From positions 1 to 37,693 of the IMG/VR virus record IMGVR_UViG_3300030450_002819: a stretch of DNA of 37,693 nucleotides; one strand, written 5' to 3'. Positions within the stretch are counted from its first letter, which is position 1. Every line of letters starts with the position of its first letter. This DNA is from a virus. The notes under the pieces were generated by a model that was not told the origin of the DNA, did no database searches, and saw nothing but the letters and a program-made list of their open reading frames with translations. A program made the position numbers and the translations under genes. Below are positions 1 to 37,693 of the stretch, piece after piece.

Positions 1-88
1 ACGTTGCCAGCCGTGTGGCTGAATCTATATCACTTGTAAAAGTGTTGGCATTTGGGGCGGTTCCCCAGTTGCCATTAAAAACTCCCAT
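1..88 (-). CDS. Major capsid protein, N-terminus only (inferred; cut by window edge)
   Basis: The reading frame starts at an ATG at 88 and runs off the left edge after 29 codons; it begins MGVFNGNWGTAPNANTFTSD. It lies 16 nt downstream of the scaffold-like gene on the same strand, the position normally held by the major capsid protein in portal-MuF-scaffold-capsid gene orders. The residues are too few to identify a family, so the call rests on position. No strong Shine-Dalgarno is visible, so translation may be coupled to the scaffold gene. Confidence 0.55.
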   Translation of the reverse strand, partial: MGVFNGNWGTAPNANTFTSDIDSATRLAT

Positions 89-104
89 TTTTAATGATTA
101 AAAT

Positions 105-803
105 TTACTGTTTTGTTGTCGCTGCTTGTGCTTTAAATCGGGCGGCCAATTCGGGGTTCTCAGCTTCCAATTTCACAACAGCGGAAAAATTTCCAGTGGT
201 GTAAGGATTTTCCTGTCCACCAATAGAACTTGGAGTAGATCCAACAGCACCCATACCTTTCGCACCTGAGGAAGCAAACATATATGCAAATTGACTATCA
301 GGAGATTTCAACCCATCAACGAAACTATTCAACGGTTGTTCAACGCCCCCATTGACAACCATTAAATCATTTCCGTTCATGCGTAGTCTGTCTTGATGCA
401 AAGCGTACATATGTTCAGGTTGTTGAACACCTGCCTGTTGGAAGGCGCTTACAGCCTGTGCTTTTATCGTCTGCTGTTGAGTAGCTGTTCTTTCTGATTG
501 GAGTTGAGTCTCTAGTTCAGAAATACGCTGATCTCTTTGCGCAACGGTCTCTTGTGCTTCCTTCCATAAAGATTCAAACTCACCTTGCTTTTCAAGCTTG
601 GATTGTTTTTGCTTTGATTGAAGGTTTTCCAGATCCCTAATCTGTTTCTGCATAACATCAAACTTGGCGCTGACTTTCTGCTTTTCATCAATTAATTGTG
701 CATTGTGCGCTTTTAATCTTTGAATCTCAGGGTCAGCCACTGGAGCCTCCACAGGAGGTTGAGGACTTTCACCCACAGGGTTCACCTCGGCGTTTTCTGA
801 CAT
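105..803 (-). CDS. Capsid scaffolding protein
   Basis: 232 aa. A Pro-rich acidic N-terminus is followed by a long charged coiled coil (roughly residues 25-110, many E/K/Q heptads), then a Gln/Ala-rich stretch and a Gly/Ser/Ala-rich C-terminus. This low-complexity helical design, together with its place between the MuF head protein and the presumed capsid protein, is typical of siphovirus scaffolds, which direct procapsid assembly and then leave the shell. The frame is open upstream to a TTG at 854, but the ATG at 803 (MSENAEVNPV) is the better start: the extension would include the -10 region of the local promoter. Function inferred from composition and context. Confidence 0.7.
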   Translation of the reverse strand: MSENAEVNPVGESPQPPVEAPVADPEIQRLKAHNAQLIDEKQKVSAKFDVMQKQIRDLENLQSKQKQSKLEKQGEFESLWKEAQETVAQRDQRISELETQLQSERTATQQQTIKAQAVSAFQQAGVQQPEHMYALHQDRLRMNGNDLMVVNGGVEQPLNSFVDGLKSPDSQFAYMFASSGAKGMGAVGSTPSSIGGQENPYTTGNFSAVVKLEAENPELAARFKAQAATTKQ

Positions 804-822
804 GGAGTACGGTAGAAGTTGA

Positions 823-866
823 AGCTCCACAGGAGCTGCTTCAATTATATGCAATTATGCCTAAGG
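823..866 (-). promoter_or_regulatory. Promoter for scaffold/capsid genes with CCTTAGG box
   Basis: On the minus strand a TATAAT (844-849) lies 10 nt after CCTTAGG (860-866), with no good -35. Transcription would start near 837, just before a 6-bp hairpin (AGCTCC/GGAGCT, 823-837) and about 34 nt ahead of the scaffold ATG. The same box, read on the plus strand as CCTAAGG, supplies the ribosome binding site of the divergent gene at 874. Confidence 0.5.
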
Positions 867-873
867 AATAGTA

Positions 874-1191
874 ATGAAAATACACAAATGGTATAATGAA
901 AAGATGGAAAGAATAATAGTTAAAACTGTCTTTGGTCCTTTAACTTTCACTCATGAGCAGAAAAGGGTAAAAGTTAGAGGTGATATTGCAGCGGTTGCTG
1001 ATTGGAAGAGAAGAGAATTAGATGGACTATTTGGAGTTTATGGGCATACTTTCAACCCTAAGAATTGCTTTTTTAGTGATTTGGTTAATGCAGTGTCTTC
1101 TACATTTGGCGATGATTCTTTTGAGCTAACTGAAAGACAAAAGAAATTAAATAAAAGTGAATATAACGTCCCTGAAAATGTTTGTTCTTAA
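874..1191 (+). CDS. Hypothetical protein, 105 aa
   Basis: Not recognised. A basic protein rich in Lys/Arg/Phe, with no membrane segment or signal peptide. The start is supported by AAGGA 7 nt upstream, inside a 22-nt block (855-876) repeated exactly in front of a tail gene at 31892. It is a lone plus-strand gene inside a minus-strand head operon, divergent from the scaffold gene and overlapping the stop of the MuF gene by 4 nt tail-to-tail. That placement is moron-like, but the shared leader suggests control together with structural genes. Confidence 0.6.
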   Translation: MKIHKWYNEKMERIIVKTVFGPLTFTHEQKRVKVRGDIAAVADWKRRELDGLFGVYGHTFNPKNCFFSDLVNAVSSTFGDDSFELTERQKKLNKSEYNVPENVCS

Positions 1192-3479
1192 GGTTGCTGG
1201 CTCAACCAAATAAAGAACCTAAAGAGTTCAGGATGTTTTTTGTTTAATGCCATGATTTGGGTAGGGTTGCCCTCTGCCAATCTTTCTATTGCAACAGTGA
1301 AAACTTCAGTAGCGACAAGATCAGGAAAGCCCATAGTTTTCATGTCATAAAACTTTCCCATGTAAGGGCTCAAGTAATCGTCAGCCCAAGCCTTCTCGTA
1401 ATCTGCAAAAGGTTTCCCAGTTATCCCTTCTAGTGCGAAGAGTGGTTTTTCTAATTGCCTTCCTTTATAAGAAAAATCAAACAGGTTGTTAGTGAATTTC
1501 TCACCAAATGCCATTTCTAATTGTTTAGTTGCATAGGCTTTTGTAGCAGCCCACTTCCTAGCGGCTGTTCCCATCCAAGGATTTTGTGCTTCTACTGAAT
1601 GCATTAATTCATGAAATAGAGTTGTCTTGTTAAAGTCAAAAGGTACTTTTACTGTTCCCTTTAGGTTATTGCTTGCTCTTTCAGTAACAGCTTGTATGGT
1701 TCCAATAGTTGGGCTATTTCTTGGATCAGTGGCGCTTCCTTGTACAGCTTTTGTAAAGCCTTTCCCGTTAAACATTCTTATGAATTCCTCTGTGCCCTTT
1801 TTATAATTCTCTCTGTTCTTTATAATTTTATGATCAGAAAACCATACATTATCCTTAAGAGATTTTACTTGCTCTTCTGTTAGGTTTGTCTCTAACATTT
1901 TAGTTCTTAAGACTCTAAATTTATCTCTATATTTTTGGAATGCTTTGTCTGTGTAACTCGTAGATCTTAAAAATGCAGCTTTGGCCGCTGCCTTCTTGGG
2001 GCCTTTTGGTACGGCTTCATATCTTTCTAACAACTGATCAAAGATTCTATTTTGTTTCTTTTGGATGCTTTCATATACTTTAAGACTCTTTGTTAAGCCA
2101 ATTTCTTTGTCCCATTTTTCTAGAATTTTTCCACCTTCTTCAATAGCAAGATCAAAATCTGTAGACCCAAGTTTTTGGATAACTTCATCAGCTGGTTTGA
2201 ATTTAATTTTGGTAATGTCTATTTTTTTCAGTACGTTGCGACGGGTAGGGGCATTAGTGATTAATTTGTTCATTGCATCCCTTGGTTTCATTCCTTGCTT
2301 AATTAATGATCTAAATCTTTCAGCTCTAATACTTCCTGCATTCTCACCACCGAAAAACATCCCTTGAGTTTTTCTATCTGCTTGAGCTAGGAAATCTGCA
2401 TAGCTTGGATTCTCCCCTTTAACATCAAAAGCTTTTCTATATAGATTCTCTCCTTTCACATTGATCTTACTTTTATATTTGCGGCCTCCTTTTTTATCAA
2501 AGCCATCCTCTTCTGGACTTACATCAATACCAGCTCTTGGATCTTCATCCTCTGGATCAACCAAGACAACTTGGCAACGACAATTTACATGTATGGGCCA
2601 TTCAGGGAAGGACTTTCGTCTCATCCTCAAGATGTTATCTAAGGGCGCACAAACAGGGCATGTTCTGCTATCAAAAGCAGCGACCCATTCCCAACGCAGA
2701 TCGGAGCTGAATTGGTTTGCATCCCATACCTGTTCATGGACTCTTCTATTCATATCTTGAACAGCAGTCCTTGCTACAGCTTTTGCTTGTGCTCTTATTC
2801 TTCTTGCAGCGTCAGTGCCTTGAAAATCAACAGTTTCTGTAATTCTTATGCCACTTCTTACAACTCCTTTCCTCATTAATTTTCCAATCTGATTTGCAAT
2901 TGCTTCTGTATCAGCGCCTTGAAGTATTCCCGTTCTTACAATTCCATCAATAACTTTTAAATTGCTTTTCACCCAAGGACTTATTGCATCTCTTAAAACT
3001 GCAGGTTTAGCTGTGTCGATATCTTGAAGACCAAAAAGATCAACAAGTCTCGTATTATTTACTTTCACTTTATTGATAGTGCTCCTTACACTTTCTTGTA
3101 GCTGAACACTTTGCAAGCCTGCGACCATTGGCATTCCTTCTATTTGACCTGCAGCACCTGGAAAGACTTTTGTGCTAGGTAATGCTGCAATCATCCTTTG
3201 GGCGTCTTCTTTCATTTTTGGATGCGAAAGATATAATTCATCAACTAAAAATTGTGCAAAAACATCATTACCAGATTGAAGGATTGTTGTGATCTCTTCT
3301 TGAACTGCCCTCCATTGCTCTTCTCTCATAATGTTTGGTTCTGGTAGGGCTAATATTTTTTCTCTCACTAATTGCATTACTTGCTTGAAAATTGGATCTG
3401 TCTTATCCAAAGCTTTATCAGCAATATTCTCCACGCTGAATGCTTGTCTTATAAATAATTTGAGCTGTGCTTCGTTCAA
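1188..3479 (-). CDS. MuF-type head morphogenesis protein fused to a C-terminal HExxH metallopeptidase-like domain
   Basis: 763 aa, much longer than a plain SPP1 gp7/Mu F protein (about 250-450 aa). Residues 230-310 carry the MuF signature: TAVQDMNRRVHEQ, then CPVC at 274-277 and PIHVNCRC ending at 302, a four-Cys zinc-binding arrangement. MuF proteins sit at the portal and are packaged in the head. A Lys-rich linker (320-350) and helical middle lead to a C-terminal domain with HELMH at 623-627 (nt 1599-1613) and candidate third ligands Glu725 or Glu732 (ATEVFTVAIERL), as in gluzincin-type Zn peptidases. MuF proteins with C-terminal toxin or enzyme domains are known; the protease activity is inferred from the motif alone. 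Confidence 0.8.
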   Translation of the reverse strand: MNEAQLKLFIRQAFSVENIADKALDKTDPIFKQVMQLVREKILALPEPNIMREEQWRAVQEEITTILQSGNDVFAQFLVDELYLSHPKMKEDAQRMIAALPSTKVFPGAAGQIEGMPMVAGLQSVQLQESVRSTINKVKVNNTRLVDLFGLQDIDTAKPAVLRDAISPWVKSNLKVIDGIVRTGILQGADTEAIANQIGKLMRKGVVRSGIRITETVDFQGTDAARRIRAQAKAVARTAVQDMNRRVHEQVWDANQFSSDLRWEWVAAFDSRTCPVCAPLDNILRMRRKSFPEWPIHVNCRCQVVLVDPEDEDPRAGIDVSPEEDGFDKKGGRKYKSKINVKGENLYRKAFDVKGENPSYADFLAQADRKTQGMFFGGENAGSIRAERFRSLIKQGMKPRDAMNKLITNAPTRRNVLKKIDITKIKFKPADEVIQKLGSTDFDLAIEEGGKILEKWDKEIGLTKSLKVYESIQKKQNRIFDQLLERYEAVPKGPKKAAAKAAFLRSTSYTDKAFQKYRDKFRVLRTKMLETNLTEEQVKSLKDNVWFSDHKIIKNRENYKKGTEEFIRMFNGKGFTKAVQGSATDPRNSPTIGTIQAVTERASNNLKGTVKVPFDFNKTTLFHELMHSVEAQNPWMGTAARKWAATKAYATKQLEMAFGEKFTNNLFDFSYKGRQLEKPLFALEGITGKPFADYEKAWADDYLSPYMGKFYDMKTMGFPDLVATEVFTVAIERLAEGNPTQIMALNKKHPELFRFFIWLSQQP

Positions 3480-3499
3480 CCGTCTACAATCTGTTCAGG

Positions 3500-3515
3500 T
3501 TCCTTAAGGGTAATA
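3500..3515 (+). promoter_or_regulatory. Copy of GTTCCTTAGGGGTAAT box ahead of plus-strand island
   Basis: GTTCCTTAAGGGTAAT, one mismatch from the box seen exactly at 15515-15530. It ends 3 nt before the ATG at 3519, so its AAGGG can serve as Shine-Dalgarno. It could be an operator, a translation element, or both. Confidence 0.45.
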
Positions 3516-3518
3516 CTA

Positions 3519-3695
3519 ATGCCAAAGAAAATTATCACTACCAGAGTTGCTGGAATGATTCTTGAAACTGAAGTGGACGTACCAGAAGAAGAGGTGCAAA
3601 AGCCAGCGCCTAAGGCAGTAAAAGAAACACCAAAGGCAAAGCCTGTAGAGAAGCCTGTAGAAAAGAAAGCCAAGCCAGTTGCTAAGGCTTCATGA
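3519..3695 (+). CDS. Small Lys/Pro/Glu-rich protein, 58 aa
   Basis: Starts MPKKIITTRVAGMILETEVD, then a low-complexity tail of repeated EKPVEK / KPA units. AAGGG lies upstream at normal spacing and the TGA overlaps the next ATG (ATGA at 3692-3695), so the two genes are translationally coupled. The charged tail resembles disordered linkers of phage structural proteins. Function unknown; coding status is well supported by the start signal and overlap. Confidence 0.65.
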   Translation: MPKKIITTRVAGMILETEVDVPEEEVQKPAPKAVKETPKAKPVEKPVEKKAKPVAKAS

Positions 3696-3904
3696 AAAAT
3701 ATCTTTAATATTCTTGGGGCTGTTTCCTTTGTCCTAATCCTGGGAACTTTAGGAACTGGTTTTCTTGGCTACAAACATTTAACCTCTCCAGAGGGTCAGG
3801 CCAAGATCAAGAAGGCCATCATGACCGATCTTCAAAAAGGATTGCCAGGAGTTATTGGGGGGCAGTTGCCAAAGACAACAGGGCCAGCTTTGCCCTTTAA
3901 ATAA
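3692..3904 (+). CDS. Small membrane-anchored protein with Pro-rich C-terminus
   Basis: 70 aa. One hydrophobic N-terminal segment (about residues 5-26, ILGAVSFVLILGTLGTGFLG), then a basic helix and a C-terminus ending TTGPALPFK. Short proteins with an N-terminal membrane segment and a TGPALPF-like end occur widely in marine cyanophages next to structural genes; their role is not known to me. Coupled by ATGA to the gene before it and followed by the 207-aa gene on the same strand. Confidence 0.65.
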   Translation: MKNIFNILGAVSFVLILGTLGTGFLGYKHLTSPEGQAKIKKAIMTDLQKGLPGVIGGQLPKTTGPALPFK

Positions 3905-3932
3905 AACTATTTGAACAAGAGATGGTTTAAGC

Positions 3933-4556
3933 GTGGGAGTAATACCTTCATTAAGGATTCCAAAGATTTCTATACCGCCTATAAATAGTCTCCCAAATTC
4001 TTCTCATGTTACTAGGCAACTGAATATTACTAAGCCTGGGTTTGACTTTATTGTTCCTTCTTTCACGCCTCTGGAATATAACCCTAAGAAGATGCAATAT
4101 GTTCAGAAAGAAAAAGCGCCAAATCCATCTGAACCTGATCCACCACCTGAAGCAGATTTACCTGGGGAAGATGTAGTGCCACCAGGAAACGAAATAGATT
4201 GTCCTGCTAAAGATCAGGCGTACAGATTAGGCGATATAAAAAATGCGGAGGCAAGAGAGAAGGTTATTTCTTTTGAAATCGTAAATGAAAAATGTATTGA
4301 GATTTGGGGGCCTACCTCCATAGCTGACAGATTTCTTCCTAGTCCGTCCGTAGCCGCTACGACTTTCGGTGTGACCGTGATTTCTGTTACCGCAGCAACA
4401 TTAACGCCCATTCTGACCAAAGCATTAAAACCACTCTTTAAGCAGGTAGTAACAAGAGTTAAAAAGTTATTAGGAAAGAAACCAAAGAAACCTACCAGGG
4501 CAGAAATTAAATCTAATTCTTATCGGGAGAAACGGGGGTTGCCTCCTTTAAAGTAA
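3933..4556 (+). CDS. Pro-rich protein with a C-terminal hydrophobic segment and basic tail
   Basis: 207 aa from a GTG start. The N-terminal half is Pro/Ser-rich (PKISIPPINSLPNSS; EPDPPPEADLPGED), the middle contains two Cys, and about residues 137-160 (VAATTFGVTVISVTAATLTPI) are hydrophobic enough for a membrane or buried helix. The tail is strongly basic (KKLLGKKPKKPTR). The last 44 nt overlap the end of the convergent gene at 4513. Likely a virion-associated protein of the kind seen in cyanophages, but unproven. Confidence 0.6.
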   Translation: MGVIPSLRIPKISIPPINSLPNSSHVTRQLNITKPGFDFIVPSFTPLEYNPKKMQYVQKEKAPNPSEPDPPPEADLPGEDVVPPGNEIDCPAKDQAYRLGDIKNAEAREKVISFEIVNEKCIEIWGPTSIADRFLPSPSVAATTFGVTVISVTAATLTPILTKALKPLFKQVVTRVKKLLGKKPKKPTRAEIKSNSYREKRGLPPLK

Positions 4557-5190
4557 TAGCGTGGGTATGTTTAACGTTGGGCGGTGAAACTATTTTTATA
4601 TCAGCGCAAATCTTTGCCATTTCTCCTAGAAATACAATTCCATCATCGTGCAAGGTCTTGCAGGTCTTCGCCCTGGACATTTCATAGTTCAATCTTTTAG
4701 AAGCTAAAGAAGCTTCATATAACTCCACCTGTTTAGCCATACCTTTCTTACAAAGCCGGACAGCTTTTCGATCTAGTGGAATAGAAAAGGTTGCTGTTAT
4801 TCCACCATTTAAACTTGTATTGGATTGCTGCATACCAGTTCTAATAGTTTCGTAGTGAGTTATAACGCCTGGGTTGTCTGGAATCCCGTCACCTGTTGGC
4901 AAGCCATCTTCATCTGTTAAACCGTAATTATCACTGTTGTCGTAGATGGGTTTTCTATATTCAGGCGTATAGGGTAACGCAAAGCTATTGCTGGCAGAAA
5001 GGAAGGGACTTATGTTTAGGGTTGCGCCTTGGCAGACTTGGGACGTTCCTAGCTGGTAGGAAAATTGCCTAGCGGGAACGACCTGAACTGCTTGATTAAC
5101 TACCGACCCAGTAGATTGAGAGCTAGTATTGACAGTGTTCCCATAGCAAGGGCTAGCAAGTAATAAGGTTGCCAGAAGATAGCGCTTCAT
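4513..5190 (-). CDS. Secreted protein with signal peptide, 225 aa
   Basis: N-terminus MKRYLLATLLLASPCYG is a clear signal peptide with probable cleavage before NTVN. The mature part is Ser/Thr/Asn-rich at first (SSQSTGSVVNQAVQVVPARQ), includes a short Asp-rich segment (DGLPTGDGIPDNPG), and has several Cys in the C-terminal half that could form disulphides after export. Last gene of a six-gene operon; its ATG overlaps the stop of the preceding gene (ATGA). Unknown function; host envelope or surface is the likely site of action. Confidence 0.65.
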   Translation of the reverse strand: MKRYLLATLLLASPCYGNTVNTSSQSTGSVVNQAVQVVPARQFSYQLGTSQVCQGATLNISPFLSASNSFALPYTPEYRKPIYDNSDNYGLTDEDGLPTGDGIPDNPGVITHYETIRTGMQQSNTSLNGGITATFSIPLDRKAVRLCKKGMAKQVELYEASLASKRLNYEMSRAKTCKTLHDDGIVFLGEMAKICADIKIVSPPNVKHTHAITLKEATPVSPDKN

Positions 5191-5615
5191 TGAAACGTTG
5201 AGGTGCTATCACTTATTTGTTCAATCTCGGTAGTTCTAATGATGTGGGTGTAATTCTGAATCCCTGGGGTTTCTAAGGTTTCGTAATAAGAAAAAGCAGC
5301 GCCTTCATTAACGATTGAGTATGCAGGTTTGTTTGATAGGTCAGGTAATACATAAGTTGTTGCTGTTCCTCCTACTGTTCCCGCTGTTTGAGTAAAACCT
5401 GTTGGTGCAATGTTTGTAGTTGAGGGTTCTACGTTCGTCCCTCCTACTGTTAGCTGATAACCATTTCTTATGTCGAAACTTTTTATATCCTCAGTAATTA
5501 TAGATTTTGTCTCAGTGTGCTGGTTAAGAATACCCTGCTGAAAATTTGGAATAATTCTTTCTGCCTTTGATATTGGCGCATTAAATATTAATAACAACAA
5601 AAATAAACGTTTCAT
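5187..5615 (-). CDS. Secreted protein with signal peptide, 142 aa
   Basis: Signal peptide MKRLFLLLLIFNAPISKA, then a beta-rich, Gly/Thr-rich body (TQTAGTVGGTATTYVLP). No Cys in the mature part and no catalytic motif. The ATG overlaps the stop of the 31-aa membrane gene (TAATG) and its own stop overlaps the next start (ATGA). The three exported proteins of this operon share the MKR start and adhesin-like, low-complexity composition. No family recognised. Confidence 0.65.
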   Translation of the reverse strand: MKRLFLLLLIFNAPISKAERIIPNFQQGILNQHTETKSIITEDIKSFDIRNGYQLTVGGTNVEPSTTNIAPTGFTQTAGTVGGTATTYVLPDLSNKPAYSIVNEGAAFSYYETLETPGIQNYTHIIRTTEIEQISDSTSTFQ

Positions 5616-5710
5616 TATCTATGAATATCCATGTAATGTTTCCACATTAAAAAGTTAAATAAGCAAAAAATCAATACTGCTATTGAACAAACAATGATGG
5701 CGAAATGCAT
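5615..5710 (-). CDS. 31-aa single-pass membrane peptide
   Basis: Translates as MHFAIIVCSIAVLIFCLFNF then LMWKHYMDIHR: one hydrophobic helix with a basic C-terminal tail. Its start overlaps the previous gene's stop by one base and its stop overlaps the next start by one base (TAATG at both ends), so it fills exactly the only gap in an otherwise fully overlapping operon. That tiling is the main evidence that it is a gene. Possible holin/antiholin or pinholin-like partner in lysis; the size and topology fit, the function is inference. Confidence 0.65.
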   Translation of the reverse strand: MHFAIIVCSIAVLIFCLFNFLMWKHYMDIHR

Positions 5711-6204
5711 TAGTCGGTGATTTTTATTTCTGAAATTATTTGCCCCACAACTTGACTACCTGGCCCTCCGGCTGTTAGGCCAACAGCTTGCGCTGAAGTT
5801 AAAGTTGCGGCGGCGTCACCTGCTGAACCTGCGGCGGTGCTGGTTTGATTGCTAAAGTTAGGGACTGTTCCCGTTGTCACTACTGAAGTCGGAACTACAT
5901 CACCTTGAATAAATGTGGAACTGAAACTAAACGATTCTCCGCCGGTTGCGTTCTGCGTTGAAATAACAGTGCCTGGGTTGTAAATACCTGCGGTAATTGT
6001 TCCCGCTGATAATTGGCCCGCATTATCTCCTATCGCTGTATCGACCCCAGTGCCCGAAATCGAAAAACTTGAGCCAATTCTACTGCTTTGAGTTGCAGCC
6101 GCTGTTGTAGTCAGACTTGCTGACGCTGAAATAGTGTGATGAATATCAGCCCTAGCCTGTGGCGCTATAGCGAATAAGAACAGAAAAGGAATTAAGCGTT
6201 TCAT
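5710..6204 (-). CDS. Secreted Ser/Thr/Gly-rich protein, 164 aa
   Basis: Signal peptide MKRLIPFLFLFAIAPQARA with cleavage probably before DIHH. The mature part is almost entirely S/T/G/A-rich beta-prone sequence (SASASLTTTAAATQSSRIGS; GTVISTQNATGGESFSF). Such sequences resemble secreted proteins of unknown role that I associate with cyanophage genomes. Coupled to its neighbours by ATGA upstream and TAATG downstream. No enzymatic motif. Confidence 0.65.
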   Translation of the reverse strand: MKRLIPFLFLFAIAPQARADIHHTISASASLTTTAAATQSSRIGSSFSISGTGVDTAIGDNAGQLSAGTITAGIYNPGTVISTQNATGGESFSFSSTFIQGDVVPTSVVTTGTVPNFSNQTSTAAGSAGDAAATLTSAQAVGLTAGGPGSQVVGQIISEIKITD

Positions 6205-6410
6205 AAATAAGCTTTGGAGATTTGTGCAAGTAAGCCAAGAATGGCAAGAGAAAAAGCTCCAACCGCTGCAGCTTGGAAAACTCTTTTTTCTAGTTGTCTA
6301 ACCCGCTGTTCAAGATCATCATTCCGTTCTTTTAATCTTGTCAGCCTGCTATCTAAAACAATGATTCTTGCTTCTTGACTAGCATCTAGCGAAAGGGCGT
6401 TGTCAGTCAT
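6201..6410 (-). CDS. Coiled-coil protein with C-terminal membrane anchor (XhlA-like)
   Basis: 69 aa. Residues 12-46 form a charged heptad coiled coil (LDSRLTRLKERNDDLEQRVRQ), followed by one hydrophobic segment (FQAAAVGAFSLAILGLLAQI) and a short basic end. This is the topology of XhlA-type haemolysin/holin accessory proteins. The protein at 8871-9059 has the same design. It starts within the stop of the holin-like gene before it (TAATG). Role in lysis is inferred. Confidence 0.6.
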   Translation of the reverse strand: MTDNALSLDASQEARIIVLDSRLTRLKERNDDLEQRVRQLEKRVFQAAAVGAFSLAILGLLAQISKAYL

Positions 6411-6676
6411 TATTTAACCCCAACGTTGTTTTTGTTTGGTGGATTAATTTTTAAAGAATCTCTGTTCTTGCTATTGGTGTTGTTCCCTTTTACCTTCAGG
6501 CCAAAATTACTAAGTGAAGCTGACAACAAACCAGCGGCAAAAGTCGTATCTATTTGCCTCACTGTGTTTCCAAAATAACTAATTGAAATTACTCCTAGGG
6601 ACCAAGCAAGAACCCCCAGCTGGACCAAGGTGCCAATCCAAGACGGGCTACCTTTTTGCTGTTCTTCTTCTTCCAT
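6410..6676 (-). CDS. Holin-like small membrane protein
   Basis: 88 aa. A short acidic N-terminus (MEEEEQQKG), a hydrophobic segment at about 14-35 (WIGTLVQLGVLAWSLGVISIS), a weaker one at about 44-60 (FAAGLLSASLSNFGL), and a polar, basic Asn/Lys-rich C-terminus. Two short membrane segments with a charged tail and a place directly before an XhlA-like gene fit a holin, but no family is recognised and no endolysin was found in the window. First gene of the operon, with a promoter-like element upstream. Confidence 0.5.
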   Translation of the reverse strand: MEEEEQQKGSPSWIGTLVQLGVLAWSLGVISISYFGNTVRQIDTTFAAGLLSASLSNFGLKVKGNNTNSKNRDSLKINPPNKNNVGVK

Positions 6677-6691
6677 TAAAAAAGAGTAGGT

Positions 6692-6711
6692 TACCCTAGC
6701 TTAGGGGTAAT
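6692..6711 (-). promoter_or_regulatory. Promoter-like element with AGGGGTAAT box, near-palindromic
   Basis: Plus strand 6703-6711 is AGGGGTAAT. Read on the minus strand, ATTACCCCTAAG is followed by 6 nt and TAACCT, matching the arrangement of the 15.5-kb promoter (ATTACCCCTAAG, 6 nt, TATACT). The block is nearly palindromic (TTACCC...GGGGTAA). It lies between the portal stop and the holin-like start, so it probably drives the six-gene membrane/secretion operon. Confidence 0.45.
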
Positions 6712-6713
6712 TA

Positions 6714-8300
6714 TTAATTTGTGGTTTCTTCTGTCTCTGCTGGATTTGGTAGGTCTTCCATCTCTTCTTCTTCTGATGGAATAGATAACATTGTGTTTAA
6801 AGATTCTTGACCAGTCATTTCTATTTCAGTTTCTACATCTACCGAGGGGAGAATCTCACCTTTCTTTAGCTGTTCTAATAGTGTTTCTTGAGTTATTGCT
6901 CCATTAGTCCAAAGCTGTATATATTGCTGTACTTGGCTTCCATCTAACTGAGCTAGATCAAAGTCACGATCAAGGGAAACAAGAGGAGCCTCAGCACCAA
7001 TAAATTCAGCAGCTAAATCAAAGGCTTCTTGTAAACAAGCTTGCAAATCTTTAGAGACAACAGAAAGCAATGAATCTGAATCTGATCTTGAGATGGCTTT
7101 TGACTCAGCTGTTTCAGCTGCCATTTTCTGAGCAAATAAAGTACTAATTCCAAGATTGCTCATTTGACTTTCTAGCTCAGTAATAAATCCCTGTTGAGCA
7201 GCAAAAGCACTTGAGGCAGGTTCACAGAATGAAGCCTTGCCTTCTGGTGGTAAAAGAATTGCTGAGTTAGCACTAAGCCCAATTTCGTTGTCTGTATCGT
7301 CAAATCCTTGGAGGACAAGAATTGGTAGGGCAGCAACATGCAAGCTATGACTTAGATCGGCTGTCCTTTGACCGTGGGCAATGTTTAGGTTGGCTATAGG
7401 CAAAAGGGGCGGCTTGCTTATTAACTCGCCTTCCTTGCTGCTGTAGGTCACTGTCAGAGGTATTTTGCCTAGAGTTGTCTCGCCTTCCTGATGTATATAC
7501 CATTCATCATCAAGCTGCCTATATACCTTCCAGCTGCCAGGCTCTAAGACTCTTATCTGCCTCACAATATGATCACCAAATGCTCCTAAAGGTTCACTAA
7601 CAAGTTCATTAATTCTTATTTGTGTTATGGGTGCAATTGGTGAGCTTTGGTCTTTTCTCCATCCAAGTATGTTTTTTGCATCAACATTTATTAAGTAAGG
7701 CCTTAAGCCAAGAGCCCTTTCTTCTGCAAGATTTGAGGCTGCTTCTGTGCTTGGGTAATCTACTAAGACAGAACTGTGTCCATACAAAACAGAATTAATT
7801 GCTAGACGTCTTGCAAAACTATCGATATCAGTTCCAAATCCATCAACGTCTTTTGCAAAATCTTCCCAGTAAGGATCAACAGTGCCGTTGTCTGTTTTGC
7901 TTGATAGTTGTATTGGTTTTCTAAGGATTAAACCAGCGGCCTGTTCTGCAATTCTTACTGTATAAGGTGACAAAGTTGCATGAGAGACTCTTCGTTCCCA
8001 TGCGTCATTATCCTCTTTCGGCTCCTGAGGCAGAAAGGTGGAAGCGTACCTTCTAAAGTATTGGGTGCCACCAACACAGCAATCAACTGGCTGCCATGCC
8101 TCGCTCATATCCAAGACAGGGCCAGTGATCCAGCTGGGATCATCACCAGGATTATCATCATTATTAGGAAGAAGTGGATCTTCTGGGGCGTAGATTCCTG
8201 TTGGATAATTGTTTTCTGCCACGCTCTTGAATACGCTTGAATGTATATAGTTTAGTTTGCCTTCTGATGAACGAGGGATATGAATGCAAAAGGCTTTCAC
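6714..8300 (-). CDS. Portal protein (DUF4055-type)
   Basis: 528 aa from a GTG at 8300; a GTG at 8222 is an alternative that would avoid overlapping the plus-strand gene at 8267. Residues around 65-130 (DMSEAWQPVDCCVGGTQYFR; LSPYTVRIAEQAAGLILRKP) and the central part (HSLHVAALPILVLQGF) match the DUF4055 portal group of siphoviruses. The C-terminal 50 residues are Glu/Thr-rich and probably disordered. Portals form the dodecameric DNA channel at one capsid vertex. It is followed by the membrane operon and then MuF, but terminase lies 10 kb away on the opposite strand, an uncommon order. Confidence 0.85.
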   Translation of the reverse strand: MKAFCIHIPRSSEGKLNYIHSSVFKSVAENNYPTGIYAPEDPLLPNNDDNPGDDPSWITGPVLDMSEAWQPVDCCVGGTQYFRRYASTFLPQEPKEDNDAWERRVSHATLSPYTVRIAEQAAGLILRKPIQLSSKTDNGTVDPYWEDFAKDVDGFGTDIDSFARRLAINSVLYGHSSVLVDYPSTEAASNLAEERALGLRPYLINVDAKNILGWRKDQSSPIAPITQIRINELVSEPLGAFGDHIVRQIRVLEPGSWKVYRQLDDEWYIHQEGETTLGKIPLTVTYSSKEGELISKPPLLPIANLNIAHGQRTADLSHSLHVAALPILVLQGFDDTDNEIGLSANSAILLPPEGKASFCEPASSAFAAQQGFITELESQMSNLGISTLFAQKMAAETAESKAISRSDSDSLLSVVSKDLQACLQEAFDLAAEFIGAEAPLVSLDRDFDLAQLDGSQVQQYIQLWTNGAITQETLLEQLKKGEILPSVDVETEIEMTGQESLNTMLSIPSEEEEMEDLPNPAETEETTN

Positions 8301-8455
8301 ATGAGTTTGAACTAATAAGAATAAAAAGGCATGTGGAAGACATTGAAGACCCCGAACAGTTAAGGCTCTTAGTGCTTCATTTAGTAGGTTTACTTGATGG
8401 AGCTAAGGCAATGATTAAAGATTTAATAGAAGAACGCGACAGATCAGAGATATAA
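8267..8455 (+). CDS. nblA: NblA-like phycobilisome degradation adaptor (putative)
   Basis: 62 aa from ATG 8267 (the frame is open to ATG 8237). The core SHEFELIRIKRHVEDI, then DPEQLRLLV and a second helix with AMIKDLIEE, matches the NblA pattern: (E/Q)F(D/E)L in helix 1, V-x-DI before the turn, LxxL in helix 2 and an I-K-x-(M/L)-I end. Length is right for NblA (about 55-65 aa). NblA tethers phycobilisome proteins to Clp protease in cyanobacteria and is known from some cyanophages. It sits on the opposite strand to the portal, overlapping its 5' end. No clear Shine-Dalgarno. Alternative: another small two-helix cyanobacterial protein. Confidence 0.55.
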   Translation: MNEGYECKRLSHEFELIRIKRHVEDIEDPEQLRLLVLHLVGLLDGAKAMIKDLIEERDRSEI

Positions 8456-8470
8456 ATTCAATACCAATTG

Positions 8471-8611
8471 TTGCTGGGGGTTGAGTCGGTTCACATGAAG
8501 AATCTTCATACCGCCCTGTCTTCCCTTCATACACCTGCCAAGTGTTAATACTTGAGCATGAAGGTTATAACTTTCAGACTGTTTACGACGCAGTCATCGG
8601 ACCCCCAGCAA
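8471..8611. ncRNA. Four-helix structured RNA element (strand uncertain)
   Basis: A perfect 11-bp closing stem (8471-8481 with 8601-8611, TTGCTGGGGGT/ACCCCCAGCAA) encloses three hairpins: 8487-8490/8510-8513 plus 8495-8500/8504-8509; 8524-8530/8558-8564 with an inner 8539-8543/8550-8554; and 8577-8581/8591-8595. No convincing ORF occupies it. It lies after the NblA-like gene on the plus strand and just past the terminator of the minus-strand operon, so the plus strand is the likelier transcript. No known RNA family recognised. Confidence 0.55.
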
Positions 8612-8640
8612 ATAAAAAAGCCCCTGGGTTTAATAGGGGC
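8611..8640 (-). terminator. Rho-independent terminator of the 9059-8647 operon
   Basis: Minus-strand hairpin GCCCCT...AGGGGC (8620-8625 with 8635-8640) followed by TTTTTTATTT (8619-8611). It lies 6 nt after the stop of the 73-aa gene. Confidence 0.85.
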
Positions 8641-8646
8641 GGTAGG

Positions 8647-8868
8647 TTAGGCCATTGAGTTCATAAAGTTTATGGCCTTAGTTTCCTGTTTGTCAGCTTC
8701 CTCGCTGACCCATTTAACTAAATCCCTTTCTTTGAACCTTTTGGACCAGAGATCAGGGGTGATAACTTCGTACTCCCAAAGGGCTGTTTTGCAGCTTTCG
8801 TAAGTATGTCTGGATATCAACCTGTAGCCTCTGTCTTCGAGCCAAGTGTGGCAGTCGGTAAGACCCAT
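8647..8868 (-). CDS. Hypothetical protein, 73 aa
   Basis: Starts MGLTDCHTWLEDRGYRLISR; soluble, mixed charge, rich in Trp, Lys and Glu, no recognised domain. It begins 2 nt after the coiled-coil/membrane gene and ends at a strong terminator, so both form a two-gene operon from the promoter at 9303-9331. Real gene by operon position; function unknown. Confidence 0.6.
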   Translation of the reverse strand: MGLTDCHTWLEDRGYRLISRHTYESCKTALWEYEVITPDLWSKRFKERDLVKWVSEEADKQETKAINFMNSMA

Positions 8869-8870
8869 GA

Positions 8871-9059
8871 TCAGAAAACTCCTAGATCTTGATTAGCGAC
8901 GACTGCCCAAAATAGTGAGGCAGTTGCAAACGCTGTTAGGAAAAAGACCTGTTGTTCTAAGTTTGAAACTCGGCTATACAGCGTTTTGTTTCTTGTGCCT
9001 AAAACTTCATTCTGAGCTTTGACAGCATCATGTTCTTTTTCAAGTTGAGCTTTTAACAT
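8871..9059 (-). CDS. Coiled-coil protein with C-terminal membrane anchor, 62 aa
   Basis: ATG 9059 is chosen because GGAG lies 6 nt upstream; the frame is open to 9131, but that extension lies inside the folded leader. Residues 1-36 are a charged coiled coil (LKAQLEKEHDAVKAQNEVLG) and 38-57 a membrane segment (VFFLTAFATASLFWAVVAN). Same design as 6201-6410, again XhlA-like. It is preceded by an unusually structured 230-nt leader and shares a 13-nt ribosome-binding-site block with the 40-aa gene at 9501. Confidence 0.65.
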   Translation of the reverse strand: MLKAQLEKEHDAVKAQNEVLGTRNKTLYSRVSNLEQQVFFLTAFATASLFWAVVANQDLGVF

Positions 9060-9079
9060 TGATTGTCTCCATGTGAATT

Positions 9080-9295
9080 CGAGGCTCCCCTCGTTTTGTT
9101 TAGGGATGTTATCCCCTCCACCCACGGACAAGGGCGGCTTGCAAACAACTGGAGAACTACTCCAGATTTACCTCGGTATCAGAGGTGATTCCTAGCGGTG
9201 CGGGGGATTACGTGTTGCCCCCATCGTGGACCGCCTTGCCTAAGGGATTGATACGTGCCTGGAGGCCCAGGACCACGGATGAAATTTAATTCATC
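9080..9295 (-). ncRNA. Seven-hairpin structured 5' leader or ncRNA
   Basis: Minus-strand transcript from the promoter at 9303-9331. Pairings (plus coordinates): 9278-9283/9290-9295; 9258-9262/9267-9271; closing helix 9129-9133 and 9135-9137 with 9231-9238; inside it 9202-9206/9218-9222, 9170-9174/9182-9186 and 9149-9154/9160-9165; then 9103-9107/9111-9115 and 9080-9084/9089-9093. CCACGG occurs twice (9122-9127, 9273-9278), and either copy can pair with CGTGG at 9225-9229, giving mutually exclusive folds. No ORF fills it. It ends just before the start of the 62-aa gene, so it may be a cis-regulatory leader. Confidence 0.6.
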
Positions 9296-9302
9296 TGTAT
9301 AC

Positions 9303-9331
9303 AGTATACCATTACCGTTAAGGAACAGCAA
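9303..9331 (-). promoter_or_regulatory. Sigma-70-type promoter of the structured leader
   Basis: Minus strand: -35 TTGCTG (9326-9331), 17-nt spacer, -10 TATACT (9303-9308); expected start near 9296. The spacer side carries GTTCCTTAACGGTAAT (9311-9326), two mismatches from the recurring box. Confidence 0.75.
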
Positions 9332-9352
9332 TGGGAAGAACCGTACAAACAG

Positions 9353-9373
9353 AGAGGGCCCCTTTCGAGGCCC
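9353..9373 (-). terminator. Probable terminator after the 40-aa gene
   Basis: GC-rich hairpin GGGCC (9356-9360) with GGCCC (9369-9373), 5 nt past the stop of the small gene; the following minus-strand sequence (TCTCTGTTTGT) is T-rich but interrupted. It separates the 40-aa unit from the next promoter at 9331. Confidence 0.5.
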
Positions 9374-9378
9374 CTGGG

Positions 9379-9501
9379 TTATTTAAGCTTTTTAGGCTCG
9401 TTTGATTCCTTGAGAAGCTTGTCTGTCTCTCTCAGTTGTCTTGCATCAGATTGAGCAAGTTGTCTGAGCTTTGCGCGAAGTGCGTCAGCAAGTACGCCCA
9501 T
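9379..9501 (-). CDS. Small basic helical protein, 40 aa
   Basis: Starts MGVLADALRAKLRQLAQSDA and ends KKLK; predicted all-helical and amphipathic. GGAG lies 6-9 nt upstream of the ATG, and the 13-nt block AATTCACATGGAG (plus 9508-9520) is identical to that before the 62-aa gene (plus 9067-9079). A strong promoter (9542-9570) lies upstream and a hairpin follows, so it is a stand-alone transcription unit. Function unknown; a small early regulator is one possibility. Confidence 0.65.
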   Translation of the reverse strand: MGVLADALRAKLRQLAQSDARQLRETDKLLKESNEPKKLK

Positions 9502-9541
9502 AAGTGACTCCATGTGAATTAGGCCCTCCGGCCATTCATTC

Positions 9542-9570
9542 AGTATACCGAGGGGTAATATTTAAGTCAA
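9542..9570 (-). promoter_or_regulatory. Strong sigma-70 promoter with AGGGGTAAT box in the spacer
   Basis: Minus strand TTGACT (9565-9570), 17-nt spacer, TATACT (9542-9547), close to consensus. The spacer contains ATTACCCCT (AGGGGTAAT on the plus strand, 9551-9559), where a bound protein would block RNA polymerase. It drives the 40-aa gene. Confidence 0.8.
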
Positions 9571-9578
9571 TGAAAATT

Positions 9579-9809
9579 CTAAGATTCCCCTCTTCTCTTC
9601 CTAATAAATAATTTGAGCTCTTCTATTCTCTCCAGGGCCCTTTTGACTTCTTCTGAATCTTCGCGACAAAGATGAGCAAAGGGTGTCTCTTCTTCTGTAG
9701 GAAATCTTAGAGAGATACTCTCCCTTACAGATCTACGACCTCCGAAGGAAGTAACTGGAGTTGAATAAGCAGTTTCATCTTCTGCTATGGCACGTTGTCT
9801 TTTAGTCAT
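9579..9809 (-). CDS. Hypothetical protein, 76 aa
   Basis: Charged protein; the N-terminal half is Arg/Ser/Thr-rich and the C-terminal half (EDSEEVKRALERIEELKLFIR) is a helix. No domain recognised. It overlaps the stop of the 75-aa gene before it by 4 nt (ATGA), showing coupled translation in the early operon. Confidence 0.6.
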   Translation of the reverse strand: MTKRQRAIAEDETAYSTPVTSFGGRRSVRESISLRFPTEEETPFAHLCREDSEEVKRALERIEELKLFIRKRRGES

Positions 9810-10033
9810 GAGATCAGACTGAGGACATTTTGGCCATGAATAGACGGAGTTTTCAAATCATCCCAGAGTACGGAATAGTAATAAACCGTATGCCCCCTTT
9901 TCTCTTTCCTTGCAAAAGCCTCAAGGACTGTTCCTACTCTTTGAGGTAGAGAGTTGTCTCCACCAAGTTTCTGTTTCTTTACGCGGTCATCAGCGTTAAA
10001 CCTTTGACCAACTATCTTTCTTACTTGTGCCAT
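9806..10033 (-). CDS. Small SH3/KOW-like protein, 75 aa (unassigned)
   Basis: A basic N-terminus, then RVGTVLEAFARKEKRGHTVY and YSVLWDD: the GTV...Y-x-VLWDD pattern resembles small beta-barrel (SH3-like) domains of phage proteins that describe binding to DNA or other proteins. The resemblance is weak. ATG 10033 follows a 30-nt gap carrying an AGGGGTAAT copy (10047-10055). Part of the early operon. Confidence 0.6.
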   Translation of the reverse strand: MAQVRKIVGQRFNADDRVKKQKLGGDNSLPQRVGTVLEAFARKEKRGHTVYYYSVLWDDLKTPSIHGQNVLSLIS

Positions 10034-10046
10034 GTTATTGCTAGGG

Positions 10047-10055
10047 AGGGGTAAT
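10047..10055. promoter_or_regulatory. AGGGGTAAT box between early genes
   Basis: Exact AGGGGTAAT on the plus strand in the short gap between the excisionase-like gene and the 75-aa gene. No convincing -10/-35 pair is visible, so it may be an operator or an internal control point. Confidence 0.4.
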
Positions 10056-10063
10056 AGTTGGAA

Positions 10064-10291
10064 TTAAGCCATTTGCCTTAAGGCATTTTTATGAGGTTGC
10101 AATAAAGTCTTCTCCACTTTCACTAAATCCCAAAGTCTTTGACTGCGTGGATTAGATGGATTCTTAAGCCTATAATGTGTTCCTTGCTTGAATAATGGAT
10201 AACTCATTTCCAGTCTGCTCCTACCAATTTTGAGTCGTTCGCACAATTGACTTTTAGTAAGCCATTCTTTATGGGTTGCTGTTGTAGTCAT
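10064..10291 (-). CDS. Excisionase-like winged-helix DNA-binding protein
   Basis: 75 aa. EWLTKSQLCERLKIGRSRLE is a helix-turn-helix of the MerR/excisionase kind (W-L-T-x-x-x-L-x-x-x-L-x-I-x-R), followed by a wing-like segment (FKQGTHYRLKN...RLWDLVKVE). Small proteins like this act as recombination directionality factors (Xis) for tyrosine integrases, which fits the integrase and attP at 20-21.7 kb. A general transcription regulator is the alternative. It overlaps the stop of the preceding gene (ATGA). Confidence 0.6.
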   Translation of the reverse strand: MTTTATHKEWLTKSQLCERLKIGRSRLEMSYPLFKQGTHYRLKNPSNPRSQRLWDLVKVEKTLLQPHKNALRQMA

Positions 10292-10542
10292 CGGCCTTTG
10301 AGTTGGAGGATTTTAATTTTTAATGCTTTGGGATATCGATTAAGAGCAAACCTTCTAGCTTCTTTTGCTGAGCTGGCCGGTATCCAATCTTTCATAGGTC
10401 TAGTTTCATCTGCAAATGTAATTAACATTAGAAACTTTTTTGCATTCACTAGATCTGTTCTGCTTGTACCAACGCCTAATTTTGCATCAGGGTCAATCTT
10501 TGCAATCATTGCTTTATAAGGTTTGTCTCTTTTAAAGCTCAT
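10288..10542 (-). CDS. Hypothetical protein, 84 aa
   Basis: Basic small protein (MSFKRDKPYKAMIAKIDPDA...) with the segment WIPASSAKEARRFALNRYP in its C-terminal half, suggestive of an alpha/beta fold. No family recognised. Both ends overlap neighbouring genes by ATGA, so it is a well-supported member of the early operon. Confidence 0.6.
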   Translation of the reverse strand: MSFKRDKPYKAMIAKIDPDAKLGVGTSRTDLVNAKKFLMLITFADETRPMKDWIPASSAKEARRFALNRYPKALKIKILQLKGR

Positions 10543-10691
10543 TGATCTAGAGGTGGATATCTACTCGAATTGGTGTAGTAGATTCTTTCAAGTCTGTCCA
10601 GTCTGGTGGATACCTCGTTAAGTTTTGCCAGGCAGTAGTCAAGCTTTTCTGAGTCAGATAAAGGTTCCATTTCATTATTTTCGTGACCCAT
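10539..10691 (-). CDS. Small coiled-coil protein, 50 aa
   Basis: Begins MGHENNEMEPLSDSEKLDYC and continues with a heptad helix (LAKLNEVSTRLDRLERIYY). Its ATG overlaps the stop of the SSB-like gene (TAATG) and its TGA overlaps the next ATG (ATGA), so it exactly fills the gap between two coupled genes. Function unknown; the helix suggests oligomerisation. Confidence 0.65.
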   Translation of the reverse strand: MGHENNEMEPLSDSEKLDYCLAKLNEVSTRLDRLERIYYTNSSRYPPLDQ

Positions 10692-11065
10692 TAGAAAGGT
10701 ATTTCATCATCATCCAAGTCAACTGGTGAAGGAGCTGGTGGTTCTATTTTTTGTGGGTTGATAGTTCCCCAGGCGCCATAGCCGTCTTCATCAAATTGTG
10801 AGACTTTGCCCTTCCCTGCAATTTCAATAACTACTACTTGTATTTCTTGCTTAGAAGCATAGTCATACACTTTACCGTTCTTATGATTAGCTGGATTATC
10901 AGCCTTATTCATTAAATGGGCGCAGAAATCAGGAATAGATTCTAGTGGGATTTTAAAAACTATCCTTTTTGGATTGGGTCCATTTGAATCGTATTTATTG
11001 TCTTGAACTTGCCACCGTATTGGGTGAGTAAGCGCAGGTACAAATTTTTTGAAAGAGTCAGTCAT
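10691..11065 (-). CDS. Single-stranded DNA-binding-like protein
   Basis: 124 aa. The last residues are Pro-rich linker plus SPVDLDDDEIPF, very close to the conserved acidic DDDIPF tip of bacterial SSB, which docks recombination and replication proteins. The N-terminal 90 residues are beta-rich (RIVFKIPLESIPDFC; EIQVVVIEIAGKGKV), as expected for an OB fold, though no SSB motif is obvious. Its place beside ERF, exonuclease and RusA genes supports a role in coating ssDNA during recombination or replication. Confidence 0.7.
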   Translation of the reverse strand: MTDSFKKFVPALTHPIRWQVQDNKYDSNGPNPKRIVFKIPLESIPDFCAHLMNKADNPANHKNGKVYDYASKQEIQVVVIEIAGKGKVSQFDEDGYGAWGTINPQKIEPPAPSPVDLDDDEIPF

Positions 11066-11334
11066 CGAATTTTTTTGATTTGAGGATGGGTTGCAATTAA
11101 AATTTTTAAGGCACTTGATCGGTTCAGATTATTTTCTCTTGCATAGGCATAGAACCGTGTGAATAAACCAGGTTCTAATTTTGCCTGTACTAGAAATTCA
11201 TTGAAATAACTTTCAGGTAAAGAGCCTTCATTATCATTTTTTAAATCTTCTTTTCTTTCATGGGCGTGAGCATTTTGTTTCTTTGTTAACTCCGCCATTT
11301 GTTCGCGGAATTGCTCCGCGTCACTAGTTGTCAT
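11062..11334 (-). CDS. Hypothetical protein, 90 aa
   Basis: ATG 11334 (MTTSDAEQFREQMAELTKKQ) is preferred over an upstream start at 11412 because the latter would lie well inside the preceding gene. Charged and mostly helical; the C-terminal part (YARENNLNRSSALKILIATH) looks like a small helix-turn-helix or ribbon-helix-helix. It overlaps the preceding gene by 11 nt and the SSB-like gene by 4 nt (ATGA). No function assigned. Confidence 0.6.
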   Translation of the reverse strand: MTTSDAEQFREQMAELTKKQNAHAHERKEDLKNDNEGSLPESYFNEFLVQAKLEPGLFTRFYAYARENNLNRSSALKILIATHPQIKKIR

Positions 11335-11557
11335 TTGTAAACCACTCCCCTTTGCCTGCAAGATCCCCTGCATAAAGAAAGGTAAATTTACGAATTTTAA
11401 AAAGCGTTTCAAGTCCTAATTCATCACAATGGAGTATTGATTTGAATTGAGCAAGAAAGTCATGGGCTTCTTCTTTCGTCTTGTATTTGGTGGCATTGTT
11501 AGGAGTGATAACCCATTTAATTCCACTGAGGACTTCATCCAATTTCCCTCCAACATT
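11324..11557 (-). CDS. Hypothetical protein, about 77 aa
   Basis: ATG 11557 has a good Shine-Dalgarno (AGAGGA, 6 nt away). The frame stays open to 11749 and the stretch QTWYCLQSPRGFL just upstream also looks protein-like, so a longer product from a TTG (11629) or ATG (11665) is possible; that would overlap the 81-aa gene more deeply. The sequence KWVITPNNATKYKTKEEAHD suggests a small beta-alpha domain. Not recognised. Confidence 0.55.
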   Translation of the reverse strand, partial: NVGGKLDEVLSGIKWVITPNNATKYKTKEEAHDFLAQFKSILHCDELGLETLFKIRKFTFLYAGDLAGKGEWFTNDN

Positions 11558-11780
11558 CATGAGGAATCCTCTTGGGGATTGGAGGCAATACCAAGTTTGT
11601 TTGATCGGTCTTAATTGCTTTGATAGCAATTCTGATTGTGGCGATATGCTTAACGGTTTGTGCATACCTTCCAAGTTGATCTTTGCCTTTGTATAGGTTA
11701 GCCCTGTCGAGGAGTAATGAAAGGGCGCGTGATAATTCTGCTTTTGCATTGTTTATATGGTCCTCAGGTTCTAGGGTCAT
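11535..11780 (-). CDS. Hypothetical helical protein, 81 aa
   Basis: Begins MTLEPEDHINNAKAELSRAL, mostly helical through residue 60, then a Pro-rich end (LVLPPIPKRIPHECW). Starts 17 nt inside the 3' end of the ERF gene and overlaps the start of the next gene. No family recognised; it may assist recombination given its place right behind ERF. Confidence 0.55.
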   Translation of the reverse strand: MTLEPEDHINNAKAELSRALSLLLDRANLYKGKDQLGRYAQTVKHIATIRIAIKAIKTDQTNLVLPPIPKRIPHECWREIG

Positions 11781-12520
11781 TTTTTTTGTTTAGTAAAGCT
11801 TTGCTGGTTCTTAATTCACGTTCTAAGAAATCTAATTTAGCTGTTTTGTTTAAAGCATCTTTTGAAAATTCTTCTCCAAACTCTTTAGTAAAAGACTCTA
11901 GTATTGCAAGCCCCTTATCAGGATGGCTTTTGTAAAATGTCCTCATGGCTTGTACCATCTTTGCTGCCCTATGCTCTAGCAGATCGTCTATAGATTCTTG
12001 TTCCTTAGGGGTAACACGATTAGGCAAGGGGGGATTCTTTTTCCCCCTAGAGCTGCTTGGTTCATCGTTGACAACATTGCATGATTCTCCATCATCGTCA
12101 TCATTTGCTAAACCATAAGCACCCCATAAAAGATATTTTTTCCCGTAGGTAAGGGCTGATCCAAATGCTTGGCTTTGGTTAGAAGCGCCTTGAATTCTTG
12201 TAGGCAAAGGATACTCACTGATAAGGTCTTCTCCACTTGGTACATGTACAACAGTTAATCGAAGTAAAACAAAATCTTCTCCAACTGGATGAAGTGTTTC
12301 TGTGTGAACAAGGCCAAATCTTGTAGCTTCTTGTACTGCCTTAAGAGTTGATTTCAAGTCTGTATAAGGATTTTTGTGCTGACCTTTTTTTTCTCCAAGG
12401 CCAGCAGCTATTTTGGTTTTTTGAAATTCTAAAAGAGCTTCATAAATTCCTGTAGGCGCTCGCCCTTTTGTTGGTGCTCCTGCCTTAGGAGAATGCGTGA
12501 CTGGATTTGTGATTGTCCAT
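11764..12520 (-). CDS. ERF-family single-strand annealing protein (5' end needs a +1 shift or unusual start)
   Basis: Conserved ERF features are clear: GIYEALLEFQ, NPYTDLKSTLKAVQEA, LISEYPLPTRIQG and SQAFGSALTYGKKYLLWGAY followed by DDDDGE. ERF proteins anneal complementary ssDNA strands in phage recombination, usually with an exonuclease; one is encoded at 14778-15500. The frame is open from 12534 to 11764, yet its first ordinary start (TTG 12357) would delete the conserved GIYEALLEFQ/NPYTDL part. An ATG at 12520, about 10 nt after the predicted transcription start, is in the next frame and meets TAA at 12485-12487 (UCC UAA), where a +1 slip would enter the ERF frame. Non-ATG initiation or a sequence error are alternatives. 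Confidence 0.8.
12000..12015. promoter_or_regulatory. Intragenic copy of GTTCCTTAGGGGTAAT box
   Basis: GTTCCTTAGGGGTAAC inside the ERF gene; its first 15 bases are identical to 15515-15529. No clear promoter accompanies it. Could be an operator or a chance result of coding for TPKEQ. Confidence 0.3.
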
Positions 12521-12536
12521 TTTGCGGTGCCTAATC

Positions 12537-12564
12537 AGTATACCGTTTGATTCTTCCTAAGCAA
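12537..12564 (-). promoter_or_regulatory. Sigma-70-type promoter for ERF operon
   Basis: Minus strand -35 TTGCTT (12559-12564), 16-nt spacer, -10 TATACT (12537-12542). Predicted start near 12530, only about 10 nt before ATG 12520. The -10 context CGGTATACTG is shared with the 9.5- and 15.5-kb promoters. Confidence 0.7.
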
Positions 12565-12591
12565 TACTATTTCGTGATTGTTCTTGATTGA

Positions 12592-12611
12592 GAATGTACA
12601 TTTTTACATTC
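12592..12611. promoter_or_regulatory. Palindromic operator-like site
   Basis: GAATGTA (12592-12598) and TACATTC (12605-12611) form a perfect 7-bp inverted repeat. It lies 28 bp upstream of the ERF promoter -35 and just after the end of the regulator-like gene. No T-run follows on either strand, so a protein-binding site is more likely than a terminator. Confidence 0.45.
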
Positions 12612-12618
12612 GCTTATT

Positions 12619-13347
12619 TTAAGTAGATGCTAACTCATGCAGTCTCTGGTTCTCTCGCTCTAAGGGTGAAATGTCAATCATGTTTTCAGGATCATTCGCT
12701 ATATAACTTAAGCCTGTATAACAGGGACATTCCCCTTTCGCAAGTTCTAGACAAGATAATGCCTCTTCTTTTGTAAGTTCATGAGCACCTCTAAGAATGT
12801 CTTTGCAAACAGTTTGGTAGTCTTTGTTTTTTGGAAAGCCTTTGGTTTTTGCTAATGCTTTCCATGTGTCTTTAGGTGAAAGCATAAGGTCATGGCCTAT
12901 AGCGTTAAAAGTAGTCTCAAGTAATCGGCCATATTTCAAGCAAAATTCATCTGTAAGTTCTTCCTGCTCTTTTGAATATTCTTTAGGAAGGGGAATAAGA
13001 CCTGTGAAAAGACGGAAGAAGTCAGACCCATCAAAGGGTCTCCCGTCATCGTGACAAAAAGGAATACTATCTTTTAGTTTGTCTAATAAAATTCTGTCCT
13101 GAATTTTTTTGAATTTTTTCTCTGCAATTATTTTATTGAAGACACCTAAGGCAATAAAAAAATTAGGTTTTGGGTCAAGCTTTCCGTTTATTGCTGTGCT
13201 GATTTGAGAAGCCCACGGACCTCCTGGTAGGCCAAGGCTTTTTGCTACTTTTTCAGTGATACTTTGGGGCCATTCATTTTTATGGCACCACCTAGAAATG
13301 CCTTTTCCAAAATTAATTCTCTCTGTTGGGAATGTGTGCTTAGTAGA
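12619..13347 (-). CDS. Putative phage transcription regulator (repressor-like)
   Basis: 242 aa from ATG 13347 (MSTKHTFPTERINFGKGISR); a TTG at 13395 is also in frame. Residues 20-60 (WPQSITEKVAKSLGLPGGPW...SQISTAINGKLDPKP) look like a helix-turn-helix in which VAKSLGLPGGPWASQIS would be the recognition region, and this WCHxNxWPQ...LDPKP pattern reminds me of regulators in picocyanobacterial phage/prophage regions. The end (PLERENQRLHEL) may be a short coiled coil. It lies alone behind its own TATACT-type promoter, between ERF and RusA. Lysogeny repressor is a plausible but unproven role. Confidence 0.55.
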   Translation of the reverse strand, partial: STKHTFPTERINFGKGISRWCHKNEWPQSITEKVAKSLGLPGGPWASQISTAINGKLDPKPNFFIALGVFNKIIAEKKFKKIQDRILLDKLKDSIPFCHDDGRPFDGSDFFRLFTGLIPLPKEYSKEQEELTDEFCLKYGRLLETTFNAIGHDLMLSPKDTWKALAKTKGFPKNKDYQTVCKDILRGAHELTKEEALSCLELAKGECPCYTGLSYIANDPENMIDISPLERENQRLHELAST

Positions 13348-13397
13348 CATGGGTTGGATTCTTATAATGGATTTAGCCTCTTGTACCTTTTGCAAAC

Positions 13398-13405
13398 AGT
13401 ATACT
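13398..13405 (-). promoter_or_regulatory. TATACT -10 element ahead of the regulator-like gene
   Basis: AGTATACT is fully palindromic, giving a -10 on either strand. On the minus strand it would start transcription near 13391, about 44 nt before ATG 13347. No good -35 is present at 16-18 bp, so it may need an activator or be an operator. Confidence 0.45.
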
Positions 13406-13458
13406 CTTAATACATAAACTGGCTATAGTGCAACCACGAATAACCCCCGTTTTGTTAG

Positions 13459-13908
13459 TTAAAGATATTTCTCTTCAGAAACAGTAATAATTGAACCTGG
13501 CCTTTCTCCTGCAGAGCAGTAACGTTTTTCATTTAGATTTTTTACTACAAGAGAGTCATCTTTCATTACTGTGCCGCCTGTGCTCTCTGACAAAGCATCA
13601 TAGGTCGAGCGTTCAAGTTTTTCCAAGTCGCCTTTGTTTTTTGCGGTCACATAATAGGGTGCATTCTTTTTTAATATGTTTGCATTCTTGCCAGTTCCAT
13701 AATGCTTTTTTGGCCTAGGAAACAGGAATATAATCTGAACTTTCAAAGGTCCATCTAATGGTTCCCCTTGGTAATCCCTAAGAGCTGCTTCTTTCACGGC
13801 TTCTCTCCAGGGCATTACCCTTTGAGATGCTTCTACAAAATAACCGTTACCAAAACTTTTCTTGCTTCCTTGAGGGGCTGGTATTCCATAAGCTCTAATC
13901 TTGATCAT
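13459..13908 (-). CDS. rusA: RusA-family Holliday junction resolvase
   Basis: 149 aa. Matches RusA along its length: GIPAPQGSKK near the N-terminus, WREAVKEAA, DGPLKVQIIFLFPRPKKHY, then KGDLEKLERSTYDALSE and VMKDDSLVV followed by K-x-Y. The acidic residues of DLEKL and KDD correspond to the metal-binding Asp residues of RusA (usually DxDKL...DD). RusA cuts four-way junctions produced during phage recombination and replication, before packaging. Overlaps the end of the preceding gene by 4 nt (ATGA). Confidence 0.9.
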   Translation of the reverse strand: MIKIRAYGIPAPQGSKKSFGNGYFVEASQRVMPWREAVKEAALRDYQGEPLDGPLKVQIIFLFPRPKKHYGTGKNANILKKNAPYYVTAKNKGDLEKLERSTYDALSESTGGTVMKDDSLVVKNLNEKRYCSAGERPGSIITVSEEKYL

Positions 13909-14108
13909 GGAATATCAAAAAATCCATCGGGCAATTTATTTATATCTCTGTCTAATTTCTCTAAAAAGCGTATCAACTTTTCATGTACTTCTGAACTTGT
14001 CATAGCGTCAGAATTCTTTGATTTATATAGAGCCCAAAGCAAGTAACAAATCTCAAAATTTTCAAACCTGACTAAAGCACTTTTTCTTTCTATGTATTTG
14101 AGCCTCAT
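13905..14108 (-). CDS. Hypothetical protein, 67 aa
   Basis: Basic N-terminus (MRLKYIERKSALVRFENFEI), then a helical region with TSSEVHEKLIRFLEKL. No motif recognised. ATGA overlaps at both ends place it firmly in the early operon between the 131-aa protein and RusA. Confidence 0.6.
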   Translation of the reverse strand: MRLKYIERKSALVRFENFEICYLLWALYKSKNSDAMTSSEVHEKLIRFLEKLDRDINKLPDGFFDIP

Positions 14109-14500
14109 TCCTCAGCCTCAGCAATTATCCATTTGATAATTTCTTTCTCTGTTGCTAGACCTGATTTTTGTTCTTCAATTTGAGCTGCTTTTATTTTGGG
14201 CGAATAAGTCCATCCTATTGAAACTCTTTTTGTAATTAATACATCACCACATTGGAAACGGTTGTCTTCTCCATCTTCAAATTCTTCAAGGCCTGTTTCT
14301 TCATAAATAGTCTTGAGCTTAATCAATAGCTCTTTTTCAATCCTGGTAAATTCCTTTCTTTTGTTCTTAATTTCTAGAAGCTCTTTGGCTAGATCTTCAA
14401 CATTTATCTTCCTTGGTGGCTGAGTCCAAGGACCAAGATTTTTTGAGGTGGTTGAATCTCCATTCTTTTGCTCGTTCGATGTCTTTGTCTGTTGGTTCAT
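14105..14500 (-). CDS. Hypothetical protein with coiled coil, 131 aa
   Basis: Polar N-terminus (MNQQTKTSNEQKNGDSTTSK), a heptad helix at about 35-70 (LAKELLEIKNKRKEFTRIEK), and a beta-rich C-terminal part (FQCGDVLITKRVSIGWTYSP). The helix-then-beta layout resembles small phage proteins next to recombination nucleases, but I do not recognise a family. Its first 104 nt overlap the preceding gene in another frame, so the true start may be later. Confidence 0.55.
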   Translation of the reverse strand: MNQQTKTSNEQKNGDSTTSKNLGPWTQPPRKINVEDLAKELLEIKNKRKEFTRIEKELLIKLKTIYEETGLEEFEDGEDNRFQCGDVLITKRVSIGWTYSPKIKAAQIEEQKSGLATEKEIIKWIIAEAEE

Positions 14501-14576
14501 TGTCAGGAATAAAATCGGGGCAGGTTTCGTTTGGGTATACAGCTTTGGTTCTATTAATCAGGAACCCATAAGGCAT
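14397..14576 (-). CDS. Hypothetical protein, about 59 aa
   Basis: From ATG 14576 (MPYGFLINRTKAVYPNETCP); the frame is open to 14684 but that part lies over the preceding gene. Acidic middle (DNEPTDKDIERAKEW). Reading frame and composition look protein-like, though it overlaps both neighbours, by about 23 and 104 nt. Moderate support only. Confidence 0.4.
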   Translation of the reverse strand: MPYGFLINRTKAVYPNETCPDFIPDNEPTDKDIERAKEWRFNHLKKSWSLDSATKEDKC

Positions 14577-14781
14577 TTCTTCTATTGAATTTGGTTTCGT
14601 GATTGTCACTTGGAAATCCAAAATGTCCGGCCTCTGTTTCAAGAGGTATATGAGGAGGCGGGTTATTGACGAGAGATTCTGCATAAGTAAAAAAAGCTAT
14701 GGCTGGTATGTAAGCAAGAAGCCAGATAAGGATGTTTAGAGGTGGCCTTATTCTGTTCGCCTTAAGTAGGGGTAATCTCAT
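14554..14781 (-). CDS. Small membrane protein, 75 aa
   Basis: Starts with ATGA overlap at the stop of the exonuclease gene. A basic N-terminus is followed by one hydrophobic segment at about 15-38 (LNILIWLLAYIPAIAFFTYA) and a polar C-terminus. An AGGGGTAAT copy (14768-14776) falls in its first codons. A membrane protein in a recombination operon is unexpected; superinfection exclusion is conceivable but nothing in the sequence shows it. Confidence 0.55.
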   Translation of the reverse strand: MRLPLLKANRIRPPLNILIWLLAYIPAIAFFTYAESLVNNPPPHIPLETEAGHFGFPSDNHETKFNRRNALWVPD

Positions 14782-15500
14782 GAGTTAAGATTTTTCTCCA
14801 ATTGAAATTTTTGCCATGCATCAGACCATGCATCAGAACATTTAAGAACACCTTGATTAGGCCCAAGTTTTGTTTCTCCAGGGCGACACCAAAGGGTTCT
14901 TATTTGATCTGGCAAAATCCCACAGTTCTTTTTTAAGAGGTGCATGTAGCCTCCTAATTGAGCATCAGTTGAATATGGTCTTGAGTCTTTGCGGCGTTGA
15001 GTTTTTAAGTCAAATAAAACAAGCTTGCCTTTCCAATAACCAAGAGCATCCAAAGATCCACCAAGTGAAATTTCAGGATCTGCAAGTCTATATTCTGTGG
15101 CTATCGGTTGAAACTCTTTTACGAATTTATGTTCAAGTAGTGGCTTAACCCATTCAGAGAACTCAGGCCAATATCTGATTTCTTGACCTGTTAAATATTG
15201 TTCAAGGGCTAAGTGAATTTCTGGCCCTCTAAATCCCCACTCATCTTTAGTTGATTCAATGCTGTCTTTTGTTGCCTGGTCTTTTGTTGCCCATAAAGTA
15301 GAAGTCACAGTATTCTCCATGACCTTTCCAGAAGGCTCATGAATATAACGGTGTTCTTCTTCGTTAAAAGAAATTGGTTGTGCTTTTAATTTCTTAAGTG
15401 GGCAGACTTCTGACTCTTCCCATGTATTACCTGCAGCAATAGAAGGTTTTTCAGTGGCAGCTGTTAGCGCGTAAGTTTTTTCTGGTTGAGGGTGTTTCAT
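14778..15500 (-). CDS. PD-(D/E)XK exonuclease (recombination)
   Basis: 240 aa. The RecB/Cas4-like nuclease core is visible: H96 with E100, E136 (ATEYRLADPE), D151 (GGSLDALGYWKGKLVLFDLK) and the D164-x-K166 pair, then Q181 in AQLGGYMHLL. Such enzymes resect DNA ends to ssDNA for an annealing protein; the ERF gene at 11.8-12.5 kb is the natural partner, with the SSB-like and RusA genes between and beside them. The predicted transcription start coincides with the ATG, so the mRNA may be leaderless. Confidence 0.85.
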   Translation of the reverse strand: MKHPQPEKTYALTAATEKPSIAAGNTWEESEVCPLKKLKAQPISFNEEEHRYIHEPSGKVMENTVTSTLWATKDQATKDSIESTKDEWGFRGPEIHLALEQYLTGQEIRYWPEFSEWVKPLLEHKFVKEFQPIATEYRLADPEISLGGSLDALGYWKGKLVLFDLKTQRRKDSRPYSTDAQLGGYMHLLKKNCGILPDQIRTLWCRPGETKLGPNQGVLKCSDAWSDAWQKFQLEKNLNS

Positions 15501-15506
15501 AGTTAC

Positions 15507-15534
15507 AGTATACCGTTCCTTAGGGGTAATTCAA
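15507..15534 (-). promoter_or_regulatory. Promoter for exonuclease operon; predicted leaderless mRNA
   Basis: Minus strand -35 TTGAAT (15529-15534), 16-nt spacer, -10 TATACT (15507-15512). The expected +1 is base 15500, the A of the ATG. The spacer is filled by the perfect GTTCCTTAGGGGTAAT box (15515-15530, plus strand). Confidence 0.75.
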
Positions 15535-15893
15535 GCGGCCAAATCTTTGGGACTTGGCGAGGCTTCAACCTTCTCCAAAACCTGCCCAGAGATTGCAAGC
15601 CATTCTTGCCTGTTTGCCTCAATCCATTCTCTACATAAGTTTCTAAATGGTGGCGCCAATGGATAGCTAATGGTTGGCTTTGGGAAAGTGTCATAGCTTT
15701 CTCCTGCTTCATTGAAAGAAGGAACCTTCTGATGTGGGTTTGTGTAATCACAAGGAAGCATTGATTTCACTCTTGATTTTTCTGTTTCTAAATACCCTTT
15801 TGATGGAGTATCAAAATCCTCAACGGTAGCTTTTCCATCAGCAACTAATTTGGCCAAAGTTTTTCCAACTCCTGAGCTAATTAGTTTTTCCAT
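15531..15893 (-). CDS. Hypothetical protein, 120 aa
   Basis: Begins MEKLISSGVGKTLAKLVADG; a helical N-terminus, a Pro-rich middle (PHQKVPSFNEAGESYDTFPK) and a helical segment (RNLCREWIEANRQEWLAISG). Not recognised. Overlaps the preceding gene by 17 nt. Another frame across 15503-15751 is open but has no start signal and looks like a shadow. Confidence 0.6.
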   Translation of the reverse strand: MEKLISSGVGKTLAKLVADGKATVEDFDTPSKGYLETEKSRVKSMLPCDYTNPHQKVPSFNEAGESYDTFPKPTISYPLAPPFRNLCREWIEANRQEWLAISGQVLEKVEASPSPKDLAA

Positions 15894-16242
15894 TTTTCTC
15901 CTCTAATTCTTTTACTCTTTTTGTTAGGGCCTTAAGTTTGTCAATTAGCTTGTCACTAATAATTTCGCTGTAATAAGTTTCTTTGCTGTGCTCCTTTTTT
16001 AATTCAATTACGATTGCTTTAGTTATCAGTTGATTCGCAACCATATTCCCAAGAACTGCATACATTTCATGAGCCTTGATGCCTTTCCTGTTATTTAGAG
16101 CGTTGTTGAACTTGTCGAATGTGTGATTAGACCGCTCATGTATTACTTGAAGCAAGTCGTCCAAGCTACTGTCCTTAAGAAGTTCAGCCCATCTTGTCTC
16201 CAATAGACCATGTTGAAGATCTCCAAAATCAATCTGTTCCAT
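15877..16242 (-). CDS. Hypothetical helical protein, 121 aa
   Basis: Acidic N-terminus (MEQIDFGDLQHGLLETRWAE), helical throughout, ending in a Lys/Glu coiled coil (KLKALTKRVKELEEKNGK). Its ATG overlaps the stop of the 135-aa gene (TAATG). In this operon position it may be a replication or loader accessory factor, but there is no motif to show it. Confidence 0.6.
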   Translation of the reverse strand: MEQIDFGDLQHGLLETRWAELLKDSSLDDLLQVIHERSNHTFDKFNNALNNRKGIKAHEMYAVLGNMVANQLITKAIVIELKKEHSKETYYSEIISDKLIDKLKALTKRVKELEEKNGKTN

Positions 16243-16649
16243 TAGACCGCGCCCAACTTTGCAAGGACACCTTTGCCTGCTAGTGCAGGTTCTTTCTTTT
16301 GGTCATTGCCTGCTAAGTATGGGCTGATTGGTTGAGGGTTAAATCTATGACCATTAGCCATCCGTTCACTTAGATCATCCTTTAAGCCCCAGGTGTAATT
16401 CGGCATCCCATTCTCATTCCTGAATAGGTATCTAAGCATTGCTATGTGCACAGCTAAGTCTTTCGATGGCTTTGGGTCTAGAAGGTATTGGTTGGCTGCG
16501 TAGGCCCACATCTCGTCCGTTACAGAGCTGATAATGATCGGGTCTAGCATTAACCACAATGTGGCCAAGTCATTTTCATCAAGAGTCTTTCCATAAGGAG
16601 AAATCTTGTAAGTAGTTTTTAAAACTTGTGTGAATACTTTTGCTTTCAT
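16242..16649 (-). CDS. Hypothetical protein, 135 aa (possible replication accessory)
   Basis: Helical N-terminal two thirds with the pattern LATLWLMLDPIIISSVTDEM and LLDPKPSKDLAVHIAMLRYL, then a Pro/Asn-rich end. It starts 2 nt after the DNA-binding protein gene. The pairing of a DNA-binding protein with a small helical protein is common for phage replication initiator/loader modules; that reading is inference only. Confidence 0.55.
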   Translation of the reverse strand: MKAKVFTQVLKTTYKISPYGKTLDENDLATLWLMLDPIIISSVTDEMWAYAANQYLLDPKPSKDLAVHIAMLRYLFRNENGMPNYTWGLKDDLSERMANGHRFNPQPISPYLAGNDQKKEPALAGKGVLAKLGAV

Positions 16650-16651
16650 AA

Positions 16652-17167
16652 TTAAAAAAGTTTTTTTGCTTGGTCCATAGCGTCGAAATCCAACCCATTA
16701 GTTGGCTTCCTTTTATGGCCAAAATGAATACAGTTATCAAGCATTATTGATTTCCATTTATTGGCTATAGCTCTTTCTAGTTGATCAATTAAAACACCCT
16801 CACCAAATTCTGTTTGAATACCACCAAGACCTTTAGAACCAACTAATAAAGCCCAAGCTCTTTTACTTTTAGACCCTGCCTTAACACCCCAATATTCATG
16901 AATCAAGTCTTTGTAGTCTTCTAATGGTTGAGGTAAATCAAATGGTTGTTGTTTATTTGGTTGTTCTTTTCTCTTGGTCGTCTCTTTACTTGGTTTCTTA
17001 TTCTCCTTGGTATTCATAGTGGCATACCCGTCAAGTGCGTTCAAAAGGACATCATTTACGAATGACTCCTTGTTATGGTGTGACGGTAGACGAGCATTGA
17101 GTTTTTCCTCTGTTTCGGTGCTTAGCCGTGGTCTATATTTTCTTCTTCGTGTACCTATTGGGTCCAT
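16652..17167 (-). CDS. Putative DNA-binding replication or regulatory protein, 171 aa
   Basis: Basic N-terminus (MDPIGTRRRKYRPRLSTETE) followed by a ribbon-helix-helix-like segment (KLNARLPSHHNKESFVNDVL). A Lys/Pro/Gln-rich linker (52-75) joins a C-terminal helical domain containing LIHEYWGVKAGSKSKRAWAL and LIDQLERAIANKWKSIML. The LI-x-x-YW-x-x-K-x-GSKS-x-x-AW pattern is one I associate with cyanophage proteins near replication genes. First minus-strand gene of this operon, with repeated AGGCACC motifs upstream. Confidence 0.6.
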   Translation of the reverse strand: MDPIGTRRRKYRPRLSTETEEKLNARLPSHHNKESFVNDVLLNALDGYATMNTKENKKPSKETTKRKEQPNKQQPFDLPQPLEDYKDLIHEYWGVKAGSKSKRAWALLVGSKGLGGIQTEFGEGVLIDQLERAIANKWKSIMLDNCIHFGHKRKPTNGLDFDAMDQAKKLF

Positions 17168-17171
17168 GTGT

Positions 17172-17236
17172 GGTGCCTGATTGGTGCCTATTGTGTCCCC
17201 ATTATGCCCCAGGAATGTCCCAGGCGCATTACCCCT
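17172..17236. promoter_or_regulatory. Divergent control region with repeats
   Basis: Direct repeats GGTGCCT (17172-17178 and 17183-17189, 11 bp apart) and CCCAGG (17208-17213 and 17219-17224, again 11 bp apart), then ATTACCCCT (17228-17236, the AGGGGTAAT box on the minus strand). One turn of DNA between copies suits operator half-sites. The region lies between the minus-strand replication operon and the plus-strand 56-aa gene. Confidence 0.5.
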
Positions 17237-17245
17237 CCCGAATGA

Positions 17246-17274
17246 ATATTGATTATTCTTAATACTGTTATACT
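17246..17274 (+). promoter_or_regulatory. Promoter for the 56-aa gene
   Basis: TATACT (17269-17274) on the plus strand; ATATTG lies 17 bp upstream (17246-17251) and a better-looking TTGATT 14 bp upstream. Expected start near 17281, with AAGGAG and ATG following. Confidence 0.55.
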
Positions 17275-17298
17275 TAAATCATCAAAGAAGGAGCCAAC

Positions 17299-17469
17299 AT
17301 GGTGCCCTCCACCGAGCGCTTAAAAAGGCAACTTATTTATTCTGGGGCTGACCCTTTTCAAATTGCTGCAGAAGCCATTGAAAGAGGTGACAGATTATTA
17401 GCTTATATTCAAAGAATTGAATCTGATCTTGTAGATACTTCTCTTCCTATGAATTCAAAATTTTTCTAA
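17299..17469 (+). CDS. Small protein, 56 aa, divergent from the early operon
   Basis: Starts MVPSTERLKRQLIYSGADPF behind a perfect AAGGAG at 5-nt spacing and a TATACT promoter, so expression looks deliberate. Helical (QIAAEAIERGDRLLAYIQRI), no known motif. It converges on the 76-aa gene, overlapping its end by 23 nt. A lone divergently transcribed gene at the head of an early operon, next to operator-like repeats, fits a Cro-like or other small regulator, although no helix-turn-helix is clear. Confidence 0.65.
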   Translation: MVPSTERLKRQLIYSGADPFQIAAEAIERGDRLLAYIQRIESDLVDTSLPMNSKFF

Positions 17470-17677
17470 TTATCGTTACCTTTGCATTTGTATGAGAGCA
17501 TTTTGCAATCTTTGCTAATTCCCTTTTGCTTTTCTTTTTATAGATCTCCCATAGCTGTTCATCATCACATTCCTTCTTCTCTGGTGATCTATAAACAAAG
17601 CCCCACCCCATAGCATCAAGAAACTTTTTAAAATATTTCTTTAGCCGACTTTGCCTTCTGAATCTTATCTTCTTCAT
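17447..17677 (-). CDS. Small basic helix-turn-helix-like protein, 76 aa
   Basis: Very basic N-terminus (MKKIRFRRQSRLKKYFKKFL) and a C-terminal segment KSKRELAKIAKCSHTNAKVT, which reads as a helix-turn-helix (ELAKIAKCSHTNAKVTI). Likely nucleic-acid binding. ATGA overlap with the gene before it. No family assigned. Confidence 0.55.
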   Translation of the reverse strand: MKKIRFRRQSRLKKYFKKFLDAMGWGFVYRSPEKKECDDEQLWEIYKKKSKRELAKIAKCSHTNAKVTIIRKILNS

Positions 17678-17868
17678 TTCTTTCCTTTCTCCTTTCTGCT
17701 TTCTTCTATTACTTTTTCTTTGAGATGACGCTCCTTTAATTCAAGACTGTCTTTCAACATCCATAGCTCATTACTATTACATCTCTCTAATCTTGGCACC
17801 CATGTTTCTCTGAACCATTCAAGGAAATCTGTGATCCGGTCATATTCTTCCTCGGTCATTTCATCCAT
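17674..17868 (-). CDS. Hypothetical charged protein, 64 aa
   Basis: Acidic N-terminus (MDEMTEEEYDRITDFLEWFR), basic coiled-coil C-terminus (LKERHLKEKVIEESRKEKGK). Overlaps both neighbours by 4-8 nt. Function unknown; shape suggests protein-protein interaction. Confidence 0.55.
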   Translation of the reverse strand: MDEMTEEEYDRITDFLEWFRETWVPRLERCNSNELWMLKDSLELKERHLKEKVIEESRKEKGKK

Positions 17869-18070
17869 TTTCTGAAACCGTTATTTGTGTTTCTATTGTG
17901 TATTCTCCCTTCTGGTATTCCTTGCCATCGCAGCCGTCCCTATAGCAGCAAAGATTAGCCCAGCTTAAGCAATGTATGCGTCTTGAATGACCCTTAGGAC
18001 ACTTAATTATTGCGCCTTGACTTCTTAGTCTTGAACCTTTTTCTATGGGAACAAATAACTGTGCTGTCAT
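17861..18070 (-). CDS. Small Cys-rich (zinc ribbon-like) protein, 69 aa
   Basis: Contains CPKGH, then IHCLSWANLCCYRDGC: five Cys plus His residues spaced like a zinc ribbon. ATG 18070 has AGGAAAG upstream and a promoter at 18095-18120, making it the first gene of a three-gene unit (18070-17447). Small zinc-ribbon proteins often bind nucleic acid or RNA polymerase; that role here is inference. Confidence 0.6.
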   Translation of the reverse strand: MTAQLFVPIEKGSRLRSQGAIIKCPKGHSRRIHCLSWANLCCYRDGCDGKEYQKGEYTIETQITVSENG

Positions 18071-18094
18071 TTATTGGGCTTTCCTATTGCGCTA

Positions 18095-18120
18095 AGTATA
18101 TCGATCCTTAGGCAGAATGC
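18095..18120 (-). promoter_or_regulatory. Promoter with CCTAAGG box, minus strand
   Basis: -10 TATACT (18095-18100) preceded by CCTAAGGATCGA; the same layout as the 15.5-kb promoter (CCTAAGGAACGG then TATACT). No recognisable -35. Predicted start near 18088, 18 nt before ATG 18070. The box also lies about 55 bp upstream of the terminase start and may serve both directions. Confidence 0.6.
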
Positions 18121-18161
18121 TATTTTCTTTAGTAACCTAATTTCATCGATTATTGTTCAAC

Positions 18162-18500
18162 GTGCCAAAGAACGGCAAAAAATGGAAGAAAGGTACGAAG
18201 CATGAAGTGACTTCTAGAATCACAGAAGTTTATGGATTGTTGGCCTCTGGTTCATCTAGGCAAGATATAGTTCTTTACTGTGCGGAGAATTTTGATATTT
18301 CTGATAGACAAGTTGATAATTATATTAGTAGAGCTAGAAAGCAAATTGAAAAAGATTGTGAATTGTCTAGGCCTGCTTTCTTAGCTGAATGCATGGCAAG
18401 ACTTAGAACATATGAAAAGGCTGCTATGAAACGAGGTCATATTCAAGTAGCTGTTAATTCTGTACGCCTTCAAGCTGAGCTTATTGGTCTAGCCTCATGA
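18162..18500 (+). CDS. terS: Terminase small subunit
   Basis: 112 aa from GTG 18162; a TTG at 18153 is also possible. The N-terminal part has a DNA-binding helix-turn-helix (GSSRQDIVLYCAENFDISDR then QVDNYISRARKQI), and the C-terminal helices fit TerS oligomerisation. TerS recognises the packaging site and regulates the large subunit. The gene overlaps terL by ATGA, the normal TerS-TerL coupling. Family-level match is by pattern and position. Confidence 0.8.
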   Translation: MPKNGKKWKKGTKHEVTSRITEVYGLLASGSSRQDIVLYCAENFDISDRQVDNYISRARKQIEKDCELSRPAFLAECMARLRTYEKAAMKRGHIQVAVNSVRLQAELIGLAS

Positions 18501-19822
18501 GCCTGATCTTAGATGCTTGCCCTGGTGGTTTGCTCTTGGAACCTCTTGAACCTGCTATTTCAAAATTTGATTTCATAGGTCTTTCAGAGAAATTACATGG
18601 TCAATTAACTGAGCCGCAAAGGTTGGTTTATAACGCTGATGTCAGATTCATTTACTTATGTTCAGGAAGAAGATTTGGAAAGACATATCTAGCCATAACG
18701 CGCTTAATAAATTGGGCAATTGAAAAGCCTGGTGGTTTGTTTTATTACGTGACTGCTACCTATCGGATGGCCAAGCAAATTGCATGGATTCAACTAAAAG
18801 AAATGGTGCCAATGGAGATCTTTGCATCAAAAAACGAGAGTGATTTATCTGTGACTTTGACCAATGGATCAACCATATCTTTGAAAGGAGCAGAAGACCC
18901 AGACAAGCTAAGGGGTGTTTCTTTGAGTGCTTGTGTAATAGATGAAGCGGCGTATGTAAAAGAAGAAGCTTGGTCTATGGTTTTGCGTCCTGCTTTATCA
19001 GATCAGCAAGGCCCTGCTTGGTTCATTACTACACCGGCGGGTTTGAATTGGTTTGCTGAGTCATGGGATGAAGCAGAAGAAGATCCAGATTGTGCAACAT
19101 TTTCTTTCACTACTATCGAAGGTGGCCAGGTCTCAAAAGAAGAAGTTGAAGCAGCAAAAAGGACTTTAGATTCCAGAACTTATAGCCAGGAATATGAGGC
19201 AAGTTTCGTTAATTTGGTTGGGCGCGTTGTACCTGACTTTGATGAAAATAATATCCGCGAGGATGTAAAAGATCTAGGAGGTGAATTGCTTATAGCAGCT
19301 GACTTTAACGTTAGCCCCATGCACTGGGTTGTTTGCCAAAGAGTTGGAGGTGATCAACTTCATGCTATTGATGAGCTTCATATCAAGGAGACTCATACAG
19401 ATGAAGCTTGTTCAGAGTTGCTCAGGCGTTATCCAAATAGAGAAATAAAGGTGTATCCAGATCCAACAGGGAACGCAAGAAAGACGTCAGCTGGTGGAAT
19501 TACTGACCACGGAATTTTAAGGAACAGAGGATTATGGGTAAGCCCAAATAGGAAACCTTATGGCCAGAGTGATAAAAGGAATGCTGTTAATGCCATGATT
19601 CTGGATGCTGAAGGGACAAGGAGATTCTTTATAAGTCCCAAGTGCAAACAGACAATCAAATCACTTAGGAACTTGACCTTTAAGGAAGGAACCAATATGC
19701 CTGATAAAGGAGAATGGGATCATGGATGGGACGCCTTGAGTTATTTAGTTCTTGGTGCTTTCGATAGGGTTAAGCCCTGGAAGTCTGGGAAGGCAAAGGC
19801 AAAGATTGCACAGCTTTGGTAA
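18497..19822 (+). CDS. terL: Terminase large subunit (ATPase and nuclease)
   Basis: 441 aa, usual length. Walker A GRRFGKT at 57-63, Walker B CVIDEAAY at 146-153 with the catalytic Glu, and coupling motif TTPAG at 178-182. The RNase H-like nuclease domain has its acidic residues at D269 (LLIAADFNVSP), E293 (AIDELHI), D322 (YPDPTGN) and D408/D412 (EWDHGWDALSY). TerL pumps DNA into the procapsid through the portal and cuts the concatemer. Unusually, it is about 10 kb from the portal and on the opposite strand. Confidence 0.95.
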   Translation: MSLILDACPGGLLLEPLEPAISKFDFIGLSEKLHGQLTEPQRLVYNADVRFIYLCSGRRFGKTYLAITRLINWAIEKPGGLFYYVTATYRMAKQIAWIQLKEMVPMEIFASKNESDLSVTLTNGSTISLKGAEDPDKLRGVSLSACVIDEAAYVKEEAWSMVLRPALSDQQGPAWFITTPAGLNWFAESWDEAEEDPDCATFSFTTIEGGQVSKEEVEAAKRTLDSRTYSQEYEASFVNLVGRVVPDFDENNIREDVKDLGGELLIAADFNVSPMHWVVCQRVGGDQLHAIDELHIKETHTDEACSELLRRYPNREIKVYPDPTGNARKTSAGGITDHGILRNRGLWVSPNRKPYGQSDKRNAVNAMILDAEGTRRFFISPKCKQTIKSLRNLTFKEGTNMPDKGEWDHGWDALSYLVLGAFDRVKPWKSGKAKAKIAQLW

Positions 19823-19838
19823 TGTACGGTCCTTCCCA

Positions 19839-19867
19839 TTGTGGTTCCTTAGGGTTGGCAGTATACT
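19839..19867 (+). promoter_or_regulatory. Promoter of the 19.9-20.1 kb ncRNA
   Basis: -35 TTGTGG (19839-19844), 17-nt spacer, -10 TATACT (19862-19867), start near 19874. The spacer begins TTCCTTAGGG, part of the recurring box. It lies 16 nt after the terL stop and faces away from it. Confidence 0.7.
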
Positions 19868-19967
19868 GGTAATGTAGCTGGGGGAAGGCAGACGAAGGTC
19901 TAAACAGCACCTCTATAACAGCTGCTGATCTCGGACCGAGAGAGAAGGAAGTCCAAGCTTAAAAGTC

Positions 19968-20057
19968 ATGTTGAGCTTAGATCAAGGAATTGGCCCCGTT
20001 GACTGGGTTAAGGTCAGGGATGAAAGTGGTGCATTAACCGACGCCTTATCAAGTTAG
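19968..20057 (+). CDS. Possible 29-aa peptide inside the ncRNA
   Basis: ATG 19968 to TAG 20057, beginning MLSLDQGIGPVDWVKVRDES. It lacks a Shine-Dalgarno at normal spacing and its end coincides with the GGTGC/GCACC helix. The residue mix is protein-like, so the transcript could be a short mRNA or a dual-function RNA. Low support. Confidence 0.25.
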   Translation: MLSLDQGIGPVDWVKVRDESGALTDALSS

Positions 20058-20070
20058 CACCTTAAAAGAG

Positions 20071-20092
20071 CCTCTATAACAGGGGTTTTTTT
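20071..20092 (+). terminator. Rho-independent terminator of the ncRNA
   Basis: CCTCT (20071-20075) with AGGGG (20081-20085), then seven T (20086-20092). On the minus strand the same hairpin is followed by CTCTTTT, so it may also stop integrase transcription (convergent, stop at 20101). Confidence 0.75.
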
Positions 20093-20100
20093 AATGCTTG

Positions 20101-21420
20101 CTAGTCCTCAGGAAGGATGACAGATGACATAACCCTTTTCCTATATTCCTCTTTAGATACCCAACGCAGATAGTTATTTTTATGAGTTTCTACATCATGG
20201 CCCATAGCTAGAGCTGCCTGGGAAATATCGATGCTTTTAAATCTAGGATCTGTGGCAACTGTTATGGCCCAGGTGTGTCTCAGGTCATAGCATCTAATCT
20301 GTTTTTCTATGCTTTCTGGTTGGTGTTGACCTCTAGCATCGGGAACAGTAGCAAGCCATTCAGGTAAAACGTGACGCAATCTGTCACCAATCCATTCACC
20401 AAGACTTTTGTTGTTCATGCATATTCCTTGATCTGTTGGGTCTTTTGGATTCCATTCCTTTGAAGGGTCATGTTGGCTTACTATTCTTGGCTGTGAGATT
20501 TCATGCAATTGTTGTTGGCATTCTTCAAATCTGTTCTTTAACCCATAGCGCACAACCCAAGATTTATACAAAGGCCAAACCCAATGCTCATATTTAGATT
20601 TCGTTCTCCAAGATCCAGGCACATGAACCCAACCGAATTGAATCCCTTCTTGTATATTTTCGTCTGTTATTTGAGAGATCCAATGAAGTTCATGATTGCG
20701 TAATCCGTAGGTCATGATCATTGCAAGACACCATTGCTCAAGTTTGAACTTTGGCCATAGGGCATCTAAGTATTTTTCAGCTTCTTCCTTGGTTGGTATT
20801 CCTCTGATATCTAATTTCTTTCCACTGGTTAATTTATTTTGCTTGTTTGAAGTTTCTCTGTGAAGTTTCCTAAGGCCATCAATATCTTTTTCAGTCAGCC
20901 AAGTTGGTTCGATCTTGTTTGGGTTTGATGCTCTAAGGGCAAGGTTGATTTGCTTAAGAGAATCAAGTCTATTTCTGCAAGCGCTAGAGCCAAGCTTCTT
21001 AATTGTTACCCAGTTCTGTATAGCATCAAAGTTTCTAGGAATATCATTTCTTTTTAAGTCATTCAATCCACTCCAAAGGTTTGCGGTTGAACCTTCTTTC
21101 ATTCTTAAAGGCCAGTCTTCTTTGCAGGCTTTTTCTACTTCCTGCCAAGTATGGACACTTGCTTTGGTCGTTGTTTCTTCTGCTGTTTTAAGTCCTGACC
21201 ATTCCTTGTCTCCAGTTTGAATGATCGACTGGATTACTTGTTCAATATCTGAATTGACATTATTTAAAAGTGGCTTGCAAGTGATCTTTCTACCAGTGTC
21301 TTTATCTCTTACAAAAATAAAAGGGGTATTAGATGGCTTGCATATAGTCCAGCGGTATCCACCTTGTTTAAGGTCTGAAACGTATTCCTTCCATGATCGT
21401 GGTTTAGAGAGCCTTGGCAC
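20101..21420 (-). CDS. int: Tyrosine-family integrase
   Basis: 439 aa from a GTG directly beside the inner arm-type repeat. The catalytic domain has R241 (TYGLRNHELHW), K274/K276 (SWRTKSKYEHW), the RHxW region CYDLRHTW with R381 and H382, H408 (AMGHD) and nucleophile Y417 (NNYLRW). The usual HxxR has Tyr378 in place of His. The N-terminal ~200 residues hold the arm-binding and core-binding parts. It catalyses site-specific recombination between attP (21568-21614) and a host tRNA gene. It reads away from attP and converges on the ncRNA. Confidence 0.95.
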   Translation of the reverse strand: MPRLSKPRSWKEYVSDLKQGGYRWTICKPSNTPFIFVRDKDTGRKITCKPLLNNVNSDIEQVIQSIIQTGDKEWSGLKTAEETTTKASVHTWQEVEKACKEDWPLRMKEGSTANLWSGLNDLKRNDIPRNFDAIQNWVTIKKLGSSACRNRLDSLKQINLALRASNPNKIEPTWLTEKDIDGLRKLHRETSNKQNKLTSGKKLDIRGIPTKEEAEKYLDALWPKFKLEQWCLAMIMTYGLRNHELHWISQITDENIQEGIQFGWVHVPGSWRTKSKYEHWVWPLYKSWVVRYGLKNRFEECQQQLHEISQPRIVSQHDPSKEWNPKDPTDQGICMNNKSLGEWIGDRLRHVLPEWLATVPDARGQHQPESIEKQIRCYDLRHTWAITVATDPRFKSIDISQAALAMGHDVETHKNNYLRWVSKEEYRKRVMSSVILPED

Positions 21421-21441
21421 TTGTCAAAAAACTTGTCAAAA
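21419..21441. repeat. Integrase arm-type repeat, inner copy
   Basis: Two tandem ACTTGTCAAAA units 12 bp apart, identical over 23 bp to 21660-21682. It overlaps the integrase start codon, so integrase binding could repress its own translation start region or promoter. Confidence 0.6.
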
Positions 21442-21447
21442 ACTGAA

Positions 21448-21488
21448 CCAACTATAGCTTAATCTAGCCAACTATAGCCAACTCTTGC
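21448..21488. repeat. Second set of att-site repeats
   Basis: CCAACTATAGC at 21448-21458 and 21468-21478, then CCAACTCTTGC at 21478-21488, spaced 20 and 10 bp, so on the same DNA face. Likely integrase or excisionase binding sites. Confidence 0.5.
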
Positions 21489-21533
21489 AATGAAGGACAC
21501 AAGGCCTATCTCTTCAAATCCCTTTAAGGCACT

Positions 21534-21555
21534 AAAAAAGCCAGCTACTGCTGGC
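21534..21555 (-). terminator. Terminator just past the tRNA 3' end
   Basis: Minus-strand hairpin GCCAGC/GCTGGC (21540-21545/21550-21555) followed by six T (21539-21534). It sits 12 nt after the tRNA 3' end, so after integration it would terminate the restored host tRNA gene and shield the integrase from tRNA transcription. Confidence 0.75.
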
Positions 21556-21567
21556 CTTCTTGGTTAA

Positions 21568-21614
21568 TGGCGGGGGGGAGATTTGAACTCCCGACCTTCG
21601 GGTTATGAGCCCGA
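21568..21614 (-). other. attP core: 3' half of a tRNA-Met(CAT), initiator type
   Basis: 47 nt on the minus strand equal a tRNA from the anticodon stem to the acceptor end: TCGGG-CTCATAA-CCCGA (anticodon CAT at 21605-21607), variable loop, T-arm GGGAG-TTCAAAT-CTCCC (minus sense), acceptor CCCCGCC plus A. The upstream D-arm and 5' acceptor strand are absent, so this is a fragment, not a gene. Three stacked G:C pairs in the anticodon stem point to initiator tRNA-fMet. Integration here would rebuild the tRNA. Confidence 0.85.
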
Positions 21615-21659
21615 CCTATTTTACTCAACTCCCTTGATAGCATTAGACTGGGTTTTAAG

Positions 21660-21682
21660 ACTTGTCAAAAAACTTGTCAAAA
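21660..21682. repeat. Integrase arm-type repeat, outer copy
   Basis: Same 23 bp as 21419-21441 (two ACTTGTCAAAA units), direct orientation, on the other side of the tRNA core. On the minus strand each unit contains TTGACA; with TAATGC 17 bp on it could also be a weak promoter toward int. Confidence 0.6.
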
Positions 21683-22143
21683 TGGCTTTAACAGACTGGG
21701 TGCCACAAATCAGGGGAGCTTTAAACCAAGCCTTGACTGATCATATCCAGCTAACTCAATCAAAGCTAGCTCAGCAATCCCCAAAAGATACAGGGCGTTT
21801 AGCTTCTAGTTGGTTTATAGGAAAGAATCAGCCTGATTTAAAAGTTAGGGAAGAGCCTTGGGGTACACCTTCAAAAAGAAAATATCCAGGTGGGAAAGGT
21901 ACTGAAGGAGTAATTACTAAGAAGGGAACAACAAAACTTGATATAGAAATGTATTCAGGGAAAATTACTATTGACGGTGATTGGTACATTTCAAACAATT
22001 TGGCTTATGCACAGCGTTGCGCCTTTGATCCTGTTTATGCAAAAGGAGCCCCAGGGGGTGCCAACTGGTTCACAGCAATTTCAACTCAACAGAGTCATGA
22101 TTTAAGGAAAAGAATCAAATCTCAAATGGGTAAAATCAAATGA
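21682..22143 (+). CDS. Tail completion / HK97 gp10-like protein
   Basis: 153 aa from ATG 21682 (MALTDWVPQIRG); an upstream in-frame ATG at 21583 lies inside the tRNA core and is rejected. The signature SPKDTGRLASSWFIG is typical of HK97 gp10-like neck/tail completion proteins (TGxLxxS...). These join the tail to the head. Starts the tail operon and overlaps the next gene by ATGA. Confidence 0.75.
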   Translation: MALTDWVPQIRGALNQALTDHIQLTQSKLAQQSPKDTGRLASSWFIGKNQPDLKVREEPWGTPSKRKYPGGKGTEGVITKKGTTKLDIEMYSGKITIDGDWYISNNLAYAQRCAFDPVYAKGAPGGANWFTAISTQQSHDLRKRIKSQMGKIK

Positions 22144-22568
22144 GCTTACAAACAATTAGATCTTTATTTGAAAGGAAAATTACTACAGCATTTGCTGGCC
22201 TTTCTCCTGCTGTTCCCGTCATGTATGACAACGTACAGGAAGAGCCTCCAGGTGGAGCAGATACAGAATATGTAAGATTGATTATTAGCTTTCCTTCTTT
22301 AACTGAGCCAGTTGTGGCAAAAGCAGAAAGTTCTATAGAAGTTATCCGTGGAAGTCTTCAGATAAGTTGTTACGGACCAAAGGCAAAAGGTATGAAGAGG
22401 CTTGAAGAATTAGCAACTACTGCAGCCTCTACTTTGAACACTTTGAAAACAGAAGACACAACGATCAGGGCAAGTGTTGGTGAAATCAGCGGACCTATTT
22501 CAGTTGTGAATGCTAATAGCCCTGTTGCTTTGGTTACTATTGCAGCTCCATTTATTGCAAAAGGTTAA
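22140..22568 (+). CDS. Tail terminator protein (DUF4128-like)
   Basis: 142 aa: N-terminal helix (TIRSLFERKITTAFA), PVMYDNVQEEPPG, and a central beta-sheet (EVIRGSLQISCYGP), the layout of tail terminators that cap the tail tube and fix its length with the tape measure. Position between gp10-like and tail tube genes agrees. Confidence 0.75.
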   Translation: MSLQTIRSLFERKITTAFAGLSPAVPVMYDNVQEEPPGGADTEYVRLIISFPSLTEPVVAKAESSIEVIRGSLQISCYGPKAKGMKRLEELATTAASTLNTLKTEDTTIRASVGEISGPISVVNANSPVALVTIAAPFIAKG

Positions 22569-22573
22569 GCCTG

Positions 22574-22590
22574 CCTAGGGGTAATATAAT
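22574..22590 (+). promoter_or_regulatory. Late promoter with CCTAGGGGTAA directly before TATAAT
   Basis: CCTAGGGGTAA (22574-22584) abuts a perfect TATAAT (22585-22590); no -35. The start would be near 22597, giving a leader of about 70 nt to the tail tube gene. The box replaces the -35, suggesting an activator site. Confidence 0.6.
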
Positions 22591-22665
22591 GATATTGGTT
22601 AGCCCTAGCCAAAGCCCCAAGCCCCAAAGAAACGCCCTCAAATTGTTTTTTATTAGGTAATTAAA

Positions 22666-23448
22666 ATGCCTGTCGCGTGTTCTTCAACCGCACTTACTGG
22701 CCAGGAAGGAAGTATTTATTTCTCTCCTGCAGGTACAAAGTGGTGCCTCAATGACTATACAGATTTTCCCAGCGGCGCTAATGGCGTCACTGTTCCTTCT
22801 AATCATGACTACAGGGTTAATGATCCTGTGAAGTTCACGGTGGTTGGTACAGCAACTTTGGATGGAAACCTAACAGCAGGAACTACCTACTATGTGATTG
22901 CCACAACAGCAACAACTATAAAAGTAGCTACAGCTGCAGGTGGTACAAACATTGCTCTTGCTGGCTCTGGTGGTACAGGTTCGGCTAATAAATCTGGCCA
23001 TATTAGTGTTCAATATGCCGCCGCCGCTGCTGTTGCTCAGGTCAAAGAGTTCTCTGTCTCAATTGAAAGAGAGAGCTTAGATGTAACGACTCTGCCAGCT
23101 GGCGTTTCTACAGTTACTAAGTATGCACCGTTTAGGAATACTCAGGCAGGCTATGCAAGTAGTGAAGGGTCTATGACTGTTTATTTCACTGACTCACAAA
23201 CTAGCCTTGCTAATAGACTGCTAGGAAATGTACTTCTTAAAAGCCAAGAAGGAGCCTCAGTTAAGTTGTATGTTGACTGTGTTGATAACGGCTCAGGGGC
23301 TGTTGACGATACGAATTCTAATTATGTTGACTCAGATATTTCCATTACAGGAATGAGTTTAGGCGTAACACCTGATGAAGCGACTACAGCTGAATTAACA
23401 TTTAGCCTAATTAATCCAAGGCATATTTTCACAACAGCCTTGACATAG
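22666..23448 (+). CDS. Major tail tube protein with an inserted domain
   Basis: 260 aa. The tube fold is seen at 128-260 (VKEFSVSIERESLDVTTLPA; GSMTVYFTDSQTS; DSDISITGMSLGVTPDEATT) interrupted near the N-terminus by about 85 residues (GVTVPSNHDYRVNDPVKFTV ... GTTYYVIATTATTIKV) that look like an inserted beta domain, perhaps displayed on the tail surface. Followed by a strong terminator, as usual for a highly expressed tube gene. Two related proteins are at 31892 and 32360. Confidence 0.75.
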   Translation: MPVACSSTALTGQEGSIYFSPAGTKWCLNDYTDFPSGANGVTVPSNHDYRVNDPVKFTVVGTATLDGNLTAGTTYYVIATTATTIKVATAAGGTNIALAGSGGTGSANKSGHISVQYAAAAAVAQVKEFSVSIERESLDVTTLPAGVSTVTKYAPFRNTQAGYASSEGSMTVYFTDSQTSLANRLLGNVLLKSQEGASVKLYVDCVDNGSGAVDDTNSNYVDSDISITGMSLGVTPDEATTAELTFSLINPRHIFTTALT

Positions 23449-23480
23449 AGGGTTAAATAAAATTAATCCCCGTCACCCTT

Positions 23481-23506
23481 ACCCTGATTTATTTCAGGGT
23501 TTTTTT
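23481..23506 (+). terminator. Rho-independent terminator after tail tube gene
   Basis: ACCCTGA (23481-23487) with TCAGGGT (23494-23500), loop of 6, then TTTTTT. 32 nt after the stop. Confidence 0.9.
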
Positions 23507-23541
23507 ATTGCTTAAAATTAATGTGTTCTGATCATTCAGGA

Positions 23542-23623
23542 CCGTGTGGCGAGTCGCTGAACTACACGGACATTAGGGGGGCTATAGTTCAGCCCCCTTT
23601 TGTTATGCCTCGTTAGGCTGAAC
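23542..23623 (+). other. Structured intergenic RNA with competing hairpins
   Basis: No ORF. CCGTGT/ACACGG (23542-23547/23564-23569); a second terminator-like hairpin GGGGGCT/AGCCCCC (23577-23583/23591-23597) plus TTTTGTT; and GTTCAGCC (23587-23594), which can instead pair with GGCTGAAC downstream (23616-23623, 8 bp) or GCTGAAC upstream (23556-23562, 7 bp). The layout resembles terminator/antiterminator switching. Confidence 0.5.
23577..23604 (+). terminator. Second terminator-like hairpin
   Basis: GGGGGCT-ATAGTTC-AGCCCCC followed by TTTTGTT. Could act in tandem with the terminator at 23481 or as the off-state of a switch before the chaperone genes. Confidence 0.65.
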
Positions 23624-23628
23624 CCCTA

Positions 23629-23634
23629 TATAAT
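23629..23634 (+). promoter_or_regulatory. -10 element for tail chaperone/tape operon
   Basis: TATAAT preceded by CGTTAGGCTGAACCCCTA; no -35. Start near 23641, 17 nt before ATG 23658. Confidence 0.5.
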
Positions 23635-23657
23635 TTCAATAGCGACTCATTTTATTA

Positions 23658-24047
23658 ATGGATGCATTAACTAGGTTGAAAGCTGCTGTTTCTATGGCAG
23701 CAATAAAGAAAGAAGTTCCTCTACCTGATGGAACTAACTTTGAGTTTTATATGACGCCAATGACATTGGCAGAAAGAGCAAAAGCAAAGAAGATGACTAA
23801 ATCAGAAGACCCAACAGATTTTGCTTTAAGGCTTCTTATTAATAAAGCAAAGGACAAAAATGATGAGCCTTTATTTCATGTAGGAAATTTACCAGAGCTA
23901 AGAAATGAGCTCCCTGCAACGCTTGTTGAGCAGTTAATGGTTCAATTAATTGGAGAAGATGAAGAAGAAGAAGGTGAGGTGCAAAAAGAATTAGACGTCA
24001 AAAGTCTTGGCGAAGGAACTAAGAAAAGACGGAGAGCTGCTGGCTGA
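23658..24047 (+). CDS. Tail assembly chaperone (G-type)
   Basis: 129 aa. VPLPDGTNFEFYMTPMTLAERAK is typical of siphovirus G-like chaperones, followed by FALRLLINKAKDKNDEPLF and an acidic tail (EDEEEEGEVQKELD). G-type chaperones coat the tape measure protein before tube polymerisation. A second frame (T) overlaps its end and is expected to be expressed by ribosomal frameshifting. Immediately before the tape measure gene. Confidence 0.75.
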   Translation: MDALTRLKAAVSMAAIKKEVPLPDGTNFEFYMTPMTLAERAKAKKMTKSEDPTDFALRLLINKAKDKNDEPLFHVGNLPELRNELPATLVEQLMVQLIGEDEEEEGEVQKELDVKSLGEGTKKRRRAAG

Positions 24048-24195
24048 ATTGGTTGTTGCTAAGGAGTTGGGGTATACGTTGGTTGAATTAAGGGAAAAGA
24101 TGACACAAGAGGAGCTGTTACTATGGCACTCCTTTTTTGCCTTACAAAGAGAAGAAGAAGACAAGATGCTAAATAAAAGTAAAATGAGACGATAG
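23995..24195 (+). CDS. T-frame of the GT tail chaperone (frameshift product)
   Basis: Open in the +1 frame from 23995 to 24195. Coding features are clear (LAKELRKDGELLAELVVAKE; ELREKMTQEELLLWHSFFAL) and match the T half of G/GT chaperones (short motif ending W-x-x-F-x-x-L). It has only a TTG (24007) without Shine-Dalgarno, so it is probably made as a G-T fusion. Reaching it from the G frame needs a +1 or -2 slip, not the commoner -1. Candidate slip points lie in AGTCTTGGCG (24003-24012) or AAGAAAAGAC (24022-24031). Confidence 0.65.
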   Translation, partial: TSKVLAKELRKDGELLAELVVAKELGYTLVELREKMTQEELLLWHSFFALQREEEDKMLNKSKMRR

Positions 24196-24224
24196 AATTA
24201 AGGCATTATGCCTGAGGAAGGAGA

Positions 24225-26795
24225 TTGGAAGAAACCCTAATACTGAAGATTGCCACTTCCCAGAGTGACAGGAAGCTGCAGGCGTTAGATAATAAGATGA
24301 AGGCGTTTGAGAAGACTGCTAAAAAAGCTGCAGACGGGACACTTCCAAAGACAAATAAGCAGATAAAAGATTTAGGTAATTCAGCTAAGAACGCATCAAA
24401 AGACGTAGGCAAATTAAAGAAAACTTTGATTGGTATTGGCAAGACTATTGCTGGTGGTGCGGCTGTTATGGGTTGGTTTAGAGGTTTTGCTGAGGCTGAT
24501 AGAGCAGGTGGAGCTGTAAGGACTTTGGGTGTAAATGTAGATGAACTAAAGAAGAAATTATTTGAGGTTTCGGTCGCGTCTGGGAACTTAAGAAGTCAGA
24601 CAGAACTATTAGCAGCTTCTTATGATGTTGCATCAGCTGGTTTTCATTCAGCTTCTGAGATTTCAACAATCTTGGCTGCTTCTCTAGATGGCGCTGTTGG
24701 TGGTATGTCAACAATGGCAAGAGTCTCGGATGCTGCTACCTCTGTCATGAATGCATATGGAAAAAGTGCTGACGAGGTAAGAGGTTTGATTGATGGATTT
24801 ATACAGACACAGAATGACGGTAAAATTGTCGTTGATCAGTATGCAAGGCAGATAGGTCGATTAGCTCCTATTGCAAAAGCTGCAGAAATTGGGATAGAAG
24901 AATTAAATGCTGCAATAGCAACTATTAGCGCCTCAGGTTTACCAGTTGAACAGACATTTACTGGAATGGCTATGGCTATCCAGGGAATTATGAAGCCAAC
25001 AGGAGACGCGCAAAAGATTGCAAATAAATTTGGCTTTGAATTTAGTGCTGCGGCCTTGGAATCGAAAGGATTTTCTGGAGTATTGCTAGATATGAAAGAG
25101 AAGTTGCATGGAAATAAAGAGGCCATGACCAGAATGTTTGGAAGTGTTGAAGCTGTAAAAGCAATCCTTCCTTTAATTAATGATGATTTGGTTACATTCA
25201 ATAAGAATTTAGATAATCAGAAAAATTCTGCAGGAGCTGCAGCACAGGCGGCCTTAATAATGTCAGGAACAGTTGGCCAGGCCCTGGGAAGAGTGATGGA
25301 TGGATTAGGGAATATTGTTAGAAATTTGGATTGGGTAGGTGTTGCTTTCAAAGGCTTGTTGAGCGTGGTTAATAATTTCATTCAAGGCTTTTTGGGTCTT
25401 CCTAAATGGTTTCAAATAGCTGCTACGTCAACAGTTGCCCTTGCTATTGCCATGCTTGCATTGGCTCCAGTAATTGGTGGATTGATCGCAGGCTTTGGAG
25501 CGTTAAGCGGTGTTGCTGCTACTGCTGCTGCTGCTATGGGAATTGCTTTGGCTCCTATTTTATTAATTGCTGCAAAAATTGCTTTGCTTGTTGCTGGTTT
25601 GGCTGCTTTATGGGCTGCATTTAAAAAGTTTAAAGATTTAAAAAATTGGGATTCAAAGGGTTTTGCAGAATCTTTAATAGAAGAAGGCAGTGCAGAAAAA
25701 GTTGCTAAGGAACTAAAAAAAGTAGAAAAAGAAATTGCTATATGGCAGCAAAGAGCAGATAACGAAGCAAAAGGCAAAAAGAATTTCTGGTACGGTGCCG
25801 ATCCTGAAAAACTAGAAAAGTTAAAAGCATTACAAGCTGACTTAAAGGCTGGATTAGTAGATATAGAAAGAGTTCAAGGAAAGATAAATAAGGGCAAAGA
25901 AGTAGAAACAGAAGGGAGCAAAAAAATTGGTGAAGAAATCAAAAAGATGTTTGAATTTAAAACTCAAGAACAACTTGCAGGGGAAAAGTTATGGGAACAA
26001 TTGGTCAAAGAAGACAAAATGCTAGAGGCTAAGAAAAAGGGAACTGAAGAACTTCAAAAACTAGAAAGACAGATAACGGTAGAGAAACTATTGCAGGCTG
26101 GATATACCAAAGAACAGATAGATGCTCTTCTAAATAATATTGATACAAATAAAAAAGCAGTAACCCAAGCTGAGAAGCTAAAAGAGATGTGGAAATCGAT
26201 TGGGGATACTATTAAGTCTGGTGTTGTTGATGCTATTAAGGGTGCAATAACAGGAGCAAAAAGCTTTGGTGATGTGATGAGTAGCGTCTTAAGTTCTATA
26301 GCGGATAAGTTTTTAAATATGGCTATTGATAATCTCTTTAGTTCATTAGGAAAAGGTGGAGGATTCTTTGGAAAACTTTTTGGAGCTGCTGAGGGTGGAT
26401 TAGCAAGAGGAGGAATTAAATCAGGCGCTTTTGCTGATGGCGGCGTTGCTACAGGTCCAACTCTTGGTCTTGTTGGAGAAGCTGGGGAGGATGAATATAT
26501 TATTCCCTCCAGTAAAATGGAAGGAGCAATGCAGAGATATAACGCAGGTAATAGAGGCCAGTCTGTAATACCAGGAGGCGGCACAGTTGACTCTGGCAGT
26601 GGTGTTCCTGGTGGTTCTGTCCAGGTTGATTACACCGGCCCAATTCTTAGCTTCAATAGTGAAGATTATTTACCACGGTCAGCTGTACCTGAAATCATTA
26701 ATAATGCAGCAAGAAAAGGAGCAACGGCGGGTCAATCAAAAGTCTTTAGTCAGCTTAAAAACTCACGTAGTCAACGTTCAAGGATTGGCTTATGA
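24225..26795 (+). CDS. Tape measure protein
   Basis: 856 aa from a TTG with GAGGAAGGAG just upstream. The N-terminal coiled coil is followed by a TP901-type tape-measure region (MSTMARVSDAATSVMNAYGK; ASGLPVEQTFTGMAMAIQGI) and hydrophobic segments at about 390-470 (IAATSTVALAIAMLALAPVI), then Lys/Glu helices. The C-terminus has the usual Gly-rich GEAGEDEYIIP motif. It sets tail length and is ejected with the DNA. The sequence before it contains TTATGCCT(G)AGGAA, related to the 22-nt leader repeat. Confidence 0.9.
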   Translation: MEETLILKIATSQSDRKLQALDNKMKAFEKTAKKAADGTLPKTNKQIKDLGNSAKNASKDVGKLKKTLIGIGKTIAGGAAVMGWFRGFAEADRAGGAVRTLGVNVDELKKKLFEVSVASGNLRSQTELLAASYDVASAGFHSASEISTILAASLDGAVGGMSTMARVSDAATSVMNAYGKSADEVRGLIDGFIQTQNDGKIVVDQYARQIGRLAPIAKAAEIGIEELNAAIATISASGLPVEQTFTGMAMAIQGIMKPTGDAQKIANKFGFEFSAAALESKGFSGVLLDMKEKLHGNKEAMTRMFGSVEAVKAILPLINDDLVTFNKNLDNQKNSAGAAAQAALIMSGTVGQALGRVMDGLGNIVRNLDWVGVAFKGLLSVVNNFIQGFLGLPKWFQIAATSTVALAIAMLALAPVIGGLIAGFGALSGVAATAAAAMGIALAPILLIAAKIALLVAGLAALWAAFKKFKDLKNWDSKGFAESLIEEGSAEKVAKELKKVEKEIAIWQQRADNEAKGKKNFWYGADPEKLEKLKALQADLKAGLVDIERVQGKINKGKEVETEGSKKIGEEIKKMFEFKTQEQLAGEKLWEQLVKEDKMLEAKKKGTEELQKLERQITVEKLLQAGYTKEQIDALLNNIDTNKKAVTQAEKLKEMWKSIGDTIKSGVVDAIKGAITGAKSFGDVMSSVLSSIADKFLNMAIDNLFSSLGKGGGFFGKLFGAAEGGLARGGIKSGAFADGGVATGPTLGLVGEAGEDEYIIPSSKMEGAMQRYNAGNRGQSVIPGGGTVDSGSGVPGGSVQVDYTGPILSFNSEDYLPRSAVPEIINNAARKGATAGQSKVFSQLKNSRSQRSRIGL

Positions 26796-27313
26796 GTATC
26801 ACCACAATAGTTAGCTTTATTAAAGTCACAGATAGTAATGGCAATGTGCAGGATCTTTACCAAAATGCGAAAAGAGATGATTTCGGAGCCTTAGATAACG
26901 GCTCTGGCAGTTACGTTAAGAATCCCAATAATTACATTACTTTCAATGGAGAGAATTATTATTACTTACCTTTTGTATATCAAGGAGCGGCCAAGAATAG
27001 ATCAGGGGATAATTTAGAAGCTCAACTTGTGCTTGCTAATAACGCTCTAGCAATGAACAGAGCAAGGGAAGCTGTATCGAATAAATGGCACATAGAAGTT
27101 AGTGTATGTGTTGCCAATCCTTCTACATTGTCTCCTGAGAGAACCTTGACGATTGATAATTGGCTTGCTTCGTCTTTGTCATACGATCCAACAACTGTTG
27201 AAGTCTTATTGTCTTCTGCAATTGATGCTGTAGGTTCTAATGCACCAAATAGAGTCTTAACAACTTTTATGGTTGGAGCATTGCCAACTAGTGGCCAGAT
27301 GCAAAATAGATGA
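26792..27313 (+). CDS. Minor tail protein, 173 aa
   Basis: Starts with ATGA overlap on the tape measure gene. Beta-rich with NNYITFNGENYYYLPFVYQG and a helical middle (LVLANNALAMNRAREAVSNK). By position it corresponds to lambda gpM/gpL-type tail-tip proteins, and DUF1833-like proteins are found at this place. Exact family not certain. Confidence 0.6.
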   Translation: MSITTIVSFIKVTDSNGNVQDLYQNAKRDDFGALDNGSGSYVKNPNNYITFNGENYYYLPFVYQGAAKNRSGDNLEAQLVLANNALAMNRAREAVSNKWHIEVSVCVANPSTLSPERTLTIDNWLASSLSYDPTTVEVLLSSAIDAVGSNAPNRVLTTFMVGALPTSGQMQNR

Positions 27314-27708
27314 ATCCTTTCCATCTAATTGGGTTGCCATATCGATTAGGAGCAGACCCAGAAAAGCATAAAGCGGCTGACTGCTTGACTTTATCCAAGA
27401 CAGTTTTAAGACACTATGGAATTCAAAGCCCTTGCCCTACTAGGGATTGGTACAGGCGTTTGAAAAAGAAAGATTATTCAATTTTTAGAGAACAATTAGA
27501 ACTTTGGGGTAACAAGACAGAAAGGCCTAATATAGGAACAGTTGGTCTCTGTACTGCTAACGAGGGGTATGGTCTTGCTGTTTATTTCGAGGGCGGATGG
27601 CTGAACATAACATCATACGAAGGGTCGGTGGTGACTTGGAGACCCACAGAAGCCCTTCTGGTAGAAGAATATTATTACCCTCAGAAATCGAACTTTGTGA
27701 GACCTTAG
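27310..27708 (+). CDS. NlpC/P60-like tail peptidase, catalytic His not evident
   Basis: 132 aa. GLPYRLGADPEKHKAADCLT has the NlpC/P60 Cys site (AADC, C25) as in lambda gpK-like tail-tip peptidases that cut peptidoglycan on entry. Where the family has a H-x-G-I-Y strand, this protein reads EGYGLAVYFEGGW, so the His of the catalytic pair is missing or displaced. It may be inactive or use another residue. The last 112 nt overlap the tail tip gene. Confidence 0.6.
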   Translation: MNPFHLIGLPYRLGADPEKHKAADCLTLSKTVLRHYGIQSPCPTRDWYRRLKKKDYSIFREQLELWGNKTERPNIGTVGLCTANEGYGLAVYFEGGWLNITSYEGSVVTWRPTEALLVEEYYYPQKSNFVRP

Positions 27709-30700
27709 GCCTAAGTGAGGAAGATTATTGGTATTTTGTAAGGGTAACTGAAAGCTATAACGGTAAGAGATCAAAGGCGTATGACCATATTCCGCATGTA
27801 GTTAACAATCCTGTTCAGATAATTACGCAACTTGTTATAGGGATAGTTCTTACCTATGTTTCTGTATTGCTTTCGCCTAAGCCAAGGCCTCAAAAGCATG
27901 AAACTCCTGGCAGCTTAACAACAGCAGGCGCACAGGGGCCAAAGAGATTTGCACCGCAAACGGGTTTCGGTTCAGTTCAAGAATTAGCAAATTTAGGTGA
28001 TGTTATACCGCTTGTTTTTACTAACACAGAAGAGAACCCTAATGGAGGTGTTCGTATAAATAGCAAGCTTCTTTGGTCACAGATGAGGAGTTTATTTACA
28101 GGACAACAGCTTCGTGGTTTGTTCTTATTTTCATCAGGTCAATTAGGTGCTATGCCTGATTATGAAGGCTTTGCTATTGGCGACACGACGTTGGCTAATT
28201 ACACGAGTGCAAAAGTAGCTTTATATTTTATGACTGATGGGGGAAGGCCACAGGAGTTCACCCCTTCAGGTGGAACAGGAAATAAAAATGAAAGGTATAA
28301 CAGAGGAACATTGACTAATTGGCCAGATGGAGACGCCTTCTCTGTCTGGTGGGACCGTATGGGTTCATACGAGAGCAAGATTTTTAGTGGAACGAGAACA
28401 CCAGGAACACAGACACAGTTTGGCGCGTTTGCACCTTTTCCTAATGGTACGGCGTATAAGGTTCCTTATGAATTAGTTCTTAAGGGGAAAGATGCAAAGT
28501 CTGATGTCAAGGCTGATATAGATAAGAAACGGAATAAGATAAGTGCAAAATTTCCTAGATATTCTTCAATTCGTGGAGGTAGAAAAGCTTCAGGTTCGAC
28601 AATAAGTGTTAGTGGAGGTCAAAAAACGCTGAATATCTATAAAGACTACGAGCTTGACTACAAAATTCATAATGATAACCCTACTAAGAGCTATGGCTCA
28701 AAGTATGATCCTTGGGGAGTTGAGGACGTTAAATCTTCTGTTGATGCAACCCGTATAACGTCGGATTCTAATTTGTCGAAAGGCGATACTTATTTGGTCG
28801 GTAGTGCTTTAATGAATTGTAAACATATTAATTATACTCCTGATACTGGTATATGGACTCCTTTGAATGGAGCAGAAGTAGTTGCAACATTTAGGGCTAC
28901 AGAAGATGGTGGAAAGGCTCAAATAGTAGGGGCAAATGCTACAGAAGATCCATATCGTACTTTAGTTATCCAAAGATGTGCGATAGGAACTGTCTCTGGG
29001 AATACATTATGTGATGTAACAGAAATAGGACTTAAATCAACTGTCTGGAAACAGATTACAGGTTTCGCTAATGTAAACGGTCATCCAGGTCATATAAAAT
29101 ACGGGCAGCCAGGGACAGTGAAAAAATATGAGGATGATAATGGAAGTATTCAGTTAGGCCAAATGTCTAAGTATATAAAGAGGATTAGCTTCTTTAGGTT
29201 ACAAGGACGGATTGCTGGTAAAAACAATGATTGGAAATATATAGATGGAGGTAAACCGTTTGCTGTTAGAGGAAATACCCCACAGCCTCAATATAACTTT
29301 ATACGAATTAATCATAGTAGTGATAAGCAATATGAGTTTAGATTTATTCCTTATCCTGGTAATTTAGCTCAGAGAGAATTTATAAATAAGGATGTGCATC
29401 TGTTCGTGAAAAATAACACAGGGTACATAGAATCAGGCGAATTTGATATCTATTACTCAGGCCAATTAACTCAGTTGACTGGTAATTTAATGAGTAATTC
29501 AGAGTGGTACTTAGGGGCTTTGCCTGCATTTGTTGGTTCTGCCGTGACGGGTTTATCTAAAAGTACTCAAGGTTCTATTCCTACTCATAAAGATTGGGTA
29601 AAGACTTCTAGCAATATATTTAAACAGAGAGCCAACGGAGCTATTGAAACAGGCTGTGTGTTCGGTGCTAGGACAGGTAAGTATGCAGTTAGTAGGCTTG
29701 AATTTAAGGGTGCTGGGTCTAATAAGTTTCTACAAACTGAGTGGGAATGGTGGAGACGTAACAGCAATCCTCCTTATATCGGGCATACTCCACCTCTCCC
29801 TAAAGGACTTAATAATGCTGACAGTATTATTGATAATGCTAGTTATGCCGTTTTTTCAGGGGGCAAGCAGTACAGGGCAGGTACTTACGTTAGTACAAGT
29901 GGATATACCAAAACGTATAAGCTCAATGTATATGAAATGCGGGATGTCCCAGATAAATCTTATCCAGTCTCTTCAAGTGTATCAACTAGTTCAGACAGGA
30001 ATGGCACGGGTTTAACCCTTCGGGTGACTGTCTATAAGAACAAGGCTGTTATATGGAGTATTAATAACGCAGGGGTAGGCTATAGGACTGGCGATAGAGT
30101 CACTTTTAATGTTCCCCATGTTGGTGGCAATATATCTTTCAATGTAGAAACAGATAGTGGAGCGTTAGTAACAGATAAAGAAAGGAACTTAAATATTTAT
30201 GATGCTGTAGCAGATTATTATAAATATGACGCGGAACAAAGCAGTCACTTAACTGGCCCTGAGCATGAGATTGTTTACGTTAATGAACAAGCTATTAATA
30301 GCAATGGTGCATCTTATGGCAATTTAGCTATCGCAGGTTTACGGTTGAATAGTGCAAAAGAATGGACGTCATTTAGCCAACTATCTGCTTATATAAAAAA
30401 AGGAGTAAAAGTAGATCGATTGATTGAAAGTGGAGAAGGATCAACTAATTTATTCCCTGAGATTGCTTATGCATTATTAACAGATAGTGAAATAGGAGCT
30501 GGTGATCTTATTGGTGTAACTTCAGTTGATAAAGATAAGATGACTGTTGCAGCTAAATTTTGCAAGGCAAATGGTTTCTTTTGGGATGGTGTTATCACAC
30601 AGTCACAGAATTTAAGAGAATTTATATTTACTCAGGCTGCTTATTGTTTCCTTGATTTCACTATTATTGGGGGGCGTTTTTCTCTTTACCCTTCTGTTCC

Positions 30701-31448
30701 TTTCAATAGTCAGTATAAAATTAATTATGATGCCAAGCCTGAGGTCAGAGCTTTATTTACTGATGGGAATATAAAAGACCTTAAAGTGTCCTTTCTTTCT
30801 CCAGAAGAGAGGCAAGTATTCCAAGCAAGGGTTCTGTGGAGAAAAGAAACAATTAATGGCTTTTCTCAAACTAATGTAGAGGAAGTGAGACTTTCAGATA
30901 ACCAAGGTGGTTCAAATACTGATCCAAGAGAAACGTTTGATATGTCCATCTTTTGCACCAATGGAGATCATGCCTCCACATTCGCTAAATACGCATTAAG
31001 GACAAGACAAATGGTTGATCATGGATTGACGTTCCAAACAACTCCACAAGCTGCAATGTTTATGAGGCCTGGCGAGTATTTTAGGCTTTACTCAGAATCA
31101 ACCCATACAAGTCGTTTCGCTAATGGTGTGATAACTGATGGTGGCGTTATTCAGTCCTCGTCTCATTCTTATTCAAATGGTGATTCTATTTACTATTGGA
31201 AGCCTGGGCAAAGTGAAGTAAAAGGTCCTACCCCTTTATCTATAAATGGGGGGTTAGCTGATGCAGCTTTTAGGGGTTGTGTCTTTACGATTGCACAGAC
31301 TAACTCTTCAGATCGTGTCTACAAGTTGGAATCTTTAACATTTGCCGAGGATGGATTAGTTGAGGTAGCAGGCAGTTATGTCCCACTCGAATCTGATGGT
31401 ACATTCTCTGTTCTTCAGGGCTATGATGATCCTGAGCAATTCGTTTAG
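27597..31448 (+). CDS. Tail tip / host-specificity protein (gpJ-like)
   Basis: 1283 aa. The N-terminus has GRRILLPSEIELCETLGLSE and EDYWYFV, then a hydrophobic segment (about 74-92, IITQLVIGIVLTYVSVLLSP) followed by FGSVQELANLGDVIPLVF, the arrangement found in gpJ-like tips fused to the gpI region. The bulk is beta-rich; a later part (about 1000-1200) has FTQAAYCFLDFTIIGGRFSL and an Fn/hub-like layout. The tip binds the receptor and triggers ejection. It overlaps the NlpC-like gene in another frame, as in many siphoviruses. Confidence 0.8.
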   Translation: MAEHNIIRRVGGDLETHRSPSGRRILLPSEIELCETLGLSEEDYWYFVRVTESYNGKRSKAYDHIPHVVNNPVQIITQLVIGIVLTYVSVLLSPKPRPQKHETPGSLTTAGAQGPKRFAPQTGFGSVQELANLGDVIPLVFTNTEENPNGGVRINSKLLWSQMRSLFTGQQLRGLFLFSSGQLGAMPDYEGFAIGDTTLANYTSAKVALYFMTDGGRPQEFTPSGGTGNKNERYNRGTLTNWPDGDAFSVWWDRMGSYESKIFSGTRTPGTQTQFGAFAPFPNGTAYKVPYELVLKGKDAKSDVKADIDKKRNKISAKFPRYSSIRGGRKASGSTISVSGGQKTLNIYKDYELDYKIHNDNPTKSYGSKYDPWGVEDVKSSVDATRITSDSNLSKGDTYLVGSALMNCKHINYTPDTGIWTPLNGAEVVATFRATEDGGKAQIVGANATEDPYRTLVIQRCAIGTVSGNTLCDVTEIGLKSTVWKQITGFANVNGHPGHIKYGQPGTVKKYEDDNGSIQLGQMSKYIKRISFFRLQGRIAGKNNDWKYIDGGKPFAVRGNTPQPQYNFIRINHSSDKQYEFRFIPYPGNLAQREFINKDVHLFVKNNTGYIESGEFDIYYSGQLTQLTGNLMSNSEWYLGALPAFVGSAVTGLSKSTQGSIPTHKDWVKTSSNIFKQRANGAIETGCVFGARTGKYAVSRLEFKGAGSNKFLQTEWEWWRRNSNPPYIGHTPPLPKGLNNADSIIDNASYAVFSGGKQYRAGTYVSTSGYTKTYKLNVYEMRDVPDKSYPVSSSVSTSSDRNGTGLTLRVTVYKNKAVIWSINNAGVGYRTGDRVTFNVPHVGGNISFNVETDSGALVTDKERNLNIYDAVADYYKYDAEQSSHLTGPEHEIVYVNEQAINSNGASYGNLAIAGLRLNSAKEWTSFSQLSAYIKKGVKVDRLIESGEGSTNLFPEIAYALLTDSEIGAGDLIGVTSVDKDKMTVAAKFCKANGFFWDGVITQSQNLREFIFTQAAYCFLDFTIIGGRFSLYPSVPFNSQYKINYDAKPEVRALFTDGNIKDLKVSFLSPEERQVFQARVLWRKETINGFSQTNVEEVRLSDNQGGSNTDPRETFDMSIFCTNGDHASTFAKYALRTRQMVDHGLTFQTTPQAAMFMRPGEYFRLYSESTHTSRFANGVITDGGVIQSSSHSYSNGDSIYYWKPGQSEVKGPTPLSINGGLADAAFRGCVFTIAQTNSSDRVYKLESLTFAEDGLVEVAGSYVPLESDGTFSVLQGYDDPEQFV

Positions 31449-31451
31449 ATA

Positions 31452-31859
31452 ATGGCTACACAGAGATCTTTTCCATCAATAAAACCAAGCGGAAGGACGT
31501 ATTCCCCTGGTAAGTATCCTCAAGCCACGTTTGAAGCACAGAATGGAGCTAAGTCTGTTATTCGTTATGGAAATAAAAGAGTAAATGCTCAACTAAGCTT
31601 AAGTTTCAATAATATTACTGATGCTCAAGCTTCTGACATCCTTGCGAACTATAAAGAGGTTAATTCTGATTGGGACTATGTAGTTTTCAATCAGGACTCA
31701 GGTTTGACAGGTATAAAATCAACTGATCTGGAGAATTATGTGAATGAAGTTTCTTCTGGTTTAAGATGGAGGTATAATGCCCCTCCGCAAGTATCAAGCG
31801 TACAGCCAGGTATTAGCAATGTTTCTTGTTCATTTGTAGGTTGCTTAGATGGCGACTAG
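31452..31859 (+). CDS. Minor tail protein, 135 aa
   Basis: Starts 3 nt after the tip gene. RSFPSIKPSGRTYSPGKYPQ, then beta-strand pattern (NAQLSLSFNNITDAQASDIL) ending in a Val/Ser-rich end. Proteins with this F-P-S...R-x-Y-x-P-G opening are found by cyanophage tail genes. Role probably at the tail tip; not proven. Confidence 0.6.
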   Translation: MATQRSFPSIKPSGRTYSPGKYPQATFEAQNGAKSVIRYGNKRVNAQLSLSFNNITDAQASDILANYKEVNSDWDYVVFNQDSGLTGIKSTDLENYVNEVSSGLRWRYNAPPQVSSVQPGISNVSCSFVGCLDGD

Positions 31860-31872
31860 AATGTAAATAGTT

Positions 31873-31894
31873 TTATGCCTAAGGAATAGTAATG
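31873..31894 (+). repeat. Second copy of the 22-nt leader repeat
   Basis: Identical to 855-876: it contains a mini-ORF ATG CCT AAG GAA TAG (31875-31889, MPKE) and ends in the ATG of the gene at 31892. AAGGA serves as Shine-Dalgarno. A diverged version precedes the tape measure start (24206-24218). Confidence 0.7.
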
Positions 31895-32359
31895 GCCAAT
31901 CTGTATTCAGGGAAAGATGGGAAATTGTATTTTGATGGGAGTAGTGGAGCTTCTGCCAAAGTTAAAAATTGGTCTTTTACTGCAAGTCAGGCAATTCTTG
32001 AAACTGTCTCTCTAGGCGATACTGATAGAACTATTATCCCTGGTATTAAAAGCGTTACTGGTAGTTGTAGTATCTACTATTATCAAACATCTCCAGGTTC
32101 TGGCTCACCAGCTGGAGGTGCTAGTCAGTTCTTTAGTAAATTTGTAAAAGTTGGTTCAAATGCAGGGGGCGATCCTGTTACTGCTGATGTCAATGCAGTT
32201 CGTTTAAGACTAGCCATTGATGATACAAGTACAGACATGAGGTATTTAGAAGTAGTTGCTTATATCACTAGTTTCACCATGACCTGTAGCGTGGGTGAAG
32301 TTGTATCAGCTGATATCTCATTTGAAGCCAACGGAGCACCAACAGCACTTAAAATATAA
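31892..32359 (+). CDS. Tail tube-like protein, 155 aa
   Basis: MANLYSGKDGKLYFDGSSGA, then VKNWSFTASQAILETVSLGD, IKSVTGSCSIYYYQ and a last beta part (YITSFTMTCSVGEVVSADIS). This is the same tube fold order as the major tail protein at 22666 and the next gene, without the insertion. It could form the distal tube, the tip ring, or a second tube type. Its stop is directly followed by the ATG of the next gene. Confidence 0.65.
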   Translation: MANLYSGKDGKLYFDGSSGASAKVKNWSFTASQAILETVSLGDTDRTIIPGIKSVTGSCSIYYYQTSPGSGSPAGGASQFFSKFVKVGSNAGGDPVTADVNAVRLRLAIDDTSTDMRYLEVVAYITSFTMTCSVGEVVSADISFEANGAPTALKI

Positions 32360-33235
32360 ATGGCTCTCTATTTTGGCGATTATGGTTTTGTAGAAATCGA
32401 AAGGGGTAGTGTATCTCCTTCTGCTACTAGCTTAGACCCTGCAGACGTAAATACGGCTAAGAAGAGATTTAGTGTTGATTTTGTCTCTGGCTCAATTCTG
32501 ACTGGAGATCAAATAGTAATTGCAACAAAGGATAAAAGTACTCTGGGATTGGTATCAGGTCATAACTATCCAGACGGGCGCTGGTATGTTCATGTCGATG
32601 ATGCTGGTGGGCTGCGTCTTTATGAAACATTTAAAAGTTCCTTGTCTGGTCTCTCTGCGGATGCCCTCGGCTTGGTCACTCCGAGTAGTGCTAAGGATAT
32701 AACAATCCAATCTCAGGGCACCAGATTTAGACCACTTGGAAGTATAAGATCATATGAATTAACTACGTCTAGAGAAAATGTTGATACAAGTGTTTTAGGA
32801 GATCAATTCAGAAACAAATTTGAAAAAGGTCTGATTTCTGGTCAAGGTTCTTTGGATTGTCTTTGGGAGCATCGTCTAACAAATGATTCTGATTCTATGG
32901 CTAAGACCTCAGGCATTGAGTTCCCAATATACTTAAGTCAGCTATGTGTAAGGCTTGAGCAAGGCGCAGATTTTAAAGGGCGTTTCTTTTTATTTAAAGA
33001 TTCTAGTCAAGTTTCGACATCTGTTTGGTATGAAGCAGATTGCAGCATTACGAACGTAGGGGTCACTGTCCCAGCTAGTGGAATTATTGAAACCAAAATT
33101 GAATTTATAACCTCTGGAGTTGTTTCATTGAATACGGGTGAGCCCCCAGCTTATTTATTGCAGGAAAATAGTGACAAGATTTTGCAAGAGGGCTTAGATC
33201 CTGATGGCATACTTTTGGAAGATCCAACGTCTTAA
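32360..33235 (+). CDS. Tail tube-like protein with insertion, 291 aa
   Basis: Tube-type segments at 128-250 (SYELTTSRENVDTSVLGDQF; ISGQGSLDCLW; ADCSITNVGVTVPASGIIET) after an N-terminal insertion (VSGSILTGDQIVIATKD ... WYVHVDDAGGLRLYE) that parallels the one in the major tail protein. The last 35 residues (LLQENSDKILQEGLDPDGIL) are an extra repeat-like tail. Probably a virion protein near the tip or fibres. Confidence 0.6.
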   Translation: MALYFGDYGFVEIERGSVSPSATSLDPADVNTAKKRFSVDFVSGSILTGDQIVIATKDKSTLGLVSGHNYPDGRWYVHVDDAGGLRLYETFKSSLSGLSADALGLVTPSSAKDITIQSQGTRFRPLGSIRSYELTTSRENVDTSVLGDQFRNKFEKGLISGQGSLDCLWEHRLTNDSDSMAKTSGIEFPIYLSQLCVRLEQGADFKGRFFLFKDSSQVSTSVWYEADCSITNVGVTVPASGIIETKIEFITSGVVSLNTGEPPAYLLQENSDKILQEGLDPDGILLEDPTS

Positions 33236-33247
33236 TGCGTTCTGCCT

Positions 33248-33273
33248 CCTTAGGCTTAAAATTAGAATATATT
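33248..33273 (+). promoter_or_regulatory. Late promoter-like element before fibre gene
   Basis: CCTTAGG (33248-33254), 13 nt, TATATT (33268-33273); start near 33280, then AAGG and ATG at 33296. No -35. Confidence 0.45.
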
Positions 33274-33295
33274 TAATGCATCGTAAGGCGTAATC

Positions 33296-35386
33296 ATGGC
33301 AGATCTTCAGATTAGTCAACTTCCGAGTATCGCGTCGGGCAGCGTGGCGGGTGCGGTGGACTGCGTTGCTCTAGCTGATATCTCAGCAAGTCAAACAGCA
33401 AAGCTAACTGTAAAAGATCTGGTAACGGCTGGGGTTGGCTCGGTAGCAGCTGGGACTATTCCCGCGACGGCTCTTAGTTATCCATTGAGTGCTAATTCGA
33501 TAGTTACAGCTACCTTGCTAGATGCAAATGTTACTAATGCAAAATTACAATATTCAAGTATAAGTTTAGGAGGATTAACGCTTGCTCTAGGCAGTACAGA
33601 CGCTACACCCGCATTGAATTTAGCCGATGCTATAAACTACCCCACCTCTTCATTAAGTGGAACGATTACTAATGCACAATTAGCTGGAAGTATTGAAGGC
33701 ACTAAGTTATCAAATACTACTGTAACATATTCAAAATTAAATATATCTGATGGAGATATTCCAGGAGCAAAAATAACAAGTTCAAGCTTAACAGCAACGC
33801 AGCTAGGGACAGACTCCGTAACGGCAACCCAAATAGCCGCAAATGCGGTGGGGGCCAGTGAAATTGGGAGTGCAGTTATAACTAATGCCCATATTTCTAG
33901 CAATACAATTGAGGCTGGTAATATAGCAGCAAATGCAATTGGAAGTTCAGAGCTAGCTGACAACTCCGTGGACGCTGCAGCATTGCAAACAGATAGCGTA
34001 ATTACAGTAAAAATACAAAATTCTGCGGTAACAAATGATAAATTAGCAGGAAGTATTACAGGTTCAAAATTAACTAGTGGCACGATAACTTCAACTCAAT
34101 TAGGTACAAATAGCGTCACAAGTGTTGAGCTAGCAGACAATTCCGTGGATTCAGCGGCCATTGCAAGTTCAGCCGTGACAGATGCAAAGATTTCAGCAGT
34201 ATCAGGCACGAAAATAACTGATGCAACAATTACAGCCGCTAAGTTAAATACTTCTAATATTGATCGTTCTCTAAATGTAGCCAGTGGGAACCTAGGAATT
34301 AATAATGCTGTAACTGGTGGAGCATCTGCAAGAAACGGTATTACTTATAACGCTCAAGGACTTATCACTTCAACGGCTGCATTAGTAGCAAGTGATATTC
34401 CAGAAGCTACAACTAGTGCTGTTGGTGGTGTTTCTGTTCCTGCGGCTGGGGGTTTAAGTATTACTAACCTCGGTGCGATATCAATAACAAATAGTGTTAC
34501 AGCGTCAACGATTTCAGGAATCACGTATAACGCTGATGGACTTATAACAGGCACAGTTGCTTTAGTCGCTGGAGATTTACCGCTGGCAACTGCCACAGCA
34601 GTAGGAGCGATGAGTGTTCCAACAGCTTCTGCTCCTTTAGCTGTTGATGGAAATGGTGTTCTATCTATTGCTGACTCTGGTTCTGGCACAGGAACATTTA
34701 CTAAAGTTACTGTTACTGCAAAGGGGATAGTTTCAACAGGCGCATCACTTGTCGCTGCGGATATTCCTGTACTTGATGCGGCAAAAGTAACAACAGGCCA
34801 GTTTGCAACAGCAAGGATTGCAGATAATGCAATCACAATGGATCAGGTTGGTAATAATGCAATTTCATTTATTCAGGAAGCCCAACCAGCAATTACTGAC
34901 TTGCCTACTGGTGTTTACTGGTTGCAGGAAAGTACAGGTCAGTTAAGAATATTTAACGGCAACAGTTGGTTCTCTGTTGGTTTTGGAAGACTGGCAGAAG
35001 AGAACTTACGCTTCTCAGGAACTTTTAATGCCAGCAATGGTTTAATCGTTACTTTGACGACGTTCGGAACGAGTGCTGGATTCAGTGCAGGGAATGCTAT
35101 TCCCGCTGGTACAGCCGCGACGACGGGTTGTTATTTTGTTTGTGTTGTGGCAGGGAATGGCACAGCAGTCGTTCCATCAACTTCCTTCGACGCAGGGGAT
35201 TGGGCCTTATGCATGGGCCTTAATGATTGGGATCGAGTTGATACATTAAGTGGCCCTGGATCTGTTTCTGCTTTAGATGATTTATCCGATGTAACCATTG
35301 CGTCTCCATCAGCAGGACAATTCTTTGAATATGCATCAGATGGGCAATGGAAAAACGTTTCTGTAATTAGTGGCGGTACTTATTAA
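33296..35386 (+). CDS. Tail fibre protein with Asn/Ser/Ala-rich repeats
   Basis: 696 aa. N-terminus ADLQISQLPSIASGSVAGAV then LADISASQTAKLTVKDLV is the virion-attachment motif shared by many cyanophage fibres. Residues 60-320 are degenerate repeats such as SVTSVELADNSVDSAAI and SGTITNAQLAGS, a beta-helix or fibrous shaft. A second repeat set (GISYNAQGLITSTAALV-like) follows, and the end (LDDLSDVTIASPSAGQFFEY) is a common fibre C-terminal motif. Receptor-binding accessory fibre. Confidence 0.8.
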   Translation: MADLQISQLPSIASGSVAGAVDCVALADISASQTAKLTVKDLVTAGVGSVAAGTIPATALSYPLSANSIVTATLLDANVTNAKLQYSSISLGGLTLALGSTDATPALNLADAINYPTSSLSGTITNAQLAGSIEGTKLSNTTVTYSKLNISDGDIPGAKITSSSLTATQLGTDSVTATQIAANAVGASEIGSAVITNAHISSNTIEAGNIAANAIGSSELADNSVDAAALQTDSVITVKIQNSAVTNDKLAGSITGSKLTSGTITSTQLGTNSVTSVELADNSVDSAAIASSAVTDAKISAVSGTKITDATITAAKLNTSNIDRSLNVASGNLGINNAVTGGASARNGITYNAQGLITSTAALVASDIPEATTSAVGGVSVPAAGGLSITNLGAISITNSVTASTISGITYNADGLITGTVALVAGDLPLATATAVGAMSVPTASAPLAVDGNGVLSIADSGSGTGTFTKVTVTAKGIVSTGASLVAADIPVLDAAKVTTGQFATARIADNAITMDQVGNNAISFIQEAQPAITDLPTGVYWLQESTGQLRIFNGNSWFSVGFGRLAEENLRFSGTFNASNGLIVTLTTFGTSAGFSAGNAIPAGTAATTGCYFVCVVAGNGTAVVPSTSFDAGDWALCMGLNDWDRVDTLSGPGSVSALDDLSDVTIASPSAGQFFEYASDGQWKNVSVISGGTY

Positions 35387-35434
35387 AGAAGAAGGTAAGA
35401 TAAAGCCATCCTGTATAGGCTTACTCCTCCTTAG

Positions 35435-35445
35435 GGGTATCGCTT
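35435..35445 (+). promoter_or_regulatory. CCTTAGGGGTA box before giant fibre gene
   Basis: Eleven bases match the recurring box; the 76-nt gap also has a hairpin (AAGCC/GGCTT). No clear -10 is visible. Confidence 0.4.
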
Positions 35446-35462
35446 GAATAAGCATTTGAATT

Positions 35463-37693
35463 ATGGCCATCAAAATTAAGCTGAAGAACAGCGTCACTCA
35501 AGACTCTGTGCCGACTGGAAGTCATCTTTCAGAAGTTGGCGAGTTGGCGTTAAACGCAAATATCAACAGTCTTGGTATATATATGCGAGCTAGTGACAAC
35601 TCGATTGTCAAGATGGCTGGCCCTGGTTCTGTTTCAACGGTTGCAGCAAGTACGACGGTTGCAGGTATCAGTGAATATGCAACGAATGCAGAGACAACAA
35701 CTGGAAGTTCATCGACAAGAACAGTAACACCGGCGGGATTGAATGCTGTAACGGTAGCTGAACGCTCAACATCAAATAGCACTTATTTAGCTTTAGCAGG
35801 TGGCACGTTAACAGGAGTATTAGCAGGAACAGCAGGAAGTAATTCTGCTCCTTCTATCCATTTTGGTGATAGTGATTCAGGGATATTTGGTGGAACGAAT
35901 ACTGTGAGTCTTGCGGCTGGAGGAACGACAAGATTAACTGCTGATACTGGTGTAAGTGTTGTTGGTACTTTGGCTGTAACAGGTGCAATAACTTCAACTA
36001 GCGATATAACATTAGCTGACAAATTAATTCATTCTGGTGATACCAATACTGCTATTAGATTCCCTGCTGCTGATACTGTTTCAATAGAAACTGGTGGTAG
36101 TGAAGCCTTAAGGGTTGATGGTTCTCAAAGATTGCTTGTTGGTACGTCTACAAATCTTCAGAGTCAAACTCAAAAATTACAAATAGCAGGTACAGATGCT
36201 AACTCAGCAATTATTATTTCGAGATTTTCTGCTAATAACGTTGCTGGTTATCTTCACTTTCAGAAATCAAGAAATGCCACGATTGGAGGTAATACGATTG
36301 TTCAAGTTGATGACCTTTTAGGAAGGATTCATTTCGATGGAAATGATGGTAGTGGTAATGAAACAGCAGCATATATTGAAGCGTTTGTAGATGGCACTCC
36401 TGGCTCGAATGATATGCCAGGGCGTTTAGTATTTAGTACAACGGCTGATGGAGCAGCATCACCTACAACACGACTAACAATTACCAGTGCAGGATTAGTT
36501 AACGTTCCAGACAACGGAAAATTTACCGCTGGTGCGTCAAACGATCTTCAACTGTTTCATGACGGGACGGACTCAATAATATCTAACTCTACAAATGTTT
36601 TAAAAACTCATAGCAGTCATTTATATATAAGGAACGCTGCAGGTAATGAAGATATAGCAAAATTTATACAAGACGGACCAGTTGAACTATTCCATAATAA
36701 TGTAAAAGTTTTTAACACCGATGGAGGCGGTATTCAAGTTAGAGGACCAGAAGGTAATAATGCATATATTTATTTATTACCAGATGAAGGAGATGATAAT
36801 GCTGACCTTTGGAGATTTAATGGAATTGCTGCGGGTGGTTTTTCTTTACAAAATGCTACTTCAGCTAGTTGGGAAAATAACCTAGAAGCTACAGGTAACG
36901 GGGGAGTATCTCTCTATTTCGACAACTCCCTGAAATTTGAGACAACTTCGACTGGTATTACAGTACAGGGAAAAGTCTTTCCTCAAGGTGGTAATCTATA
37001 TTTAGCAGATAGTTCAGCAGGAGGTAATGGTAGAGCAACCTTTGGTGGAGGAGAGGATCTTCAAATCTGGCATGATGGATCAGATAGTACCATCGAAAAC
37101 ACTACTGGATCTTTATTAATAACAAATACAGGTAATACACGAGTTAGATCAGATAACCTTAGATTACAATCAAATACTAGTACAGAAAATTATCTAATAG
37201 CAACAAAAGATGGAGCTGTAGAACTCTATTACGACAACAGTAATAAGTTTCAGACTCATCCTAATGGTGTACTTGTTAATGGTCATATATATGCTGTAGA
37301 TAGCAATAAGATTCAATTAGGTAATGATGCAGATCTTCAAATCTATCATGATGGGTCTAATTCATATATTACTAATGATACTGGTGTTTTAAATATACAA
37401 GGTGGTGGAGCTAATATCCAACTACAAGCAGTAGATGGAGAAAGCGGTGTAATAGTAAAAGCTGATGATGCCGTAGAACTCTATCATAATGGTGTAAAGA
37501 AATTTGAGACAACAGCAGACGGAGTACAAATAACTGGAAAACTCTTCCCATCTAGCCACATTGATGTAGCAGATAGTGTTAAGTTATTACTTGGTACTGG
37601 GGATGATTGCGAAATCTTCCATGACGGTACTAACACCATGATTGATAACAATACTGGTAATTTAAAAATAAGTTCCTCTGGTCCACTACGTCT
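35463..37693 (+). CDS. Giant tail fibre, C-terminus beyond the window
   Basis: 743 codons without a stop. N-terminus AIKIKLKNSVTQDSVPTGSH then LSEVGELALNANINSLGIY is a structural-attachment motif of cyanophage fibres; then GDSDSGIFGGTNTVSL-type segments and repeated DLQIYHDGSNSYI-like units at 36543, 37056, 37332 and 37605, the last three about 91-92 codons apart. Each unit has VELYHNGVKKFET-like and TGxLFP/GHIYAVDS parts. Such repeats build long trimeric fibres that bind the host surface. Open reading at the edge shows the contig is cut here. Confidence 0.8.
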   Translation, partial: MAIKIKLKNSVTQDSVPTGSHLSEVGELALNANINSLGIYMRASDNSIVKMAGPGSVSTVAASTTVAGISEYATNAETTTGSSSTRTVTPAGLNAVTVAERSTSNSTYLALAGGTLTGVLAGTAGSNSAPSIHFGDSDSGIFGGTNTVSLAAGGTTRLTADTGVSVVGTLAVTGAITSTSDITLADKLIHSGDTNTAIRFPAADTVSIETGGSEALRVDGSQRLLVGTSTNLQSQTQKLQIAGTDANSAIIISRFSANNVAGYLHFQKSRNATIGGNTIVQVDDLLGRIHFDGNDGSGNETAAYIEAFVDGTPGSNDMPGRLVFSTTADGAASPTTRLTITSAGLVNVPDNGKFTAGASNDLQLFHDGTDSIISNSTNVLKTHSSHLYIRNAAGNEDIAKFIQDGPVELFHNNVKVFNTDGGGIQVRGPEGNNAYIYLLPDEGDDNADLWRFNGIAAGGFSLQNATSASWENNLEATGNGGVSLYFDNSLKFETTSTGITVQGKVFPQGGNLYLADSSAGGNGRATFGGGEDLQIWHDGSDSTIENTTGSLLITNTGNTRVRSDNLRLQSNTSTENYLIATKDGAVELYYDNSNKFQTHPNGVLVNGHIYAVDSNKIQLGNDADLQIYHDGSNSYITNDTGVLNIQGGGANIQLQAVDGESGVIVKADDAVELYHNGVKKFETTADGVQITGKLFPSSHIDVADSVKLLLGTGDDCEIFHDGTNTMIDNNTGNLKISSSGPLR

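Follow-up and report, generated by a model that had tools for sequence, protein, structure and literature searches.

The window, that is, the whole stretch of DNA analysed here (37,693 bases), is an IMG/VR virus record in which terL and a convergent integrase gene (int) enclose a promoter, a predicted RNA of about 225 nt without a conserved ORF, and an intrinsic terminator. This stretch is hereafter called unit A, and the surrounding genes are arranged as follows.

105 to 18070, read downwards from 18070, minus strand: early, portal and head genes
18153-19822, plus strand: terS/terL-like genes
18497-19822, plus strand: terL, upstream neighbour of unit A (PHROG 2, E 3e-45)
20101-21420, minus strand: int, convergent neighbour of unit A, related to the integrase of cyanophage PSS2
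21419-21682: attP candidate, between int and the tail genes
from 21682, plus strand: neck/tail-type genes (tail operon)

The phage is temperate and marine, and its hosts are probably picocyanobacteria, because cyanophage PSS2 was the sole match of the window integrase among phage records and a 72% relative of this integrase was found on a Prochlorococcus single-cell contig (L033 10001-14407, AG-402-B05). On the latter contig the integrase relative adjoins a large open ORF (947 aa) with long internal repeats, and the arrangement of terL and unit A was not found within 10001-14407. Unit A was compared between the window and three marine phage contigs with related terL genes (L002, L003 and L005), giving a sample of four phages, three of which are closely related: the integrases of L002, L003 and L005 are 94-97% identical to one another and show 73-74% amino acid identity to that of the window. 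The order unit A, antisense int, attP and tail genes is the same in all four phages. The attP candidate of the window contains a tRNA remnant with a CAU anticodon (21574-21633, minus strand), flanked by phage-specific arm repeats, which are 23-nt direct repeats (ACTTGTCAAAAAACTTGTCAAAA); in L002, L003 and L005 the attP repeats have different sequences but are still repeated inside each phage, as integrase arm sites should be. Because of this position of attP, between int and the tail operon, integration as a prophage would part promoter A from the tail genes.

The following features were assigned to unit A, all on the plus strand.

19823-19843: conserved upstream promoter block TGTACGGTCCTTCCCATTGTG, a putative activator site that spans the -35 region; identical in L002, L003 and L005
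19839-19867: core promoter TTGTGG-17-TATACT (-35-like TTGTGG at 19839-19844, TATACT at 19862-19867)
19845-19853: motif TTCCTTAGG in the promoter spacer
19874-19925: module 1, with a 7-bp outer stem (GUAGCUG/CAGCUGC) and an inner hairpin (AGAC-GAAG-GUCU)
19910-19921 and 20071-20082: copies 1 and 2 of an exact 12-nt repeat, CCTCTATAACAG
19926-20062: 3' portion of the RNA, specific to the window phage, with a hairpin (AAGCUU..GAGCUU) and a 29-codon ORF
19968-20057: the 29-codon ORF, with an ATG start
20071-20092: intrinsic terminator CCTC-TATAACA-GGGG-T7 (stem CCTC/GGGG)

Promoter A matches 8 of 12 consensus bases and was left unflagged by a simple promoter scan; its credibility comes from a 22-nt block (ATGTACGGTCCTTCCCATTGTG), which is identical at the same locus in the four phages and was matched twice in the window, against no match expected by chance. 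The block stays identical even in L005, where extra bases lie between terL and the block, and the terL genes of the four phages differ by 10-24% in nucleotides. The distance from CCCATTG to TATACT is 20 nt in all copies, giving the full signature TACGGTnCTTCCCATTG-N20-TATACT, and within IMG/VR the ACGGT-type block followed by N20-TATACT was restricted to the positions of units A and B. A TTCC..GG motif is located between the -35 and -10 elements of promoter A. A DNA similarity search with the promoter gave no match in phage records. The promoter-to-terminator unit described preliminarily between terL and int was thus confirmed in its elements, and it is conserved as a unit in the three relatives.

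The second match to the block, with one mismatch over its first 17 nt (9345-9329, minus strand), opens the head operon.

9303-9345, minus strand: second copy of the promoter, TACGGTTCTTCCCATTGCT..TATACT, conserved in L025 and L026
9060-9302, minus strand: unit B, the 243-nt untranslated leader of the head operon, structured and conserved

Unit B is 82-85% identical in L025, L026 and L068; in L068, TATACT is retained along with unit B, and the block is missing. Its consensus structure comprises 66 pairs with 97.7% of cells paired, and 7 pairs carry double compensatory changes, a number reached by 1 of 500 shuffles and compared with 0-1 in slid controls; unit B is the stronger structured RNA of the two. 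It ends at the Shine-Dalgarno sequence and start codon (GGAG/ATG) of a small ORF, followed by a second small ORF and the portal gene. In the L025 contig, terL (89%) is located on the opposite strand at the very end, so the layout matches that of the window and the contig is cut before unit A.

The preliminary description placed promoter A in the family of the early-gene promoters and suggested expression in lysogens. The family resemblance holds for TATACT and, in part, for a CCTAAGG-like motif, both found in the early-gene promoters of the window, but not for the distinguishing block, which is absent from them. Elsewhere in the window, the block recurs only in the promoter before the head/portal operon (9345-9303, minus strand), which suggests a late lytic class rather than expression in lysogens. 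The natural inference from this sharing is that promoters A and B belong to one late regulon, and the RNA of unit A is more likely to be made in virus production than in dormant infection. The CCTAAGG-like motif was located next to or inside TATACT promoters at 860 and 31878 (plus strand) and at 12542, 15524, 18112 and 19853 (minus strand), and also inside a 22-nt repeat (TTATGCCTAAGGAATAGTAATG) that precedes the start codon (ATG) of two plus-strand genes (874 and 31892).

Between the conserved promoter and terminator, the RNA interior is a mosaic among the window, L002, L003 and L005. Module 1 (52 nt) is common to the window and L002 only, with 92% identity over 51 nt (terL of this pair is 80% identical at the nucleotide level) and the same predicted fold, the two versions differing at one outer pair (U-G versus U-A). 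In L002, L003 and L005 the rest of the RNA is replaced by module 3, which is absent from the window and is 95-99% identical among the three relatives, compared with 88-90% for terL; this conservation is moderate evidence, since int of the same relatives is itself nearly as similar. Module 3 shows one compensatory change (U-A to C-G), which 182 of 500 shuffles also reach and which is weak when taken by itself, and unit A of L002 has a further 5' insertion. For the 3' half of the window RNA (19926-20062), neither the three relatives nor the phage records searched gave a match, and conservation therefore offers no argument about its function. Several hairpins were predicted in unit A, in agreement with the preliminary description; the folding of module 1 stands out somewhat (z -2.19), and the whole unit (228 nt) has unexceptional stability (z -1.17, equalled or bettered by 22 of 200 shuffles).

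A search of the whole window against Rfam at the gathering threshold returned only the tRNA-like match at 21574-21633; the phi29-type pRNA family had no match in the window, and a relaxed search (E up to 3) with units A or B from seven loci gave a single hit, far below its gathering score. No DNA similarity to unit A (two versions) or unit B was found in phage records. Unit A of L002 gave only a terminator-sized match of 31 nt in 41 genomes of the Prochlorococcus genus of G008, and unit B gave none in 400 family genomes. Pattern searches of IMG/VR were also made; nearly all matches to CAAAAGATAAGCGTAAC belonged to a single motif, apparently coding, in other phages, and those to CAGCACCTCTANAACAGC outside L002 had unrelated surroundings and appear fortuitous. 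As in a stand-alone phage small RNA gene, unit A has a promoter and a terminator of its own, an ORF that is unconserved, and conservation among relatives.

The reading preferred here, to which we give an even chance of being correct, is that 19823-20092 is a late-class phage unit encoding a terminated modular non-coding RNA, a product in its own right used in lytic growth. It is built on the architecture of the unit, the conservation of its promoter and terminator, its mosaic interior and the promoter held in common with unit B. Transcription would start at a regulator-dependent promoter (upstream block and TATACT) and yield an RNA of about 225 nt ending at the intrinsic terminator. This RNA would be non-coding and composed of structured modules that can be exchanged; it would be co-expressed with the head operon, where a promoter of the same type precedes the leader (unit B). 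We infer late timing and action in trans, the RNA being most likely trans-acting or protein-binding in lytic growth. The terminator would also separate the transcription of terL and int, and its opposite strand could end the convergent int transcript as well.

The terminator pairs form with a probability of about 1.0 and the extended hairpin alone has -12.9 kcal/mol; a terminator with a U-tract is kept in all four phages although its sequence changes (in L002, GCCTCCTTAATCGGAGG). The 12-nt repeat reported earlier is real: it is exact at both positions, extends to 22 nt at 82%, and exceeds chance, a longest exact repeat of at least 12 being reached in 2 of 2000 dinucleotide shuffles of unit A. 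This excess would suit an attenuator in which copy 1 competes for the 3' arm of the terminator and makes termination conditional, as previously proposed, but the competing pairs have a probability of 0.0 at equilibrium, and in L002, where module 1 is retained and the terminator differs in sequence, the repeat is lost; this mechanism is therefore considered extremely unlikely. It is very unlikely, too, that the unit is a small-protein gene with the 29-codon ORF as its product. The ORF is open and begins with ATG, but it has no Shine-Dalgarno sequence at a proper distance and no counterpart in L002, L003 or L005, in which other sequence occupies the region and an 11-codon ORF differs from that of the window; 1-nt indels and module replacement further argue against coding. 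The promoter and terminator are thus kept in relatives where the ORF is not.

The mosaic interior, the weak overall folding and the private 3' half would also be expected if the terL/int spacer were only a terminator region, that is, a relic promoter and degenerate recombining sequence with a function limited to termination; the 22-nt block, identical despite the divergence of terL, and the slower evolution of module 3 than of terL make this quite unlikely. A possible but doubtful alternative is a late leader like that of lambda 6S, in which transcription would stop by default at 20092 and a Q-like antiterminator acting at the spacer would allow readthrough across int, antisense to it, as far as the tail operon (from 21682); int would thereby be silenced during lytic growth as well. 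The common order of unit A, antisense int, attP and tail genes in the four phages fits such a leader, and so does the fact that the same promoter type opens a true leader in unit B. The TTCC..GG motif of promoter A occupies the place, between -35 and -10, that the Q binding element has in late promoters of lambdoid phages (PMC6606751), although this is a resemblance only. No sigma-70-like promoter matching 9 of 12 bases was found on the plus strand between 19870 and 21680, by a scan that misses promoter A too. Several points speak against a 6S-like leader: convergent genes call for a terminator in any case, the model gives no need for the conserved modules within the RNA, and a promoter that escaped recognition may serve the tail operon from near attP. 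No Q homologue was recognised, the early-region proteins being without Pfam hits, which counts weakly because Q proteins are very diverse. Rather unlikely is an extension of this model to a two-arm late regulon, in which each arm would open with a structured RNA (terminated in unit A, unterminated in unit B) and transcription from both would be made termination-resistant by a phage factor that recognises the promoter block and the motif in the spacer; if so, tail expression from promoter A would require excision, because attP of the prophage would lie between the promoter and the tail genes.

Taken as a late, terminated non-coding RNA, unit A was compared with known systems. It resembles the lambda 6S RNA/PR'-tR' late leader in its promoter, RNA of about 200 nt, intrinsic terminator and late genes further on, and in a possible regulator motif between -35 and -10; it differs in that no Q gene was recognised in the window phage, a second arm, under the same promoter, opens with a structured leader that lacks a terminator, and a convergent int separates the terminator from the tail genes. 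Unit B is comparable in outline to HK022 put RNA and other structured leaders of antitermination: it too is a structured RNA located directly where a probable late transcript begins, but it is much longer (243 nt). GOLLD and ROOL are likewise phage-associated structured RNAs, and GOLLD has exchangeable and conserved parts as unit A does, but unit A is far smaller and has no Rfam match. To our knowledge, little is known about late transcription control in temperate picocyanobacterial phages. The promoter signature, present at just two sites, offers a testable handle on such control through a structured capsid-operon leader and a terminated modular RNA, and contributes an RNA family that Rfam does not contain.

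CfrI of cyanophage S-PM2, which is antisense to psbA, is also a non-coding cyanophage RNA of about 225 nt adjoining a mobile-DNA gene (PMC12197685). Unit A differs in being intergenic, and pairing to the int or terL mRNA, suggested in the preliminary description, found no support: neither mRNA has an 11-nt complementary seed, and both a CfrI-like role and an antisense RNA of int or terL were rejected.

In a more distant relative, L004 (terL 81%), the upstream block is absent and the portal gene lies close behind terL on the same strand. Three terminated non-coding stretches, unrelated in sequence, were observed between terL and the portal gene (11323-12300), and two of the three share the terminator GCCGCCTTTACGGGCGGC.
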